64,000 nt of DNA from Corynebacterium casei LMG S-19264 (lineage in GTDB: Bacteria > Actinomycetota > Actinomycetes > Mycobacteriales > Mycobacteriaceae), in the NCBI RefSeq assembly GCF_000550785.1, contig NZ_CP004350.1, positions 414,009 through 478,008 on the forward strand. Reading direction: 5' to 3'. The notes beneath the pieces were generated by a model. That model did no database searches. It saw only the letters and a program-made list of their open reading frames with translations, and was not told the DNA's origin. Every line of letters starts with the position of its first letter. Position 1 is the first letter of the stretch. Shown here one piece after another: positions 1 to 64,000 of the stretch. Made by a program: the position numbers and the translations under genes.

Positions 1-793
1 TGATGACCACCTGATAATCCGGGAAAGGATACTCGCCGAAGACAGACTCATAAAAGTCCAGCATTTCCTGCTGCTGTTTAAACTCTTCCTCCACCCGCGC
101 GCGCAAGTGCGCCGGCGCCCACGCCGTGGTGTTGCGGCCCAGCTTGAACTTTGTGTACTCGCCAACCTGAATGGTGGCCAAATACGTTGCCATCGGGGAA
201 TCCACCTTGTAATGCCAGGTGGTGGTGCTGTTTTGTGCCTTCTTGGACACCAGCTTGCCGTTGGAAATCACGGTGAAAGGACTATCCGCAGTGACACGAA
301 TGTCATAAGTCGCCTTCTCACTTGGCGTGTCATCACACGGGAACCAGCTCGGCGCACCGTTGGGCTGCGAAGCTACAAGCGCACCGGACTCAGTTTCCTC
401 CCAACCGATCTCGCCCCACGCGGTGCGGATGGGACGAGGATTGCCGCCATAGCGCACGGTGAGGACGAAGTCGGTGCCGGCTTCAATGGTGTCATCGAAA
501 GTAATGCGAACCTTGCCGCCGGACTGCCGAAAGCGCGTGATCTTGATGCCCTCATTGGCCGAAACGCGACGCGTCGCCATTGCGCCGCCCAGGTCTAGGG
601 TCAGCTTGTCCAAGTCTTCCTCGATGGAAATATGCAACTTGGCAACGCCAGAAAGCAGGTTCGGCTCAACCCGGTAGACCAATTCCAGGTCATAATGCTC
701 AATAGAAAATCCGAGGTTGAAATCAACCCCGGTATAAGAATCTTTAAATTCCCCAGACAAATGCTTAAGGGCGGTAGATAGCAGCGACTTCAT
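1..793 (-). CDS. M1 family metallopeptidase (aminopeptidase N type), N-terminal part, runs off the window
   Basis: The reverse strand is open from an ATG at 791-793 to the window edge (264 codons). It encodes the N-terminal beta domain of M1 zinc aminopeptidases: an early stretch with YDLELVYRV, then SQPNGAPSWFPCDDTPSEKA, the family's substrate-N-terminus region before the catalytic domain, and later EYPFPDYQVV. The zinc motif HExxH lies beyond the window. Such enzymes remove N-terminal residues from peptides, usually in the cytoplasm. The gene follows two mycolyltransferase genes on the same strand. The ATG sits inside a long inverted repeat (764-819) and has no clear ribosome binding site; a TTG at 758-760, just past the repeat, is an alternative start. 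Family assignment is firm, the start is not. Confidence 0.85.
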   Translation of the reverse strand, partial: MKSLLSTALKHLSGEFKDSYTGVDFNLGFSIEHYDLELVYRVEPNLLSGVAKLHISIEEDLDKLTLDLGGAMATRRVSANEGIKITRFRQSGGKVRITFDDTIEAGTDFVLTVRYGGNPRPIRTAWGEIGWEETESGALVASQPNGAPSWFPCDDTPSEKATYDIRVTADSPFTVISNGKLVSKKAQNSTTTWHYKVDSPMATYLATIQVGEYTKFKLGRNTTAWAPAHLRARVEEEFKQQQEMLDFYESVFGEYPFPDYQVVI

Positions 794-819
794 GATGCTG
801 CAATTCTACCGCCCTTAAG
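764..819. repeat. 15-bp perfect inverted repeat enclosing the peptidase start codon
   Basis: CTTAAGGGCGGTAGA at 764-778 is perfectly complementary to 805-819. Between them GCAGC (781-785) can pair with GCTGC (797-801). The ATG of the M1 peptidase lies in the loop. No T-run follows in either direction, so it is not a typical intrinsic terminator; it could close the upstream mycolyltransferase transcript or occlude translation of the peptidase. Confidence 0.7.
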
Positions 820-858
820 GCTTCTGGCTAATTCGGTACTGAATCAGTCCTGCGCGAA

Positions 859-1935
859 CTAGTTCAAAGCACGCTCAAATACTGGCCAGGATTCACGGAT
901 GTCTTCCTTCCATCCTGGCCAAGAGTGGGTGCCGGTGTCACGGAAGTTGTAGGTAGCTGGAATGTTCTGGCTATCCAGCTTTGCCTTGAAGTTGTGGGTG
1001 CAGTGGTTAACGCCGGCTTCAATGACGCCGCCTTCAATCTGCAAGGTAGCTGCACCAACGGAAGCGACCGTCGGGTCAACGCCCTGCTTGGTGTAGTAAG
1101 AAGGCATGTCAGTCATACCTGGCAGGCCGTTACCCGAGGAGATGTACAGCTCAGTACCGCGCAGCTTCTCAGAGTTCATCAGCGCGTCATTGTAACGGTT
1201 CTGGCGGGAACCCATGGGGCCCCACATCTGCTCCGGCTGGCCGCCGCCACGGTTAACGGTCAAACGCAATGCCTCATACTCAAATGGGGCAGCGGTTGCT
1301 GCACAACCAGCGAAGGAACCAACCGCGTCATAGAAACCTGGGTTGTGCTGAGCGAACAACAGCGCGGAAGTCGCGGACATGGACATGCCGGCAACCGCAC
1401 GCTTATTGGAAGCCTGCAGACGATCTTCCAGTGGTCCTGGCAGCTCCTTGGTCATGAAGGTTTCCCACTTCTGTGGGCCCTTCAGGTATTCACGGTTAGG
1501 GCTGGTGTTCCAGTCGGTGTAGTAGGAAAAGGCGCCCCCTTGCACAATAACAACGTTGACGTTCTTGTTGGCGTAGAAGTCCACCGCACGGGTCATGTTC
1601 AGCCAGTCAGCGTTCTGCTCAGCGCCGCCAGCGCCGTTGAGCAGGTAGATGGTTGGGCGGTTGGCATCCTTAGCCTTGATGACCGAAATTGGAACAACGC
1701 GGCCATTCATCGCAGGTGAGGTTGCTTCCAGCTTAAGAACGCGTGGATCATCACCGTACTTCTGGAACCACTGCTGGTCCTCGATCTCCGGAGTAATCGT
1801 CATATCGCGAACCTCAGACAGCTGGGTGTTGCCAGCTACCTGCTCAGGGGCCACGGTTGCTGCCGATGCCGCCGGTGCAACCAACAAGGTGCCAGCGACC
1901 GCGAGCGCTGCGGCAAAAGTCTTCATACGCTTCAT
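859..1935 (-). CDS. Secreted corynomycolyl transferase (antigen 85/esterase D fold)
   Basis: This 358-residue protein has a Sec signal peptide (MKRMKTF, hydrophobic core, cleavage near ASAAT, about residue 25) and an alpha/beta-hydrolase domain of the corynebacterial mycolyltransferase family. The nucleophile lies in GMSMSA (Ser about 185). The oxyanion region is YLLNGAGGAEQNADW, and the catalytic His is in THSWPGW (about 337). By family knowledge such enzymes move corynomycolic acids between trehalose monomycolate, arabinogalactan and, for some members, outer-membrane peptides. It is the shorter of two tandem paralogues, lying 94 bp downstream of the larger one on the same strand. The start follows a weak A-rich ribosome site; a second ATG four codons in is possible. 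The exact acceptor cannot be told from sequence. Confidence 0.9.
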   Translation of the reverse strand: MKRMKTFAAALAVAGTLLVAPAASAATVAPEQVAGNTQLSEVRDMTITPEIEDQQWFQKYGDDPRVLKLEATSPAMNGRVVPISVIKAKDANRPTIYLLNGAGGAEQNADWLNMTRAVDFYANKNVNVVIVQGGAFSYYTDWNTSPNREYLKGPQKWETFMTKELPGPLEDRLQASNKRAVAGMSMSATSALLFAQHNPGFYDAVGSFAGCAATAAPFEYEALRLTVNRGGGQPEQMWGPMGSRQNRYNDALMNSEKLRGTELYISSGNGLPGMTDMPSYYTKQGVDPTVASVGAATLQIEGGVIEAGVNHCTHNFKAKLDSQNIPATYNFRDTGTHSWPGWKEDIRESWPVFERALN

Positions 1936-1973
1936 AGGTGTTTCTTTTCCGTATCTACATGTAAAAGAGCGGG

Positions 1974-2021
1974 AGCCCGCACTCAGCGATAATCATAGAA
2001 GATGATCTTCGAGTGCGAGCT
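1974..2021 (-). terminator. Stem-loop after the longer mycolyltransferase gene
   Basis: AGCCCGCACTC at 1974-1984 pairs with GAGTGCGAGCT at 2011-2021 (one G-U). It lies 9 bp past the stop of the 2030-3478 gene, and a short T-run (CTCTTTT) follows a few bases later on the reverse strand. It is a weak or partial terminator, or a processing hairpin between the two paralogues. Confidence 0.4.
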
Positions 2022-2029
2022 ATAAGTTA

Positions 2030-3478
2030 CTAGGACGCCAGTCCCAAGCCACGGGCGAAGGTTGGCCAGGACTCAGAAAGGTCCTTGCGCCAGCCTGGCC
2101 AGGAGTGGGTGCCGGTTGGGCGGAAGTTCCAGTCAGCGTCAATACCCTGGGAATCCATCTTGGCCTTCAGGTCATGAGTACAGGAGTTAGCGGCTGCCTC
2201 AATGATGCCGCCCTCAATGATGAGGGTGGAAGAACCCTGTGCCGCAGCGGACAGGCCCTGGGACTCAATCTTGGAAGAGCCCATATCGGTCATGCCTGGC
2301 AGACCGGAGTTGGCAGAAACATAAACCTCGGACTCACGCAGGTTGTTTGCGTTGACGAGGCCGTCGTTGTAGACGTTGTACTCGCCACCCTGTGGACCCC
2401 ACATCTGAGTGGTGTTGCCGCCACCGCGGTTGACGGTGAGGTTTGCGAACATGTTAGGGAATGGGCGGGAAGTTGCCGCACAACCGGAGAAGGAACCAAC
2501 AGCGTTATAGAAACCTGGGTTGTGCTCAGCCAGAACCAGTGCGGAGGTAGCCGACATGGACATGCCCGCGATAGCGCGCTTCTTATTGCCGTTGATTTCG
2601 TTCTCTAGGACATCAGGCAGCTCCTTGGTCAGGAAGGTTTCCCAGAGGATCTTTTCCTGCGTCAGGTAACCGGACTGTGGGGACTCCACCCAGTCGGTGT
2701 AGTAGGAGAAGGCGCCAGCCTGTGGGATAACCACGTTGACGTTCTTGTCCTTGTAGAACTCAATGATGTTTTCTTCAGGCTCCAGGTCAGAGTAGGTGGT
2801 CGCGGTGATCCAGTCCATCCCCTGCTCCGCGCCGCCAGCGCCGTTGAGCATGTAGATGGTTGGACGCTTTTCATCGAAGGTGTCATCCGGGGTGATGACG
2901 GCCAGCGGAATTTCCATGTCCATGGAAGGGGAGGATGCATTGAAGCCAATGACGTGGTCCAACCAGTCACGGTTGCCGTTCTCATCCTTGTGGTTGTACA
3001 CGCGGGTCATCCAGGTCTCATTGAGAGGAGCCTTCTTGTTTTCCGCGATGTACTCCTGCATCTTGGCAGCAATGTCCAGCTCAGTCAGGACAGCTGGTTC
3101 AGCGCTCTCAGTCTGGAAGGTTTCTGCGCCGTCAGCGCCCTCAGCCGGAGAATTGTCGCCCTGCTGAGTCAGCGACTCGCCAGCAGCATCTACCAAATCC
3201 TGGATGAGGTCAGTGTCGGTTGCGGTGTCACCATCAGTAGCGGTGAAATCGCGGTCCTCGTCGCCCTCATTGGTGGTAGCAGCAGCGGTGTCGGCCTCTT
3301 CAACTTCATCCACGGCCACGTCGCCATCAGTGTTTTCTTCACTGCCGGTGTCGACATCAGACGTGTTTTCATTATTGGTTTGCTCGGAGCCATCTTGCGC
3401 GACAGCTGGCAGTGCAAACGCGCCTGCAGACAGGGCAATTGCTGCTGTCACGGCGGTTACGTTGCGCAGGAGTTTCAT
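2030..3478 (-). CDS. Secreted corynomycolyl transferase with long acidic N-terminal extension
   Basis: This 482-residue protein is a close paralogue of its downstream neighbour, sharing NGAGGAEQ, the nucleophile elbow AIAGMSMSATSA and the His motif THSWPGW near the C terminus. A signal peptide (MKLLRNVTAV..., cleavage near AVAQD, about residue 28) is followed by roughly 110 residues very rich in Asp, Glu, Thr, Gly and Asn before the hydrolase domain begins near LTELDIAAKMQEYIAENKK. That region is absent from the shorter paralogue and looks disordered; it may be a cell-wall spacer or cation-binding tether (inference). The promoter should lie in the 580-bp gap upstream. Family role: transfer of mycolates to trehalose, arabinogalactan or proteins. 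Confidence in family is high, in the specific acceptor low. Confidence 0.9.
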   Translation of the reverse strand: MKLLRNVTAVTAAIALSAGAFALPAVAQDGSEQTNNENTSDVDTGSEENTDGDVAVDEVEEADTAAATTNEGDEDRDFTATDGDTATDTDLIQDLVDAAGESLTQQGDNSPAEGADGAETFQTESAEPAVLTELDIAAKMQEYIAENKKAPLNETWMTRVYNHKDENGNRDWLDHVIGFNASSPSMDMEIPLAVITPDDTFDEKRPTIYMLNGAGGAEQGMDWITATTYSDLEPEENIIEFYKDKNVNVVIPQAGAFSYYTDWVESPQSGYLTQEKILWETFLTKELPDVLENEINGNKKRAIAGMSMSATSALVLAEHNPGFYNAVGSFSGCAATSRPFPNMFANLTVNRGGGNTTQMWGPQGGEYNVYNDGLVNANNLRESEVYVSANSGLPGMTDMGSSKIESQGLSAAAQGSSTLIIEGGIIEAAANSCTHDLKAKMDSQGIDADWNFRPTGTHSWPGWRKDLSESWPTFARGLGLAS

Positions 3479-4058
3479 AAAACCAGTGCTTCCTTATTGA
3501 CGAGAACTGACACTAAAGTGCGACACCGAATGTGACGACCTTCAATTTCGTGCCAGCAGCCTGAAAAATCTTTACGTGCGAGATAATATTCCGCTGCTTA
3601 ACTATCGACTGATACTCAGATTTTGTTAGCAGAGATTAAGTTAATGCCGCTCAGAAAGGGTTTTGACATTTCCCGAACGGAAGTTCCTTAAAAACCTACT
3701 AAAGAAACCTGCCCAGCAGTTACTAAATCGTGGAACGAGCATAGCTTAACAGCAAATTAATGTGAATGGTGGTACTGAAGTGACAAATATGTCATAATCT
3801 TCGCAGAGGCCTTGCAGTGCGCATGTTGAATATGAAAGAAGTGGCTAATCTTCTTTGGTATTGAGCTTGAAGTGCTGGTGACAAGGGCTTTGTCCACCAA
3901 CCGGTAACGGCCTATTGCTTCCAACCGTTAGTAATAGATGTCAACGCGAAATCTTGTAGCACGGTGTGAAACTGGCCATCGGCTGAAAGCTGAAGGTTAA
4001 TAATCGCCCGCGTGAAGGATCGCTACTGAGCTTCCAAACAACATGAAAGAGCAGCAAC
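3479..4058. other. 580-bp intergenic region between divergent mycolyltransferase and small peptide gene
   Basis: No credible gene longer than about 15 codons is visible. The region must hold the promoter of the reverse-strand mycolyltransferase and that of the forward peptide gene at 4059. It contains a TTGACA hexamer (3663-3668) followed by an SOS-like dyad (3674-3686) and is AT-richer than its neighbours. A long leader for the peptide gene or an unrecognised small RNA is possible. Confidence 0.5.
3674..3686. promoter_or_regulatory. LexA/SOS-like dyad CGAAC-N4-GTTC
   Basis: CGAACGGAAGTTC matches the Gram-positive SOS core CGAAC-N4-GTTC, with the last G of the full consensus replaced by C. 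It starts 5 bp after a TTGACA hexamer, so it would sit in a promoter spacer. No nearby gene is an obvious SOS target, so the match may be chance. Confidence 0.3.
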
Positions 4059-4169
4059 ATGAGCTTTATTGATTCCATGATCGTGGCTTTCACCACCGCA
4101 ATCGGCCCATTCGTCCACATGGGTTCTTCCGCATCCTCCAACCTGGCACTCTCCCTCGGGCTGTTCTAA
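4059..4169 (+). CDS. Small hydrophobic peptide, candidate mycomembrane (PorA/PorH-like) peptide
   Basis: This is an ATG-started frame of 36 codons (MSFIDSMIVAF...LSLGLF, TAA stop). It uses codons typical of highly expressed corynebacterial genes (ATC, TTC, CTG, TCC). A purine-rich AAAGAG lies about 7 bases upstream and an intrinsic terminator follows 77 bp after the stop. The peptide has no signal sequence; it is amphipathic/hydrophobic, ends in Phe and contains six Ser, including an SSASS patch. Corynebacterial outer-membrane pore peptides PorA and PorH are similarly short, lack signal peptides and are O-mycoloylated on Ser by a mycolyltransferase; this gene is the next one to two mycolyltransferase genes. 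No sequence identity to PorA or PorH is claimed; the functional link is inference from size, composition and place. Confidence 0.55.
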   Translation: MSFIDSMIVAFTTAIGPFVHMGSSASSNLALSLGLF

Positions 4170-4245
4170 GCGCTGATTGAGAGAAGTCCCGGGGCTCTTT
4201 CGCTTCGGGGGTAGTACCTCATTTTGGGGCTACCAAACCCCGCCT

Positions 4246-4275
4246 ACCACCCAATGAGACTGGGTGGTTTTGTGG
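4246..4275 (+). terminator. Intrinsic terminator after the small peptide gene
   Basis: ACCACCCA (4246-4253) pairs with TGGGTGGT (4261-4268) over a 7-base loop, followed by TTTGTGGTTTT. It separates the peptide gene from lpd. Confidence 0.75.
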
Positions 4276-4381
4276 TTTTCGGCGCAGATTCATTCGTGGT
4301 GCACTGTAGAAACGGGTTCGCGGGGTGAATAAGTCATCCCGATGCAGACATTTGGCTAGTGATTTAAGTACCCTAGTAGGT

Positions 4382-5794
4382 GTGACTAATGAACATTATG
4401 ACGTAGTAGTAATCGGCGCGGGCCCTGGTGGCTACGTGTCCGCCATTCGTGCAGCACAGCTGGGCAAGAAGGTTGCGGTTGTAGAGAAGCAGTACTGGGG
4501 CGGTGTTTGCTTGAACGTGGGTTGTATCCCATCCAAGGCACTGCTTAAGAATGCGGAAGTTGCGCACACCTTCAACCATGAGGCTAAGACCTTTGGTATC
4601 TCCGGTGACGTGAGCTTTGACTTCGGTGTAGCGCACAAGCGCTCCCGCAAGGTCTCCGCGGGCATCGTCAAGGGTGTCCACTACCTGATGAAGAAGAACA
4701 ACATTACGGAAATCGACGGCCTGGGCTCCTTCAAGGATGCTAAGACCCTGGAGATTACTGAGGGCAATGACAAGGGTAAGACCATTACCTTTGACAACGC
4801 CATCATTGCTACCGGTTCCGTTGTTCGTTCCCTGCCAGGCGTAGAAATCGGTGGTAACATCGTTTCCTACGAAGAGCAGATTCTGGAAGAAAACAAGCCA
4901 GATTCCATGGTTATCGTTGGCGCTGGCGCCATCGGCATGGAGTTCGCATACGTTTTGGCTAACTACGGCGTGGACGTTACCATCGTCGAGTTCATGGATC
5001 GCGTTCTTCCAAATGAGGACAAGGACGTCTCCAAGGAGATTGCTAAGCAGTACAAAAAGCTTGGCGTTAAGCTCATGACCGGCTACAAGACCACATCCAT
5101 CAAGGACAACGGCGATAACGTCACCGTTGAGGTTGAGTCCAAGGACGGTTCCAAGAAGGACACCCTGACCGTGGACCGCTGCATGGTTTCCATCGGTTTC
5201 GCTCCTCGCACCGAGGGCTTCGGTCTGGAAAACACCGGCGTGAAGCTCACCGAGCGCGGCGCAATTGATATTGATGACCGCATGCGCACCAACGTTGACG
5301 GCATCTACGCTATCGGTGACGTCACCGCTAAGCTGCAGCTAGCACACGTTGCTGAAGCACAGGGTGTTGTTGCTGCTGAGACCATCGCTGATGCAGAAAC
5401 CCAGGAGCTGGGCGACTACATGATGATGCCTCGCGCAACCTTCTGCAATCCGCAGGTTGCATCCTTCGGCTACACCGAAGAGCAGGCTAAGGAAAAGTTC
5501 CCTGATCGCGAGATCAAGGTTGCTACCTTCCCATTCTCCGCAAACGGTAAGGCAGCTGGCCTGGCTGAAACCGCTGGCTTTGTAAAGCTGGTTGCTGACG
5601 CTGAGTTCGGCGAACTGCTGGGCGGCCACATGGTTGGCGCTAACGTTTCTGAGCTGCTGCCAGAGCTGACCATGGCACAGCGCTTCGACCTCACCGCTGA
5701 GGAAATCGGACGCAACGTTCACACCCACCCAACCCTGTCTGAGGCAATGAAGGAAGCTGCCCACGGCATTGCTGGACACATGATCAACCTCTAA
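4382..5794 (+). CDS. lpd: Dihydrolipoyl dehydrogenase
   Basis: The E3 flavoprotein of the pyruvate/2-oxoglutarate dehydrogenase system reoxidises dihydrolipoamide with NAD+. From a GTG at 4382 it has 470 residues, and [10 protein letters not shown] aligns with the start MTEHYDVVV of the C. glutamicum enzyme. Visible parts: FAD dinucleotide motif [10 protein letters not shown], redox disulfide [17 protein letters not shown]-binding [12 protein letters not shown], second FAD motif [16 protein letters not shown], and the C-terminal interface His-Glu pair in [17 protein letters not shown] longer frame opens at 4325 but has no family support. No Shine-Dalgarno is well placed for the GTG; a TACCCT -10-like hexamer 7 bp upstream suggests a leaderless transcript (inference). 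A strong shared terminator follows, facing ramB. Confidence 0.97.
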
Positions 5795-5828
5795 AAATCC
5801 TTAGCTTTAGGGACTTCTAGAAAACGTC

Positions 5829-5876
5829 CGAAGGGCGGCGCACTCCACAATGTGAGTGCGCCGCCCTTCGGCTTTG
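5829..5876. terminator. Bidirectional intrinsic terminator between lpd and ramB
   Basis: A perfect 17-bp stem (5829-5845 with 5854-5870, CGAAGGGCGGCGCACTC) has an 8-base loop and a T-rich tail GCTTTGTT on the forward side. It lies between the convergent stops of lpd (5794) and ramB (5888). Confidence 0.9.
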
Positions 5877-5887
5877 TTAGTTGTTTG

Positions 5888-7297
5888 TTAGTACGGCGCT
5901 ACCGAGCTGCGGTGAGCATCAATTTCAAGTGGTTCGTTGATTGGTGGGAAAGCGCGCTGCGCACAGTTTTCACGTGGACACATGCGGCAGCCAATACCGA
6001 TGGGGGTGGCTACGGACATGTCGGTGAGATCAAGACCTTCGGCGTAAATGGTGCGGTCTGCGTGGCGGGCCTCGCAGCCGAGACCAACAGAAAACAGTTT
6101 GCTGGTGTCTTTGAACTGGCCTTGTGGATGGCGGATGGAACGCGCAATCCACAAGTAGTTGCGCCCGTCCGGCATCTGCGCCAGTTGGCGGGAAATAACG
6201 CCAGGCTGCGCGAAGGTTTCGTACACATTCCACAGCGGGCACGTGCCGCCCGAGTTGGAAAAATGCACGCCAGTCGCGGATTGGCGCTTGGACATATTGC
6301 CGGCGCGGTCCACGCGGACGAAAGTAAACGGGATGCCACGCTGGTTAGGGCGCTGCAATGTGGAAAGGCGTGAAGCCACGGTCTCATATCCCACGCCAAA
6401 GACCTGGCAGAGGTACTCAATGTCGTATCCGCACTGCTCAGCTTCAGTATGGAAAGTGTCATAAGGCATCAAGGTTGCAGCCGCAAAGTAGCTGGCGATG
6501 CCACGGTGAGCCAGATTGAGTGAAGCTTCAGAAGTAAAAGGCTCGTCATCGGTAAGTTCTTTGAGCAAATCCCCAGCCTCAAGGAACGACAACTCTGCTG
6601 CCATGCGGAATGCGCGCTGGCCTTCGGTCAAACGGCTGGCCAAGGCCAAAACGCCAGTTTCAGAATCAAAGCTGTGCTGGGTTCCATCCAGCGGGGAAGT
6701 GGTGATGACCTCGACGTTGTGCTTTTCCTTCAAGCGTTCAACGAGGGCGTCTTCGGTTTCTCGAATCCTGAAATTGGACACGTCAAGCTCTGCGGATAGC
6801 CGCTCCGCGGTGTTATCCAAAGCGTCCAAATAGTTTTGCCGAGCATAAAAGAAATCACGAACTTCATCGTGCGGCATGGACAATGCCTGCGAACCATCGC
6901 GGGTGCGGCGAGTATCAGTTGCCAAGGATAGTTTGTCCCGGGCGTTTCGGTAACGGCGGTGAATATCAACCATGGTGCGCGCGACAGAGGGATGGTTATA
7001 AACCAGTTCGCTCAATTCCTGGAACTCCACCGGGGTAGGGCAGAGTTCCTTGTCTTGAACAACATCCTGAATTTCAGCAAGCAACCGTGAGTCATCATCG
7101 CGGGAGAAGAATGTGGCATCGACGCCAAAAACTTCGGTGATGCGAAGAAGGACGGGAACGGTGAGGGGACGAACGTCGTGTTCGATTTGATTGACATAGC
7201 TGGCTGAAAGGCCGAGTGTTGCAGCGAGGGAAGCTTGGCTTAAATCGCGTTCGCGGCGCAGTTGACGAAGGCGGGATCCCACGTAGGTCTTACTCAT
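5888..7297 (-). CDS. ramB: RamB-type transcriptional regulator of acetate/carbon metabolism
   Basis: This 469-residue regulator starts [20 protein letters not shown]. The N terminus is an XRE-type helix-turn-helix (about residues 8-62, including [20 protein letters not shown]). It is followed by an IrrE/ImmA-like metallopeptidase-fold region (DUF955 family) without an obvious intact HExxH in the copy read here, and a C-terminal Cys-containing ScfR-type domain ([28 protein letters not shown]). C. glutamicum RamB shares this layout and represses acetate and glyoxylate genes and its own gene. The ATG at 7297 is preferred over an upstream TTG because it aligns with the C. glutamicum start. A RamB-like box lies about 42 bp upstream, supporting autoregulation. 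Divergent from sdhCAB. Confidence 0.95.
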
Positions 7298-7338
7298 GGC
7301 CGCAAGATTACACAATAGAAATTGCCATTATCGGGAAA

Positions 7339-7351
7339 TTAGCAAAGTTTG
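7339..7351 (-). promoter_or_regulatory. RamB-like operator upstream of ramB
   Basis: On the reverse strand this reads CAAACTTTGCTAA, one mismatch from the RamB consensus (A/C)A(A/C)ACTTTGCAAA as I remember it. It lies about 42 bp upstream of the ramB ATG, fitting negative autoregulation. Confidence 0.5.
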
Positions 7352-7526
7352 TGTCAAGATCGTTCGCGAATCTGCAAATGTGGGTGTGAGTAGGCACTTA
7401 GCCAAAGTTGCAATGTTTGATAGGGGTGGGGTGGGGGAGCACTTACGAAAGTATGACACCGATCGGGGTGAATACCTCACCCTTGGAAACGTCTGTGCCA
7501 AACCTCACAATTTGCCTAATCTTTAC

Positions 7527-7542
7527 GCAACACCAGTGTTGC
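7527..7542. promoter_or_regulatory. Inverted repeat GCAACAC-CA-GTGTTGC in the sdhC upstream region
   Basis: Arms of 7 bp are separated by 2 bp, 177 bp before sdhC. It looks like a dimeric regulator site; the regulator is not identified. Confidence 0.4.
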
Positions 7543-7588
7543 CTAAAGGGATGAACCCAAGCGTGCGGCGGTATTTGATGGCATGAAG

Positions 7589-7607
7589 CTAGGTGATCCT
7601 TACCTAA
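7589..7607. promoter_or_regulatory. DtxR-like iron box upstream of sdhCAB
   Basis: CTAGGTGATCCTTACCTAA has the TAGGT-N7-ACCTA dyad with exactly the 19-bp DtxR spacing (consensus TTAGGTTAGGCTAACCTAA). It starts 130 bp before sdhC, whose products are iron-sulfur and haem proteins. Direct DtxR control is inference. Confidence 0.5.
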
Positions 7608-7718
7608 CAGTTGTGCGGACGTCAACAAATGCTGGCCAAAAAACGGTTCACAAGCAGGCATATCGACTGGTAACCGGCGGTTATTCCTGCGTAAGGTAAT
7701 AGCGACTATGGAGGTGTC

Positions 7719-8474
7719 ATGACTGTTAAAAATCCGGACCGTGAAGCATTAGACCACGGCCACATTACTAATGAGCCACTGCGTGCCAAGCCGTCAACTC
7801 CGTCTTGGGCGCTGAAGCTGACCATGGCTGTAACAGGCCTACTTTTTGCTTTGTTCGTTATCGGCCATATGGCCGGCAACCTGAAGCTTTACTCGCCAGC
7901 CCACGGCGGCGAAGAAGCCCTGGACAAGTACGGTGAATTCCTGCGCAGCATGGGTGAGCCAATCTTGCCGCACGGCACTTTGCTGTGGGTAATCCGCATC
8001 GTCTTGCTGGCAGCACTGTTCGCACACATCTACGGCGCGATTGTCCTGCACAGCCGCTCCCGTGATTCTCGCGGCAAGTTCCGTCGCACCAACCTCATGG
8101 GTGGCCTGGGTTCATTTGCAACCCGCACCATGCTGGTTACCGGCGTCGTGCTGTTGCTCTTCATCATCTTCCACATTCTGGACCTCACCATGGGTGTTGC
8201 TCCAGCTGCGTCTGATTCCTTCGTTCATGGTGCTGTTAAGGCAAACATGATTGCGACCTTCAGCCGCTGGCCAGTCACCATCTTCTACGTGCTGGCAATG
8301 CTGTGCCTTTTCTTGCACTTGACTCACGGCATCAAGCTGGCTGCTAATGACTTGAGCCTGACCGGTTTCAAGACTCGCCAGACCTTCTTGTTCTTGTCTT
8401 ATGTCATTCCAGCAGTTGTCTGCTTGGGCAACATCATCATGCCGCTGTCCATCGCCTTTGGCTGGGTCAGCTAG
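7719..8474 (+). CDS. sdhC: Succinate dehydrogenase cytochrome b subunit
   Basis: This 251-residue membrane anchor belongs to the menaquinone-linked succinate dehydrogenase (Bacillus/actinobacterial type, one large SdhC rather than SdhC+D). Five hydrophobic segments are visible from about residue 28 onwards, with conserved His in IGHMAGNLK, FAHIYGAI, FHILDLTMG and LTHGIKLAAND that fit haem b ligation. The start ATG follows GGAGGT at 4-base spacing. It is the first gene of sdhC-sdhA-sdhB; 33 bp separate it from sdhA. It delivers electrons from succinate to the quinone pool in the cytoplasmic membrane. Regulation is probably through the upstream RamB/DtxR-like sites (inference). Confidence 0.95.
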   Translation: MTVKNPDREALDHGHITNEPLRAKPSTPSWALKLTMAVTGLLFALFVIGHMAGNLKLYSPAHGGEEALDKYGEFLRSMGEPILPHGTLLWVIRIVLLAALFAHIYGAIVLHSRSRDSRGKFRRTNLMGGLGSFATRTMLVTGVVLLLFIIFHILDLTMGVAPAASDSFVHGAVKANMIATFSRWPVTIFYVLAMLCLFLHLTHGIKLAANDLSLTGFKTRQTFLFLSYVIPAVVCLGNIIMPLSIAFGWVS

Positions 8475-8507
8475 GAACCAGGACTGATAGGAAAGTTTGA
8501 ATAACCC

Positions 8508-10523
8508 ATGACTAACACTGAACTGTTGCGAGAGCACCCGAACTTCTCGCACCCTAAGTCCATCGTTGACGGTGTCTCTGCAGGTAACATCCTGGAATCT
8601 CACGAACCTCACGGTGTGCCTATGAAGGATATGTGGAACTACCACAAGGACCACATGGACCTTGTGTCTCCACTTAACCGCCGTAAGTTCACCGTTCTGG
8701 TTGCCGGCACTGGCCTGTCCGCTGGTGCAGCTGCGGCAGCACTCGGCGAGCTGGGCTACAACGTTAAGGTCTTCACCTACCATGACTCCCCACGTCGTGC
8801 GCACTCCATTGCTGCACAGGGTGGTGTGAACTCTTCACGTTCCAAGAAGGTTGACAACGACTCCGCTTATCGCCATGCAAAGGATACCGTCAAGGGCGGC
8901 GACTACCGTTGCCGTGAGTCCGATTGCTGGCGTTTGGCGATGGAATCCCCACGCGTTATCGACCACATGAACGCTATTGGTGCACCGTTCGCCCGTGAGT
9001 ACGGCGGCACCCTGGCAACGCGTTCCTTCGGCGGTGTGCAGGTCTCCCGTACCTACTACACCCGTGGACAAACCGGTCAGCAGCTGCAGCTGTCCACCAC
9101 TTCTGCGCTTTACCGCCAGCTGGGCCTGGGCAACGTGGAGCTTTTTGCTCACCACGATATGCAGGACGTTATTACCTACGACAACGAAGGTAAGAACCGT
9201 GCAGGCGGCATTGTTACCCGTAACCTGATCACTGGTGAGCTCAAGGCTTTCACCGGTAACGCAGTTATCTTGGGTACCGGTGGCTACGGCAACGTTTACC
9301 ACATGTCCACCTTGGCGAAGAACTCGAACGCCGGCGCTTTGATGCGTGCCTACGAGCAGGGTGCATACTTTGCTTCCCCAGCATTCATCCAGTTCCACCC
9401 AACCGGTCTTCCAGTGAACTCTTCCTGGCAGTCTAAGACCATTTTGATGTCGGAGTCGCTGCGCAATGACGGCCGCATCTGGTCTCCTAAGACCGAAGGT
9501 GATGACCGCGATCCAAACTCCATCCCAGATGACGAGCGCGATTACTTCCTGGAGCGCCGCTACCCGGCGTTCGGCAACCTCGTTCCCCGTGACGTTGCAT
9601 CCCGTGCGATTTCTCAGCAGATCAACGCCGGCTACGGCGTTGGCCCTCTGAAGAACTCTGTATACCTTGACTTCCGTGACGCAATTCAGCGTCTAGGCAA
9701 GGACACCATCCGTGAGCGTTACTCCAACCTCATTGAGATGTATGAAGAAGCAATTGGTGAGTCTGCATACGAATCCCCAATGCGTATTGCGCCTACTTGC
9801 CACTTCACCATGGGCGGTCTGTGGACCGACTTCAATGAGATGACTTCCATTGAAGGTTTGTTCGCCACCGGTGAGGCATCTTGGACCTACCACGGTGCTA
9901 ACCGTCTGGGCGCAAACTCCCTGTTGTCTGCTTCTGTCGATGGCTGGTTCACCTTGCCATTCACCGTTCCTCACTTCTTGGCTAAGCACCTCGGTGAGGA
10001 GAAGCTGGCGGAGGACTCCGCTGAGGCAAAGGTAGCGGTTGAGCGTGCGCAGGCACGTATTGACCGCCTGATGAACATTCGTGGTGAAAACCCACACGGT
10101 CCTGCGTACTACCACCGCCAGCTCGGTGAGATTCTGTACTGGGGCTGCGGCGTTTCTCGAAACATCGAGGATCTTAAGACCTCGATTGAAAAGATTCGCG
10201 AATTGCGCAAGGACTTCTGGGCGAACGTACGTATCCCAGGCTCCGCTGATGACATGAACCAGGTGCTGGAGTACGGTGCCCGCGTTGCTGACTACATCGA
10301 CCTCGGTGAGCTCATGTGTATTGATGCTCTCGACCGCGATGAGTCCTGTGGCGCGCACTTTCGTGATGACCACCTGTCCGAAGACGGCGAAGCTGAGCGC
10401 GATGATGAGAACTGGTGCTTCGTGTCCGCTTGGGAGCCAGGCGAAACCGAAGGCGAATTCATCCGCCACGCTGAACCGCTGTACTTTGATTCGATCCCGT
10501 TGATGACTAGGAACTACAAGTAA
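8508..10523 (+). CDS. sdhA: Succinate dehydrogenase flavoprotein subunit
   Basis: This is the 671-residue catalytic subunit. It carries FAD in the Rossmann region (VLVAGTGLSAGAAAAALGEL) with the covalent-flavin His in RRAHSIAAQGGVN. Substrate-site motifs include FIQFHPTGLP, the Arg-rich RYPAFGNLVPRDVASRA and the HGANRLGANSLLSAS block. Length and sequence correspond closely to the C. glutamicum SdhA as remembered, including the C-terminal ELMCIDALDRDESCGAHFR section. It oxidises succinate to fumarate in the TCA cycle on the inner face of the membrane. The stop overlaps the sdhB start by one base (TAATG), implying coupled translation. Confidence 0.97.
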   Translation: MTNTELLREHPNFSHPKSIVDGVSAGNILESHEPHGVPMKDMWNYHKDHMDLVSPLNRRKFTVLVAGTGLSAGAAAAALGELGYNVKVFTYHDSPRRAHSIAAQGGVNSSRSKKVDNDSAYRHAKDTVKGGDYRCRESDCWRLAMESPRVIDHMNAIGAPFAREYGGTLATRSFGGVQVSRTYYTRGQTGQQLQLSTTSALYRQLGLGNVELFAHHDMQDVITYDNEGKNRAGGIVTRNLITGELKAFTGNAVILGTGGYGNVYHMSTLAKNSNAGALMRAYEQGAYFASPAFIQFHPTGLPVNSSWQSKTILMSESLRNDGRIWSPKTEGDDRDPNSIPDDERDYFLERRYPAFGNLVPRDVASRAISQQINAGYGVGPLKNSVYLDFRDAIQRLGKDTIRERYSNLIEMYEEAIGESAYESPMRIAPTCHFTMGGLWTDFNEMTSIEGLFATGEASWTYHGANRLGANSLLSASVDGWFTLPFTVPHFLAKHLGEEKLAEDSAEAKVAVERAQARIDRLMNIRGENPHGPAYYHRQLGEILYWGCGVSRNIEDLKTSIEKIRELRKDFWANVRIPGSADDMNQVLEYGARVADYIDLGELMCIDALDRDESCGAHFRDDHLSEDGEAERDDENWCFVSAWEPGETEGEFIRHAEPLYFDSIPLMTRNYK

Positions 10524-11272
10524 TGAAGCTGACTTTAAAGATCTGGCGTCAGGCTGGACCAACCCACGACGGTAACTTTGAGACCGTTCAGGTCGACGAT
10601 GCCGAAGAACATATGTCAATCCTCGAACTTCTTGACCACGTCAACGACCAGATTATTGAGCGTGGCGAAGAGCCGTTCGCTTTTGCATCTGACTGCCGTG
10701 AAGGTATCTGTGGTACCTGTGGTTTGACCGTAAATGGCCGCCCGCACGGCCCCGGACAAAACACTCCTGCTTGTCAGCAGCGTTTATTCCAGTTCACTGA
10801 TGGCGACACCGTAACCTTGGAGCCTTTCCGTTCCGCTGCTTACCCAGTAATCAAGGACATGGTCGTTGACCGTCGCGCCCTTGACCACGTCATGGAGCAG
10901 GGTGGCTACGTCTCCATGGATGGAGGTACTGCACCAGATGCAGACACCTTGCACCAGAACCACGAGACCGCTGAGTACGCTCTGGACCACGCAGCCTGCA
11001 TCGGCTGTGGTGCTTGTGTTGCAGCTTGCCCTAACGGCGCTGCTCACCTGTTCACCGGTGCAAAGCTGGTTCACCTCTCCCTGATGCCTTTGGGCAAGGA
11101 TGAGCGTGGCCGTCGTGCACGCAACATGGTTGATGACCTGGAGACCAACTTCGGTCACTGCTCCCTCTACGGTGAGTGCGCCGATGTTTGCCCTGCGGGC
11201 ATCCCATTGACTGCTGTGGCAGCTGTTACCAGCGAGCGTGCTCGCGCAGCTTTCCGCGGCAAGGATGACTAA
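10523..11272 (+). CDS. sdhB: Succinate dehydrogenase iron-sulfur subunit
   Basis: This 249-residue electron-transfer subunit has the plant-type [2Fe-2S] ligands in CREGICGTCG plus the later TPACQ, and the two C-terminal cluster motifs CIGCGACVAACPNG and CSLYGECADVCPAGIP for the [4Fe-4S] and [3Fe-4S]-type centres. It passes electrons from the SdhA flavin to haem and menaquinone in SdhC. It is translationally coupled to sdhA through the TAATG overlap. A small membrane protein gene follows after 60 bp, before the operon terminator at 11728. Confidence 0.96.
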   Translation: MKLTLKIWRQAGPTHDGNFETVQVDDAEEHMSILELLDHVNDQIIERGEEPFAFASDCREGICGTCGLTVNGRPHGPGQNTPACQQRLFQFTDGDTVTLEPFRSAAYPVIKDMVVDRRALDHVMEQGGYVSMDGGTAPDADTLHQNHETAEYALDHAACIGCGACVAACPNGAAHLFTGAKLVHLSLMPLGKDERGRRARNMVDDLETNFGHCSLYGECADVCPAGIPLTAVAAVTSERARAAFRGKDD

Positions 11273-11332
11273 GCTATAGTCATCTATAGAAAACCGTAAA
11301 TATTAAGGTACGAGAAAGAGATCCCAGCCGCT

Positions 11333-11707
11333 ATGAGTGCACATGATCCGGCAGTAGCTGACTTCCGCAGTGAGACCTACCCTGAGTTCACAGGGGACAT
11401 TTCGGATAATTACGTTGAGGGCTACGTTCCTAACTCTTTGTCCGCTCCTCACTCTTCCCTGAACACCACCTCAATGTGGGTTGGTATGGGACTTCTGATG
11501 GGAACTCTGCCGCCTGCAGGCATCATCGTGTGGGCCTTGGGTGTCATGGTTGAGCCAGCTGGCCTTCAGAGTGCTCAGCAGCACCAGACCTTGCTGTGGA
11601 TCGGCGTCGTTGCCACCATCATCGTTGCTATTGTTGCAATCGTTCTGATGTGGACTGGCCGCAAGGGCCTGCGTGAATTCCGTGCAAGAACTGGCCGCAA
11701 GGACTAG
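11333..11707 (+). CDS. Small conserved membrane protein downstream of sdhB
   Basis: This 124-residue protein has a hydrophilic N terminus and two hydrophobic segments (about residues 46-69 and 82-106) ending in a basic tail (GRKGLREFRARTGRKD). I do not recognise a named family. A gene of this type follows sdhB in other corynebacteria, and it lies between sdhB and the strong terminator at 11728, so it probably belongs to the sdh transcript. It could be an accessory or stability factor of the Sdh complex (inference from position only). The start ATG follows an A/G-rich stretch (GAGAAAGAGATCC). Confidence 0.8.
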   Translation: MSAHDPAVADFRSETYPEFTGDISDNYVEGYVPNSLSAPHSSLNTTSMWVGMGLLMGTLPPAGIIVWALGVMVEPAGLQSAQQHQTLLWIGVVATIIVAIVAIVLMWTGRKGLREFRARTGRKD

Positions 11708-11727
11708 TACTTAGCCTTACACCTCCA

Positions 11728-11763
11728 CACAAAACCCGCTGGTAACAACCAGCGGGTTTTGTG
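11728..11763 (+). terminator. Intrinsic terminator of the sdhCAB unit
   Basis: A perfect 16-bp stem CACAAAACCCGCTGGT (11728-11743) with 11748-11763 has a 4-base loop and a built-in GGGTTTTGTG tail. Confidence 0.92.
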
Positions 11764-11828
11764 ATCGCATAGACTCAATTGAAGTGAAGATTTAAGTCAT
11801 CTAATGGATTTTGGAGACCACACCACCC

Positions 11829-13259
11829 ATGGGTAAACACCGCGCCGTTGAACCGGAGAACAACACTCAGGAGGAGGCGCAGAATCCGCAGAACGATGCC
11901 GACAACGCTGAGATAACTTCACCTGAAACGCCACCGGCGCCTGTAAAGACGAAGGCTCCCGCGAAGCGCGATGACTTCCGCAAGGTACCAGGACCATCGG
12001 CTGAGGTTGAGGCGCAGCGCCGCCGTACCCTGCGCAATCACAAGGCATTCGTCACGGCACTTCTTATTGTTGCCGCGGTTATCTTCTTGGCGTGTTCGTG
12101 GTGGCAGAACCAAGAAGGCGGCGCTCCGACATGGGTTGGGTACGTCCGCGCAGCCGCAGAAGCCGGCATGATTGGTGGCCTCGCAGACTGGTTCGCGGTC
12201 ACCGCGCTATTTAGACACCCGCTGGGCATTCCAATTCCACACACAGCACTTATCCGGAAAAAGAAGGATTCCGTTGGCGAGGCGCTTTCGGGGTTCGTGG
12301 GGGAGAACTTCCTCAACGCGGAGCTGATTACGGACAAAGTCTCCCAGGCGAATATCCCAGAAAAGCTTGGTGCATGGCTGTCCCAGACCGAAAACGCGGA
12401 GAAGGTTTCCCGCGAAGCCGGCCGACTGACCGCCAATGCAGTGCGCGCGATGGACCCCAAAGACGCAGAGATGCTCATTCAGTCCCAACTGATTGACAAG
12501 CTCGGCGAGCCACAGTGGGGCCCACCTTTGGGCAAGCTGCTCGAAGGCCTCATCGAAGACGGCAAGGTGGAGCCAGTTGTCAATGAGCTCATCGATTGGG
12601 GCCACAAGAAGGTTCTGACCATGGAAGATTCTGTGGTCACCCTCATCGATGAACGTATGCCGACCTGGGCACCGCGCTTTGCCCGCTCCATGGTGGGGGA
12701 GCGTGTGTACAAGGAACTGGTTGATTGGGTTACTGACGTCAAAAATGATGATGACCACGAGGCCCGTCATGCTATTCGCCGCGGACTGCACAACTTCGCA
12801 TCCGACCTGCAGACAGATCCCGAACTCATCGGCCGCGTGGAATCGCTCAAGTCTGACATCATGGGCTCCACCCCAGTCCAGGGCGCAGCCGAGGCGATTT
12901 GGGCCAAGGCCGCGGAAGCTATCATCACTCAGGCTGAAACCTCTGATTCGATGCTGCGCGAGAAGATCGTCGAACTGTGCGTGAAGTGGGGTACCAACAT
13001 CCAAGAAGACCCGCATTTGCGCGAGTCTCTGGACAACCGTATCCAAGGCGTGGCACGTTTCCTGGCAGATAACTACGCGCCAGAGGTTACCAACATTATT
13101 TCGGAGACCATCGAACGCTGGGATGCAGATGAGGCATCGGACAAGATCGAGCTGATGGTGGGCAAAGACCTGCAGTTCATTCGTCTCAACGGCACGCTTG
13201 TTGGTGCGCTCGCGGGTCTTGTGATTTACGCGGTTAACCACCTGATTTTCGGCCTCTAG
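11829..13259 (+). CDS. DUF445 family membrane protein
   Basis: This protein of about 476 residues starts MGKHRAVEPEN; a TTG 18 bp upstream is the alternative. A polar, Pro/Glu-rich N terminus (about 75 residues) precedes a hydrophobic segment (FVTALLIVAAVIFLACSWW) and the DUF445 signature GGLADWFAVTALFRHPLGIPIPHTALI. The long helical middle and a C-terminal membrane segment (LNGTLVGALAGLVIYAVNHL) follow the family layout. DUF445 proteins have no established biochemical function. The gene stands alone after the sdh terminator. A GGAG lies 12 bases before the chosen ATG, a somewhat long spacing. Confidence 0.88.
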   Translation: MGKHRAVEPENNTQEEAQNPQNDADNAEITSPETPPAPVKTKAPAKRDDFRKVPGPSAEVEAQRRRTLRNHKAFVTALLIVAAVIFLACSWWQNQEGGAPTWVGYVRAAAEAGMIGGLADWFAVTALFRHPLGIPIPHTALIRKKKDSVGEALSGFVGENFLNAELITDKVSQANIPEKLGAWLSQTENAEKVSREAGRLTANAVRAMDPKDAEMLIQSQLIDKLGEPQWGPPLGKLLEGLIEDGKVEPVVNELIDWGHKKVLTMEDSVVTLIDERMPTWAPRFARSMVGERVYKELVDWVTDVKNDDDHEARHAIRRGLHNFASDLQTDPELIGRVESLKSDIMGSTPVQGAAEAIWAKAAEAIITQAETSDSMLREKIVELCVKWGTNIQEDPHLRESLDNRIQGVARFLADNYAPEVTNIISETIERWDADEASDKIELMVGKDLQFIRLNGTLVGALAGLVIYAVNHLIFGL

Positions 13260-13348
13260 TTTCCACTGCCCGGTATTCTTGGACAGCGCGTTGTGATCAA
13301 CGCCGCTATTATGGAGACAAAACCGCACCATTGACCAAGGAGTTCATC

Positions 13349-13930
13349 ATGGCTGAAGAAAAGTCCCCTTACGATTCCTACGACGACGCGACGAACGCAG
13401 CTAACGCGGCTGACGATGCCGACGGCGCGAAGCACCGCAAAGACGGCGAGGCCGATGACGGTGCGAATGAAACCCTCGAGTCGCTGAAGGCGGCTGGTTC
13501 ATCCGCTTTTGGCTTGGCGAAAGAGTTCACCAACCGTTTCCGTGAAGATCGTGCCGCACAGTCTGAGGTAAGTGATGCAGCAGATCCGACTGACGGCACC
13601 GAGTCCGGCAAGAAAGGCTCCTTCTTCGACCGCGCTACGGAATTTGCCAAGGATGTTTCTGGCTCTGTTCGCCGCGCGGCGGAAGAAACCCGTGAGACCG
13701 AGACCTACTCAGATGCCAAGGAGAAGGCCGGCAGTGCTTTCGGCGTTGTCCGGGAGGAAGCATCGGACGCGGTCAACACCGTGAAAGAGCGCATGAATGA
13801 GCGCAAGGAAGCCAAGGCTGCTGAGAATGGCGCTGAGGAAAAGCCAGTTACCAAGGGCGATGATGTCGCTGACCCGACCGCTGAGGTAGTCGACGGCGAA
13901 GTCATCTCCTCCGAAGATGACACCAAGTAG
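13349..13930 (+). CDS. Acidic helical repeat-like protein, LEA/YtxH-like, function unknown
   Basis: The ATG at 13349 follows AAGGAG at a good distance and gives 193 residues. The first 45 are Asp/Ala-rich (DDATNAANAADDADGAKH). The middle has amphipathic helices with recurring Phe and Lys/Glu (SAFGLAKEFTNRFRED, SFFDRATEFAKDVSGSVRRA, SAFGVVREEASDAVNTVKE), resembling LEA or YtxH-type stress proteins. No membrane segment or signal peptide is visible. It lies between a DUF445 and a DUF2516 gene. A role in envelope or stress protection is only a composition-based guess. Confidence 0.75.
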   Translation: MAEEKSPYDSYDDATNAANAADDADGAKHRKDGEADDGANETLESLKAAGSSAFGLAKEFTNRFREDRAAQSEVSDAADPTDGTESGKKGSFFDRATEFAKDVSGSVRRAAEETRETETYSDAKEKAGSAFGVVREEASDAVNTVKERMNERKEAKAAENGAEEKPVTKGDDVADPTAEVVDGEVISSEDDTK

Positions 13931-14106
13931 CACCCTGGCGCACTCTCATTCACAGGTTAACGCCAGAGTATCGGTGCTGTATGTGAATACCGTTTGCCCA
14001 CTAGGTGCATTGGCTTAGTGGCTGATAGGATCACTAGCAGTATCGGGCGTCTAGAGTCTTCTGGGCGCGAAACACTTTTTATGATTGAGACTTGACTGAC
14101 ACCATC

Positions 14107-14406
14107 ATGGCTTTTGCATCTGCGTTATTGACCTTCGTTCAACTCTTCGAGGCTAACCTGTTCCGCGTGCTTGCTATCGCGGCGATTGCCGGTTTGGTCA
14201 TGGTGTTTATGACCCGCGAAGATGCGTTCCCGGCAGGTGACCGCCACCCAAAGATGATTTGGGCGGCAATCCTGGGTGGTTCAGCGTTCGCCATGATTTT
14301 CCCACTGCCAATCTTGTCGTGGGTCGGCGCGGTCGCTACCGGCATCTACTGGTTTGATGTCAGGCCGCATCTCCGGTCGCTCATCAACGGTGAGTACAAC
14401 TACTAG
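14107..14406 (+). CDS. DUF2516 family small membrane protein
   Basis: This protein of about 99 residues has three hydrophobic stretches: LLTFVQLFEANLFRVLAIAA, an Ala/Gly/Val/Met-rich segment ending VMVFM, and a C-terminal pair around MIWAAILGGSAFAMIFPLPI and LSWVGAVATGIYWFDVRPHL. The motif YWFDVRPHLR near the C terminus is typical of the actinobacterial DUF2516 family, whose function is unknown. The ATG at 14107 is chosen; a TTG 15 bp upstream also fits and neither has a strong ribosome site. It precedes the DeoC-like gene by 74 bp. Confidence 0.75.
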   Translation: MAFASALLTFVQLFEANLFRVLAIAAIAGLVMVFMTREDAFPAGDRHPKMIWAAILGGSAFAMIFPLPILSWVGAVATGIYWFDVRPHLRSLINGEYNY

Positions 14407-14480
14407 TCTTTAACAAAAATCAAGAATCAAAGGGCGCAGATTTATCTTCTGTGTCCTTTAACTTTTACCCAAAGGTTGTC

Positions 14481-15008
14481 ATGTCTGAATTTGTAGCTTT
14501 GTCTATGCTCGGTGCTTCTGCCGACCAGCTCAAGAAGATTGTTGAGCAGATGGGTACTTTGCCGCACATTGGCAACCAGTGCTTTCGTGTGGTCGTCGAT
14601 CCCACGCAGATCACTCTCGCCGCTCAGCTAGTCAAAGACGCCCAGCTTCCGGTCATGATCATTAGCGTCGCGGGCTATCCAACGGGACGCCATCACACGC
14701 TGATTAAGGCCTCAGAGGCGCGCCTTGCCGTGCAGTCTGGCGCGGAGGAAATCTGGGTGAGTGTGGACAACACTATCGCGGATTCCAATACTCATCTCAG
14801 CGAGCTCATCGCCATTTCGGAGGCGTGCCCGGACCCCGTCCAGCTGGGGCTTATCGCACCGCTTTCCGGTGCTCCCACGCACCCCGCAGCCCACGCCGCC
14901 ATCCAGGCAGCACGCCAAGCAGGCTTCAAGCGCATTATCTCCAGGCAAGGATCGCCGGAGCTAGCGGAGGCAGCATCCCCGCTGGAATTTCACGTCGTGG
15001 ACCTCTAA
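14481..15008 (+). CDS. Divergent DeoC-like (deoxyribose-phosphate aldolase fold) protein
   Basis: This 175-residue protein starts at an ATG with AAAGG five bases upstream. It resembles a shortened DERA/DeoC barrel: RVVVDPTQITLAAQLV matches the substrate-lysine strand region, SVAGYPTGRHHTLIKASEAR the GFPxG loop, and QSGAEEIWVSVDN the EID strand. Where DeoC has the Schiff-base lysine (VKTSTGF), this protein reads RIISRQGS, so the catalytic Lys appears replaced by Ile. It may be a non-catalytic paralogue or a different aldolase-fold enzyme; my alignment was done by eye. C. glutamicum carries a deoC gene in a comparable region. Confidence 0.6.
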   Translation: MSEFVALSMLGASADQLKKIVEQMGTLPHIGNQCFRVVVDPTQITLAAQLVKDAQLPVMIISVAGYPTGRHHTLIKASEARLAVQSGAEEIWVSVDNTIADSNTHLSELIAISEACPDPVQLGLIAPLSGAPTHPAAHAAIQAARQAGFKRIISRQGSPELAEAASPLEFHVVDL

Positions 15009-15038
15009 ACGCCTCCTTTCAGAGCACTAGCCGAGGGT

Positions 15039-16144
15039 TTAGATTAGTCTCATCGCTCCCATCGCGCTCACATCATGAGTGTTGCTCACTAGTTTTCCGG
15101 CGGAGGTTAAAAGTTTGACTTTGCCGCGGTGGCGAATCATGCGGCCGCGTTTGGGTTTCGTGAAGTTCTTGCCCTGAACTTCACCGGCATCGTTGACGCC
15201 GTTATGATAGACACACAGCCTGGTGAGATTCGATGGGTTGGTCTGACCGCCGTTCTTGTGTGCCTCCAAGTGGTGCACCTGGCACCTATCCGCTGGCACC
15301 TTGCAGTCTGGCCATGGGCACACCAGGTTTTCTGCCATGGCTAGAATCCGTTGCTTTCCTGATGCGAACCGCGCTTAGTAGAGATTGACGGGCCCTGCGG
15401 TGGGGTGGAAGAGCCCGGCATAGACTTTGTCACCGAGGGCGCCGGACATCGCAAGGTTAACGATTTCCGCGCCAGTCGTGGTGGTCCCGTCGGAGGCTTC
15501 GATGATGGATTCGTTGCCTTCGCCCCAGATGATTTGCGCAGATTGATCCAGGCCGATGGCAATGACCGTGCGGTATTCCGGTTTGAGTATTCCTCCGCCA
15601 CCGTCAATAAGTTTCCAAATGCCTCCAACAGCGCTTTCTTCCTCGGCTGCTCAGTGGTTTCTATCGCGTAGAGGGTCTTCGTAAAATCAGTGATTCGGCG
15701 CTGCGTATCCGTCACGGTCATGGTGCGCATGCCGTTCTTGGACTGGCTCACTTTTACACCGGGCTCTTTCGGTTTGTCGCCTTGGATTTCTTTCACACGC
15801 CGGTTGCCGTAGGCATTGACTTCCTTGCACGAGCCCTCGTGTGCGATAAGCTCTGCGCGCAGTTTCCAGGCTGCGCCGCGCTTCTTCAATTTCTTCGCGT
15901 ATCTATTAACCATCATGAGATGGTCGAGGCTTAACTGGCGTTGTTCGGCCAGCACTATTGATTCGCGCTGCAGGCGCGGGGAGTCGGCGGAGCCGAGAAG
16001 GCTATCGGCAAGCTTGGAGCACTCCTTTGCTTTAGGCAGCACAATGCCCAAGTCCTCCAAGTCATAGGGAGACTGCTCGTTGATAAAGCGGAGGAACCCT
16101 ATGCCCTGGGAGTAGATGAATTTGATTGCGTGAAGAAAGTCCAT
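15039..16144 (-). pseudogene. Broken HNH endonuclease (DUF222/13E12-type) gene
   Basis: The reverse strand reads as one ancestral gene in pieces. The N-terminal part starts MDFLHAIKFIYSQG (16144) and stays in frame to about 15580. The expected continuation (YRTVIAIGLDQSAQIIWGEG) is in another frame. It then hits an in-frame TAA at 15374-15376, where VNLY should run into ARFASGKQRILA. The last part has the HNH motif: CPWPDCKVPADRCQVHHLEA, then GGQTNPSNLTRLCVYHN. One frameshift and one nonsense change break what would be a roughly 370-residue protein. Such DUF222-HNH genes are repetitive, expendable elements in actinobacteria. Sequencing error could explain one lesion, less easily both. Confidence 0.8.
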
Positions 16145-16196
16145 AACTTCGACGCTAAACCCACAACGAAAGCCCGCACCAGAGCAGGCCTGAATA

Positions 16197-16248
16197 CCTG
16201 TGGATAATTACATTGACACGTCACCCAACAGGCCAAGTTATCCACAGG
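16197..16248. repeat. Two perfect DnaA-box-like 9-mers as an 11-bp inverted repeat
   Basis: CCTGTGGATAA (16197-16207) and TTATCCACAGG (16238-16248) are exact reverse complements, and each contains the canonical DnaA box TTATCCACA. They lie 30 bp apart in the gap between the HNH pseudogene and the LmeA-like gene. No origin genes are nearby, so a titration or regulatory site, or a hairpin, is more likely than oriC. Confidence 0.6.
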
Positions 16249-16259
16249 CAGCGCCTTGG

Positions 16260-17069
16260 TTAGCTTGCCGGCGCAGGTTCTTCAACAGCCTGAGCGGTCT
16301 GGCTCATCTGCTGGCTTAACTCGTTGAAGTTCACGTTATCGCCGGCCATGCGGATGGAAACGGTGCCGTCATTGATGGTGATGTCCTCAATGGACAAATC
16401 ACCGGTGAACTGGTCTTGCATGCCCTTGCTTAGGCCCTCAGAGATGGACTGGGTGGCTTGTTCAGGCAGGGAGACACCAAAGAGGGTGGAATCGGTTGCT
16501 TCCAGCTGCAGCTGGCCGTCAACAGCAGATGGCTGCAGGGAGATGGTGGCTAGTCCTCCGCCGAGCTGGAAGTCCAACACGCCTTCTTCGCCGTTGGCGG
16601 TGATTTCAGTGACCACAACATCGCGCAGCATGTCCACGCCGGATTCACTAGCGATTGCCTCCTGGAAGGTAATCAGTAAATAGTCCTCTGGGATAACGGT
16701 GGTGGCAACCAAATGACGCGCCACAGGATCCTCAGTCAGGGTCATGCCTTCCATTTCCACGGTGGATTCTGGCTGGCCGGTAATAACGTTGCCGTTGATT
16801 TGCAGCGTGGAGGGGGTGTGCATTTCTAGCTGCGAGACTTCGCCGCCGAGCAGACCAAAAATCAGTGGGGAAGGGCCGAAGGACACCGTAGGTTTTTCTG
16901 ATACCTCAATGCCGTCTTCTTGCGCGGCGGCATGGAACTGGTCCTTCATCTGTTTCGCGGTAAACCAGCGCAGGCCGAATTCTGCGATCAAGACGATGAT
17001 GAGCACAGCCACCAAAGTGCCGACGATGATTTTCCACGCGGTTGATCCCGCTGATTTAGTCTTTGCCAT
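16260..17069 (-). CDS. DUF2993 / LmeA-like phospholipid-binding protein
   Basis: This 269-residue protein has an N-terminal membrane anchor (AWKIIVGTLVAVLIIVLIAE, about residues 11-30) followed by GLRWFTAKQMKDQF, typical of DUF2993. The soluble part is beta-rich, with the family-like motif FGPSPLIFGLLGGEVSQLEM and repeated strands ending IRMAGDNVNFNE. In mycobacteria the family member LmeA is a periplasmic phospholipid-binding protein needed for lipomannan maturation. The same envelope role here is inference. It is a single gene on the reverse strand upstream of the HNH pseudogene. Confidence 0.75.
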   Translation of the reverse strand: MAKTKSAGSTAWKIIVGTLVAVLIIVLIAEFGLRWFTAKQMKDQFHAAAQEDGIEVSEKPTVSFGPSPLIFGLLGGEVSQLEMHTPSTLQINGNVITGQPESTVEMEGMTLTEDPVARHLVATTVIPEDYLLITFQEAIASESGVDMLRDVVVTEITANGEEGVLDFQLGGGLATISLQPSAVDGQLQLEATDSTLFGVSLPEQATQSISEGLSKGMQDQFTGDLSIEDITINDGTVSIRMAGDNVNFNELSQQMSQTAQAVEEPAPAS

Positions 17070-17138
17070 AGGTACTAGTGTGACGCATGTGCACCACTTC
17101 GGGCAATGCGGGAGTCAAAGCAGGGTGGCAATTCACAG

Positions 17139-17938
17139 TTAAACTGCAGGCGCTACTACATTCCAGTCCACAGTTAGGACGCAATCCCGAATCCGGCGGC
17201 GAATCGGATGCAAGGCAATTCCTTGGGCCTGCATGAGTTTACGGGCCTCGCGCCAGCGAATCCGCGGGCCGTGCGGGGCCCAGCCGGCGGTGTGCGCCCA
17301 GGCTTCATCGGCAGCCTTGAGCAATTCATAGATGGGCTCGCCCGGCACATTGCGGTGAATAAGGACCTTGGGCAGACGCTCCGCTAGCTGTGAGGGGGTT
17401 TCCACATCGAAGGGATCCCACGCCAACGTCAGAGTCTTCGGCCCGTGCGCATCCAGCAAGATCCAGGTGCTGCGCCGCCCCAGCTCATCGCAGGTGCCCT
17501 CCACGAAGAAGCCACCGGGCGCAAGACGGGAGGTAACTGACTCCCAGGCCGCGGGCACCTGGTCCACGTCATATTGGCGCAGCACATTAAATGCGCGCAC
17601 CAGCTGTGGCCGATAGCCGCGCAGCTCGAAGCCGCCGAGCTCAAAGTTCACACCATCGCGCGGCGGCAAAACGCGCTCGGGATTGATTTCCAGGCCCGTC
17701 ACCCGCACCGAAGGGTTCACCGCGCCCACTCCACGGTGGTGGTGTAGGACGCGCCATAGCCAACATCCAAAGCCAGAGGCTCGGGCGTCATGCGCAGCAG
17801 CGAAGAAATCTCCGGGTGATAAGCCATCCACCGGTCACAGCGCCGTAGCCGGTTGTGCCCGGTGGTGCCGCGGGTAATAACGCCAAAAGGCCGACCAGCT
17901 ACTGCGTCAGCGCGCAGATTATGTGCATGGTCGGCCAT
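17139..17938 (-). pseudogene. SAM-dependent methyltransferase gene with a frameshift
   Basis: The 5' part starts at 17938 (MADHAHNLRADAVAGR) and runs through SAM motif I (LALDVGYGASYTTTVEWAR) to a TGA at 17717. The 3' part continues in the adjacent frame from about 17719 (VNPSVRVTGLEINPERVLPP) to 17139. Restoring one G in the GCGCGGTGAAC run joins WAR directly to VNPS and gives a continuous class I methyltransferase of about 266 residues with the acidic residue of motif II in GLEIN. This is a one-base loss in a G-run: a recent pseudogene, phase-variable tract or sequencing error. The substrate is unknown. It lies 18 bp downstream of the DUF2505 gene on the same strand. Confidence 0.8.
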
Positions 17939-17956
17939 TACGAGGTGGAGAAAACC

Positions 17957-18448
17957 TTAGAGGTTCTCAGCAATCCACTGCTCAGCCAGGTTAGCTTCGT
18001 TGCCGAAGAGCTCTTCCAGAGCCTCGCCAACCTTAGGTTCAATAGCGGCACCCATCAGTGGGATGTTGATGGAGACATCGGTGGTGTAGTTCAGCTTGGT
18101 AGCTTCGCCTTCACTAGCCAGGTTGATGTCGCCCTTGAAATCAACTGGGGTGCCCTTCACGTCAGCGTTGAAGGCGGTGGTGAACTTTTCGCCGTCCAGC
18201 TTGCCGATGCTCAAAACGCGCTTGACCTTGAGGGACTGGGAAACCATGGCACGAACTGCTTCTGGCAGAAGGGTGGTTGGAAGAACCTCGAAGAGGGTTG
18301 CTTCTTCACCGGTGAACTCGTTGACCTCGCCTGGTTCTGGGGAGAGGTTGGCTACGATGTACTCCCAGAATTCCTTGGTGGAGTACGCCTGGTGCACCTT
18401 TTCAATGGGGTGATTGATAGTTACGGTGTTTTCGCTACGGGTTGACAT
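17957..18448 (-). CDS. DUF2505 family protein
   Basis: From the ATG at 18448 (MSTRSENTVTINHPIEKVHQ) this is a 163-residue soluble protein of the actinobacterial DUF2505 family, a START/SRPBCC-like helix-grip fold: N-terminal strand with HPIEKVHQAYSTKEFWEYI, central strands (KLNYTTDVSINIPLMGAAIE) and a long C-terminal helix (GEALEELFGNEANLAEQWIA). Such folds bind hydrophobic ligands, but none is known for this family. A longer frame exists upstream but runs antisense into murB. Its start is only 40 bp from the divergent murB start. Confidence 0.8.
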   Translation of the reverse strand: MSTRSENTVTINHPIEKVHQAYSTKEFWEYIVANLSPEPGEVNEFTGEEATLFEVLPTTLLPEAVRAMVSQSLKVKRVLSIGKLDGEKFTTAFNADVKGTPVDFKGDINLASEGEATKLNYTTDVSINIPLMGAAIEPKVGEALEELFGNEANLAEQWIAENL

Positions 18449-18487
18449 GGTTAACAGACTACCTTGGTAGGTGTGAACGATGAATTT

Positions 18488-19585
18488 ATGACCCAGCACC
18501 TGAAAGAATTCGTCGGCGTTGAGGTGGACAATGAGGCCACTTTCGCCGACATGACCACGCTGCGTGTGGGCGGGAAACCCCGCTATACGGTGCGTTGTCA
18601 CAATGCGGATGCGGCTAGTTTCGTAGTCCGCGTGCTCGATGGTGAAAATATTCCGATTGTCATTGTTGGTGATGGTTCTAATCTGCTGGTGGCGGATGAA
18701 TCCATGGGCCAGGGTGAGTTGGATTATGTTGCGGTGTCGTTGGAGTTTGACCACATTCAGGTCAATAAGGATTCGGGCATTGTGCGTGCCGGTGCGGGCG
18801 CGAATTGGGACAAGGTTGTCGCAGCGGCTGTCGATGCCGGCTTGGGCGGCATCGAGTGCCTATCGGGCATTCCGGGCCGTGCGGGCGCGGTGCCAGTGCA
18901 AAACGTCGGTGCTTATGGCACTGAGGTCTCTGACGTGCTGACCTGGGTGCGCCTGTATGACCGCCGGACTGAGAAAGATGAATGGGTGGAGGCTTCCACG
19001 TTGGAGCTGCGTTACCGCTATTCCAACATCAAGTTCACCGAGCGCGCCGTGGTGCTTGCCATTGAGATGCAGTTGACTACCGATGGCCTTTCCGCCCCGC
19101 TGAACTTCCGCCAGCTCACTGAGAACCCTGGCGAGCGTCGCCCCGCCGACGAGATTCGTAACACCGTCCTGGAGCTGCGCCGCGGCAAGGGCATGGTGCT
19201 CAATCCCTCCGATAAGGACACCTGGTCCGCCGGCTCCTTCTTTACCAATCCCATCGTGGCCGAAGAAAAAGCTGACGAGGTCGCACAGCGCGTTGCCGCA
19301 AAACTTGGCGATGAAGCCGCCGAAACCATGCCGCGCTTCGACGTCGAGGGAGGCAAAAAGCTTTCCGCGGCGTGGCTGATTGAGCGCGCAGGTTTCAAGC
19401 GCGGCTACCCCGGTATTGAGGCGCAGGCTCGCTTGTCGACGCTACATACCCTCGCGCTCACCAACCGCGGTGAGGCCACCTCCAAGGACATCGTGGACTT
19501 GGCGCGCACCATCCGCGATGGCGTCTTCGACGAATTCGGCGTCAAGCTCATCCCCGAACCAGTGTGGCTCGGCACCGAAATCTAA
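18488..19585 (+). CDS. murB: UDP-N-acetylenolpyruvoylglucosamine reductase
   Basis: This FAD enzyme reduces UDP-GlcNAc-enolpyruvate to UDP-MurNAc with NADPH in peptidoglycan precursor synthesis. The FAD-binding N domain shows TFADMTTLRVGGKPRYTV, VVGDGSNLLVADE and IECLSGIPGRAGAVPVQNVGAYG. The catalytic domain has YRYSNIKF and SAGSFFTNPIV with the active-site Ser, and AWLIERAGFKRGYPG. About 365 residues, matching the C. glutamicum MurB from memory. The start is uncertain: ATG 18488 (MTQHLKEFVGVEV) is chosen; in-frame GTG/TTG codons at 18470 and 18464 are possible and no clear ribosome site is seen. Confidence 0.95.
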   Translation: MTQHLKEFVGVEVDNEATFADMTTLRVGGKPRYTVRCHNADAASFVVRVLDGENIPIVIVGDGSNLLVADESMGQGELDYVAVSLEFDHIQVNKDSGIVRAGAGANWDKVVAAAVDAGLGGIECLSGIPGRAGAVPVQNVGAYGTEVSDVLTWVRLYDRRTEKDEWVEASTLELRYRYSNIKFTERAVVLAIEMQLTTDGLSAPLNFRQLTENPGERRPADEIRNTVLELRRGKGMVLNPSDKDTWSAGSFFTNPIVAEEKADEVAQRVAAKLGDEAAETMPRFDVEGGKKLSAAWLIERAGFKRGYPGIEAQARLSTLHTLALTNRGEATSKDIVDLARTIRDGVFDEFGVKLIPEPVWLGTEI

Positions 19586-19679
19586 GACTTACCCCGTTTG
19601 CGAAGCCTAGAAAAATCAATAACCCCGGTGATGTACGGCTAAAACGTAGGGATCTCTCCGGGGCCTTCGATTTGGGAGC

Positions 19680-19907
19680 CTACTTAGCTGCCTGGCGCTT
19701 GTCGAATTCGGCAAAAGCTGCCAGGAGATCTAGGTTCGCGTCCCGTACATCTTCGTGGTGGACGAGCTCTTCAACCTGCGCCAAAAGAGGAGTGAAGGAC
19801 CGGTTGGACGTGTTCTCAATCCCTATGCCAACACGCTCGGCATAGGGGTCTTCCCCAATAGGGCCAATCGCCCAGCGTGCCCCGGTGGTTGCGATCATCC
19901 ACGTGCC
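19680..19907 (-). pseudogene. C-terminal fragment of a paralogue of the 21297-21734 gene
   Basis: About 75 residues from GTWMIATTGARWAIGP to AFAEFDKRQAAK align along their whole length with the C-terminal half of the intact gene at 21297-21734 (roughly three quarters identical by eye). The N-terminal half is missing: upstream, the frame runs into the terminator at 19924-19982. It lies directly after the truncated fas copy on the same strand. If the intact gene is an immunity-type protein, this is an orphan remnant. Confidence 0.7.
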
Positions 19908-19923
19908 GGCAATGCCGAGGATG

Positions 19924-19982
19924 AAAAAGCTCCCTCCCCGGTTGGTTGTGGTTTCCCACAGTACCAATTCCGGGAGGGAGCT
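19924..19982 (-). terminator. Intrinsic terminator behind the truncated fas copy
   Basis: On the reverse strand AGCTCCCTCCCGG (from 19982) pairs with CCGGGGAGGGAGCT (one bulge), followed directly by TTTTTCAT. It lies 38 bp past the TAA of the duplicated fas 3' end and looks like a genuine fas terminator. Confidence 0.8.
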
Positions 19983-20019
19983 AATCTCTCTCGCGTGGCG
20001 TTAGCCTGCTAACTGCACC

Positions 20020-20980
20020 TTACTTGGCCGGAGGGAAGGTGCCTTCGGCGGTGAGACGGATGTCATCGTCAAGCAAGAGCGCAATTTCTGCGGCCTTGTC
20101 GGCGGCGACTGGGCCGTAGTTCTCGATCTCTACGGTGCCGGCTGTGTCAGGTAGACGGCGGCCGTCGATGACCTCGAAGAGAACTTCCTTGCCAATCATG
20201 CCGGCTTCGAAGCGGGCAGCGCCGGTAGCGAGGCGGGCATTGGCCTTCTCGCGCCATTCGGCAGCAGCCTCAGGCGATACCTGCTGAGCTACGGCAGCTT
20301 CGAAGACACCTGGGTGAGCGTAAACCAGCAGTGCACCCACGTGGCCGAAGCCCAAGGAAGTCAGCGCAGCGGCTTTCACAGGACGGTTAGCTGCCTCGAC
20401 ATGTAGTGGGGAACGCAGCCAGACAAGGTTCTTCGCCTTTGGCTCAATCAGCGGGTCAACACAGTCCAGAGACTGGTTCGCTGGGATGCGGCCAGTGCGG
20501 AAGACGTCAATCAAACCACCGGTCTGGAACAGTGCCGCACCAGCCTTGGAGTGACCGGTCAGGGTCTTCTGCGAGATGACGAACAGTGGCTGGTCAACGT
20601 CGCGGCCAATAGCTGGCCACAGGATGGAGTGTAGCTCCGACTCGTTCGGGTCATTAGCGTTGGTGGAAGTGTCGTGCTTGGACAGCACCGAAACATCGTT
20701 CGGGGTCAGACCAAGCCCTGCCAGGCCCTTGGCCAGACGGGAGTTCTTGCGTCCACGGCCAGCACCCAAAGCGCCCAGACCTGGAGCAGGAATGGAGGTG
20801 TGTGCACCGTCGCCGTAGGAAGCCGCGTGAGCAACCACAGCGTAAACCGGCAGACCCATCTCACGAGCCAGGGAGCCGCGAACCAGAAGGACGGTACCGC
20901 CGCCTTCTGCCTCGAGGAAGCCGCCACGACGGCGGTCATTCGCACGGGAGATGAAGCGGTCATCGATGCCCTGGTCGGTC
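20020..20980 (-). pseudogene. Duplicated 3' end of the fas gene (5'-truncated)
   Basis: About 960 bp (20021-20980) are nearly identical to the 3' end of the full fas gene (24429-25388), with only a few substitutions (for example near 20708-20720 and 20749). It encodes the last ~320 residues of the ketosynthase end, from TDQGIDDRFISRANDRRRGG to GTFPPAK. The match begins within the stop codon (TAA here, TAG in the full gene) and ends abruptly at 20980, beyond which about 27 unrelated codons stay open. There is no start or upstream domain, so it cannot make a functional synthase. It keeps its own terminator. Confidence 0.9.
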
Positions 20981-21296
20981 TCGGAGCGCGGCAGCAATGA
21001 AAACACTAACGGCAGACTGCGGAGAAACCTTCCCAAATCGTCAGACTTATCGCAATCCACTGCTGAAAGCTCAGAGACGGTTGCCGATATTTACAACCAC
21101 AAAACCCAGGAAAATCCTGGGATAGAAACTCTGCCGAAGTCATGACACAAGCACTAAGAGAAACCGGTAGCATCATCTAAATGCACATCAACTGGTGCAA
21201 CGACGCCCAGAATTCAAAACGCACTCTAAAACTGGAAAGCCAGCAAAGCTCCCCGTTGGCTGGAACTGAGTGTTAGCTGACCGACTGATGAGGAGT
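20981..21296. other. 316-bp gap between truncated fas copy and the exported-protein cassette
   Basis: I see no supported gene or regulatory motif. This is unique sequence that begins exactly where the fas homology stops, and may be remnant DNA of the rearrangement. Confidence 0.4.
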
Positions 21297-21734
21297 TTAT
21301 GGCTTAGCTGACTGGCGCTTATCGAACTCGGCAAAAGCTGCTAGAAGATCCAAGTTTGCACTTCTTTCTGACGCATCTAGCACGAGCTCTTCCGCTTGTG
21401 CCAAAAGCGGCGTAAAAGACTTGGCATTGGGATTTTCAATTCCAATGCCGACCCGTTCCGCATAGGGACTTTCCTCGATGGGCCCAATTGCCCAACGAGC
21501 CTCGGAGCTAGCGATCATCCATGTCCCAGTTATTGCAACAATTTTGTGGATTTTTTGTTGTTGGTCGTCGTTGGATTCTAAAATTGTGTTCAAAATGTCC
21601 TTAGGAAAACCGCCTTCTCCGTTGGCCACTAGTTTTCGGTCTGCTCTGTTTAAAGATGCAAGTGCTTCGGGCACCTCCTGATTTTCAAATTTTTCTAGTC
21701 GGTTGCCGAACTGTTCCCTGTAACCTTCTAGCAT
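21297..21734 (-). CDS. Soluble protein of unknown function, third gene of an exported-protein cassette
   Basis: From the ATG at 21734 (MLEGYREQFGNRLEKF) this is a 145-residue hydrophilic protein without signal peptide or membrane segment, mostly helical by composition; an upstream AAAGGA lies 13 bases away. The C-terminal half (GTWMIASSEARWAIGPIEES to AFAEFDKRQSAKP) is repeated in a truncated copy at 19680-19907. It follows two genes for small exported proteins on the same strand. A cytoplasmic partner of exported proteins, with a spare copy next door, is reminiscent of immunity genes; that is inference. AT-rich compared with flanking core genes. Confidence 0.65.
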   Translation of the reverse strand: MLEGYREQFGNRLEKFENQEVPEALASLNRADRKLVANGEGGFPKDILNTILESNDDQQQKIHKIVAITGTWMIASSEARWAIGPIEESPYAERVGIGIENPNAKSFTPLLAQAEELVLDASERSANLDLLAAFAEFDKRQSAKP

Positions 21735-21774
21735 CAGTTGATTCAATTCCTTTCGGATGGAAACTCGAGAAATT

Positions 21775-22056
21775 TTATTGATGCATCCACCAGATGCCTT
21801 TGCCGTTGTTGAGTTCTGGGTGCCAATGGCAATCTGCTTTCGTCGCCCAGTACCCAATGCCAGGATCCTTGCGCATTTCTTCCAGAGCTTCTCGGCATTG
21901 CCTTCCGTCCTCAAACATCCTCTTGCCAATATCAGCGTGGGCCTGAGGTGCAATTGCAACTGACACTGCGGCCAACAGAGATGAAAGAGCTAGAAATGCT
22001 GATAATAGGGCTGGTTTAAAACTGTGGGTGAGTTCTTGCGGATTACCTTTTAGCAT
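21775..22056 (-). CDS. Small exported protein, second gene of the cassette
   Basis: This 93-residue protein has a clear Sec signal peptide (KPALLSAFLALSSLLAAVSV core, cleavage after APQAHA, about residue 41). The mature part is only about 50 residues, with two Cys and many aromatic and charged residues (CREALEEMRKDPGIGYWATK, CHWHPEL). Its ATG overlaps the stop of the upstream exported-protein gene (ATGCTAA), showing translational coupling. No family recognised. The mature size would fit a small secreted effector or a partner of the upstream protein. Confidence 0.65.
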   Translation of the reverse strand: MLKGNPQELTHSFKPALLSAFLALSSLLAAVSVAIAPQAHADIGKRMFEDGRQCREALEEMRKDPGIGYWATKADCHWHPELNNGKGIWWMHQ

Positions 22057-22445
22057 TTTTCAATCCCGTCGATTCGGCCCGTGTGAGGAGCGATGTTTGC
22101 TCTCGTTCCTGCCAGTACTAGTTTGCAAGCTGAATCTGGTGAAAACGCCATCTTGACTTTGACACGGAGATCCCATTCACAATTATTGTAGACTTGCACG
22201 AATCCTTTTTCTGAAACAGCTCGGACGCAATCTGGCGCCCATTCCGTCTCGGATAGCTGAGAAGTGCTAGGCTGCGATTCAATTGATTCAATTTCCCCCA
22301 ATTCGTCGACAGCGATGATGACCTCCCCTTGTACAGTTTGACTGCTCTGTGCATTTGCAGTTGGAATTACTATCAGAGATGCACTAATAAGTGCCGCCGT
22401 GATGGCAGAAAAGCGTTGTTTTAAAGTAGCCAATTTAGCCCACAA
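22050..22445 (-). CDS. Small exported Cys-containing protein, first gene of the cassette
   Basis: About 131 residues with a signal peptide (LKQRFSAITAALISASLIVI core, cleavage near NAQSS, about residue 33). The mature region begins acidic and Ser-rich, then has four Cys in a beta-rich segment (APDCVRAVSEKG, VYNNCEWDLRVKVKMAF, SACKLVLAG, final EKC). Its start is uncertain: only TTG codons (22445 or 22433) are available, unusual for an expressed gene. The IS left end lies about 80 bp upstream and may have displaced the native promoter. No family recognised. Confidence 0.6.
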   Translation of the reverse strand: MWAKLATLKQRFSAITAALISASLIVIPTANAQSSQTVQGEVIIAVDELGEIESIESQPSTSQLSETEWAPDCVRAVSEKGFVQVYNNCEWDLRVKVKMAFSPDSACKLVLAGTRANIAPHTGRIDGIEKC

Positions 22446-22528
22446 TGCCGATAATCTTGAAATTGGTCATCTCGACGATTACGAGCGACCTAATTTCAAT
22501 TTGTATCATTCCCTGTACGAGAATGGAA

Positions 22529-24224
22529 CCGTCAAACCTGACTTGGCTCAGATTAGTACGGTGTTCCCACGGCACGGCGCCGAATATCGCTCACGATTTC
22601 TACTAACTCCGGCGGTAGCGGCACTGCCGCGACCGCCTCGTGCCCGCCGACATTGATCCGCATCTCCCGGTAACCACGCAGCGTCTGCACCAGTTTCTTC
22701 AACGACCACCCCGATGCCGACTCCAGCCAACGACCCACCGCCAACGCCGCCATCACCACCGTCAGGTGAGCATCAATCGACTGCTTGAGCGTGTGGAAGA
22801 TCGGTCGGGCCTTCAGATCCGACTTCGCCATCCGGAATGACCGCTCAATCTGAAACAACCGCCGGTAGTAGCCGATGATCACCATCGGATCCTCATCCAA
22901 CCTGCTGGTCACGTAGGCTTTGATCCCTGCCAGCTCGCGGTGCTGGGAAGCGAGTTCGAGGTTGACTTCCTTGGTCGTCTTTCCCATTTTCACGTACCGG
23001 TTGCGCTTGACCGGGGTCTTTCCTTCTGCGATGTTGCGGGCCTTGCGCAGTGACTCGTCAATCCCCTTGACGGTCCGGCGGGCTCGGTCGGCGGAGTAGT
23101 GGTAGATCGTCCGTGACGGTCGGATCCCCTTGGCCGGGTCGCCGGGATCCCGGCTGACCCAGATCTGATCGTGGGTGTACTCGACCCCGGGATGGTCGTT
23201 GCGCCACTTCCAGATCGGGTACGGCAACTCCCTGGTCTTGCCACCCAGGACATATGACAGGCCGGCGGCGTCCAGGTCCCGCCGGTTGGCCTCACTGATC
23301 ATCCCGGCGTCGGCGACGACGGTGACGTCATGCAGGTCGTAGGTGTCCATGAACGCTTCCACCGAGGGAAGGAACGTCTTCGTTTCCGCCCTGTTCCCTT
23401 CAAAAGCCTGGATGCGCAGTGGGAACCCGTTCACGTCAGTGAGCATGCCGACGGTGATCTGCGGATCAATCCGGCGCTCCTTACTGAACCCGGGCTCACG
23501 GAACCCGTCACCTTCGTCAGCTTCCCAGTAGAGGGTGGTTACGTCGTAGAGCACCAGTGACGTCGGCCCGATGCCCGCATGATCAGCGCACACGGCGGTG
23601 ACCGCGTCGCGGAACTCGTCAGTGGCGTAGCGAGGCAGTCGGCGCTTAATCGTCGAGTAACTCGCCGAGGTTGCTCCGGCTTCGGCCAGCACACGGATGG
23701 AGTCGTACTTCGAGCCTGGCTGCAGGATCCGGGCGGTGACCAGGCCAGCGAACACGTCATCATTGTCGGCAGCAACGTCCAGGCCGATTGCCCTATAGGC
23801 GGTGTCGATCGCGTCGAGCAGGTAGCCGGAGCGTTGTGCGGTGACCTCCCACGGTTGCTCTTCGGTGCCTGTCCCACGGACTGCTGGGATATCGGTGACG
23901 TCGAGGTCCAGGCCGAGTTCGAGCTGGTTGCCCTGGAGTCGTCGGGCGGCTTCGGCCTTCAGCGCGGCAAGTTCGGCGTCGGTGTGGGCTGAGCCGAGGT
24001 GTTCCATCGAGGTCGCACCACCAGCGTAGGAGTAGATGATCTGCACCGCAGTAGCCCCGGAGGCGGTGGTCACGGTGCGGATCCTGGGCTGCATGTTCAG
24101 GAGTCTACCGGTCCAGGACTGACTGTTTAGTACGGTTTCTCGCCGAATTCCGCCGAAGCCCCGCAGGTCACGGACTTAGATGACGTGACAACACCGAAAC
24201 GTGAGCCAAGTCAGGTCAAACGGG
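22529..24224 (-). mobile_element. IS1634-family insertion sequence
   Basis: About 1.7 kb bounded by imperfect 22-bp terminal inverted repeats. The left end is CCGTCAAACCTGACTTGGCTCA cut to its core here as ACCTGACTTGGCTCA (22529-22550 in full); the right end on the opposite strand (24203-24224) has three mismatches in 22. One transposase gene fills the element. It is GC-richer than the flanking exported-protein genes. No matching target duplication is obvious outside the repeats, so boundaries are approximate or the flanks have since rearranged. It sits between the cassette and the fas 3' end. Confidence 0.8.
22553..24094 (-). CDS. IS1634-family transposase (DDE)
   Basis: A 513-residue intact transposase. 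The N-terminal portion has IIYSYAGGATSMEHLGSAHT, followed by a helical region. The DDE catalytic core shows LVLYDVTTLYWEADEGDG (first Asp), DVTVVADAGMISEANRRD (second Asp) and the C-terminal Glu in RLFQIERSFRMAKSDLKARP, the typical IS1634/IS1549 signature. It spans almost the whole element between the inverted repeats. The frame is uninterrupted, so the IS could be active. Confidence 0.92.
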   Translation of the reverse strand: MQPRIRTVTTASGATAVQIIYSYAGGATSMEHLGSAHTDAELAALKAEAARRLQGNQLELGLDLDVTDIPAVRGTGTEEQPWEVTAQRSGYLLDAIDTAYRAIGLDVAADNDDVFAGLVTARILQPGSKYDSIRVLAEAGATSASYSTIKRRLPRYATDEFRDAVTAVCADHAGIGPTSLVLYDVTTLYWEADEGDGFREPGFSKERRIDPQITVGMLTDVNGFPLRIQAFEGNRAETKTFLPSVEAFMDTYDLHDVTVVADAGMISEANRRDLDAAGLSYVLGGKTRELPYPIWKWRNDHPGVEYTHDQIWVSRDPGDPAKGIRPSRTIYHYSADRARRTVKGIDESLRKARNIAEGKTPVKRNRYVKMGKTTKEVNLELASQHRELAGIKAYVTSRLDEDPMVIIGYYRRLFQIERSFRMAKSDLKARPIFHTLKQSIDAHLTVVMAALAVGRWLESASGWSLKKLVQTLRGYREMRINVGGHEAVAAVPLPPELVEIVSDIRRRAVGTPY

Positions 24225-24427
24225 ACTGTGATTAAATCGTTATAATAGGTTGGCCTTGCCTTGCTATGTTCGCATTGTGTTAAACGCTGGATCTGCATGA
24301 ATAGCTATGGTTGGTATAGATTTTGTCCCCTAACAGGGCGAAGGCTCCCCACCAGCCAGACTGTTCAGTCAGTCCCGGCCGGTGGGGAGCCTTCGCGTGA
24401 GCGCGGGTTAGCGCGCCCTACGCGGTT
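24225..24427. other. Gap between IS right end and fas stop
   Basis: With the IS right end (24095-24224) this makes 333 bp without a gene. Apart from the hairpin at 24338-24396 I see nothing supportable. Confidence 0.5.
24338..24396. terminator. Hairpin downstream of the complete fas gene
   Basis: A 16-bp perfect stem GCGAAGGCTCCCCACC (24338-24353) with 24381-24396 has a 27-base loop, 32 bp past the fas stop. No T-run follows on the reverse strand, unlike the terminator behind the truncated copy. Confidence 0.6.
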
Positions 24428-27400
24428 CTACTTGGCCGGAGGGAAGGTGCCTTCGGCGGTGAGACGGATGTCATCGTCAAGCAAGAGCGCAATTTCTGCG
24501 GCCTTGTCGGCGGCGACTGGGCCGTAGTTCTCGATCTCTACGGTGCCGGCTGTGTCAGGTAGACGGCGGCCGTCGATGACCTCGAAGAGAACTTCCTTGC
24601 CAATCATGCCGGCTTCGAAGCGGGCAGCGCCGGTAGCGAGGCGGGCATTGGCCTTCTCGCGCCATTCGGCAGCAGCCTCAGGCGATACCTGCTGAGCTAC
24701 GGCAGCTTCGAAGACACCTGGGTGAGCGTAAACCAGCAGTGCACCCACGTGGCCGAAGCCCAAGGAAGTCAGCGCAGCGGCTTTCACAGGACGGTTAGCT
24801 GCCTCGACATGTAGTGGGGAACGCAGCCAGACAAGGTTCTTCGCCTTTGGCTCAATCAGCGGGTCAACACAGTCCAGAGACTGGTTCGCTGGGATGCGGC
24901 CAGTGCGGAAGACGTCAATCAAACCACCGGTCTGGAACAGTGCCGCACCAGCCTTGGAGTGACCGGTCAGGGTCTTCTGCGAGATGACGAACAGTGGCTG
25001 GTCAACGTCGCGGCCAATAGCTGGCCACAGGATGGAGTGTAGCTCCGACTCGTTCGGGTCATTAGCGTTGGTGGAAGTGTCGTGCTTGGACAGCACCGAA
25101 ACATCGTTCGGGGTCAGACCCAAACCAGCCAGGCCCTTGGCCAGACGGGAGTTCTTACGTCCACGGCCAGCACCCAAAGCACCCAGACCTGGAGCAGGAA
25201 TGGAGGTGTGTGCACCGTCGCCGTAGGAAGCCGCGTGAGCAACCACAGCGTAAACCGGCAGACCCATCTCACGAGCCAGGGAGCCGCGAACCAGAAGGAC
25301 GGTACCGCCGCCTTCTGCCTCGAGGAAGCCGCCACGACGGCGGTCATTCGCACGGGAGATGAAGCGGTCATCAATGCCCTGGTCGGTCATCTTCTTGGTC
25401 TCGGCGGTTGCATTCATATCGCCGAAGCCGGTCAAAGACTCAACCTGAACGTCATCAATACCACCGGCAACAACCAAGTCGGCCTTGCCCAAAGCAATCT
25501 TGTCCACGCCCTCTTCGATGGACACCGCAGCGGTTGCACAAGCACCGATTGGGTGAATCATCGAACCGTAGCCGCCAACCAGAGACTGCATGGTGTGCGC
25601 TGCAATAACGTTTGGCAGTGCCTCCTGCAGGATGTCAGAAGGACGGTCTTCACCGAGCAGACGTGTCACGAAGACCTTGTGCAGGGATTCCATGCCGCCG
25701 ATACCGGTGCCCTGGGTGGTAGCAACCTGTGCTGGGTGGATAACCTGCAGCAACTCTGTTGGGCTGAAACCTGCCTGGGTAAACGCATCCACCGCGGTAA
25801 CCAGGTTCCAGACTGCCATGCGGTCAAGAGCATCCAGCATGTGGTCTGGGATGCCCCACTTGGCTGCATCGAAGTGCTCAGGCATTTGACCTGCAACGGT
25901 GCGGGTCAAGGTTGCCTTGCGTGGAACACGCGCGGTTGCGCCCTTGAGGCGGGTGACTTCCCACTCGCCGTCAACTTCACGCAGCTTGGTAAAGGATGGG
26001 TCTGCTTCTTCAATATCGCGTGCTTCCTGCTCAGAAGCCACGGTGAAGACAATATCGCGGTCCAAGAACACGGAAGTCAGGTCAATAGAGCCCTGGTCAA
26101 CCATGTTGTACTTGTCGGTCAGGGTGCGGATACCGGAGCGGGCAACAACTTCATCGCGGAAGCGGTTGTAGATATCCGCCTCATCGATCTCGTTGCCGTC
26201 CTCGTCGTACCAGGCGGGACGTGGGTCATTTGCCCACTGCACCAGACCGGTCATCCAAGCCAATTCCAGAACACCGGCAGCAGTCAGGTCAACAGAACCA
26301 TCGCGCTGCAGACCGTATTCTGCTTCGAAGCGGGTACGGCCAGAGCCCCAGGAGGAAACCTCGCCGACACCGGCGATGACAACCATGTCATCCAAGTCGG
26401 TGGTGACTTCTCCGACTTCACCTTCTGGCAACGCGGCAGGCAGTTCTACCTGGCGGGTGTTAGGCAAAGCCAGGATGGTGACTTCTTCTGCCGCGGAAAC
26501 GCTATCCGATTCTTCAGAAGCGGATGCGTTTTCCGCGTCTTCGCGAACCTGCGCAGCAAGCTCGGAGATGGAGATCTTGGAAGAACCAAGACCACCGGTC
26601 AGATCCAGCTCCAGTGGAGCCTCGGCTGCCTGCGCGCGGGACTCAGCGGATGCCAAGGACATCAGCTGGGAAGAAATCTCTTCTGGGTCCCACACGTGGA
26701 TGCCAGCTTGTTCTGCAGCTGGGATGAGGATGTCATTGCCACCCATCAGGGAAGTGCCGGATACCCAGCCAATCTTCGCCTGCGCTAGGGTGACACCTTC
26801 TGGCCAGCCTGCCTCTGCAGACCACTTCGCCAAAATAGCGTCCAAAGCTGCCTTGACCTCGCCATAAGCGCCGTCGCCGCCGAACATGCCGCGGTTCGGG
26901 GAACCAGGCAGAACGATGTGGCAGCGGGTGTCCACGCCTTGCTGCGCAAGGTTGGACAGGCCAGCGATGGTGCGCTCAACCGACCACAGCAGCAGACGGG
27001 TCTGGTTCTCTGCCTGCGGACCTGCATCCGCAACGGAACCGGACACGCTTGGTGCCGCGAATGGGAATGCCAAGGTTGGGGTCAAAGCTGGCTTGGTGAT
27101 CTTGACTTCGTTGCCAACAGACTCACGCTGCTCAGTGCCAATCCAGTCGATGAGGGCATCAACGTCGCGGTAGGAGCTAAGGTTCGCTGGAACAACCCAC
27201 AGGGCTGCGCCTGGGATGGCGTGTGCAGCGTAGAGCTTGCGTGCGAATTCCTTACGGGACTGGCTGACACGGGACGCGGTCATGATGACGGTCGCGCCGC
27301 CTTCGAGCAGACGCTCCACCAAAGCGGTAGCAATGGAACCAGGTGCAGCACCGGTGACCAGTGCGACATCGCCGGCGAACTCGCCGTTGAGTTCTTCACG

Positions 27401-30400
27401 TGCTGCTGAAGCAATAGCCTGCAGGGTTTCTGTAGAGGTTGCCTTCGCGTGCGCACCCGTGGATACAGCGGTGTTGTTAGCCCACCACTCAGCTTGCTTA
27501 GCGATAGTCTCGCCGGTGCCACGGAAACGGTCCGCTGGAAGGTCCAGCTCGCCGAGCGCGACGCGCGCGAGGTCTTCACGTGCGGAAGCCCAACGGTCAT
27601 CGAAAAGCACTGCTTGCTTTGCATCGAATGCTGGGGTGACGGTCTTCGCCCAACCGGACCCGAGCTCAGCCTCAACGGTCTCGAACAAGGTGTTGTCAGT
27701 CTCTGGGGTCTCTGGTGCTTCATCGACCAGACCGAGCTGCGTCAGAATCTGGCGAGCAGCGGTTGCCAGAACACCGTTTTCACCGGTGACGGTGTCAGCA
27801 TAAGCATCCAGGGCCGCGGAGTCTACAACTCCACCGCCGCCAGCGGAACCAGCGGAACCCATGGACACGGACGTGCCGTGAGCTGCCGCGACGGACTGAA
27901 CTGCGGCATCGACAAGAGCGTCCACATCCGACTTCGAGGAAGCAGAAGATGGAACGGTGGACAAGGAGCCACCACGCACGGAATCTTCTTCGCGGGAGCC
28001 GAGCAGGATTTCTGCCTCAACATGGGAAGCCCAAGAAGCAGGCAGTCCCCAGGTGCCGGTGACGCGCTCAGAAATGTAGGCCGGCTTCACGCCTGCTGCA
28101 CCAGTGAGCTGGCGCAGACGAGCAGTGATTGCCTCAGACAAGACGGTGCCGAATGGGGAGTAACCCGGTGCAGCAGTCTTGACGCGCTCGCGCAGGGTTG
28201 CCACGTCAGCATCAGCTGCGCCATCAATAGCTGGCACGCCGATTTCCGCGGACATATCCATCAACAGCTGGTTACGGCGGGAGGAGACACCGTTGGTGAG
28301 CTCTTCGACCGTATCGGTGTCATTGATCTGGTCCTGGCGGATCTTGTTCTGGAAAGCGAACAGAACCATGATTGCTTCAGCAGCGCTAAATGGCAGGTCC
28401 GGAGCATCGCTGGCTGCAGTGGCGCCAGCCGACGATACAGGCGCTGATGGTGCAGCAGCGACGGTCTGTGGCTCAGCAGATGGGATGGCCTGAGTGTTGT
28501 CAGATGCGGCAGCGGCGGATTCCGCTGGTGCTTCCGATGCAGAGGTGGAAGACGTTGCTTCGCGCTCTTCGGCGTCGAAGGTAGCAGCTGGTGCTTCCTT
28601 GACGTCTTGCAGCATGACCTGATCCTGGTCGCGCTCAACGTTGAATACTGGCAGGTCAACGCCCGCGATGTCCATGGAACGCTTAGCCAGGTTGGTCAAG
28701 GTAGGCGATGCCGCGAGACCAACTTCAATGATCTGGTCTACTTCACCAAAGAGCAGTTCCTGGGTTTCAATCCAGCGAACTGGGGAAGCGAACTGCCAGG
28801 ACAGCAGCTCGATGACGAGCAGGCGAGCAAGAGCTTGGTCATCAAGGTCTTCAACCTTGAGGTTGTCCAGCTTGCCGGAAGGAGCCAGTGGCTTAACCTT
28901 CTCCACGAATTCCTGGGTGAGCTCGAATGGGGAAGCCACCAGGTTTGGCACGTAACGGCCAACCAGTGCGTCCAAGTCGAGGGTTGCTGGCAGCAGTTCA
29001 TCGAGCTTTTCAGCGAATGCTGGAACGCCGCCGCGCAGAACCTGGGAGTGGAAAGGCACGTCAATGCCAGGAACCGTGACATATGCGCGGTCCTTGACGG
29101 AGTTAGCCTTCTTCTTCAGTGCGGCCAGACCAGCCTTGGTACCCGCGATGGAGTACTGCTGGCCAGCGATGTTGTAGTTAACAATCTCCAGGAACTCGCC
29201 GGTTTCTTCGGCGGTCTGAGCAATGTATGCCTCAACCTGGTCAGCTGGAACACCAATCATGTTTGGACGCAGTGCGCCCATGCCGTAGTTGGAGTTACCG
29301 TTTGCATCGCGCTCAACGAGCGTGCCCATGGCGGAACCACGAGAGTACACGATGTCAATGACAGCTTCGAGGTCGAAGATATTCGCCAAAGATGCAAGCG
29401 CGGTGTACTCACCAAGGGAGTGGCCGGCGTACATGGAGTTGGTGCCCAAAGCGCCAGCTTCGCGCAGACGCTCAGTCTGGGCATAAGCAACCACTGCGAG
29501 GGCGACCTGGGTGAACTGGGTCAGGTGCAGAACGCCGTTCGGGTGGATGAACTTGGTGCCGCGAACAACCAGCTCAGTTGGGTTGTCATCAATGATCTGG
29601 CGGATGCTAAAGCCCAGCGCGGTGCGGGTGTGGCGGTCAGCGCGGCGCCATACCTCGCGTGCGGCTGCCGATGCATCACGGTCGCCACGGCCCATGCCCT
29701 CAGCCTGGATGCCCTGGCCTGGGTAGACATAAGCGGTGCGTGGCTGCGCCATCAGTGCCTGGCCGCGGGAAACGACTTCGCCGTCGATACGGCAGGTGAC
29801 CTCGAATGCAGCGTGGATGCCCTTGCGGCCGACGCGCTCAACGGTGATTTCAACCTCGTCATTGAGCTGAACCATGCCGAACATGGAGTAGGTCCAGCCG
29901 ACCACGGTGCCGTGGTTGCCAGCCAGGTGCTGAGCGGTGGCCGAGAGCCACATGCCGTGCACCAGTGGTGCTTCCAGGTTGACCAGCCGTGCTGCGTTGG
30001 TGGAGGTGTGAATTGGGTTGTAGTCACCAGAGACCAGCGCGAATGGGGTCATGTCTGCTGGTGCGGTGACAACAGCGCGGTCCACGAAGGAGCGTGGAGT
30101 GGTCTCCACCTTGTCCTGGGACTTGCCGCCGCCCCATGCTGGTGCAGGAACTGGGACAGAAGAACCGGTTGCGCGGCCACGGATGGCGAAACGCTGCATC
30201 TGCGTTGCGACGACTTCCTGGGTCTGCGCGTCACGCAGTTCCAGTTCAACGGTGACAATGCGGCCCGCGTTGGATTCGGCGATAGAAGCACAACGGGAAG
30301 TTACGTCAATGCGACGGCCTTCGCCCTTGGCTCCTCTCGCGAGTTCCTGGAGAGGAACTCGCACGTCAACAACGTGGTCCAGGTGAACCGCGTTGAGCAG

Positions 30401-33400
30401 GCCTTCGATGACTGGAAAGTCAGTGCCAGCTGGCTCGCCGTGCTCTTCGGTCAAACGACCGGTGCCCAGCGCGGTGTAGATTGCTGGCCAGCAAGGGCCA
30501 ACCAGTGCGTCCGGGGTACCAGCATTTGCGGTGCCCAGGGCTGCGCCGGTGACAGCGGTGTGCGCGGTCAGCAGGGTAGAAGGCAAAGTGAAGGAGTACT
30601 CCACCAGGCCGTAGGGGTTCTCTTCAGAGACAGAACCCTCAATAACCTTCGGCAGTGCGGTGATTTCATCGCCGGTCTCGGAGATGGAACCAACACCAGC
30701 AACGCCTGCGAGCAGGTCAAAGACGGCCTTTGGTAAACGTGCATCATCCACAACTGGGGATGCACCGGTTGCTACTGCCTCAGACAGCGCAACTGGGATG
30801 TCCACGTGCTTGACGTAGAACGGACGCTGCTCTTCGGGGAGGTTATCCCAGTAAGAATCAGAGTTGATGCGAATGGCCAAGCCTTCGCCGTCATCAACGA
30901 TGTCGAATGCTTCGTCTGGCAGCTCAAATGCTGGGTTAGCAATGAGGTGACCGTGCCACATGATGGTTGGCGCGTTGCGCAGGAATTCTTCTGCGGTCTT
31001 AGCCGAAGCCAAGCGGGAGTAGAGGGAAACCGACTCCACGCCGGCATCGCCAAGCGCTGCGGTGGTTGCGTCCTCGAAGCGGCCAAGCAGCTCAGCTACT
31101 GGCTCATTCTTCTTGGTAATACCCGCAACAGCGACTGGGCCAGGGATGATACGTACGCCGTCAGCGTCGTAGCGTGGGTCCTGTGCCTGCCACAGGGTGT
31201 CCTTTGCAAACCATTCCTTGAGATCACCGTCAATAGCGGTGGTCCACGGCATTGGCTTGACGTGCTTGCGGATAAGGGTTGGGAACCATGCCTCATCACG
31301 AGTGTTGACCTTGGTGGTCTTCGCATTCGGGTAAGCAGCAATCAGCTTTGCCACTGCCTCTGGTGCGTTCTCGGAATCTTCGAGTGAAGGGAACAGGGTT
31401 GGGATTTCACCATGGTCAGCTTCGTTGAGACGAGCCTCAACGCGCTGCAGAAGATCATGGAAACGATCGTGCCAGGTTGGGTCAACCCATGGGAATGCAC
31501 GTTCTGCGAAGCGGGAAGCCCACTCCTCGTAGGTCATTTCCGAAACATCGCCGAAGTAAGGTTTCGAGGTCTTTGCCAAAGCCGCGATGATTTCATCACG
31601 GCGGGAGTCATAGTCCTCGATAGGGATCGAGGTGATCAGGCGGGATGCCTTAGCGAAAGAGTTATCAACCTCGTGCAGGTCAGCCAACAGGTGGGACTGG
31701 GAGGAAGATACGCCGCCGTCAGCCTTCAGGCGGCCAACCCAGCCGCCGTTGGTGTCTGGGGTGATACCTGGGGTGTCAACGAGCAGCTGCTTGACGTCAT
31801 CATTAGCAGTTGCTTCCTTGGTTGCCATGGCAACGGTGCCCAAGAAGACGCCATCAACCGGCATGATTGGCAAGCCGTACTTGGTGGACCAGGAACCGGT
31901 CAGGTACTCAGATGCACGGTCAGGGGAGTAGATGCCGCCACCAACGGTGATCGCAAGGTTGGCGTGCTGGCGTGCCGATGCATAGGTGGCTAGCAGCATT
32001 TCATCCAGGTCAACCCACGAGTGGTGGCCACCAGCGTGGCCGTCTTCGATCTGGATGATGACGCGGTGCTCAGGATTATCCGCAGCGATAGCGATGCAGT
32101 CCTGAATCTGCTTGGTGGTACCTGGCTTGAAGGAGATATAAGGGAATCCATCAGCGGTGAGCTGGTCCAGCAGTTCCTTTGCTTCATCCAACTCAGGGAT
32201 ACCCGCGGAAATGGTGACGCCGGTAAAAGCCGCGCCGTTAGCGCGTGCCTTTGGCACAATGCGAGCCTGACCGAACTGCAGGTTCCACAGGTAGCGGTCG
32301 AAGAACATGGTGTTAAATGCTGCGGTGCGACCTGGCTCCAAAAGCTCCATCATGCCGTCTTTATTGATGGTAAAAGCTTCATCGGAGTACTGTCCGCCGC
32401 CGGCCATCTCTGACCAGTAGCCGCCGTTTGCAGCAGCAGCAACAATGCCCGGATCCATGGTGGTTGGGGTCATACCGCCCAGGATGATGGGGGACATGCC
32501 GGTCCACTCAGAGAAACGGGTCTGGGTGTAGGACTTGCCGTTTGGCAGGGAAATCAGCTTTGGTGAGAACTCTTCGTAGTTCACAGCGGTTGGCAGCTCA
32601 GTACCTGGGGTTGCCAGATTATCGCGCTCAGCTGGGGTAGCGGCAGGAACAACTACCTTGCCGGTACCGCCAACTAGTGGTGCAGTCAAAGAAGACAGGC
32701 CACGGTCCAGCGCTACTAGGTAGTTGGAGTCCAATGCCGCAACGGCCTCAACCCAGCTGTGTGGCTGAACCAGGATGGAGTCAGCGAGTTCGCGTGCCAG
32801 CTTTGCGTCCAGGCCACACTGCTGTGCGTATTCCACGGTCAAGTCTGCAGTGGCCTGCAGGGATGAGTGGTGGAAAGGAAGTGCTACCGGCAGAACGTCG
32901 AACTTCGGGTTGATTTCAGAACCACCGATGAGACGCTCTTCGAGTGCCTCATTGTAGGACTTTGCAGCATGCTCGATGTTGGACTCGGTCTTAGCCAAAT
33001 CCTCTGGAGTGCCGGACAATGCAAAGTGCACGCGGCCGTTGACAACAGCAATAGCTGCGTCACCCGCGAGGTACTCTTCAACCAGTTCACGTGGCACGCC
33101 ACGGACAGTCAACATGTGGGAGCGGGAATCATTCGCGCCCTGGGTAACAGCAGCTGCGGTACCCATCAAAACTGCAAGAGCCAGGGCCTGGCGTGCATCC
33201 TTGACAGCTGCAACGCCCAAAGAACCCTGGGAGTGACCAGCAAGCTGCGCGGAGTCTACGTCCAAGCCAAGCTCACGAAGGTGGTCAATGGCACCAATCT
33301 GGCCCAGAACAATACCTGGGATGGAGTATGCCGGGTAAGCGTCATAGTCCTTAGCCACTGGTGGCTCGCCCGCTGGGGTGCTAGCCAATTCTTCCAAGCG

Positions 33401-33613
33401 CTCATAGACACCTGGGCAAGAGGAGGCGATGATTCGCGCTACAGGGCCGGTGGTGGTGCGTACTTCTGCAAGGATATTGCGCAGGTTTTCTGCCTGGTGG
33501 TGGCTGGCTGCGGCATCGGCGATAGCCTTTTGCCATGCAGAACCCTGACCTGCAAACAGCACTGCCGGAGCAGTGCTGTCATTGGACAAGGTAAGCAAGG
33601 GGGTCAACGACAT
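24428..33613 (-). CDS. fas: Type I fatty acid synthase
   Basis: A 3061-residue multifunctional synthase makes acyl-CoAs for phospholipid and corynomycolate. Domain order is actinobacterial/fungal: acetyltransferase (GHSQG, Ser about 128), enoyl reductase (GGMTPTTMDPGI, about 379), dehydratase hotdog (SGDYNPIHT, about 1190), malonyl/palmitoyl transferase (YAGHSLGEYT, Ser about 1399), ACP (NGVSSRRNQLL, phosphopantetheine Ser about 1777), ketoreductase (ALVTGAAPGSIATALVE, about 2080) and ketosynthase (HPIGACATAAVS, Cys about 2692). No phosphopantetheinyl transferase domain is present, so a separate AcpS is needed. The ATG follows AAAGAGGAC at good spacing. The last 960 bp are duplicated at 20021-20980. 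Confidence 0.97.
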   Translation of the reverse strand: MSLTPLLTLSNDSTAPAVLFAGQGSAWQKAIADAAASHHQAENLRNILAEVRTTTGPVARIIASSCPGVYERLEELASTPAGEPPVAKDYDAYPAYSIPGIVLGQIGAIDHLRELGLDVDSAQLAGHSQGSLGVAAVKDARQALALAVLMGTAAAVTQGANDSRSHMLTVRGVPRELVEEYLAGDAAIAVVNGRVHFALSGTPEDLAKTESNIEHAAKSYNEALEERLIGGSEINPKFDVLPVALPFHHSSLQATADLTVEYAQQCGLDAKLARELADSILVQPHSWVEAVAALDSNYLVALDRGLSSLTAPLVGGTGKVVVPAATPAERDNLATPGTELPTAVNYEEFSPKLISLPNGKSYTQTRFSEWTGMSPIILGGMTPTTMDPGIVAAAANGGYWSEMAGGGQYSDEAFTINKDGMMELLEPGRTAAFNTMFFDRYLWNLQFGQARIVPKARANGAAFTGVTISAGIPELDEAKELLDQLTADGFPYISFKPGTTKQIQDCIAIAADNPEHRVIIQIEDGHAGGHHSWVDLDEMLLATYASARQHANLAITVGGGIYSPDRASEYLTGSWSTKYGLPIMPVDGVFLGTVAMATKEATANDDVKQLLVDTPGITPDTNGGWVGRLKADGGVSSSQSHLLADLHEVDNSFAKASRLITSIPIEDYDSRRDEIIAALAKTSKPYFGDVSEMTYEEWASRFAERAFPWVDPTWHDRFHDLLQRVEARLNEADHGEIPTLFPSLEDSENAPEAVAKLIAAYPNAKTTKVNTRDEAWFPTLIRKHVKPMPWTTAIDGDLKEWFAKDTLWQAQDPRYDADGVRIIPGPVAVAGITKKNEPVAELLGRFEDATTAALGDAGVESVSLYSRLASAKTAEEFLRNAPTIMWHGHLIANPAFELPDEAFDIVDDGEGLAIRINSDSYWDNLPEEQRPFYVKHVDIPVALSEAVATGASPVVDDARLPKAVFDLLAGVAGVGSISETGDEITALPKVIEGSVSEENPYGLVEYSFTLPSTLLTAHTAVTGAALGTANAGTPDALVGPCWPAIYTALGTGRLTEEHGEPAGTDFPVIEGLLNAVHLDHVVDVRVPLQELARGAKGEGRRIDVTSRCASIAESNAGRIVTVELELRDAQTQEVVATQMQRFAIRGRATGSSVPVPAPAWGGGKSQDKVETTPRSFVDRAVVTAPADMTPFALVSGDYNPIHTSTNAARLVNLEAPLVHGMWLSATAQHLAGNHGTVVGWTYSMFGMVQLNDEVEITVERVGRKGIHAAFEVTCRIDGEVVSRGQALMAQPRTAYVYPGQGIQAEGMGRGDRDASAAAREVWRRADRHTRTALGFSIRQIIDDNPTELVVRGTKFIHPNGVLHLTQFTQVALAVVAYAQTERLREAGALGTNSMYAGHSLGEYTALASLANIFDLEAVIDIVYSRGSAMGTLVERDANGNSNYGMGALRPNMIGVPADQVEAYIAQTAEETGEFLEIVNYNIAGQQYSIAGTKAGLAALKKKANSVKDRAYVTVPGIDVPFHSQVLRGGVPAFAEKLDELLPATLDLDALVGRYVPNLVASPFELTQEFVEKVKPLAPSGKLDNLKVEDLDDQALARLLVIELLSWQFASPVRWIETQELLFGEVDQIIEVGLAASPTLTNLAKRSMDIAGVDLPVFNVERDQDQVMLQDVKEAPAATFDAEEREATSSTSASEAPAESAAAASDNTQAIPSAEPQTVAAAPSAPVSSAGATAASDAPDLPFSAAEAIMVLFAFQNKIRQDQINDTDTVEELTNGVSSRRNQLLMDMSAEIGVPAIDGAADADVATLRERVKTAAPGYSPFGTVLSEAITARLRQLTGAAGVKPAYISERVTGTWGLPASWASHVEAEILLGSREEDSVRGGSLSTVPSSASSKSDVDALVDAAVQSVAAAHGTSVSMGSAGSAGGGGVVDSAALDAYADTVTGENGVLATAARQILTQLGLVDEAPETPETDNTLFETVEAELGSGWAKTVTPAFDAKQAVLFDDRWASAREDLARVALGELDLPADRFRGTGETIAKQAEWWANNTAVSTGAHAKATSTETLQAIASAAREELNGEFAGDVALVTGAAPGSIATALVERLLEGGATVIMTASRVSQSRKEFARKLYAAHAIPGAALWVVPANLSSYRDVDALIDWIGTEQRESVGNEVKITKPALTPTLAFPFAAPSVSGSVADAGPQAENQTRLLLWSVERTIAGLSNLAQQGVDTRCHIVLPGSPNRGMFGGDGAYGEVKAALDAILAKWSAEAGWPEGVTLAQAKIGWVSGTSLMGGNDILIPAAEQAGIHVWDPEEISSQLMSLASAESRAQAAEAPLELDLTGGLGSSKISISELAAQVREDAENASASEESDSVSAAEEVTILALPNTRQVELPAALPEGEVGEVTTDLDDMVVIAGVGEVSSWGSGRTRFEAEYGLQRDGSVDLTAAGVLELAWMTGLVQWANDPRPAWYDEDGNEIDEADIYNRFRDEVVARSGIRTLTDKYNMVDQGSIDLTSVFLDRDIVFTVASEQEARDIEEADPSFTKLREVDGEWEVTRLKGATARVPRKATLTRTVAGQMPEHFDAAKWGIPDHMLDALDRMAVWNLVTAVDAFTQAGFSPTELLQVIHPAQVATTQGTGIGGMESLHKVFVTRLLGEDRPSDILQEALPNVIAAHTMQSLVGGYGSMIHPIGACATAAVSIEEGVDKIALGKADLVVAGGIDDVQVESLTGFGDMNATAETKKMTDQGIDDRFISRANDRRRGGFLEAEGGGTVLLVRGSLAREMGLPVYAVVAHAASYGDGAHTSIPAPGLGALGAGRGRKNSRLAKGLAGLGLTPNDVSVLSKHDTSTNANDPNESELHSILWPAIGRDVDQPLFVISQKTLTGHSKAGAALFQTGGLIDVFRTGRIPANQSLDCVDPLIEPKAKNLVWLRSPLHVEAANRPVKAAALTSLGFGHVGALLVYAHPGVFEAAVAQQVSPEAAAEWREKANARLATGAARFEAGMIGKEVLFEVIDGRRLPDTAGTVEIENYGPVAADKAAEIALLLDDDIRLTAEGTFPPAK
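24429..25388. repeat. Right copy of the ~960-bp fas 3' direct repeat
   Basis: Same orientation as 20021-20980, offset 4408 bp, only a handful of differences seen. The pair flanks the IS and the exported-protein cassette and could recombine to delete them. Confidence 0.9.
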
Positions 33614-34098
33614 AACTGTTAGTCCTCTTTAAACGTATCGGTGATATTTTCCGTGGCTTTTCCCTAAGCCAGAAAGTGGCGCGATAGGCGTCATGGAGTT
33701 TGCTAAACAAATACAAACTATCGCGATTACGCCACCGTAGCCTACTTGTGCGTAAGTTTGGAGCTTCACACACCCAAATGTGAGGTTTTTCTCATATTTG
33801 CAAAAGATGTAACCGATCGTGTCCTGACCACGAGAATCACCGAGGAAAACTCACGAAATAGTCCCCGAATTTAACGTAAAACCAGCCTGTTACGACCCTG
33901 AAATTTCACTGAAAATGCCTGGATCTTGGATGAGGTTAAAGGGGGCGATTATCTTCGATTTTAAACTGAGAATGACGTTCTGTATGGAGTTCGGTAAACT
34001 TAGGCGCGTCAACATACGTGTGTGAAATTTGCAAAGTTGTGGTTACTTTGTACGAAAGATAGGGGCATAGGGGTAAGGAGAAGGTTAAATCAATAGTT
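33614..34098. other. 485-bp divergent region between fas and the exported protein at 34099
   Basis: No gene is seen. It must hold the fas promoter (reverse strand). An 8-bp inverted repeat CGCGATAG (33680-33687) / CTATCGCG (33718-33725) lies 67-112 bp upstream of fas and could be a regulator site. A RamB-like box lies at 34028-34040 near the forward gene. Confidence 0.5.
34028..34040 (-). promoter_or_regulatory. RamB-like box upstream of the exported protein gene
   Basis: On the reverse strand this reads ACAACTTTGCAAA, one mismatch from the RamB consensus as remembered. It lies about 60 bp before 34099 and 415 bp from fas. Low-specificity prediction. Confidence 0.3.
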
Positions 34099-34662
34099 GT
34101 GTCGTTATTGTCTGTAATTTTGGTGCTTGGCATTGCTCCGCCTGCGACTGCAAAGGGGGAGCCGAATTTGTCTGAAATCACGGCAGAGCAGGCAGAAGTT
34201 TACGAACTTGAAGAAGACATTGCCGATGGCTTCGAAACAATGTTCACTAAGGTAGTTGTGCCAAATGAAAACGGAGTCTGGGAAGTCGATCCCGAGGCTG
34301 CCGCAGAAATACTTCCTGAAATGTCGATGGAAGAGTTGCAAAGCGCAGCAGATTTGCTTAACGCTGAAGAACAGTCCGCCGCGCAGACGCGGAGCGCAGG
34401 AGCTTATGGTCGCTGTGTGGCAGAAAGTTTTCTACCTGGGTTTATCAATTACTCTGATGCTGTTCGAATTGGGCAAAGGCTAAGGGCTAAGGACTGGAAA
34501 GGTGCAGCTAATGTGTTGACACAGGCATGGGCTACAGCTGCCGCAGGAAATGCCTTGGAATATGGGGCGTCACAGGGTCTCCGTGAATTTCTGAAAAAGA
34601 ATCCTGCCGTATTCACCGCCAGGATAGTGGTGTATGCCGCATCTTGCGCTCTGACTACATAG
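34099..34662 (+). CDS. Exported protein with propeptide-like region, candidate secreted effector precursor
   Basis: This 187-residue frame begins with a hydrophobic signal-like segment (VSLLSVILVLGIAPPATAKG). Then follows an acidic region of about 80 residues ending in a helical motif (MSMEELQSAADLLNAEEQSA), a possible cleavage zone (AQTRSAGAYG), and an 85-residue tail with two Cys and helix-forming sequence (LTQAWATAAAGNALEYGASQ). A similar pre-region motif (SLTRQQRSELAELLTGE) occurs in the exported protein at 49763. The GTG start is the first in frame; the open frame extends upstream with basic residues (KVKSIVV) but no start codon, so the true start may be damaged. AAGGAG lies 16 bases upstream. 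Function unknown; a bacteriocin-like precursor is speculation. Confidence 0.55.
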   Translation: MSLLSVILVLGIAPPATAKGEPNLSEITAEQAEVYELEEDIADGFETMFTKVVVPNENGVWEVDPEAAAEILPEMSMEELQSAADLLNAEEQSAAQTRSAGAYGRCVAESFLPGFINYSDAVRIGQRLRAKDWKGAANVLTQAWATAAAGNALEYGASQGLREFLKKNPAVFTARIVVYAASCALTT

Positions 34663-34679
34663 CTCAAAAGGATGGAATT

Positions 34680-35105
34680 GTGTTTGGGTATATCCCTACA
34701 GGGCGGTTTGATTTAACCGACGAAGAAACCGAAGGAGTCCCACTCGTTCGTACCAAGCAACGGGCGTACATGATCGCAGTTTGGGCTGGGCCTTGGGGCG
34801 CTCATCAATTCTTTTTGGGAAATACTCTCGGCGGGCTAGCTCACTGGCTGGTACTTGGCACGCTCGTCGGATTTCCGTCTTCGATGGGGTTCTGGACTGG
34901 CTTTCCGCTTGCATTGCTTCTCAATATTGGGACCTGGCTTTTTGCCATATATTCCATGGCCACCATGGATGAAGATGACCCGAGGCTTCGGGGCCAGACA
35001 TCTGCACAATATGTTGATCGTATGCTCTGGTTCTGCAAGGTGTCGCTGTGGGGTGTTGATTTTTGGAAGAAGCACCGAGAGACCCAGTCGCGGGATTTGG
35101 CATAG
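34680..35105 (+). CDS. TM2-domain small membrane protein
   Basis: A GTG at 34680, seven bases after AAGGA, gives 141 residues (MFGYIPTGRFDLTDEETEG); a TTG at 34644 is possible. The TM2 domain is visible: KQRAYMIAVWAGPWGAHQFF with the LG-x-x-G-G turn, then a second hydrophobic segment (FPLALLLNIGTWLFAIYSMA). The C terminus is soluble. The gene starts 18 bp after the exported protein gene, so the two are probably co-transcribed. TM2 proteins have no general function; here it may serve as export partner or membrane-located protection for the upstream product (inference). Confidence 0.7.
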   Translation: MFGYIPTGRFDLTDEETEGVPLVRTKQRAYMIAVWAGPWGAHQFFLGNTLGGLAHWLVLGTLVGFPSSMGFWTGFPLALLLNIGTWLFAIYSMATMDEDDPRLRGQTSAQYVDRMLWFCKVSLWGVDFWKKHRETQSRDLA

Positions 35106-35219
35106 AACTGGCCCATCGTTTGTGTATTCTTTGAGCTTCTCAACGTTAAAATCCAAACAGACGATGGTTTTCTCGTATTCAGAGAACTGTCAAATTCGTG
35201 ATGGGTGGTTGGGCCGCTG

Positions 35220-35636
35220 ATGGAGATTTCCGATTTTGAGGCTGCCATTGAGGCTGCAGAAAACAATGATGAAGCCACACTAGTGGCTTTGTTTAGCCAG
35301 TTTTCTGCAGAGGAATGGAGTGAAGTTTCGTATGAGTGGAAGTTTGACAATGCTGAGAAAGTAAGCGATTTCATTCAAGAAACCGTCAAAATTCTTCCAG
35401 CGAGTGTGGAGTTCGAGAGAATTCAGAATTTAGTTTATGACTATCTGTTTCCTCTTGTTCATCTTCCGGGGTCGGTTGATCTAGCTGCTACAGCTTTGGT
35501 GACGTTTTGGAATAGGCATCAAAACGGGGACACCAATGCTCTGATTGAGGATTTAAAGGATTTCGAGGAACATCCTGATGGCGATCGGGTGGCTGAAATA
35601 GCTGCTACGGCTAAAGGGATCGAACTTCAGAAGTGA
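35220..35636 (+). CDS. Small acidic soluble protein, function unknown
   Basis: 138 residues from the ATG at 35220 (MEISDFEAAIEAAENNDEAT). The protein is acidic and helical with no signal or membrane segment; the N terminus reads like short helical repeats (FEAAIEAAENNDEATLVALF). No family recognised. It follows the exported protein and TM2 genes in an AT-rich stretch on the same strand, so it could be a third member of that locus. The start is uncertain (GTG 35205 also in frame) and no strong ribosome site is present. Confidence 0.55.
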   Translation: MEISDFEAAIEAAENNDEATLVALFSQFSAEEWSEVSYEWKFDNAEKVSDFIQETVKILPASVEFERIQNLVYDYLFPLVHLPGSVDLAATALVTFWNRHQNGDTNALIEDLKDFEEHPDGDRVAEIAATAKGIELQK

Positions 35637-35709
35637 AGCTGGCTTTTCTTGGATAATCAAGACGTACCTGTAGTTCCATCGTACGTACTGGCATTGGAGG
35701 ACCTCAAAT

Positions 35710-35952
35710 ATGGAATTGACACCTCGCGCTAAAACCTTCCTGACAACTGCGGAAGCGATTGCCCGTGAATCGGGGGCTGATAAGGTCGGAGCGGAGCATA
35801 TACAACTTGCACTGCTCGCGGATACGTCTTCAGTTCCGTACCAAGTGATCAATGCAGAATGCGATGCACAGTTCTTGCGCAAAAAGCTCCTGGAGCATAT
35901 AGATAGCAATGGGTATAAACAGTCAACAAATCGTGCGCGATTCCTGGACTAG
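35710..35952 (+). CDS. Stand-alone Clp N-terminal-repeat-like small protein
   Basis: 80 residues, ATG preceded by GGAGG at 10-base spacing. ELTPRAKTFLTTAEAIARES followed by GADKVGAEHIQLALLADTSS matches the first half of the Clp N (double-repeat) fold, which in ClpA/ClpC binds adaptors and substrates. No ATPase domain follows; the next frame downstream belongs to another gene on the other strand. It may be a free-standing adaptor-like domain or the remnant of a larger gene. Its last residues (STNRARFLD) diverge from the family. Confidence 0.6.
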   Translation: MELTPRAKTFLTTAEAIARESGADKVGAEHIQLALLADTSSVPYQVINAECDAQFLRKKLLEHIDSNGYKQSTNRARFLD

Positions 35953-36002
35953 CTAGTTAGCTGCTAGAACCTGCGCCAAGGCACTGCCCTGTTTGCGAGT
36001 GG

Positions 36003-37169
36003 CTATTGAATATAGCGAGTGCGGGGCTCGGCGAGCAGGTGCTCCGCCATGTAGGGCTGGGTGAAGCGTACATGCCCGTGTGAGGAAGGCTCGATGAGCT
36101 CTTGCTTAATCAAAGCGGCGCGGATTCGGCTGATGCCGGTGGTGGTTTTCTTAAGCAGCCCGGCAATTTCACCAATGGATTGTTCTTCCCGGCCAAGGCG
36201 CGCCATGGAGCGTAGGAACTCGCGCTGCAGGTCAGTAACGTGGCGCAGTGCTGGTCGATGCACCTGGGAGCCAAAAGTATCGATGGCCTCTTTGAGAATC
36301 TCCTCAATAACTGCTTCGGTGACTTCGCTGTTTGCATTGTCTTTAGTGACCCGCCATGCCAGGGCGCCGATGAGCTGTACCAAGTAGGGGAATCCGTAGG
36401 AAGCCTCGGCCGCGCGCCGGGCGGCGGCGTTGCCGAAGTGGATACCGGAGCCATCGGCAGTAGATGCAAGAAGGCTCATGGTGTCATCGGCAGTCAATGG
36501 CCCTAACTCATAAGCGCTCGCGCGGCGCAGGAATGTAGTGCCCGGCAAATCCAGTAAGTCCCGGGTGCCAACGGTTAGACCAGCAAATGCGAGTGCCACG
36601 GGAAGCTCATCTTTAATGAGATTCTGGAAAGCCTGTGCCACCGCGGCCAAATCCTCGCTCGGAGCGTCTTGGACTTCATCAATGGCAATGAACACGCCAC
36701 TGCCACTGGTGTAATCCAAGAGCTGACGGATACGTGTCTCCACGGTGGGAACCGGCTGCAGCTGCCCATACCGTGGGTCAAGCTCTGTTTCCACCCGGCC
36801 CAGGCCAGCGATGCCAAGCGTTTTCAACCTGGTCTCTGCCTGCGGGTTGAGCTTCGCAATGTGCGACGGGATGGCTGTATTGATAAGGTGTTCAGCCATA
36901 CCTGCACCGCCGATACCGCGCACCGAAATCCAGCCACGAGCTTCTGCAATATCTTCAAGCTCCGTCAGCAACACTGTCTTGCCAATTCCTCGCGTGCCGC
37001 TAATCAACATAGCCCGGTCGGGGTGTCCCACCGGGCTATCTAGCGCTTCCGAAAAGCCCTCGAGAATAGCCTTCCGCCCAGCCCAAAAGCGCGGTGAAGC
37101 ACCAAAGGTCGGACGAAAAGGATTCGGGGTTTCTGCAGGAAGCTCAGGATTCTTCGAACGCGGGGACAT
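36003..37169 (-). CDS. AAA/STAND-type ATP-binding protein with C-terminal winged helix
   Basis: 388 residues. N-terminal FWAGRKAILEGFSEAL resembles the lead-in of orphan AAA ATPases. Walker A is SGTRGIGKT (about 58-65), Walker B GVFIAIDEVQDAP (about 157-168), and a sensor-like Arg region follows (FLRRASAYELGPL). The C terminus, from about 300, is a winged-helix domain (SIGEIAGLLKKTTTGISRIR) ending in FTQPYMAEHLLAEP. Such proteins act as ATP-dependent regulators or defence/transport ATPases; the specific role is unknown. It stands alone, convergent with the Clp-N-like gene. The GC content is core-like, unlike the flanking AT-rich genes. Confidence 0.8.
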   Translation of the reverse strand: MSPRSKNPELPAETPNPFRPTFGASPRFWAGRKAILEGFSEALDSPVGHPDRAMLISGTRGIGKTVLLTELEDIAEARGWISVRGIGGAGMAEHLINTAIPSHIAKLNPQAETRLKTLGIAGLGRVETELDPRYGQLQPVPTVETRIRQLLDYTSGSGVFIAIDEVQDAPSEDLAAVAQAFQNLIKDELPVALAFAGLTVGTRDLLDLPGTTFLRRASAYELGPLTADDTMSLLASTADGSGIHFGNAAARRAAEASYGFPYLVQLIGALAWRVTKDNANSEVTEAVIEEILKEAIDTFGSQVHRPALRHVTDLQREFLRSMARLGREEQSIGEIAGLLKKTTTGISRIRAALIKQELIEPSSHGHVRFTQPYMAEHLLAEPRTRYIQ

Positions 37170-37507
37170 AGGTACAAGTTACATAAATGCATAGTAGAAC
37201 GGGCATTGGCTAAGCAGATTCAACGTAGAGGGGCGCCGCAGCAACCGACTACAGCTTCAAGATGGTAGTACTCCGTAAGCGCATCCTACCCAATGTTTGT
37301 CCTATCGATTTCACCAATGTCTATATACGCTCATGGTGGGATTCTTAGTTCAACAATATCTGAAAGCCCTGCTATCAAACCCTTATAAGCAACTGGGGTT
37401 ATATAACTGTTTGTGAATCAATATTTATTTTTATCGAATTCCCGGCTGGATTTGTAGAGGTCTGTTATTCTACTTTTGCGCGTGAAATGCCGGCGTGAGA
37501 ACTGAGG
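37170..37507. other. 338-bp AT-rich gap upstream of the YiiX-like remnant
   Basis: No open frame of note and no clear motif. It probably includes decayed upstream sequence of the remnant gene at 37508 and the promoter of the reverse-strand ATPase gene. Confidence 0.4.
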
Positions 37508-37693
37508 GTGGTGAGGGAAATGGGTATATTGAACCGCGACAGCTATAACTGTTCGCAGTTGGTGTGGGCAGCGTATAAAGCGGCATCGAATGGGCAAATT
37601 GATATTGGTGAGCGGTTTCCGTATGAGCCTTATCGGGCTGGAGTATATCCAATTGATATCCTTCGATCGCATCGAACCGTAGAGTACTCCTAG
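37508..37693 (+). pseudogene. C-terminal remnant of a YiiX/C92-type amidase
   Basis: A 61-residue frame with NRDSYNCSQLVWAAYKAASN followed by VYPIDILRSHRTVEYS. This resembles the C-terminal part of permuted papain-like (YiiX/YaeF) amidases, where YCSQLVxxAY carries the catalytic Cys and xPxDI the end of the fold. The N-terminal region with the catalytic His is missing and a stop codon sits just upstream in frame, so this is a truncated remnant. It lies 12 bp before the lipoprotein gene. The assignment rests on a short motif. Confidence 0.5.
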
Positions 37694-37705
37694 GATTTGG
37701 GCTTG

Positions 37706-38938
37706 ATGATTGGTGCAGATTATTCCCGAGCTTCTAGGGTTTCTCTAGTAGTTTGTATGTTTATCGGCTCTTTCGTGTTGGCGTCTTGTGTTCGTGATGT
37801 TCCGCAGGGTTCCGAATTGGAATTAGAAGATGCGCAGTTTATTGGGCATACGATAGACATTTTCGATAATGCTGAAACACAGAATAGTGTTTTTCTTTCC
37901 GCCGAAGGCGGTGTGGCGGCAAAAGGAATCAAGAAGGCTGGGTATCAGTATTTTTCAGCCCTTAGACGTCTAGATTCGGGGTTTATTGCTACAAGTTCTG
38001 AAGAATTGATAATGGTGGATGGTGTGACTGGTGAGGTTGACACCATTGCCATGCCTGATGGAGATAAGGGGTCACTTACAAAAGTTGCGGTTGCGGATCG
38101 AGAGCCGCAAAACACGACTGTTGTCTATGAATTCAATGAAACGGGTGATAATCCTGTCGGAAACTATGATTCGATTCTCGTCACGGTTCATGATGGTGTG
38201 GCTAAAGATAGTGGACGCAGGATTCGTCCAGTAGATGCTATGACAGCATGTGAAGACAGATCAGTGCATTGGATAGAACGTGACATTGAAATCACAGGAG
38301 AACGCAGAGAATTCGGGCCGGCTATCTACATGTATTGGGCGGCTGATGCTGATGAACCCGCAGAAATTCCCATTGACGGACAAGAATTGGACTATGCAGC
38401 AATTTCGGGTGGCACTCTAGGCTGTAATGGGGAGACGGGGTACTACGTCCGTGGCGATTTTGATGAAAAGCGAGGGGAGTCTTTCGCTACGTCCACGGAG
38501 ATCACATTCGATGGCGAGAAAGTTGACGTGGGAGAAACGATCGAACTTGGCTATGTTCCCGAAAGGCGACTGGCACGATTTGATGACGTAGATACCAAGA
38601 CAAAACGTTATTCAGTTTTTGACGAAGATGGGAACTTCAGCACGGTCGATCTGAAAACTGGTGAGTGGATATTTGATCGTGTCTCGGTTGTGCCTCCCTT
38701 GTGGGGTTATTCAATGACTTTCGATGAAAATATGGCATACATGGTAAACAGCGCTCCCGAAGGTGAGAAAGAAGTCTTTGAGGTACTAGCGATATCTCTT
38801 GATGATCCAACTTGTACGCATAGCACGCGCATAGCAGCGTACCAAGGGCATGAAAACCCTCCACGTGGTTGGATCGCGACGGATTCGATGGTCCCAATTA
38901 ACGTATTTCCCCCAGTGCCTGAGTCGAGCTGTGGGTAG
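37706..38938 (+). CDS. Lipoprotein of unknown function
   Basis: About 410 residues. The N terminus has a lipoprotein signal (SLVVCMFIGSFVLASC) with lipobox LASC, so Cys at about residue 27 is the likely lipidated residue. The mature part is acidic and beta-rich, with recurring short blocks such as GFIATSSEELIMVDGVTGEV and YSVFDEDGNFSTVDLKTGEW, which look like blades of a beta-propeller (inference). The ATG at 37706 has AGGA ten bases upstream. No family recognised. It is AT-rich, follows a YiiX-like remnant, and is closed by a terminator shared with the convergent acyl-CoA ligase gene. Confidence 0.75.
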   Translation: MIGADYSRASRVSLVVCMFIGSFVLASCVRDVPQGSELELEDAQFIGHTIDIFDNAETQNSVFLSAEGGVAAKGIKKAGYQYFSALRRLDSGFIATSSEELIMVDGVTGEVDTIAMPDGDKGSLTKVAVADREPQNTTVVYEFNETGDNPVGNYDSILVTVHDGVAKDSGRRIRPVDAMTACEDRSVHWIERDIEITGERREFGPAIYMYWAADADEPAEIPIDGQELDYAAISGGTLGCNGETGYYVRGDFDEKRGESFATSTEITFDGEKVDVGETIELGYVPERRLARFDDVDTKTKRYSVFDEDGNFSTVDLKTGEWIFDRVSVVPPLWGYSMTFDENMAYMVNSAPEGEKEVFEVLAISLDDPTCTHSTRIAAYQGHENPPRGWIATDSMVPINVFPPVPESSCG

Positions 38939-38972
38939 AGCATATTGCTCTTGCTACCACTGATAATGGAAG

Positions 38973-39024
38973 TATCCGCCCTCTCCTGATTGCTGTGAAG
39001 CACAGGGGAGGGCGGATATTATTT
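38973..39024. terminator. Hairpin between the lipoprotein gene and the acyl-CoA ligase array
   Basis: TATCCGCCCTCTCCTG (38973-38988) pairs with CAGGGGAGGGCGGATA (39003-39018) with one T-G pair; ATTATTTTGA follows. It serves convergent genes on both sides. Confidence 0.8.
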
Positions 39025-39027
39025 TGA

Positions 39028-40731
39028 CTACTTCTCCAATAACTTGAGCAGGTCTGCTTGGACCTCGCGGCGGCGGATCTTGCCCAGTTGGTCTTTGGCA
39101 AGGTCCTCGAAGTGGTAGAAGGTGCGTGGCACTTTGTAGCGGGTGAGGCGTTCGCGGGAGAAGTCCTTGAGGCCCTCGGGATCTAGGGCGGCGCCATCGC
39201 GAAGCGTCACGCAGGCAACGACATCCTCGGAGCCATCGTGGCGGGGGCGGCCAACCACGGCGACATCGGTGATATCCGGGTGGGTGCGCAGGATTTCTTC
39301 GACCTCAGCAGGGTAGACGTTGAAACCACCGGTGATGATGATTTCCTTGATGCGCGCAACCAATCGCACAAAGCCGTCTTCTTCCATAACGCCAACGTCG
39401 CCGGTGCGGAACCAATCACCGTGGAAGGCTTCCTCGGTGGCTTCGGGCTTGTTCAGGTATCCCTTGAACACCTGAGGTCCGCGAACCAGAAGCTCGCCTT
39501 CCTCGCCGTCGGGCATGGTCTCATCCAGATTATCTGGGTTGGCAATGCGCACTTCCGTATCAGGGAAAGGCAGGCCAACATAGCCTGGGCGGGTTTTGCC
39601 GTTCATAGGGTTGCCACAAATAACTGGGGAAGTCTCAGTTAGACCGTAGCCTTCCACCAGTTTGCCGCCGGTGAGAGTTTCCCAGTCCTCAACGGTAGAG
39701 ACCGGCAGTGTAGAAGCGCCGGAAAAGGCATTGTCAATGCCCTTGATTTCAATATTTTTCTCATTCGCGGCCTGAATGATCTTCTCGTACAAGGTTGGCA
39801 CGCCCGGTGCGAAAGTAGGGGTGTGTTTCTTCAACACATCAATGATCAACGGAACCTGCGGCGCTGGCAGCAAAACCATCTCTGCACCAACATAAGGGCC
39901 AAGGGTTGCCACCATGGTCAAACCGTAGACATGGAACATCGGCAAGGTAGCGAGGAAGCGTTGCTGCTTATCCCGCAAGCCCGGAACCCATGCCTCACCC
40001 ATGACACACATCGAAGCCATGTTTCCGTGGCTGAGCATGGCGCCCTTAGGCTGACCAGTGGTGCCCGAGGTATACAGAATCAGCGCGGTATCTTCCTTGG
40101 TAACCGCAGGAAACTCAATATCTTTACCGGAACCACCAATAGCGTGTGAGCACAAGGTAGACCATGGGACGGTATTAGGGGCATCGCCAGTAAGCGCGTC
40201 ACGCTTGGACGTAATTGGCGGAACTGGGATGCGCAGCAGAAGCTGCATGCGACGTGGCATGGCTTCAGTCATATTGACGGAGATGATGGTCTCCAAAGGG
40301 GTAACGCCACGCAGCTTTTCCAACGTTGGCGCGGCCTTGTCCCACACAATAGCCACGCGTGCCCCATGGTCCTTGAAAAGGCTTTCAAGCTCATGCGCGG
40401 TGTAGAGCGGATTATGCTCAACCACCGTCGCGCCGAGCTTGAGCACTGCATAGAACGCGGCGATGTGCTGTGGACAGTTCGGCAGAACCAAGGCCACGCG
40501 GTCGCCGGGGCGAATGCCAAAGGCCTTGAGCCCAGCCGCGGCAGCACGTACCTGGTGGTCCAGGTCGCTGTAAGTCTGCGTGCGGCCAAAGAAATAGGTC
40601 GCGGACTTGTTGCCGTTCTTTTCTAAGTTGTTGTCATAGAAATCAACCAGCGTGTCATCGCCGTAGTTCAGATGCGGTTCGGTCCACTCAGCATAATTGT
40701 GGATCCAAGCCTTGGTTTGAAATGCCGACAT
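39028..40731 (-). CDS. fadD: Long-chain fatty acid-CoA ligase (FadD-like), array copy 1
   Basis: 567 residues from an ATG with GGAGG seven bases upstream; an upstream extension of the frame is not supported. This is an adenylate-forming enzyme: P-loop-like LILYTSGTTGQPKGAMLSHG, GYGLTETSPVI, GDWFRTGDVGVMEEDG (acyl-adenylate Asp), the hinge LVARIKEIIITGGFNVYP and the catalytic Lys in DQLGKIRRRE. It activates fatty acids with ATP and CoA at the membrane face. It is the last of three tandem paralogues (with 40884-42596 and 42906-44621), sharing long identical blocks, most clearly in the C-terminal 120 residues. The substrate difference among copies cannot be read. Confidence 0.92.
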   Translation of the reverse strand: MSAFQTKAWIHNYAEWTEPHLNYGDDTLVDFYDNNLEKNGNKSATYFFGRTQTYSDLDHQVRAAAAGLKAFGIRPGDRVALVLPNCPQHIAAFYAVLKLGATVVEHNPLYTAHELESLFKDHGARVAIVWDKAAPTLEKLRGVTPLETIISVNMTEAMPRRMQLLLRIPVPPITSKRDALTGDAPNTVPWSTLCSHAIGGSGKDIEFPAVTKEDTALILYTSGTTGQPKGAMLSHGNMASMCVMGEAWVPGLRDKQQRFLATLPMFHVYGLTMVATLGPYVGAEMVLLPAPQVPLIIDVLKKHTPTFAPGVPTLYEKIIQAANEKNIEIKGIDNAFSGASTLPVSTVEDWETLTGGKLVEGYGLTETSPVICGNPMNGKTRPGYVGLPFPDTEVRIANPDNLDETMPDGEEGELLVRGPQVFKGYLNKPEATEEAFHGDWFRTGDVGVMEEDGFVRLVARIKEIIITGGFNVYPAEVEEILRTHPDITDVAVVGRPRHDGSEDVVACVTLRDGAALDPEGLKDFSRERLTRYKVPRTFYHFEDLAKDQLGKIRRREVQADLLKLLEK

Positions 40732-40883
40732 AAGACGTCCTCCCAGGGATAATGTATCGATGGTGCATCTGCAACGGTCAGCGTGAAAATCTTGCGGGGC
40801 CAACCGGCGAGAAGTGGCAAAGAAGTGATGTACTTCTTATGAGCTTAGTGCACCAAGTCCTATCGCTTGGGAGGACGAGTTAA

Positions 40884-42596
40884 TTACTTATCGCCCAGCA
40901 TCTTAAGAAGATCCTGCTGGACTTCGCGGCGGCGAATCTTGCCCAGCTGGTCTTTGGCCAGTTCTTCAAAGTGGTAGAAGGTACGTGGCACCTTGTAGCG
41001 GGTAAGACGCTCGCGGGCAAAGTCTTTTAGACCTTCTGGGTCGAGAGCAGCACCGTCGCGCAGCGTGACACACGCGACCACATCTTCGGATCCGTCATGA
41101 CGTGGACGTCCAACTACGGCAATGCCTTCGATATCTGGATGCGCTGAGATAGCTTCCTCGACCTCACCAGGGTAGACGTTGAATCCGCCGGTGATGATGA
41201 TTTCCTTGAGGCGGGCTACGAGACGGACAAAGCCATCTTCTTCCATGACGCCTGCGTCACCAGTGCGGAACCAATCACCGTGAAAGGTTGCGGCGGTAGC
41301 TTCTGGATTATTGAGATAACCCTTGAATACCTGTGGGCCGCGGACTAGCAGCTCACCTTCCTCGCCATCAGGCATAGTTTCATCGAGGTTTTCTGGGTTA
41401 GCAATACGTACCTCGGTATCTGGAAACGGTAGGCCGACATAGCCCGGACGGTGGTTACCGTCCATCGGGTTGGCACAAATAACCGGTGCTGTTTCAGTCA
41501 GGCCGTAGCCTTCCACCAGCAAGCCGCCGGAGAATGCTTCCCACCGTGCTACGGTACGAACCGGCAATGTTGCGGCACCAGAGAAAGAACTCGCAATCGG
41601 ATGCTGCGTCTTATCCATGCCCTTTTCTTCAGCTGCAGCCAAAATCTTGTCATACAGAGTTGGCACGCCTGGCGCCCACGTTGGCGTGTGCTTCTTAATA
41701 ACATCCATAATCAGCGGAATCTGTGGTGCCGGCAGCAGGATAATTTCCGCGCCAACGTAAACACCCAGCGCTACCACGGTGGTCATGCCGTACACATGGA
41801 AGAACGGCAGCGCCGCGAGGAAACGCTCCGGCTTTTCACCAAGTCCTGGAACCCACGCCTTGCCCATGACACAGTTGGCCAAAATATTGGCATGGGAAAT
41901 CATCGCACCCTTGGGTGCGCCCGTGGTGCCGGAGGTATACAGAATCAGAGCGGTGTCATCATGAGAGACTTCATTGTTGACAAAGTCCCTGCCATTGCCG
42001 CCGATGGCTTGAGAAATCAGCGTTGACCATGGAACCGTATTTGGGGCAGCGCCTGTTAATGCATCGCGCTTGGCGCTAATCGGAGGAATTGGAATGCTCA
42101 GCAGCAGCTGCATGCGACGCGGCATTGCTTCAGTCATGTTGACGGAGACAATGGTTTCCAAGTCAGTAGTAGCGCGAATCATTTCCAGCGTTGGTGCCGC
42201 TTTATCCCAAGTAATGGCTACGCGTGCGCCGTGGTCTTTGAAAAGTCCTTCGAGTTCATGCGCGGTGTACAGCGGGTTGTGCTCAACCACAGTTGCGCCA
42301 AGCTTTTGAATAGCGAAGAAAGCCGCGAGGTGCTGCGGGCAGTTTGGAAGCACAATAGCGACGCGGTCACCCGGACGGATGCCAAAGGCTTTCAGGCCTG
42401 CGGCGGCAGCACGCACCTGCTGGTCAAGTTCTTTGTAGTTTTGGCCGCGTCCGAAGAAATAAGTAGCGGGTTTGTCGGCGTTGAGCTCCAAGTTGCGGTC
42501 ATAGATTGACGCGAGGGTGTCTTCGCCATATTCCAGTTCGGGTTCGGTCCAAGGGGCGTAGAGCTTGGTCCAGGCCTTGGTTTCAGATGCTGACAT
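40884..42596 (-). CDS. fadD: Long-chain fatty acid-CoA ligase (FadD-like), array copy 2
   Basis: 570 residues, start MSASETKAWTKLYAPW after GGAAGG. It has the same motif series as its neighbours: LILYTSGTTGAPKGAMISHA, EGYGLTETAPVI, GDWFRTGDAGVMEEDG, ARLKEIIITGGFNVYPGEV and DQLGKIRRREV. It differs from copies 1 and 3 mainly in the acyl-binding middle (for example DKTQHPIASSFSGAATLP), where chain specificity is usually set. A perfect inverted repeat GCCTAAA-TAT-TTTAGGC lies 105 bp upstream, a candidate operator not seen before the other two copies. The gap of 152 bp to copy 1 suggests partly independent expression. Confidence 0.92.
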   Translation of the reverse strand: MSASETKAWTKLYAPWTEPELEYGEDTLASIYDRNLELNADKPATYFFGRGQNYKELDQQVRAAAAGLKAFGIRPGDRVAIVLPNCPQHLAAFFAIQKLGATVVEHNPLYTAHELEGLFKDHGARVAITWDKAAPTLEMIRATTDLETIVSVNMTEAMPRRMQLLLSIPIPPISAKRDALTGAAPNTVPWSTLISQAIGGNGRDFVNNEVSHDDTALILYTSGTTGAPKGAMISHANILANCVMGKAWVPGLGEKPERFLAALPFFHVYGMTTVVALGVYVGAEIILLPAPQIPLIMDVIKKHTPTWAPGVPTLYDKILAAAEEKGMDKTQHPIASSFSGAATLPVRTVARWEAFSGGLLVEGYGLTETAPVICANPMDGNHRPGYVGLPFPDTEVRIANPENLDETMPDGEEGELLVRGPQVFKGYLNNPEATAATFHGDWFRTGDAGVMEEDGFVRLVARLKEIIITGGFNVYPGEVEEAISAHPDIEGIAVVGRPRHDGSEDVVACVTLRDGAALDPEGLKDFARERLTRYKVPRTFYHFEELAKDQLGKIRRREVQQDLLKMLGDK

Positions 42597-42905
42597 GCGG
42601 TCCTTCCAAATGTTCGGGCTCGCGTTAATGCGATTGTGTTCGGTTATTCAGTATGAATTGACGCCGAAACAATAACAGTGTGGAGAAACTGTATTTAGAC
42701 GCCTAAATATTTTAGGCTCCATAATACAGAGCGAACATGATGGAAACCTCACCTTTGTTCGGTTTGTTGCAGGAAAACTTCTTCCACCCCCAGATGCGAA
42801 AAATTCCCACATCGGTATCCGTCATTCTCAGCCAGGTGTTGCGGCGAAAGTGGGGGATGTGTCCGATGCGGGAAAGCCTGTGCAGTGAATCTGCGAGTGT
42901 GGCTG
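42597..42905. other. 309-bp gap between ligase copies 2 and 3
   Basis: It holds the promoter region of copy 2, including the inverted repeat at 42701-42717. A forward frame (42737-42934) runs into the antisense of copy 3 and has no family support, so I leave it out. Confidence 0.5.
42701..42717. promoter_or_regulatory. Inverted repeat GCCTAAA-TAT-TTTAGGC upstream of ligase copy 2
   Basis: Perfect 7-bp arms with a 3-bp AT spacer about 105 bp before the start. It looks like a dimeric repressor operator; the regulator is unidentified. Confidence 0.5.
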
Positions 42906-44621
42906 TTACTTGTTTTGCTTCTCCAAGAGGTTGATCAGATCCTGCTGGACTTCGCGGCGGCGGATCTTGCCCAGCTGGTCCTTAGCCAGGGCTTCGAAGT
43001 GGTAGAAAGTGCGTGGAACCTTGTAGCGGGTCAGGCGCTCGCGGGAGAATTCCTTGAGGCCCTCGGGATCCAATGCGGCGCCATCGCGAAGGGCTACGCA
43101 CGCAACGACATCCTCGGAGCCGTCCTCGCGTGGGCGGCCCACCACGGCTGCTTCTTCCACATCTGGGTGGGAGAGAAGTGCTTCTTCAACCTCAGCTGGA
43201 TATACATTGAAACCACCAGTGATGATGACTTCCTTCAAGCGTGCAACCAGGCGGATGAAACCGTCTTCTTCCATGATTCCCAAGTCGCCGGTGCGGAACC
43301 AGCCATTGTGGAAGGCCTGCTCTGTTGCCTCCGGGTTGTTGAGGTAGCCCTTGAAAACCTGTGGGCCGCGGGCGATGATTTCGCCTTCCTCACCATCCGG
43401 CATGATTTCATCCGGGTTCTCTGGATTAACAATGCGGATTTCCGTATCGGGGAAAGGGATGCCCACGTAGCCAGGACGGCGGCTATCAGTCATTGGGTTG
43501 CCAATAAGAATTGGGGAAGTCTCTGTTAAGCCAAAGCCCTCAACCAGGCGGCCTTGGGTGAGCTCTTCCCAGTCCTCCACGGTGGAAACCGGAAGAGAGG
43601 CAGCGCCAGAGAATGCACTGCGGATGCCCTTAATAGCAATGCCTTTGTCCTTGGCTGCTTCCACGATTCGGCTGTAGAGCGTTGGCACGCCCGGAACCCA
43701 GGTTGGGGTGCGCTTTTTCATGATGTCCATGATGAGTGGAATCTGCGGGGAGGGGAGAAGGACCAGCTCGCCGCCGATGAACTGCGCCAAGGTGAGGTTC
43801 ATGGTCAGGCCATAAGCGTGGAAGAACGGCAGCGCTGCCAGCATGCGCTCATCGGAATCACCCAACTCTGGAACCCAAGCCTTGCCCTGCGCGATATTGG
43901 CAAAGAGAGAGCCGTGGGTAAGTTCGGCGCCCTTGGGCTGGCCCGTGGTGCCGGAGGTGTACATAACCACGGCGGTGGTGTCCGTGGTGACTGATGGCTC
44001 AGATTCAATATCGCTGCCGTCGCCACCAATGGCGTTGCCAATCAAAGTGTCCCAGGGAACTGAATTGCGGGCTTCGCCGGAGAGCTGATCGCGCTTTGCC
44101 TTAAGCGGTGGAACCGGAATGCGTAGGGCAATCTGCTGCAACGTGGGCATCGCGTCAATCATGTTGACGGAAATAACGGTCTCTAAGTCAGTCGTTCCGC
44201 GCAGTTTCTCCAGGGTTGGTGCTGCTTTATCCCACGCAATAGCAATGCGGGCACCGTGATCCTTAAAGAGTTTTTCCAGCTCGGGCGCGGTGTACAGCGG
44301 GTTGTGCTCAACTACCGATGCGCCCAGCTTGAGCACGGCATAAAAGGCGGCGACGTGCTGCGGGCAGTTCGGCAGAACCATTGCTACGCGGTCGCCCGGG
44401 CGTACGCCGAAAGCCTTCAAGCCGGCGGCCGCGCGGCGAACCTGACGGTCCAGATCTGCATAAGATTGGCTGCGGCCAAAGAAGCTCAACGCCGACTTGT
44501 GGCCATTAATTGCCAGGTTGTTGTCATAGACGTCCAGCAAGGTGGTGTCGCCGTAGTCTAAGGAATGGGGAGTCCATTCAGGGTAGTGCTGAAGCCAAGT
44601 TTTATTTTCTGTAGCAGACAT
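42906..44621 (-). CDS. fadD: Long-chain fatty acid-CoA ligase (FadD-like), array copy 3
   Basis: 571 residues, start MSATENKTWLQHYPEW with GAAGGA upstream. Motifs: VVMYTSGTTGQPKGAELTHG, EGFGLTETSPIL, NGWFRTGDLGIMEEDG, ARLKEVIITGGFNVYPAEV and DQLGKIRRREV. It is the first of the three tandem copies in transcription order. It is slightly more diverged (FGLTET rather than YGLTET, a TAPELEKLFKDHG segment) and so is probably the older split. Role: ATP-dependent acyl-CoA formation from free fatty acids, feeding beta-oxidation or lipid and mycolate assembly. Confidence 0.92.
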   Translation of the reverse strand: MSATENKTWLQHYPEWTPHSLDYGDTTLLDVYDNNLAINGHKSALSFFGRSQSYADLDRQVRRAAAGLKAFGVRPGDRVAMVLPNCPQHVAAFYAVLKLGASVVEHNPLYTAPELEKLFKDHGARIAIAWDKAAPTLEKLRGTTDLETVISVNMIDAMPTLQQIALRIPVPPLKAKRDQLSGEARNSVPWDTLIGNAIGGDGSDIESEPSVTTDTTAVVMYTSGTTGQPKGAELTHGSLFANIAQGKAWVPELGDSDERMLAALPFFHAYGLTMNLTLAQFIGGELVLLPSPQIPLIMDIMKKRTPTWVPGVPTLYSRIVEAAKDKGIAIKGIRSAFSGAASLPVSTVEDWEELTQGRLVEGFGLTETSPILIGNPMTDSRRPGYVGIPFPDTEIRIVNPENPDEIMPDGEEGEIIARGPQVFKGYLNNPEATEQAFHNGWFRTGDLGIMEEDGFIRLVARLKEVIITGGFNVYPAEVEEALLSHPDVEEAAVVGRPREDGSEDVVACVALRDGAALDPEGLKEFSRERLTRYKVPRTFYHFEALAKDQLGKIRRREVQQDLINLLEKQNK

Positions 44622-44830
44622 TTAATCCTTCTAATCTCATATTGAAATCAAAGTATTGAGCAGCGCAGGATGGACTGTGGGGCACGATCTGCCACACACC
44701 ATACCGTTGGTTACGTAAGGGTTTATTGCGTCCAGTGTAGCTACTTAAACTTGAGGATTCCCTCAGTAGCGAAGGTAAAATACATCACGCATTAAACTGT
44801 TTCTCGAATAAATCAAGTTTATTTTCACAA

Positions 44831-45346
44831 CTACGGTGTGCGCTCATTGAATATGTCGCGGGCATCAATGTCGATGAGCTTGAGCAATGCATCGTGAGCA
44901 ATGCGGTACTTGATGCCCAGCTTGCCGCCGCCGATGATGTAGGACTCTTCATTCAACCGGGAAGAATCCCCGACCACCCCAAGACCGTCTGGCAAACCGA
45001 TAGGCCCGACGCTGTCGCGTTCCATCTGCGTCAATGCCAGCGCATCATCCATCGGCATGAAAGATGCTTTTCCACCCAGGGCTCGTTTCATGCCCTTGTT
45101 ATCCAAGGTGTGGGTTGCTGGCACCAGCACTAGATAAGGTGCGCGCTCGCCGTTGCTTTTGACGGATACAACAATGGAATTGATGCTCTGGCTTGCAGAA
45201 ACATCGTATTTCTCCATAAAAGATGCGGTATCAGAAACATCCGGGTTCATCGTGATGACTTCGACAATGTTATCTGGAGCGTTGTCTGGTTTCGCAGCGG
45301 GGTTATTGGCGGAATCGGTGGCGGTGCTGTTTTCAGGCTGGCTCAT
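44831..45346 (-). CDS. YbaK/EbsC-type aminoacyl-tRNA deacylase-like protein
   Basis: 171 residues. The first 45 are polar (Ala/Asn/Pro-rich). The rest fits the YbaK/ProX editing fold: SASQSINSIVVSVKSNGERA (the conserved Lys strand), PYLVLVPATHTLDNKGMKRA, MDDALALTQMERDSVGPIGL (the VGPIGLP motif) and the late SYIIGGGKLGIKYRI strand. Members clear mischarged Cys- or Ala-tRNA(Pro); the exact substrate is not predictable. It is divergent from mshA with about 60 bp between starts. Confidence 0.75.
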   Translation of the reverse strand: MSQPENSTATDSANNPAAKPDNAPDNIVEVITMNPDVSDTASFMEKYDVSASQSINSIVVSVKSNGERAPYLVLVPATHTLDNKGMKRALGGKASFMPMDDALALTQMERDSVGPIGLPDGLGVVGDSSRLNEESYIIGGGKLGIKYRIAHDALLKLIDIDARDIFNERTP

Positions 45347-45406
45347 GCGGCTTAGATTCTTTCACTCAAGGTGTATGGGGCGTAGTGAAAGTCTAGGATG
45401 TCCGGT

Positions 45407-46675
45407 ATGAGAGTCGCCATGATTGCAATGCATACCTCGCCAATTGCCCAGCCTGGCTCCGGTGACGCTGGCGGGATGAACGTCTACGTGCTGTCCATTG
45501 CAACGCAGTTGGCGCGCAAGGGCGTGGACGTGGATATTTTCACGCGCGCGACCCGTCCGAGCCAGGGCGAGATTGTGGAGATTGAGCCGCACCTGCGCGT
45601 CATTAACATTGTGGCGGGTCCTTTTGAGGGCCTGAGCAAAGAAGAGCTGCCAACGCAGTTGGCGGCGTTTTCTGGTGGCATGGTGCAGTTTATTAAGTGC
45701 AATAACTTGTTCTATGATCTCATCCACTCCCACTATTGGCTCTCGGGCCAGGTGGGCTGGCTGTTGCGTGATTTGTGGGGCATTCCCTTCGTGCACACGG
45801 CACACACCCTGGCGGCGGTGAAGAATGCTTACCGGGCTGCCGATGATTCCCCGGAGTCGGAAGCGCGACGTATCTGTGAGCAGCAGCTGTCAGATAATGC
45901 GGATGTCATGGTGGTCAACACTGAGGATGAAAAGCGCGAGCTGATCGCGCATTATGATGCGCAGGAATGCCACATTGATGTGATCACTCCTGGCGCGGAC
46001 ACGGATCTCTTTACTCCCGGCACCGACCGCAATACTGAGCGTAGTCGCCGTGAATTAGGTATTCCGCTGCACACCAAAGTTGTGGCATTCGTGGGCCGAT
46101 TGCAGAAGTTCAAGGGCCCAGAGGTGCTCATTCGCGCAACGGCAGAATTGTTTAAGCGTGACCCGCACCGAAATCTCCGTGTGGTTATTTGTGGTGGGGC
46201 ATCGGGTGAGGCGTCGAACGTGCAAAGCTACCACGAACTAGCGCGTGAGCTGGGCGTTACCCACCGCATTCGTTTCCTTGATGCCCGCCCGCCGCAGGAG
46301 CTAGTTGCGGTGTATCAGGCTGCGGATATTGTTGCGGTGCCAAGTTACAACGAGTCTTTTGGTCTGGTAGCTATGGAAGCCCAGGCCACCGGTACGCCTG
46401 TTGTTGCTGCGCGCGTGGGCGGTTTGCCGATTGCCGTTGACCACAATGTCACGGGCTTGCTTATTGATGGCCACGATCCCGCAACCTGGGCTGATTCGCT
46501 GGGAGAGCTGCTCGATGATGACGAACGGCGCATCGCCATGGGCGAGGAAGCCGTGGGGCATGCGGCGAAGTTTAGTTGGGCTGCCTCGGCGCAGGACCTG
46601 TTGAAGGTCTACGAAGAAGCAACCAAGCTGGACATGTCTGAATGCCACGGCCCGCGCCAAGCTGCCGGAATCTAA
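45407..46675 (+). CDS. mshA: D-inositol-3-phosphate glycosyltransferase, first step of mycothiol synthesis
   Basis: 422 residues from ATG 45407 ([20 protein letters not shown]), which aligns with the C. glutamicum start; AGGA is eight bases upstream. It is a GT4/GT-B enzyme: N-terminal Gly-rich loop [49 protein letters not shown] and the E-x7-E catalytic segment [19 protein letters not shown]. It joins GlcNAc from UDP-GlcNAc to 1-L-myo-inositol-1-phosphate in the cytoplasm. Followed 62 bp later by gpmA, as in other corynebacteria. Confidence 0.96.
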
Positions 46676-46737
46676 AGCTTTTTAAATCACAAATATTAAA
46701 GGCGCGTTAAGCATCGTTTCGTGGCATGCTTGAGGGC

Positions 46738-47484
46738 ATGACTAACGGAAAGCTAATTCTTTTACGCCATGGCCAGTCCAAGTGGAATGAATCCAACCAG
46801 TTCACCGGCTGGGTTGATGTTGATTTGACCGAAAAGGGCGAGGCCGAGGCCAAGCGTGGCGGTGAGATGTTGGTAGAAAACAACATTTTGCCTTCTGTTG
46901 TGTACACCTCCTTGTTGCGCCGTGCGATCCGCACCGCCAACATTTCCCTCAATGCAGCGGATCGTCACTGGATTCCAGTCATCCGTGACTGGCGTTTGAA
47001 TGAGCGCCACTACGGTGCGCTGCAGGGGCTGAACAAGGCAGAGACCAAGGATAAGTACGGTGATGAGCAGTTCATGGAGTGGCGTCGTTCTTACGGCACC
47101 CCGCCGCCAGAGCTTGCCGATGACGCTGAGTACTCCCAGGCCGAAGACGTTCGTTATGCACACCTGGATACCGTCCCGCGCACCGAGTGCCTTAAGGATG
47201 TTGTTGAGCGTTTCATTCCTTACTTCAAGGAAGAAATTCTGCCTCGCGCCCAGCGCGGCGAGACCGTCTTGGTAGCGGCCCATGGCAACTCTTTGCGTGC
47301 ACTGGTGAAGTACTTGGACAACATCTCCGATGATGACATTGCGGAACTCAACATCCCAACCGGCATTCCACTGGTGTATGAAATCACCGAATCCGGCGAG
47401 GTTGTCAACCCAGGCGGTACCTACCTGGACCCAGAAGCAGCAGCAGCTGGCGCTGCAGCAGTCGCAGCGCAGGGCGGCAAGTAA
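46738..47484 (+). CDS. gpmA: 2,3-bisphosphoglycerate-dependent phosphoglycerate mutase
   Basis: 248 residues from ATG 46738 ([20 protein letters not shown]); an ATG four codons earlier is less like the family. The phosphohistidine is in LLRHGQS, with the partner motifs [24 protein letters not shown] and [16 protein letters not shown] holding the second His. It interconverts 3- and 2-phosphoglycerate in glycolysis. It lies between mshA and senX3-regX3, a conserved actinobacterial order. Confidence 0.97.
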
Positions 47485-47506
47485 AAGAAGTTTCAGCTGG
47501 CACAAA

Positions 47507-47538
47507 CACCCCAGGGAGCGCATAATTTCCCTGGGGTG
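47507..47538 (+). terminator. Hairpin after gpmA
   Basis: CACCCCAGGGA (47507-47517) pairs perfectly with TCCCTGGGGTG (47528-47538) over a 10-base loop. There is no T-run, so termination may be partial or factor-dependent. Confidence 0.5.
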
Positions 47539-47614
47539 CTTCAGTGCCCAGGGCTTCGGGCCAAAGAGATTGAGCCCTGAAGAGTTCTAGCCTTTTACCT
47601 GAGTAGGAGAAATA

Positions 47615-48868
47615 GTGGCAACGGCAATTGCATTCATCGCAGGCATCATCGTCTGCCTCATTGCAATGCCGGTTTTCCGATTCATCCAACGCCGGGTCTT
47701 AAGCTCCCGGCAATCCAGCTCGATTGAAGCTAACCAGGTCACCACCGTGAGCCAGGTGCTGCACTTGGCTATTCAAGGCGCTCCGACTGGCGTGACAGTG
47801 GTGGACCAATCCGGGGATGTCATTTTGTCTAATCCGGCGGCACACGAGATGACGATTGTGCATGACCGCTCCATCAACCCTGAGCTGTGGCGCGTTGCCG
47901 AAAAAGTCTTTGATGATAAAGAAGAGCGCATCATTGACCATTCCATTTCCAAACGCCGCACCGGCAACCGAGTGCTGCAGATTCGCGCACTGGTTAAACC
48001 GCTAACGCTTATTGATGACCGCTTTGTCATTATCTTCGCCACAGATGAATCTGAATACGCGCGCATGGAATCAGCGCGCCGTGACTTTGTGGCCAACGTG
48101 TCCCACGAACTCAAGACACCCGTTGGCGGTATCGCTTTGCTGGCGGAAGCGCTGCTGGATTCTCCCGAAGATCCGGAGCATGTCGAATACTTCGGCTCGC
48201 GCGTGCAAAAAGAGGCCTACCGCATGGCGGATATGGTCAATGAGCTCATCGCACTATCCAAGCTGCAGGGCGCCGAGGCACTCCCAGAATTGGAACCAGT
48301 ATCCGTGGATGCGATTGTGAATGAAGCAATCATCCGCAACCAGCTGACCGCCGAATCCCATGAAATTCAGATCACTCGTGGCATGAGCGTTGACGCTTTG
48401 GTTGAGGGTGACAAGGCACTGCTGGTGACCGCAGTTTCCAATCTAATTGCCAACGCGGTGCACTACTCACCAGAGGCAATGCCGGTATCCATCTCCCAAA
48501 AGCGCATCAATGATGACATCGTTGCCATCCGCGTCACGGACCGCGGAATTGGTATCGCTCCTGAGGATCAAGCGCGTGTGTTTGAACGCTTTTTCCGTGT
48601 TGATAAAGCCCGATCGCGGCAAACTGGCGGAACTGGCCTAGGATTGGCAATAGTAAAGCACGTTGTTGCAAACCACGGCGGAAACATTAAATTGTGGTCT
48701 CGTCTTGGCACTGGATCAACATTTACAATTGAACTTCCTATTTATCACGAACCAAAGCCTGAAAAGATTCCGGCGGCGACAGATAATGAACATGAGAAGT
48801 CTCCGAAGGCTGACTTGCACTCTGCGGTAGCTCGGGCAGCTTCTCGTCGAAAGGATAAAACCTCATGA
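47615..48868 (+). CDS. senX3: Phosphate-sensing-type histidine kinase SenX3
   Basis: 417 residues, GTG start after GTAGGAGA. One N-terminal membrane segment (AIAFIAGIIVCLIAMPVFRF) leads to a PAS-like domain (LAIQGAPTGVTVVDQSGDVI). The dimerisation box with the phosphorylated His is NVSHELKTPVGG, and the ATPase shows SNLIANAVHYSPEA (N box), DRGIGIAPED and GTGLGLAIVKHVV. The C-terminal tail of about 30 residues is polar. It pairs with RegX3; in mycobacteria the pair responds to phosphate limitation. Its stop overlaps the regX3 start by four bases (ATGA). Confidence 0.95.
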   Translation: MATAIAFIAGIIVCLIAMPVFRFIQRRVLSSRQSSSIEANQVTTVSQVLHLAIQGAPTGVTVVDQSGDVILSNPAAHEMTIVHDRSINPELWRVAEKVFDDKEERIIDHSISKRRTGNRVLQIRALVKPLTLIDDRFVIIFATDESEYARMESARRDFVANVSHELKTPVGGIALLAEALLDSPEDPEHVEYFGSRVQKEAYRMADMVNELIALSKLQGAEALPELEPVSVDAIVNEAIIRNQLTAESHEIQITRGMSVDALVEGDKALLVTAVSNLIANAVHYSPEAMPVSISQKRINDDIVAIRVTDRGIGIAPEDQARVFERFFRVDKARSRQTGGTGLGLAIVKHVVANHGGNIKLWSRLGTGSTFTIELPIYHEPKPEKIPAATDNEHEKSPKADLHSAVARAASRRKDKTS

Positions 48869-49557
48869 CGACTATCCTCATCGTCGAAGACGAAGAATCG
48901 TTGGCAGATCCGCTGGCGTTCCTTCTCCGAAAAGAGGGGTTTGATCCCATCGTGGCGCACGATGGCAAAACCGCACTCGCTGAGTTTGGCCGCCACGACG
49001 TGGACATCGTACTGCTGGATCTGATGCTGCCCGGAATGTCAGGAACCGATGTGTGCAAGCAACTGCGTGCTACTTCTTCGGTTCCCGTGATTATGGTGAC
49101 CGCCCGTGATTCTGAAATCGACAAAGTCGTCGGACTAGAACTCGGCGCCGATGACTATGTCACCAAGCCATACTCCTCCCGCGAACTCATTGCTCGTATT
49201 CGCGCGGTGCTGCGTCGCGGCGGCGAAGCAGTCGAAGCCGATGAAGAATTTGATGACCAGATTCTCGAAGGCGGACGCGTGCGCATGGACGTCGAACGCC
49301 ACACCGTCTCCGTCGACGGCGAAGCAGTCTCCATGCCGCTGAAAGAATTCGACCTTCTAGAGTACCTCCTGCGCAACGCCGGACGCGTACTCACCCGCGG
49401 CCAGCTCATCGACCGCATCTGGGGCGCAGATTACGTCGGCGACACCAAGACCCTAGACGTCCACGTCAAGCGCCTGCGCTCCAAGATCGAATCCGAACCC
49501 TCACGCCCACAACACCTCGTAACCGTGCGCGGGTTGGGGTATAAGTTCGACGTCTAA
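48865..49557 (+). CDS. regX3: OmpR-family response regulator RegX3
   Basis: 230 residues. The receiver domain has VEDEESLADPLAF, the phospho-acceptor Asp in VLLDLMLPGMSG, MVTARD and the Lys in DDYVTKPYS. The C-terminal winged-helix DNA-binding domain (about 130-230) shows LKEFDLLEYLLRNAGRVLTR, RIWGADYVGDTKTLDVHVKR and VRGLGYKFDV. It is translationally coupled to senX3. It regulates phosphate uptake and related genes in actinobacteria; ppx two genes downstream fits a polyphosphate/phosphate theme. Confidence 0.96.
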   Translation: MTTILIVEDEESLADPLAFLLRKEGFDPIVAHDGKTALAEFGRHDVDIVLLDLMLPGMSGTDVCKQLRATSSVPVIMVTARDSEIDKVVGLELGADDYVTKPYSSRELIARIRAVLRRGGEAVEADEEFDDQILEGGRVRMDVERHTVSVDGEAVSMPLKEFDLLEYLLRNAGRVLTRGQLIDRIWGADYVGDTKTLDVHVKRLRSKIESEPSRPQHLVTVRGLGYKFDV

Positions 49558-49762
49558 ATAGTTGGATAAGTAGTCTCGATAGCGATCAGAAAGATCTCAT
49601 TAAGTCGTGCACCGTACCCCATTGAAATTCTAAAGAGGTTAGGCTAGTCTTAATTCTATTCTAGGTTGGTGATTCTTCATAGGGGCGCTGACCGGGGATA
49701 ACCGTTGAAGTTGGGCTCAAACTGAGTCCAACTAAATCTTATTTCGGTAAGGGGAATCGAAA

Positions 49763-50434
49763 ATGAAGTCAATTCAAGGCTTGATTACGGGGGTGGCGAT
49801 AGTGGCCCTTGCGGTAATTGGGGCTCCTGTGGCCAGTGCCGCGCCTGTCACAGGTGCTGAGGCTGCAAAACAAGTTGTACTTGAACAATTCAGGGAAAAC
49901 CTAGCTGAAGCATCGGAAGCTGGAGATGCTGAAGCAGCTGAAAGTGTTGAGTCGTTTGACTCATTGACACGGCAGCAGAGATCGGAACTGGCCGAGCTGC
50001 TTACCGGAGAGCGTACATGGGAACCTTCCACGAATCTTGACGAGGAAATTGTAGTGGAACGCGGTGTGGTACCTCGTGCAGCGGCCGCTGCGACTCAATC
50101 TCGGACGATTTGGTATACCAGCGCATTTACATTTGCGGGTATTAAAGTTACTGAAACAAAGGTGACTGGTCGGTATACTGCACAGGGTAGTTCTGCAAAG
50201 AGAATTCTCTCGAATTCTTGTACTGTAGTTCGGAATTTTCAGCCGTTTACCAACGTTAACACTAACCAATCTGCTTCTTACGTAAACGGGAAAAATGCAG
50301 TTTTTGATTGTCGTGTTCGAGTGCAGAGAGGAATTCCTACCGCCTGGGGTACCATTGACTGGTCTACCAAAGAACAGGTTCAAACTGTTTCGGGGAGTGG
50401 ATACGGAACTGTAGTAAGTCGAGGATGGAGATAG
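49763..50434 (+). CDS. Exported protein with propeptide-like region, candidate secreted effector precursor
   Basis: 223 residues, ATG after a purine-rich AAGGGGAATCGAAA. The signal peptide is MKSIQGLITGVAIVALAVIG, cleaved near ASAAP (about residue 27). A ~75-residue acidic helical pro-like region contains DSLTRQQRSELAELLTGERT, matching in style and place MEELQSAADLLNAEEQ of the exported protein at 34099. After an Ala/Arg-rich joint (VPRAAAAATQSRT) comes a ~110-residue beta-rich tail with two Cys, many Thr/Ser and a basic end (SRGWR). It is followed by an overlapping or closely spaced small membrane protein. AT-rich against the surrounding core genes, hence probably acquired. No family recognised. 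Confidence 0.65.
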   Translation: MKSIQGLITGVAIVALAVIGAPVASAAPVTGAEAAKQVVLEQFRENLAEASEAGDAEAAESVESFDSLTRQQRSELAELLTGERTWEPSTNLDEEIVVERGVVPRAAAAATQSRTIWYTSAFTFAGIKVTETKVTGRYTAQGSSAKRILSNSCTVVRNFQPFTNVNTNQSASYVNGKNAVFDCRVRVQRGIPTAWGTIDWSTKEQVQTVSGSGYGTVVSRGWR

Positions 50435-50439
50435 AAAGC

Positions 50440-50655
50440 ATGAATCCGCTAATCCCTTCGGTACTGGACGGATTGATGATGGCCTTGGTTGTCCTTGCTT
50501 TTGCTTTGGCGATATGGGCGATAGTCGAGCTTGTACGAGAAAAGGGTAGACCTCGGCATGCAGTGGTTCGGTTGATTTTAATAATCTTAGTGCCTCTGAT
50601 CGGTGCAGGAGTATCTCTGTATTGGGCCAGGGTAACCCGACACGCAAACCTTTAA
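50440..50655 (+). CDS. Small two-helix membrane protein, possible partner of the exported protein
   Basis: 71 residues from ATG 50440 (MNPLIPSVLDGLMMALVVLA), nine bases after GGAG; an ATG at 50425 overlaps the upstream stop. Two transmembrane helices (GLMMALVVLAFALAIWAIVE and VVRLILIILVPLIGAGVSLY) are joined by a short basic loop (REKGRPRH), with a basic tail. The layout is like PLDc_N-type small proteins and like many bacteriocin immunity proteins. It directly follows the exported-protein gene and shares its terminator. The immunity role is inference. Confidence 0.65.
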   Translation: MNPLIPSVLDGLMMALVVLAFALAIWAIVELVREKGRPRHAVVRLILIILVPLIGAGVSLYWARVTRHANL

Positions 50656-50668
50656 ATCTGCGGATATT

Positions 50669-50703
50669 GCCGGTTGGTAGAAGCTTCTACCAACCGGCCT
50701 TTT
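50669..50703. terminator. Perfect palindromic terminator
   Basis: GCCGGTTGGTAGAAG (50669-50683) is immediately followed by its reverse complement (50684-50698), then CTTTTT. It ends the exported-protein/membrane-protein unit; the stop codon of the opposing gene (50687) lies inside it. Confidence 0.88.
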
Positions 50704-51619
50704 TGCTCGCCGGGTGCAATGGCAACTCGACGTTTACGGTCTTGGCGGCATCGCGAAGCTTGGCACGCTGCTCGCAATGCGCACGAAGAATCTCATAAGA
50801 CTCCTTGCCCAACAACGCGGTGAGTTCTGAAACATGCGAACGCCACATCGGCTCAGGAGAGTTGTGACAGTCAGAGTCCGTGGTGCAATACCAATCAAAG
50901 TCCTCGCCGCCATTGCCCCAACCGCGACGGTCATATTCACCCAAAGTGGTGCGCAGAATCTCCTGGCCATCGGTGCGCTCTTCCCACTCTTCATGACGGC
51001 GGATAGGAAGCTGCCAACACACCTCCGGCTTAACCACGGTTAAATCGTGGACTTCGGCCATAGCCCACTGGTGCAAAGCACAACCCGCACCGGTTGCCCA
51101 GCCAGCACGGTTAGCAAAAATACAAGCGCCATCCAGCACCTTGGTCTTGAGCGCTGGCTCTGGTTCACCATCATCGCCATCGAGCTCATCCCACACCAGC
51201 CACGGCTCAACCTGGAGTGGATCTTCGGCCGCCAAGAACTCGTCTGCCCCCGCAGGGCGGTTTTGCCAGTATTTTGCTGGCATATTCGCAACAGCGTCAT
51301 AGAGCTGATCCCGGTCAGTTTCATCAGCCATGAATGCCCCATGACCACAGCAGCCCACATCAGGATTCTCAGAATCAATACCAAAGCAACGCTCAGTTCC
51401 GAACTGGCAGGTGTAATGCGACTCTAACCAGGTCAAATCCACGGAATAGACGTGGAACTCATCTGCGGGGTCGGTAAATTCAAACCACTCCCTGGGAAAA
51501 TCCGGCGCTAACTCGCGGCCTGCGCGGATGGATGCGGCGGCCGGAGAGATTTCGGGAAAACCAAGGTGAACAGTTTTCGACGATGGTTGGTATTGCTGTA
51601 AAAAATCCGGGCGATTCAC
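50687..51619 (-). CDS. Conserved Cys-rich actinobacterial protein, possible metal-cluster binder
   Basis: 310 residues from GTG 51619 ([20 protein letters not shown]); the frame is open further upstream but that part is antisense to ppx. Cys are grouped: [60 protein letters not shown] and [11 protein letters not shown]. The pattern recalls CxxCxxxxxC metal-site proteins of the YkgJ/DUF3109 sort. Mycobacteria carry a conserved hypothetical gene at the same place between regX3 and ppx. Biochemical function unknown. It is divergent from ppx with about 35 bp between starts. Confidence 0.8.
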
Positions 51620-51653
51620 ACTTACCCACGGTAGACCTACTACGCTGTTGGGT

Positions 51654-52583
51654 GTGCGATTAGGTGTATTAGATGTCGGAAGTAATACTGTCCACCTCGT
51701 GGCAGTCAATGCCACCAATGGCGGCCGTCCGACCCCGATGAGTGACTGGAAGACTCCGTTGCGTCTTGTCGAGCAACTGGACAAGGACGGCAACATTCAC
51801 GCCAAAGGTGTGAAGAAGCTTGTCGCCTCCGTCGGCGAGGCTGCTGAGCTGGGCAAAAAGCTCGATTGCGATGAGTTCATTGCCTTCGCTACTTCCGCCG
51901 TGCGTTCCGCGCCGAACTCTGATGAGGTCTTGGACACCGTCGAGAAAGAAACCGGAGTCCGCCTGGAGGTGCTCAGCGGTGAGGAAGAAGCACAACTGAC
52001 CTTCTTGGCTGTGCGTCGTTGGTACGGTTGGTCCGCAGGCCGTGTGACCAACATCGACATCGGCGGTGGCTCGCTTGAGCTATCCACAGGTTCAGACGAG
52101 CACCCAGAGATGGCCTTCTCTCTCGACTTGGGCGCGGGCCGGTTGACCCACAACTGGTTTGATACTGACCCACCGGCGAAGAAGCATGTTCAGGCCCTGC
52201 GTGACTACATCGACGCGGAGCTCGAAGGCCCGGCCTCACAGATGAAGAGCCTGGGCCCTGCTCGCCTGGCTGTTGGCACATCGAAGACGTTGCGTTCATT
52301 GTCGCGCCTGACTGGTTCAGCACCGTCGTCCGCCGGTCCTTTCGTGCAGCGCACGCTGACGGCTGCTGGTTTGCGCCAGCTGATAAACTTTATTTCTCGA
52401 ATGACAGCGGCAGACCGTGCGGATCTGGAGGGCGTAAGCTCTGATAGGTCGCACCAGATTGTTGCTGGTGCCCTCGTGGCTGAAGCTTCTATGCGTGCAT
52501 TAGGCCTAGAAAAGTTGGAAATCTGCCCGTGGGCATTGCGTGAAGGCGTAATTTTGCGCCGGACTGACAAGGGACTGGATTAA
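51654..52583 (+). CDS. ppx: Exopolyphosphatase / Ppx-GppA family phosphatase
   Basis: 309 residues from GTG 51654 ([20 protein letters not shown]); TTG 51648 is an alternative. It has the actin-like ATPase-fold motifs [13 protein letters not shown] (phosphate 1) and [15 protein letters not shown] (phosphate 2), plus the conserved Glu in [17 protein letters not shown] and [14 protein letters not shown]. This is the short actinobacterial form without the C-terminal HD domain of E. coli Ppx. It releases phosphate from polyphosphate or hydrolyses pppGpp-type substrates. Upstream senX3-regX3 fits phosphate physiology. The next gene starts 4 bp after the stop. Confidence 0.93.
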
Positions 52584-52587
52584 GAAC

Positions 52588-53634
52588 ATGGCTGAGGAAA
52601 AGCAATTAACGGTTGCCGAACTGCTTGCTCGCAACGCCAAAGAGCGTGAGGGCCGTGCAGAAAAGAGCGCTTCCGCTAAGGAAACCGAAGGTGCCGAAGC
52701 ACAAGAAGCTCCGCGCCGTCGCCGTCGACGCAGCTTGGATGAGGGCGGAGTATCCGTCGCGGAGCTCACCGGCTCCATCAAGCGTGTCGAGGCTGAGCCT
52801 GCGCGTTCCCGTCACTCCAGCACAAGTGATTCCCCAGCTGCTGTAACCCGCGCTTCGAAGACGACTGAGAAGCCCGCTGAATCCAAGTCTTCTGAAGCCA
52901 AGGCACCAGAGGCCAAGCCTGAAGCTAAGCCAGCAGCAAAGGCTGGTGAGAAGGCAGACACAAAGGAAGCATCCAAGGGAACTGCTGCTGCGAAGTCTGC
53001 AGAGGCGAAGCCCACTGTCGCTAAGCCAGCGGCGAAGGCTAGTGAGAAGATCGAGAAGAAGGCTGAGAAGCCGGCCAATGATGACACGACAGTCATTCAG
53101 AAGGTCGACGCTCCTGCCGAGGATTCTTCGAAGGCTAAGGATGCTGCGGCGGGCCCGAAGGCTGCAAAGACGGATGAAACCACCGTTATGCCGGCACAGC
53201 CAGCAACTGCGGCTACTGGTGTGAAGGCGGCAGAAGCCAAGACGGCTACTGCTAGCCCAGCTGCCAAGGACACCGAGTCAACTGGTGAGATTCCAGTAGT
53301 TGAAGATGAGCGTCAGCCTGATTCGGCCAAGCTTGCACAGCGCGATGATGCTGAGCTGGATGAGGCGGAAGATGATGGCAAGCTCAGCGCAGTATCCATC
53401 GTGGTTCTAGCGCTTGTCGGCATCATCGTCGGTGCGATTGTATTCAAGGGCTTTGAAGTACTTTGGGGACGCTTTGACCGCATCATCGTCTCCATCTTGG
53501 CGCTGGTTGTTACTGGCGCCATGGTTGGTATCGTTCACGCGCTGCGCACTGCACGAGACGCAGTCTCAATGTCTTTGGCGGGCGTCGTCGGTCTGATTTT
53601 GACCTTCGGCCCACTGCTTATCATCCTGCTGTAG
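52588..53634 (+). CDS. Membrane protein with long Ala/Lys/Glu-rich disordered N terminus
   Basis: 348 residues. The first ~255 are low-complexity, dominated by Ala, Lys, Glu and Pro with recurring KPAxKAxEK and AKxAEAK units and an early basic patch (PRRRRRRSLDEGG). The C terminus has three membrane segments (SIVVLALVGIIVGAIVFKGF, IIVSILALVVTGAMVGIVHA, MSLAGVVGLILTFGPLLIIL). Mycobacteria and C. glutamicum have an equivalent membrane protein between ppx and proC. Function unknown; the Lys-rich tail could contact cell wall polymers or nucleic acid. Four bp after ppx, so very likely one operon. Confidence 0.8.
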   Translation: MAEEKQLTVAELLARNAKEREGRAEKSASAKETEGAEAQEAPRRRRRRSLDEGGVSVAELTGSIKRVEAEPARSRHSSTSDSPAAVTRASKTTEKPAESKSSEAKAPEAKPEAKPAAKAGEKADTKEASKGTAAAKSAEAKPTVAKPAAKASEKIEKKAEKPANDDTTVIQKVDAPAEDSSKAKDAAAGPKAAKTDETTVMPAQPATAATGVKAAEAKTATASPAAKDTESTGEIPVVEDERQPDSAKLAQRDDAELDEAEDDGKLSAVSIVVLALVGIIVGAIVFKGFEVLWGRFDRIIVSILALVVTGAMVGIVHALRTARDAVSMSLAGVVGLILTFGPLLIILL

Positions 53635-53750
53635 GTCCAATCGCGGTATGAATCCGCACATGTCGAATTAAGGTCTCAATTTCGAGAAATTTGCCGGCTA
53701 TTACCTTCTGGTGGTGGCCGGCTTTGACAATGTCTGGCACGCTGGAATAC

Positions 53751-54548
53751 ATGACAAAAATTGCAATTATCGGCGGTGGCCAGATTGGTGAAGCACTCAC
53801 CGGTGGTCTCATCGCATCAGGATTTGATGGAAAAGACATTGTTGTAACCAACCGTGGGGCAGAACGCCGCAAGGAGTTCGAGGAAACCTACAAGGTCAAC
53901 ACCACGGACAACAACCAGGAAGCAGTAAGCGACGCAGACGTTGTGTTCGTCTGCGTGAAGCCATACGCAATCGTCGACATGTTCGCAGAAATCAACGACA
54001 GCCTGCCTGAGGGTGCCGTTGTTGTGTCCATGGCCGCGGCAATCAATCTGGAGAAGCTCGAAGGCGCTGTGGGACCGAAGGTTCCAGTCGTGCGTTCTTT
54101 GCCTAATACACCAATGCTGGTACGAAACGGCATGAACATTGTGGTTCCGGGCAAGAACGTCACCAGTGAGCAGCTAGACACCGTTAAGGAACTGCTCTCC
54201 ACCGTGGGCCAGGTATTGGAGCTGACCGAAGACAAGATGGACGTGGCGGCAGCCTTGGCTGGTTCTGGTCCGGCTTATTACTTCCTTGTTACCGAGGCGC
54301 TCATCGACGCAGGCGTGAACCTGGGTCTTACTCGTGATCAGGCATCGGAATTGGCAAATGTTACCGCGGCCGGCGCAGGACAGCTTCTGGTGGAGTCTGA
54401 GAAGAACGCCAGCAGCCTGCGCTACGGTGTTTCCTCCCCGGGCGGCACCACCGTGGCAGCACTACGTGAGCTCGAAGAGTCCGGCATCCGTGGCGCATTC
54501 TTCCGCGCAATTGAGAAGTGCGTGGAGCGTACCCGCTCAATCAGCTAG
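53751..54548 (+). CDS. proC: Pyrroline-5-carboxylate reductase
   Basis: 265 residues from ATG 53751 (MTKIAIIGGGQIGEALTGGL). The NAD(P)-binding Rossmann motif GGGQIGEAL is followed by VFVCVKPYAI, VVSMAAAINLEKLE and VVRSLPNTPMLVRNG. The C-terminal dimer domain holds AALAGSGPAYYFLVTEALID and SSPGGTTVAALRELEESGIR, the family signature. It catalyses the last step of proline synthesis. A longer frame opens upstream but the ATG here matches the family start. Confidence 0.96.
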   Translation: MTKIAIIGGGQIGEALTGGLIASGFDGKDIVVTNRGAERRKEFEETYKVNTTDNNQEAVSDADVVFVCVKPYAIVDMFAEINDSLPEGAVVVSMAAAINLEKLEGAVGPKVPVVRSLPNTPMLVRNGMNIVVPGKNVTSEQLDTVKELLSTVGQVLELTEDKMDVAAALAGSGPAYYFLVTEALIDAGVNLGLTRDQASELANVTAAGAGQLLVESEKNASSLRYGVSSPGGTTVAALRELEESGIRGAFFRAIEKCVERTRSIS

Positions 54549-54813
54549 ACAATCCGCCGGTTATTCCGACAATGTGAACAATGTGACAAATCTGACTCAA
54601 GTGTCCTGAGCGCTCAAAGTTTCCCAGGGTACACGCAGGGTAAATAACGTACGTGTGATACCCGCGGGGGTGAAATGAATAGTTGTGACAGGAAATTTTT
54701 ACACTTGAGTCGCATTAGTCACATGTTTCACGCTAGGCTGGTTCCAGCACGAACGTGATCATTCTGTGGGAGGGGAAGCCTACAGCGCGTTTCGGGCTGA
54801 AAGGTATTGGATT

Positions 54814-55005
54814 ATGGCTAATGAAGATAAGGGAACCTTTCTAACGGTCGCAGAGGTCGCGGATATAATGCGCGTCTCGAAGATGACTGTTTACCGACTG
54901 GTTCATGCAGGCGATCTGCCAGCTGTTCGCGTGGGACGTTCTTTCCGCGTTAACGACAAGGCAGTTCAGGATTACTTGAACAACTCGGTTTACGACGTTG
55001 GATAG
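54814..55005 (+). CDS. Small helix-turn-helix (excisionase/BldC-type) DNA-binding protein
   Basis: 63 residues from ATG 54814, with AAAGG ten bases upstream. Almost the whole protein is a MerR-like winged HTH: FLTVAEVADIMRVSKMTVYR, LVHAGDLPAVRVGRSFRVND and KAVQDYLNNSV. Actinobacteria keep this gene between proC and the bS22 gene (Rv0500A position in M. tuberculosis), so it is a chromosomal regulator rather than phage debris. Target genes unknown. A long hairpin follows at 55028-55081. Confidence 0.88.
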   Translation: MANEDKGTFLTVAEVADIMRVSKMTVYRLVHAGDLPAVRVGRSFRVNDKAVQDYLNNSVYDVG

Positions 55006-55027
55006 TCCGCTCCTGTTTTAAGTCTCG

Positions 55028-55081
55028 CAGCGCCCTCCTCTTTGTGTCTCACTGTTTGTGGACAGAAGGTGGAGGGCGCTG
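55028..55081 (+). terminator. Long hairpin after the HTH gene
   Basis: CAGCGCCCTCC (55028-55038) pairs with GGAGGGCGCTG (55071-55081), with an inner TGTC/GACA pairing. A short TTGT follows. Likely terminator with an extended loop. Confidence 0.65.
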
Positions 55082-55221
55082 TTGTATGCGTTATAAAAGG
55101 GGCGTTTTGGGCGCTGGTACTTCGACCAGTAGAATGATATGCATTCGTGTCAGCGCCCGCGCGCCGATTCTGGCTGCGGCCTGCTAAAGAGTGCACCTTG
55201 AGCGGGTAAGGAGCTGACAGG

Positions 55222-55237
55222 TTTAGTACGTACTAAA
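55222..55237. promoter_or_regulatory. 16-bp perfect palindrome upstream of the bS22 gene
   Basis: TTTAGTACGTACTAAA is a perfect palindrome ending 20 bp before the start codon, next to the ribosome site GAAAGGAA. It could be an operator or a leader hairpin controlling the ribosomal peptide gene. Confidence 0.5.
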
Positions 55238-55257
55238 AGTTTGAAAGGAAACCTCCT

Positions 55258-55359
55258 ATGGGTTCAGTTATTAAGAAGCGTCGTAAGCGCATGTCCAAGA
55301 AGAAGCACCGCAAGATGCTTCGCCGCACTCGCGTGCAGCGTCGTAAGCTGGGCAAGTAA
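55258..55359 (+). CDS. Small ribosomal protein bS22 (AURKAIP1/COX24-like), 33 residues
   Basis: A 33-residue, extremely basic peptide with [20 protein letters not shown] and ending [12 protein letters not shown]. It is practically the same as the mycobacterial peptide identified in the small ribosomal subunit as bS22 (Rv0500B position). The ATG follows GAAAGGAAACCTCCT. A strong terminator follows 13 bp after the stop. The gene is easily missed because of its length. Location next to the HTH and serB genes is conserved in mycobacteria. Confidence 0.93.
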
Positions 55360-55371
55360 AGCTTCAAAAGC

Positions 55372-55417
55372 CAAGGCTCTGAGTCTCCACTTCGGTGGGA
55401 ACTCAGAGCCTTGTGTT
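55372..55417 (+). terminator. Intrinsic terminator of the bS22 gene
   Basis: CAAGGCTCTGAGT (55372-55384) pairs with ACTCAGAGCCTTG (55401-55413); the inner loop forms a CCAC-TTCG-GTGG tetraloop hairpin. TGTT follows. Confidence 0.85.
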
Positions 55418-55469
55418 ATATCCGGGCTTGCATGCTGGGTGGATAAATGTGACTTAGGGAGCGGGCCTT

Positions 55470-56543
55470 CTACTTAGTACTCTTTGGGCCCTTGGTGCCA
55501 CGCTTGAGAATCAGGCGCCAGCTGCCGAGTGAGAAGACGGCAGTGAGAAGGGCTGGAAGGCCATAGGCGCGGACGGCCCGGCGAACGGAACGGTAGTCAC
55601 GGATGAGCCAGTCGTTGTCCTCGGCGTAGTCACGCAGTTTCTTGTCCGGATTAATCGCCACGGCGGTGCCAACCATAGACAGCATGGGGACGTCGTTCGC
55701 AGAATCGGAATAAGCGGTGCAGCGAGCTAGATCTAGTTGTTCAATGGTGGCAAGAGCCGCAACCGCATGGCGCTTGCCGGGGCCGTGCAAGATATCGCCC
55801 ACGAGCCTGCCGGTGAACTTGCCGTCTTTGACCTCCGCGACGGTGCCGAGCGCGCCAGTAAAGCCGAATCGCTGCGCAAGAATCTGCGCCAACTGCACCG
55901 GGGTGGCGGTGACAAGCCAAACCTGTTGCCCGGCATCCAAGTGCATCTGCGCCAACTCCCGGGTTCCAGGATAAGCGCGCCGGGCCATGGAATTATCCAC
56001 AATCTCTTCACACAAAGCCACCATGTCATCCACGGAACGGTCTTTGAAAAAATCCAAGGCTAATTCGCGGCCTTTGTCCACGTCTTGGGCGTTTTCTTTG
56101 CCGGAGATTCGAAATTTTAACTGCTTCCACACAATGGTGCGGATCTGTTTGAAGGTCAGAAAGCGCTTGCGCGCCAGGCCCAGTCCAAATGAAATCAGGG
56201 AAGAGCCCTGAATCAAGGTGTTATCAACATCAAAGAATGCTGCCGCACCAGAATCAATCGGGATATCAGGGTCGGCTGCGGTGATGTGCTTGCTGCCAGC
56301 AGCGTCAAAAGAACCAGAAACCGAATCCACGCCTTTGGTGAAAGAGTCGAAATCTAGCCCGAAGACTTCTTCAATCGCGGCTCCTGCAGCAGCTTCACCG
56401 GCGGCGCGCTGAGCTTCATCATTGATGGGCGGCAGGTAGGTGTTTTCAACGAAATTGCGCAGGTTGCCGCGGCTTGCCGTCCAGTTCGCCAGGAAATCAC
56501 GAGGTGATTCCGGGAAGCCTGGAGGGGTAGGGTTAGAAGTCAT
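55470..56543 (-). CDS. serB: HAD-IB family phosphatase (SerB1-like phosphoserine phosphatase)
   Basis: 357 residues from ATG 56543 ([20 protein letters not shown]), with CAGGAA upstream. HAD motifs: [15 protein letters not shown] (motif I, nucleophile first Asp), [19 protein letters not shown] (motif II Thr), GKRHAVAAL (motif III Lys) and [15 protein letters not shown] (motif IV). A C-terminal hydrophobic stretch ([20 protein letters not shown]) may anchor it to the membrane. A 100-residue N-terminal region precedes the HAD core. The mycobacterial gene at this place is annotated serB1, but lysophospholipid or other substrates are possible for this subfamily. Confidence 0.85.
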
Positions 56544-56658
56544 CGCGTTCCTGGGGGAGAGGTTAAAGCTCAAAGTCTTTCAGTAACGTTTCCATAGTAA
56601 TGGTTTTAGGCCTGTGCGTCTTGCGGAGCCAAGACGCAAGAAGCCCTCAGGGTTACTC

Positions 56659-56919
56659 ATGCTGTTGAAAAGGAGAACTGCCATCCACACCGTTGAATTG
56701 ATGGTTCGCACCACGTGCGGATCGTGTAAACGCGTCCATGAACAAATCAAGCCAGTCGTCGCAGATGCTGGTGCCAAGCTTGTGGTGCGAAATGTTGACC
56801 ATGACAAGGAGCTGGCTGCGGAATACGGTGACCGCGTTCCGGTTGTGGTGGTTGACAGTGAAGAATTTAGCGCCTGGGAAGTAGACAATGCCGAACTCGC
56901 TGCGGAGCTTGCACAGTAA
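56659..56919 (+). CDS. Glutaredoxin-like protein (DUF836 family)
   Basis: About 78-86 residues of thioredoxin-fold type: HTVELMVRTTCGSCKRVHEQ with the CGSC redox pair, then KLVVRNVDHDKELAAEYGDR and VPVVVVDSEEFSAWEVD with the cis-Pro. The start is unclear. ATG 56659 is listed; a good AAGGAG (56670-56675) lies downstream of it, seven bases before an ATC codon at 56683, and the next ATG (56700) would cut the first strand. This gene sits between serB and hemA, as in other corynebacteria. Possible thiol-redox partner, substrate unknown. Confidence 0.82.
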   Translation: MLLKRRTAIHTVELMVRTTCGSCKRVHEQIKPVVADAGAKLVVRNVDHDKELAAEYGDRVPVVVVDSEEFSAWEVDNAELAAELAQ

Positions 56920-57169
56920 GCGCACATTGCAGCTGAGCAGAGCGTTGGTGGCCGCTCAGTTCGGGATCCGTCAACTAAAAGGGTATCCTTTGGGTTGATC
57001 TTAAATATCGTATTTTTTATTGATAAAAGGGGTGCGGTGTTCTAAGCGCTCACAGCCCCATGAATCTGCCAAGAAGACAGCTTTTAAAGTCCCCATTTTT
57101 AAAGCGGCCGCTGTGGCAGTGCACATTGTGAGCAGCTAACGCCGCATCCGCACGCGTGGAGGAATGTTC

Positions 57170-58522
57170 ATGAGCATGCTCGTTGTGGGAATGTCCCACC
57201 AGTCAGCCCCAGTGGCGCTGCTAGAACGACTCAGCATGGATGACACGGTTCGTAATGACACTTGTGAGGTTTTGACTCAGAAGCCGTCATTGTCTGAGGC
57301 GATGATCGTGTCCACTTGTAACCGCCTTGAGGTTTATACCGTCACTAATTCTTTCCACACTGGTGTCCAGGATGTGGTGAAGGTATTGGCTGCCAATTCA
57401 GGTGTGGATGAGGATGAGCTGCGCGGTTATTTGTACGTGCGCTATGCCGATGCCGCGGCGGAGCATTTGCTTACCGTTGCAGCGGGCTTGGATTCCATGG
57501 TGGTGGGTGAGCAGCAGATTATTGGTCAGGTTCGCACGGCCTACCAGCACGCGGCGGAGCAGGGCGCGATTGGTCCGCGCATTCACGCCTTGGCGCAGTC
57601 GGCGTTGCACACTGGCAAGCGCGTGCATTCTGAAACAACAATTGATGAGGCCGGATCTTCGATGGTCTCTTTCGCTTTTGACCAGGCCATGATGGGTATG
57701 GGGGCAGTGGATCTACGCGGTAAGACGGCGTTGATTCTCGGCGCGGGTGCTATGTCTTCGCTGGCAGCAACGCAGGCAGGTCGTTTGGGCGTGGATAAGT
57801 TGATCATTGCTAATCGCACGTTTGATCGTGCGGAGCGTTTGGTGGGACATTCCATCGAGGCGGGTGTGCAGGCAGAGGCGATTGACTTCGCGGACCGCGC
57901 GCAGGTGCTTGCCGATGTCGATTTGGCCATTTCCGCCACTGGCGCCCAAGACTTCACTCTGGCTAAGGACGATATTCCAGCGGGCCACAATTTGATGATG
58001 GTGGACTTGTCTTTGCCACGCGATATTGATGATGCCGTGATGGAGCATGAGGGCGTGACGCTGATCAATATTGAGCGCCTCAGCAACTCTTTGGAAGCAG
58101 CAGATACCGAGGTCGCGGGCGGTACAGATCCGCAGGTTGCAGCGCGAAAGATTGTGCGCGAAGAGTTGGAGGCTTATAGCTCCGCGCAGCGTGTGCGAGA
58201 GGTTGTGCCAGCGGTAGCGGCTTTGCGCCGTCGCGCAGCAGACGTCGTCGAGTGCGAGTTGGGCAGGTTGCAGCAAAAGTCGCCAGAGCTTACCGATGAA
58301 CAAATTGGGGACGTTTCCCAAGCGCTCAAGCGCGTGGTGGACAAGTTGCTGCATGAGCCAACTGTTCGCGCGAAGAAGCTGGCTGCGAACTCCGGTACAG
58401 TCAGCCATGAAACCGCACTGCAAGAACTCTTTGGCCTGCAGCTTGAAGGTTCCGGCGTTGCCGTTGATGTCAAAGAATTACCAGAAAATCTTGATGCTCA
58501 GGTATCAGGAAAGGATGTATAG
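57170..58522 (+). CDS. hemA: Glutamyl-tRNA reductase
   Basis: 450 residues from ATG 57170, six bases after GGAGGA (57158-57163). First step of C5-pathway tetrapyrrole synthesis: Glu-tRNA to glutamate-1-semialdehyde with NADPH. Visible: [18 protein letters not shown], the catalytic Cys in [35 protein letters not shown] motif [15 protein letters not shown] and the helical C-terminal dimerisation region ([17 protein letters not shown]). It heads hemA-hemC, with hemC beginning 2 bp after its stop. Confidence 0.96.
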
Positions 58523-58524
58523 GA

Positions 58525-59445
58525 ATGTCTGAAACTACTCAGGACAAGCCACTGAAAAAGATTGGCACCCGTGGCTCCAAGCTGGCAACAACGCAGGCTG
58601 GGCATGTGCGGGACTGGATTACGGCGAATGGCACTCCTAGTGAACTGCACATTGTGACTACTGCGGGTGACGTCAACATGGCGCCCGTTGAGCGCATTGG
58701 TGTGGGTGTGTTCACCCATGCCCTGCGCGAGGCGCTGCATGAGCGCGAATGCGATATCGCGGTGCATTCTTTCAAGGACCTTCCCACGGCGCCGGATGAG
58801 CGTTTCCACCTTATCGTGCCAACGCGTGAAGATAACCGTGAGGCGCTTATCGCACGTGACGGCCTCACGCTTGAGCAGCTGCCAAAGGGGGCCAAGGTAG
58901 GTACCTCTGCACCACGTCGTGTGTCCCAGCTCAAGGCGTTGCGCCCGGATCTGGATATCCGCCCGCTGCGCGGCAACATTGAAACTCGCATGTCTTATGT
59001 CACCGACGGCGAACTAGACGCTGTCATGTTGGCTTATGCCGGACTAGTCCGCGCAGGTTATGCCGACCGCGCCACTGAGGTATTCTCCCCGGATGTCATC
59101 ATGCCTGCCCCAGCGCAGGGCGCGTTGGCTGTGGAGGTCAATGCTTCCGATGCCGAGCTGGTCAACGCAGTGAACTCAGTATCTGATGCCAAGGCAGGGC
59201 TGCAAGCTGCTGGTGAGCGCGCAATCTTGCGCCGTCTCGAAGCAGGATGCACCGCGCCAGTGGCAGCGACATCGGTCATCGATGGTGACATGATCACCGT
59301 CCACGGCGGGGTCTTCGCACTCGACGGCTCCAAGCAGATGGTTGCCGCTGAGACCGGTCCGCTGGAAAACGCGTATGACCTGGGAGTCAAGGTCGCAGAA
59401 TCTCTCCTCGAGCAGGGGGCAAGCGAAATCCTCGACGCTAGCTAA
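58525..59445 (+). CDS. hemC: Porphobilinogen deaminase (hydroxymethylbilane synthase)
   Basis: 306 residues. Start [20 protein letters not shown], with AAAGGA about ten bases upstream inside the hemA end. Motifs: [64 protein letters not shown] and the dipyrromethane-attachment Cys in [13 protein letters not shown]. It joins four porphobilinogen units to hydroxymethylbilane. Two bp after hemA, so translationally coupled; a terminator lies 170 bp downstream. Confidence 0.97.
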
Positions 59446-59788
59446 AAACTCTTCTCATACTCGCTGAGCCCCGCGTGGGGCGAGCATCCGGAGCCTGTGG
59501 AACTGTGTGACGTGGCACCTGTTATAGGTGTGGGTTTTGATTGCGGCCAGTTCAACTTATATGGTGTAAATATCACATGGTCTATTCCGGATGTTTTATC
59601 GGCTCCCTTTAAGAGCACCCAGGGTGGAAAACCCTGGGCTTTTGACCGTAATGACCAGTTCATATTTCCGTTTTGCACATTGGCTCAACGGTCTTTAGCG
59701 TCCAGCGTTTCCACCGGCACGATCTCTATGGTGGCGCGCGGTGGCAAAGACCACATTGATTGCCGTTGATACTAGAAAAGAACCTTTA
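59446..59788. other. 343-bp gap between hemC and hemD
   Basis: It holds the hairpin terminator at 59616-59643 and, after it, presumably a separate promoter for hemD. Forward open frames here have no family support. Confidence 0.5.
59616..59643 (+). terminator. Intrinsic terminator between hemC and hemD
   Basis: CCCAGGGT (59618-59625) pairs with ACCCTGGG (59631-59638) over a 5-base loop, with flanking AGCA/GGCT partly extending it, then CTTTTG. Confidence 0.7.
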
Positions 59789-61513
59789 ATGAGCAATGCC
59801 GTGCCCCAGCTTGGCAAAGTTATCTTCGTTGGCGCAGGCCCAGGAAACCCTGAGTTACTGACCGTACGTGCCCGTGAAGTACTAGCCCATAACGCGATCG
59901 CGATCGTAGATTCTGAGGTTTTAAACGGTGTTCGGGACATAGTTGGCTGCGCTCTTCCAGTTCCGGAAGACAAGCTCAAAGCATATGAAGCTCACTATGA
60001 AGAGCTTGTTGCAGAAGCCAAGGCACAAGGCGCGCGTCGTAAGCCGCCACGTCCAGTGGCGCCAACCGCAGCGGATTTGCGCGAAGCAACCCCCACCAAT
60101 GGGGAATCTGGCGTAGCTGCCAATGTAGAGGCTGTCACCAAGGGACTGGAAGAAGCGCAGGCCTTTGCCGTGGAGCATCACCACCCAGAATCCCTGGATG
60201 TCATCCGCCTCGTTGCCGGAAACCCACTCAACCGTGAATCGATTAAGGCAGAGATCAACGCAGTGGCAGCAGCTGGCTTGGAATTCCAGGTCGTGCCAGG
60301 CATGTCTTTGCCATCCACCGTGCCTTCCTTCGCTGGTCTGGCCTTGGGTTCTACCTACACCGAAGCAGATGTCACCGACGGCGAAGTTGACTGGGACCGC
60401 CTTGCACAGGCGGCACAGCCACTTGTGCTACAGGCAACCGCTGAGCATCTTCCACTGATTTCTCAAGAGCTGCTGTCTCGTGGTCTACCAGCTGATACGG
60501 AAGCGTTTGTGACCGTGCACGGTACTACCCGTTTGCAGCGTACGTATGAGACGAACTTGGGGACCATCGGCAAGCTGAATGCGGAACTGGCTGGCCCGTT
60601 GGTCATTACTTTGGGCCGCAGCTTTGACGACCGCAACAAGTACTCCTGGTGGGAGAACCGTTCCCTTTACGGCTGGCGTGTGCTGGTGCCACGTCCAAAG
60701 GACCAGGCTGCGCCCATGTCAGCGCGTCTGGCATCCTACGGTGCCATCCCGCAATCCGTGCCCACCATTTCTGTGGAGCCACCACGCAACCCAGCGCAGA
60801 TGGACCGCGCTATCAAGGGCATCGTGGAAGGCCGCTACAAGTGGATTGTTTTCACCTCCGTCAACGCCGTGACCGCGGTGTGGGACAAAATTGCTGACTT
60901 CGGCCTCGACGCGCGTGACTTCGCTGGCGTCAACCTTGCCGCCGTAGGGGAGAAGACCGCCGACGCCATCCGCGAAAAAGGCATGCAGCCTGAGGTGCTA
61001 CCAAAGCCAAACCGCCAAAACGCTGAGGGCCTGGTTGACGTTTTCCCGAACTTCGTTGAAGACATCGACGCCGTTGGCCGCGTGCTTTTGCCACGCGCTG
61101 ATATCGCCGGCGAAGCACTCGTTACCGGCCTGGAAGGTCTGGGCTGGGAAGTTGATGACGTTGTTGCTTACCGCACCGTGCGCGCGGCACCACCATCATC
61201 TGAAGTTCGCGACATGATTAAATCCGGTGGCTTCGACGCCGTGGCGTTTACCTCCGGCTCGACCGTCCGCAACCTGGTTGGCATTGCCGGTAAACCACAC
61301 CAGCGCACCATCATCGCCTGCATTGGCCCATCCACCAAGGCTGCTGCCGAAGAGATGGGTCTGCGCGTTGACGTCATGCCAGAAGTCGCCGATGTTCCAT
61401 CACTCGTTGATGCCCTCGCCGACCACGTCGCAGCCCTGCGCGCCTCCGGCAACCTGCCCGCACCCCGCAAGAAACGCCGCGCACGCAAGAAGACCGTTAA
61501 AGTCGAAGGTTAA
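59789..61513 (+). CDS. hemD: Uroporphyrinogen-III synthase fused to a SUMT-like domain
   Basis: 574 residues from ATG 59789 (MSNAVPQLGKVIFVGAGPGN). The N-terminal ~250 residues resemble uroporphyrinogen-III C-methyltransferase (FVGAGPGNPELLTVRAREVL; FQVVPGMSLPSTVPSFAGLA). However, the SAM-binding block GGDPFVFGRGGEE of active enzymes is here VAGNPLNRESIKAE, and an Ala/Pro-rich insert interrupts the domain, so methyltransferase activity is doubtful. The C-terminal ~270 residues are uroporphyrinogen-III synthase (GWRVLVPRPKDQAAPMSARL, KWIVFTSVNAVTAVWDKIAD, DAVAFTSGSTVRNLVGIAGK). The very C terminus is basic (PRKKRRARKKTVK). It acts between HemC and HemB-independent later steps. The start has only a weak purine stretch. 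Confidence 0.93.
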   Translation: MSNAVPQLGKVIFVGAGPGNPELLTVRAREVLAHNAIAIVDSEVLNGVRDIVGCALPVPEDKLKAYEAHYEELVAEAKAQGARRKPPRPVAPTAADLREATPTNGESGVAANVEAVTKGLEEAQAFAVEHHHPESLDVIRLVAGNPLNRESIKAEINAVAAAGLEFQVVPGMSLPSTVPSFAGLALGSTYTEADVTDGEVDWDRLAQAAQPLVLQATAEHLPLISQELLSRGLPADTEAFVTVHGTTRLQRTYETNLGTIGKLNAELAGPLVITLGRSFDDRNKYSWWENRSLYGWRVLVPRPKDQAAPMSARLASYGAIPQSVPTISVEPPRNPAQMDRAIKGIVEGRYKWIVFTSVNAVTAVWDKIADFGLDARDFAGVNLAAVGEKTADAIREKGMQPEVLPKPNRQNAEGLVDVFPNFVEDIDAVGRVLLPRADIAGEALVTGLEGLGWEVDDVVAYRTVRAAPPSSEVRDMIKSGGFDAVAFTSGSTVRNLVGIAGKPHQRTIIACIGPSTKAAAEEMGLRVDVMPEVADVPSLVDALADHVAALRASGNLPAPRKKRRARKKTVKVEG

Positions 61514-61566
61514 AGTGCTAGCGCACTTTAACGTAAGAGACTTCAAGCTGAAGGAGCCTGATCAAG

Positions 61567-62559
61567 GTGAGCAATTTTCTACATCGTCGTCCACGTCGTT
61601 TGCGCCAAAACCCTGCAATGCGGGAAGTGGTAGCGGAAACCCAGCTTTCACCGCGGGACTTCATTCTTCCGATGTTCTTCGCGGATGGAATCGATGCACC
61701 ACGTGAGATTTCCTCCATGCCTGGTGTCTACCAGCACACCGAAGAATCCCTCGTGCAAGCAGTGCGAGAAGCTTATGAAGCTGGCGTGCGATGCGTGGAC
61801 CTTTTCGGCGTACCGCGTGATGAAGACAAAGATGCGCAAGGTTCACCAGCGTGGGACCCAGAAGGTGTCCTCAACCGCGCATTGCGCCTGCTGCGTAAGG
61901 AATTCGGCAATGACATGCTGATCATGGCTGATACCTGCCTAGACGAATTCACCGACCACGGTCACTGCGGCGTGCTCGATGAAGAAGGTCGCGTGGACAA
62001 TGACGCCACCGTGGAACTGTATGTAGCTATGGCCATTGCGCAGGCACGCGCCGGCGCACACATCGTCTCACCGTCCGGCATGATGGACGGCCAGATTGGT
62101 GCCATCCGTGAAGGCTTGGACGCAGCAGGATTCCAGGACGTTGCCATCGTGGCTTACTCGGCGAAGTACGCCTCTGCTTTCTTCGGCCCATTCCGCGAAG
62201 CAGTCGGTTCTTCCCTCGAAGGCGACCGCCGTACCTACCAGCAGGACCCATCGAACTACCGTGAATCAATGCTGGAAGTAGACATGGATATTGACGAAGG
62301 CGCAGACTTCGTCATGGTCAAACCAGCGTTGCCATACCTAGACGTACTGTCCGGCGTGGCGGAGCGTTCCCCAGTCCCAGTTGCGGCTTATCAGGTCTCT
62401 GGTGAGTACGCGATGATAAAGGCTGCAGGCGCTAATGGCTGGGTTGATGAAAAGGCAGTTATGATGGAGTCTTTAATCTCCATTAAGCGCGCAGGCGCTG
62501 ATCAAATTTTCACCTACTTCGCTACCGAAGCCGCCCGTATTCTGGCGAAGAAGGCTTAA
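61567..62559 (+). CDS. hemB: Delta-aminolevulinic acid dehydratase (porphobilinogen synthase)
   Basis: 330 residues, GTG start about ten bases after AAGGAG. It condenses two 5-aminolevulinate molecules. Active-site lysines lie in VAYSAKYASAFFGPF and FVMVKPALPYLD. The metal loop is ADTCLDEFTDHGHCG, with an Asp where zinc-type enzymes have the middle Cys, indicating the Mg/K-dependent type. The N terminus RRPRRLRQNPAMREVVAET is typical. It follows hemD by 53 bp on the same strand, probably co-transcribed. Confidence 0.97.
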   Translation: MSNFLHRRPRRLRQNPAMREVVAETQLSPRDFILPMFFADGIDAPREISSMPGVYQHTEESLVQAVREAYEAGVRCVDLFGVPRDEDKDAQGSPAWDPEGVLNRALRLLRKEFGNDMLIMADTCLDEFTDHGHCGVLDEEGRVDNDATVELYVAMAIAQARAGAHIVSPSGMMDGQIGAIREGLDAAGFQDVAIVAYSAKYASAFFGPFREAVGSSLEGDRRTYQQDPSNYRESMLEVDMDIDEGADFVMVKPALPYLDVLSGVAERSPVPVAAYQVSGEYAMIKAAGANGWVDEKAVMMESLISIKRAGADQIFTYFATEAARILAKKA

Positions 62560-62609
62560 ATAGCTCGCTAACTAGCAACTAGAAGCCGTCTCAAGGAGGC
62601 CTCCCCACC

Positions 62610-63551
62610 GTGATTCCCGTGCCATCGATTGTCGCACAGCAAACCAGCCCAAACCCACCGGGTTTAGGAGAAAATCACGGTGAGGACTCCACACCCCAGC
62701 TCAAAGACGACAAGCGGAACCTTCCCGAGCACCACGAAGCCGCGCCGAAGCCACCTGCCAAAGGTGATGAAGACGGACAGGGCAAGGACGCAAACGGCCC
62801 GCTAGCGGGCAAGCCGGAATCTGTGCAGCTGCTCATCAAAATAATGGGTGGCGCAGTAATCCTGGAGTTCATCCATCAGATTTTCTCCTTCATCCTGGCC
62901 ATTGTGAACTTCGATGTTCTTCGCGCCACTGCAAAGCGCACCATCGGTGAAGATTCGCAGCTGTCAGATACTCTGATCAACCTCACTGCCTGGGGTTCAT
63001 TGGCGCTGACCACCCTAATTTCTTTGACCATCATTGGTCTTTTGGCCGTTATGCTGCGGCTTTTGTACAAGAAATCCAAGCACGCGGGCACTGCGCGCCG
63101 CATGCTGTTCGTGTTCTCCTTGTACTTCACGTTCCGGCTTTTCCTGGTGTTTATGACCAGGCCTGCCACCGGCACCAACTCCCCGGACTGGCTGTACGTG
63201 GTCGATGGATCCCTGCAGATCCTGGTGGGCGTTGCCGCAGTTCTTGTTCTGGTCTTTTCCTCCCGTGAGGAAACTTTGGAATACACCGGCGAGATGGAAA
63301 AGCTCCGCCAGTTTGAACAAGAGCAGAAAAAACTGCAGGAACAGCGCGCTCGTGAGGCCAAAGAAAAGCTGGAAAACGGCGAGACGGGCAAGGGCGCGAA
63401 AGGCTCTAAGCGCGGCAAGAACGTGCAGGATGAAGCCGACTACGGCACCTTCAAGGGCATGCTTGGCCGCTGGACCAAGGGCGGCAAGAATGACAAGAAG
63501 AACAGCAAAAATGATGCTGGTAAAAACGACAAAGACAAGGACGCTAAGTAA
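62610..63551 (+). CDS. Membrane protein of unknown function downstream of hemB
   Basis: 313 residues, GTG start after CAAGGAGG. The first ~70 residues are polar and Pro/Lys/Asp-rich. Four hydrophobic segments follow: ILEFIHQIFSFILAIVNF, LALTTLISLTIIGLLAVMLR, MLFVFSLYFTFRLFLVF and LQILVGVAAVLVLVF. A coiled coil (EMEKLRQFEQEQKKLQEQRA) and a Lys/Asn/Gly-rich tail come last. Comparable membrane genes follow hemB in C. glutamicum. No function known; the charged tails probably face the cytoplasm. Confidence 0.8.
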   Translation: MIPVPSIVAQQTSPNPPGLGENHGEDSTPQLKDDKRNLPEHHEAAPKPPAKGDEDGQGKDANGPLAGKPESVQLLIKIMGGAVILEFIHQIFSFILAIVNFDVLRATAKRTIGEDSQLSDTLINLTAWGSLALTTLISLTIIGLLAVMLRLLYKKSKHAGTARRMLFVFSLYFTFRLFLVFMTRPATGTNSPDWLYVVDGSLQILVGVAAVLVLVFSSREETLEYTGEMEKLRQFEQEQKKLQEQRAREAKEKLENGETGKGAKGSKRGKNVQDEADYGTFKGMLGRWTKGGKNDKKNSKNDAGKNDKDKDAK

Positions 63552-63621
63552 AGTCTCAATCAACTAAGCGTGGTGGCATTGCCGCTGCGCAAGTAGATTT
63601 CAAAGATAAAGGATTCGTGCG

Positions 63622-64000
63622 ATGGCCGATTACGATCGACAACAAGGACCGGTTGATTACAACCGTAAGTACACCCCGCCGCGCGTTCCGCAGGAAGTTT
63701 CACCAGGCCCGCTGCGGTGGGCGTACTGGATTCTTGTTCTTGCCGCCGTGGTCATGCTGTGCGCTGGATTCATTGGAATCTTCGGAACGGGTGCAGAACC
63801 CGTTGAAGAACCAGGTGCGGTGAAATTCAACCACTACCTGATTGTCGGAACTAACATCATCGGCGCGATTGTCTTCTCTTTGGTCTCCCCGCAGTTGGCG
63901 CAAGGATCCAAGCTGGCACGCCGCATTATCACCGGCACGGCAGTGGTAGTGCTCTTTGTTGTTGTCGCCGGATTCCTCATTGGAGTATCCGGATTCTTCC
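63622..64000 (+). CDS. Small membrane protein, N-terminal part, runs off the window
   Basis: ATG at 63622 after AAAGGA; 126 codons are open to the window end. The sequence begins MADYDRQQGPVDYNRKYTPP and has three hydrophobic segments (YWILVLAAVVMLCAGFIGIF, LIVGTNIIGAIVFSLVS, TGTAVVVLFVVVAGFLIGVS). No family recognised. It lies 70 bp behind the preceding membrane protein gene and may form a pair with it. Confidence 0.75.
   Translation, partial: MADYDRQQGPVDYNRKYTPPRVPQEVSPGPLRWAYWILVLAAVVMLCAGFIGIFGTGAEPVEEPGAVKFNHYLIVGTNIIGAIVFSLVSPQLAQGSKLARRIITGTAVVVLFVVVAGFLIGVSGFF

Follow-up and report, generated by a model that had tools for sequence, protein, structure and literature searches.

The broader biology is already established. 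According to PMC7851686, FadD5 of Corynebacterium glutamicum (Cgl0400) activates oleate and converts thioesterase-made fatty acids to acyl-CoA, and disruption of both fadD5 and fadD15 abolishes growth on oleate in biotin-free conditions, the FadD activity left being 1.6 versus 11.0 mU/mg. Among the literature titles listed, which are no proof of absence, none describes the present fadD5 trio. The trio occurs in the window, the whole stretch of 64,000 nucleotides analysed here (Corynebacterium casei LMG S-19264, contig NZ_CP004350.1, positions 414,009 to 478,008 of the forward strand), together with the following neighbours:

24428..33613, minus strand: type I fatty acid synthase (FAS-I), 3061 aa, with PF08354 at G000:C1:445093-446070; not part of the trio
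39028..40731, minus strand: fadD5 copy C, 567 aa (PRK05605, 935.9 bits)
40884..42596, minus strand: fadD5 copy B, 570 aa (PRK05605, 894.0 bits)
42906..44621, minus strand: fadD5 copy A, 571 aa, closest of the three to mshA (PRK05605, 940.6 bits)
44831-45346: aminoacyl-tRNA editing domain gene
45398..46675, plus strand: mshA, mycothiol glycosyltransferase, the divergent neighbour that anchors the locus (TIGR03449, 666.7 bits; cut-off 462.5)

The initial annotation had recognized three paralogous acyl-CoA ligase genes in tandem, and both the identity and the arrangement are confirmed: copies A, B, and C are intact, full-length minus-strand genes separated by 309 nt (A-B) and 152 nt (B-C). All three exceed the curated whole-protein cut-off of 766 bits for PRK05605 (NCBIfam long-chain-fatty-acid--CoA ligase, equivalog), aligning to positions 9-572 of the 575 in the profile, and all match Pfam AMP-binding (PF00501) and AMP-binding_C (PF13193). 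Copy C begins with the ATG at 40731, which follows the sequence GGGAGGA; the start given among the open reading frames, TTG at 40803, is mechanical only. The sequences YTSGTTGxPKG, WFRTGD, and GKIRR, which we take to be ANL motifs including the P-loop and the C-terminal lysine motif, are invariant across the copies, and on these features A, B, and C are members of the ANL (acyl-AMP forming) superfamily. Translation of the FadD5 primers given in PMC7851686 yields MSAYETKEW, EWTPHS, GKIRRRE, and LLKKLGK*, which fit the ends of the family; GKIRRRE is present in A, B, and C, while EWTPHS near the N terminus is found in copy A only (PWTEPE in B and EWTEPH in C at the same place). The trio belongs to the corynebacterial FadD5 (Cgl0400) family, a part of ordinary lipid metabolism.

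The history of the copies was examined in 85 loci, comprising the window, 49 named loci drawn from the best 80 matches (most other genera and the cut locus L088 being dropped), and 35 regions picked from a genus-wide search of 201 genomes; this was a chosen rather than a random sample, and L126 (no mshA in the stretch), L137, and the duplicates L131 and L161 were left out. At least one match at E<=1e-100 occurs in 200 of the 201 genomes, the window's included, and fadD5 is divergent from mshA in all 83 of the 85 loci (window included) that have mshA in the stretch. The same A-B-C order is found in three other genomes (L042, L122, and L123), where orthologues are 90-96% identical (90-94% for copy B), versus 68-78% between copies. 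The gene tree was built from 151 of 185 extracted genes, after removal of duplicates, both fragments of the broken second copy in L093, L088 (cut), L150 (stop), and most rows from other genera. In the trees, copy A clusters with the genes next to mshA, and with the lone copies, in other Corynebacterium, copy C represents a second-copy type common to many species, as is the split between A and B/C, and copy B occurs, within the loci covered, in the window's clade only. A 48-row tree supports the B/C clade at 100/99 and the clustering of each copy with its orthologues from the three other genomes at 100/100; the sister relation of B and C is weak (89/52), and the two trees conflict on whether the C type was lost from single-copy species or never present in them. 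Silent divergence between copies is near saturation (dS 1.4-1.9), and dN/dS is 0.012-0.039 in nine orthologue pairs. A phylogeny of the copies, which the initial annotation had proposed as a check on its claim of recent amplification, speaks against that claim, as each copy has its own orthologue clade; by these comparisons the trio is not a recent burst but a set of long-standing copies of a single known gene, each conserved in its own right.

Protein identity is 78% for B-C, 72% for A-C, and 68% for A-B, and is unevenly distributed. The C-terminal conservation noted at the outset is real, with identities between copies of 0.81-0.86 in the last quarter (residues 431-570), compared with 0.65-0.77 in residues 1-210; residues 61-120 (0.83-0.90) are conserved equally with the last quarter. 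Variation was also said to be centred on the acyl-binding middle, and residues 211-430 are indeed variable (0.63-0.74), but the first 60 residues are equally so (0.50-0.63). Similarly, the long identical blocks that had been described exist in protein, where the longest runs are 18 (A-B), 19 (A-C), and 34 residues (B-C), but not in DNA, where they are 28, 23, and 22 nt, respectively, and codon-aligned nucleotide identity is 0.68-0.73. Across 34 genomes, per-column identity between A and C follows that found within the A orthologues (Spearman 0.84) and within the C orthologues (0.90), and the regional profile reflects mostly normal constraint on the family.

Differences fixed between the copies were set against variation within each copy in 12 exploratory comparisons of four genomes, two of them near-identical, using stretches chosen from ANL motifs that can be regarded only as a presumed acyl pocket. 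Fixed copy-specific residues are enriched in these stretches for A-B (20:6 versus 87:97, p 0.006) and A-C (21:5 versus 80:91, p 0.001), with B-C at 10:8 versus 48:101 (p 0.07). Because of this enrichment in the middle domain, different substrate preferences among the copies are plausible, and the proposed chain-length specialization gains indirect, sequence-based backing in that fixed differences exceed within-copy variation there. Across the genus no clear division at the pocket is seen: only five positions set A and C types apart in 34 genomes at the chosen thresholds (73, 149, 214, 372, and 566), and of these only 372 falls in the presumed pocket stretches.

It is very probable that the trio comprises FadD5 long-chain acyl-CoA ligases in which A is ancestral and C and then B arose by duplication, the products probably being isoenzymes. 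Copy A would be the ancestral mshA-linked gene, the C type would have come from a duplication within the genus, and B most likely from one that followed in the window's clade. As ATP-dependent ligases, the three would adenylate free fatty acids and then move them onto CoA; by extrapolation from C. glutamicum, on which the thioesterase link rests for the trio, fatty acids released by thioesterase or imported would enter an acyl-CoA pool that presumably feeds membrane and mycolate lipids. The comparisons show the family, order, age, conservation, and fixed differences of the copies. Regarding substrates, division of labour, and expression, we infer that A, B, and C probably differ in preferred chain or in expression, since each is held by purifying selection with its own fixed residues around the presumed acyl pocket.

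The opposing view, that the array was recently amplified and its likeness kept by ongoing gene conversion, draws on the high protein similarity and on A-C codon sharing in residues 435-557 of the window (permutation p 0.0095 and 0.022 in two runs), but it is hardly credible given that the array recurs in three further genomes (orthologues 90-96% identical), that no stretch of identical DNA exceeds 28 nt, and that dS is 1.4-1.9. Additionally, A-C protein identity is the same within as between genomes (0.684 versus 0.679 in 34 genomes), and whole-gene A-C site patterns count 637 orthologue, 109 concerted, and 90 chance cross patterns. The suggestion that the copies invite gene conversion finds no signal in protein identity, but after correction for codon usage a small, consistent excess of shared codons is seen over the final two-thirds of the gene. 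Codon sharing between A and C is 0.567 within versus 0.534 between genomes (34 genomes), or 0.059 versus 0.041 when corrected for usage; this excess is 0.072 versus 0.042 in residues 211-430 (own value above the mean of others' in 29/34) and 0.109 versus 0.084 in residues 431-570 (25/34; 0.189 in the window), but flat in residues 1-210 (0.009 versus 0.008; 17/34). Occasional short conversion tracts between old copies, mainly in the last two-thirds, are possible on these codon patterns, and this account, compatible with the preferred explanation, deserves some, rather low, credence. The best A-C shared-codon segment surpasses all 66 cross-genome pairs in 6 of 34 genomes, but the segment score of the window is reached by 5 of 66. 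In residues 431-570, concerted sites outnumber those due to chance for A-B (34 versus 14, from six non-independent genome pairs), but the counts are close for A-C (33 versus 24) and B-C (29 versus 28). The genomes are related, so the counts are not independent, and since cross-genome pairs also rise C-terminally (0.084), local codon bias is an alternative.

The array had also been considered a possible adaptation to host lipids; on such a reading, copy number would follow reliance on outside lipids once fatty acid synthase is lost. Two or more copies do occur in 40 of 51 FAS-I-less versus 58 of 150 FAS-I genomes (Fisher p 8e-7), but these raw counts rest on no more than six scored candidates for each genome (E<=1e-100), take in pieces of broken or cut genes (G073 and G170), and infer FAS-I absence in 31 of the 51 from its not being among the matches listed. 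On an MshA+Gpm tree of 81 of the 85 loci (L062, L074, L132, and L154 having no clean marker, and copy numbers being assigned by hand for L074, L093, and L138), the 6 independent FAS-I contrasts average 0.0 that agree in direction, 0.4 that oppose it, and 5.6 without difference in copy state, too few informative pairs for significance either way, and most FAS-I-less rows (10/14) are multi-copy rows from a region of the tree where multiple copies prevail. With no tree contrast backing a link to FAS-I loss, at little power, and two FAS-I genes in the window genome contradicting it there, this reading is improbable. A less remote, though still doubtful, alternative is that the copies are functionally identical and retained only for dosage or different promoters. 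The intergenic gaps leave room for own promoters, and just five positions distinguish A from C types; against this stand the pocket-enriched fixed residues of the four genomes (two near-identical) and a consensus promoter scan that returned 5 promoter-like sites (expectation 3.8), with no minus-strand site upstream of any of the three copies.

The FAS-I gene lies 5.4 kb downstream of the trio on the same strand; of the 85 loci, 25, the window among them, have FAS-I downstream on the fadD5 strand, and two FAS-I genes are present in the window genome and in each of three sister genomes; an NCBIfam scan of the 3061-aa protein matched no family at E<=1e-60. The genome also encodes one acyl-CoA thioesterase (PF02551) and a PRK05620 ligase (L004). 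Searches for acyl-CoA dehydrogenase and thiolase gave one and four matches, which are undiagnostic for complete beta-oxidation as the C. glutamicum control matched too. Two small replicons of 2,461 and 16,264 bases also belong to the genome; a search with the initial 2,400 bases of each matched no plasmid for the smaller one and, for the larger one, a C. stationis plasmid at 91% over 75% of the query. A speculative and rather unlikely reading regards the mshA-fadD5 array and second FAS-I as a lineage-specific acyl-chain module whose three long-separated isoenzymes would sort chain lengths, with B having evolved in the window's clade only; these might, for example, divide FAS-I products, thioesterase-released acids, and imported acids. 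Recent amplification driven by host lipids, though plausible, is a wrong reading; what replaces it is probably a natural trio of FadD5 isoenzymes whose fixed differences surround a presumed pocket, useful for studying how fatty acid recycling is divided in corynebacteria.

Among known systems, C. glutamicum FadD5 (Cgl0400/NCgl0388) is a long-chain fatty acid-CoA ligase encoded by a 1,707 bp gene, with primer-derived N- and C-terminal peptides the same as those of the window family; in PMC7851686, it is one fadD5 among five fadD genes, whereas the window has three in tandem with FAS-I nearby. In C. diphtheriae, fadD6 and fadD7 (DIP0386 and DIP0387) have consecutive locus numbers and are both listed as acyl-CoA synthetase in a table of PMC5501465; likened by table description, they are two genes rather than three, and might at a guess be the A and C types. 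Arrays in C. flavescens (L053), C. striatum (L069), and C. tuberculostearicum (L047) are likewise divergent from mshA, with an A-type followed by a C-type gene. Unlike in the window, the third copy, where present, is not of the B type: in C. tuberculostearicum it is shorter, with about 50% identity, and in C. striatum it forms a separate branch.

The three tandem acyl-CoA ligase genes of the window (copies A, B and C, with A nearest mshA) are a real, old and conserved set of FadD5 isoenzymes in a neighbourhood of ordinary lipid metabolism. Their identity as members of the FadD5 family is firm; all three exceed the PRK05605 equivalog cut-off and contain both AMP-binding domains. They are carried on a 3.11 Mb Corynebacterium chromosome, with intergenic gaps of 309 nt (A-B) and 152 nt (B-C), among the following features:

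22553-24094, minus strand: DDE transposase gene, next to the FAS-I gene on its downstream side
24428-33613, minus strand: one of the genome's two type I fatty acid synthase (FAS-I) genes, 3061 aa, 5.4 kb downstream of C
37697-38938, plus strand: putative lipoprotein gene (from its N terminus), lacking any Pfam hit, with copy C on one side and an AAA ATPase gene on the other
39028-40731, minus strand: fadD5 copy C, 567 residues
40884-42596, minus strand: fadD5 copy B, 570 residues
42906-44621, minus strand: fadD5 copy A, 571 residues
44831-45346, minus strand: aminoacyl-tRNA editing domain gene (PF04073), upstream of A, between A and mshA

Beyond the tRNA-editing gene lies mshA, oriented divergently. 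After it come a phosphoglyceromutase gene and then a two-component pair, the latter with top family scores below the curated cut-offs. The same array occurs at loci of three other genomes (L042, L122 and L123), where the AAA ATPase gene directly follows copy C, whereas the lipoprotein gene separates them in the window; the PF04073 gene is present in L123, and the 0.3 kb gap of L042 and L122 is too small for it. Amongst the 85 Corynebacterium loci examined, fadD5 genes are divergent from mshA in all 83 that have mshA in the stretch. A same-strand FAS-I gene is found in the downstream flank of 25 of the 85, with downstream DNA too short to judge in many of the others, and none is found in some loci with 8-10 kb of downstream flank.

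The initial annotation suggested a recent amplification, which the phylogeny of the copies does not bear out. In a careful tree (48 rows, rooted on Nocardioides), A, B and C each cluster with their own orthologues in L042, L122 and L123 at 100/100. Orthologues are 90-96% identical, versus 68-78% between copies, and NG86 dS is 1.4-1.9 between copies and 1.0-1.4 between window and L042 orthologues; the copies are therefore old, and the array predates the split of these four genomes. Across nine orthologue pairs dN/dS is 0.012-0.039. B and C are mutually nearest, with weak support (89/52). A quick tree of 151 rows contains an 81-row clade of A-type copies and the single copies of most species (support 95) and a 46-row clade of most second copies plus window B and C (89). 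The trees conflict in that these clades are sisters in the quick tree, versus a single B/C clade (100/99) nested among A-type genes in the careful one; both agree, but not on depth, that the A versus B/C split lies within the genus and is older than the window's clade.

Among 201 genomes of the genus, that of the window being one, 200 have a fadD5 match (E<=1e-100): one match in 102, two in 70 and three in 28. These counts are approximate, as scoring stopped at six candidates for any genome and gene pieces were counted in two (G073 and G170). In the quick tree, the second copies of L139 and L140 sit among A types, as independent duplications. A branch apart unites the extra copies of L078, L079, L083 and L085, which lie closer to mshA than the A type does; at these loci the mshA-nearest copy or copies belong to this diverged, separate branch, with the A-type gene last. 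L047-like genomes have short third copies that also branch separately. In the C. tuberculostearicum group, such a shorter, much diverged ligase (~50% identity) adjoins the array (L047 14006-15520; L048 13750-15264), and neither genome has a FAS-I match. The second copy of Corynebacterium sp. HMSC04H06 (L093 11926-13670) is spread over two reading frames and looks broken. In G099, whose species clusters with single-copy species, the A copy is linked to mshA and a C-type copy (L137 5456-7153) lies ~95 kb away from it, possibly through relocation or transfer.

Gene conversion, which the similarity of the copies had been thought to invite, is not seen at the protein level, where A-C identity in 34 genomes is the same within (0.684) as between genomes (0.679). 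Whole-gene four-row site patterns for A-C, summed over six non-independent genome pairs, are 637 orthologue, 109 concerted and 90 chance cross-patterns. At the codon level, however, there is a small within-genome excess in raw sharing (0.567 versus 0.534), which after correction for the codon usage of each gene is confined to residues 211-430 (0.072 versus 0.042; within-genome value above the mean of the others in 29 of 34 genomes) and 431-570 (0.109 versus 0.084; 25 of 34), and is nil in residues 1-210 (17 of 34). The best A-C shared-codon segment outscores all 66 cross-genome pairs in six of 34 genomes; that of the window (435-557) stands out in a permutation test (p 0.0095, or 0.022 when fewer permutations were run) but is matched by five of the 66. 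With related genomes and a codon bias that may vary along the gene, occasional short-tract conversion is read only as possible.

The reported conserved C terminus and variable middle are present, but since per-column A-C identity tracks that among A orthologues (Spearman 0.84) and among C orthologues (0.90), the pattern is mostly general. At the chosen thresholds, only five positions separate A and C types (34 genomes), and 372 alone falls within presumed pocket stretches. Over the four genomes of the window's clade, the middle domain is enriched in fixed differences relative to within-copy variation (A-B, 57:31 versus 50:72, p 0.0008; A-C, 54:34 versus 47:62, p 0.015; B-C, 35:37 versus 23:72, p 0.0017; p values from 12 comparisons in all). 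Within the window's clade the FHxYG motif string is copy-specific (A, FFHAYGLTMNLTLAQF; B, FFHVYGMTTVVALG; C, MFHVYGLTMVATLGPY), with the L123 C copy deviating at three positions. The copy-specific middle-domain residues presumably line the acyl pocket, judging by motif position. Judging from sequence, functional differences between A, B and C, proposed earlier as chain-length specialisation, are plausible.

Adaptation to host lipids is not supported. The window's genome has two FAS-I genes and therefore should make its own fatty acids. Across 201 genomes, at least two fadD5 copies are found in 40 of 51 without FAS-I versus 58 of 150 with it; six independent contrasts on an 81-locus MshA+Gpm tree, a test of little power, averaged 0 in that direction, 0.4 in the opposite direction and 5.6 without difference.

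The characterised relative of the trio is C. glutamicum FadD5 (Cgl0400). The fadD5 primers printed in PMC7851686 translate to MSAYETKEW, EWTPHS, GKIRRRE and LLKKLGK*. These peptides agree with the termini of the trio proteins, EWTPHS occurring among them in copy A only. According to that paper, a C. glutamicum double disruptant of fadD5 and fadD15 is unable to use oleate and retains only marginal FadD activity (1.6 of 11.0 mU/mg), and both FadD5 and FadD15 convert thioesterase-made fatty acids to acyl-CoA (PMC7851686).
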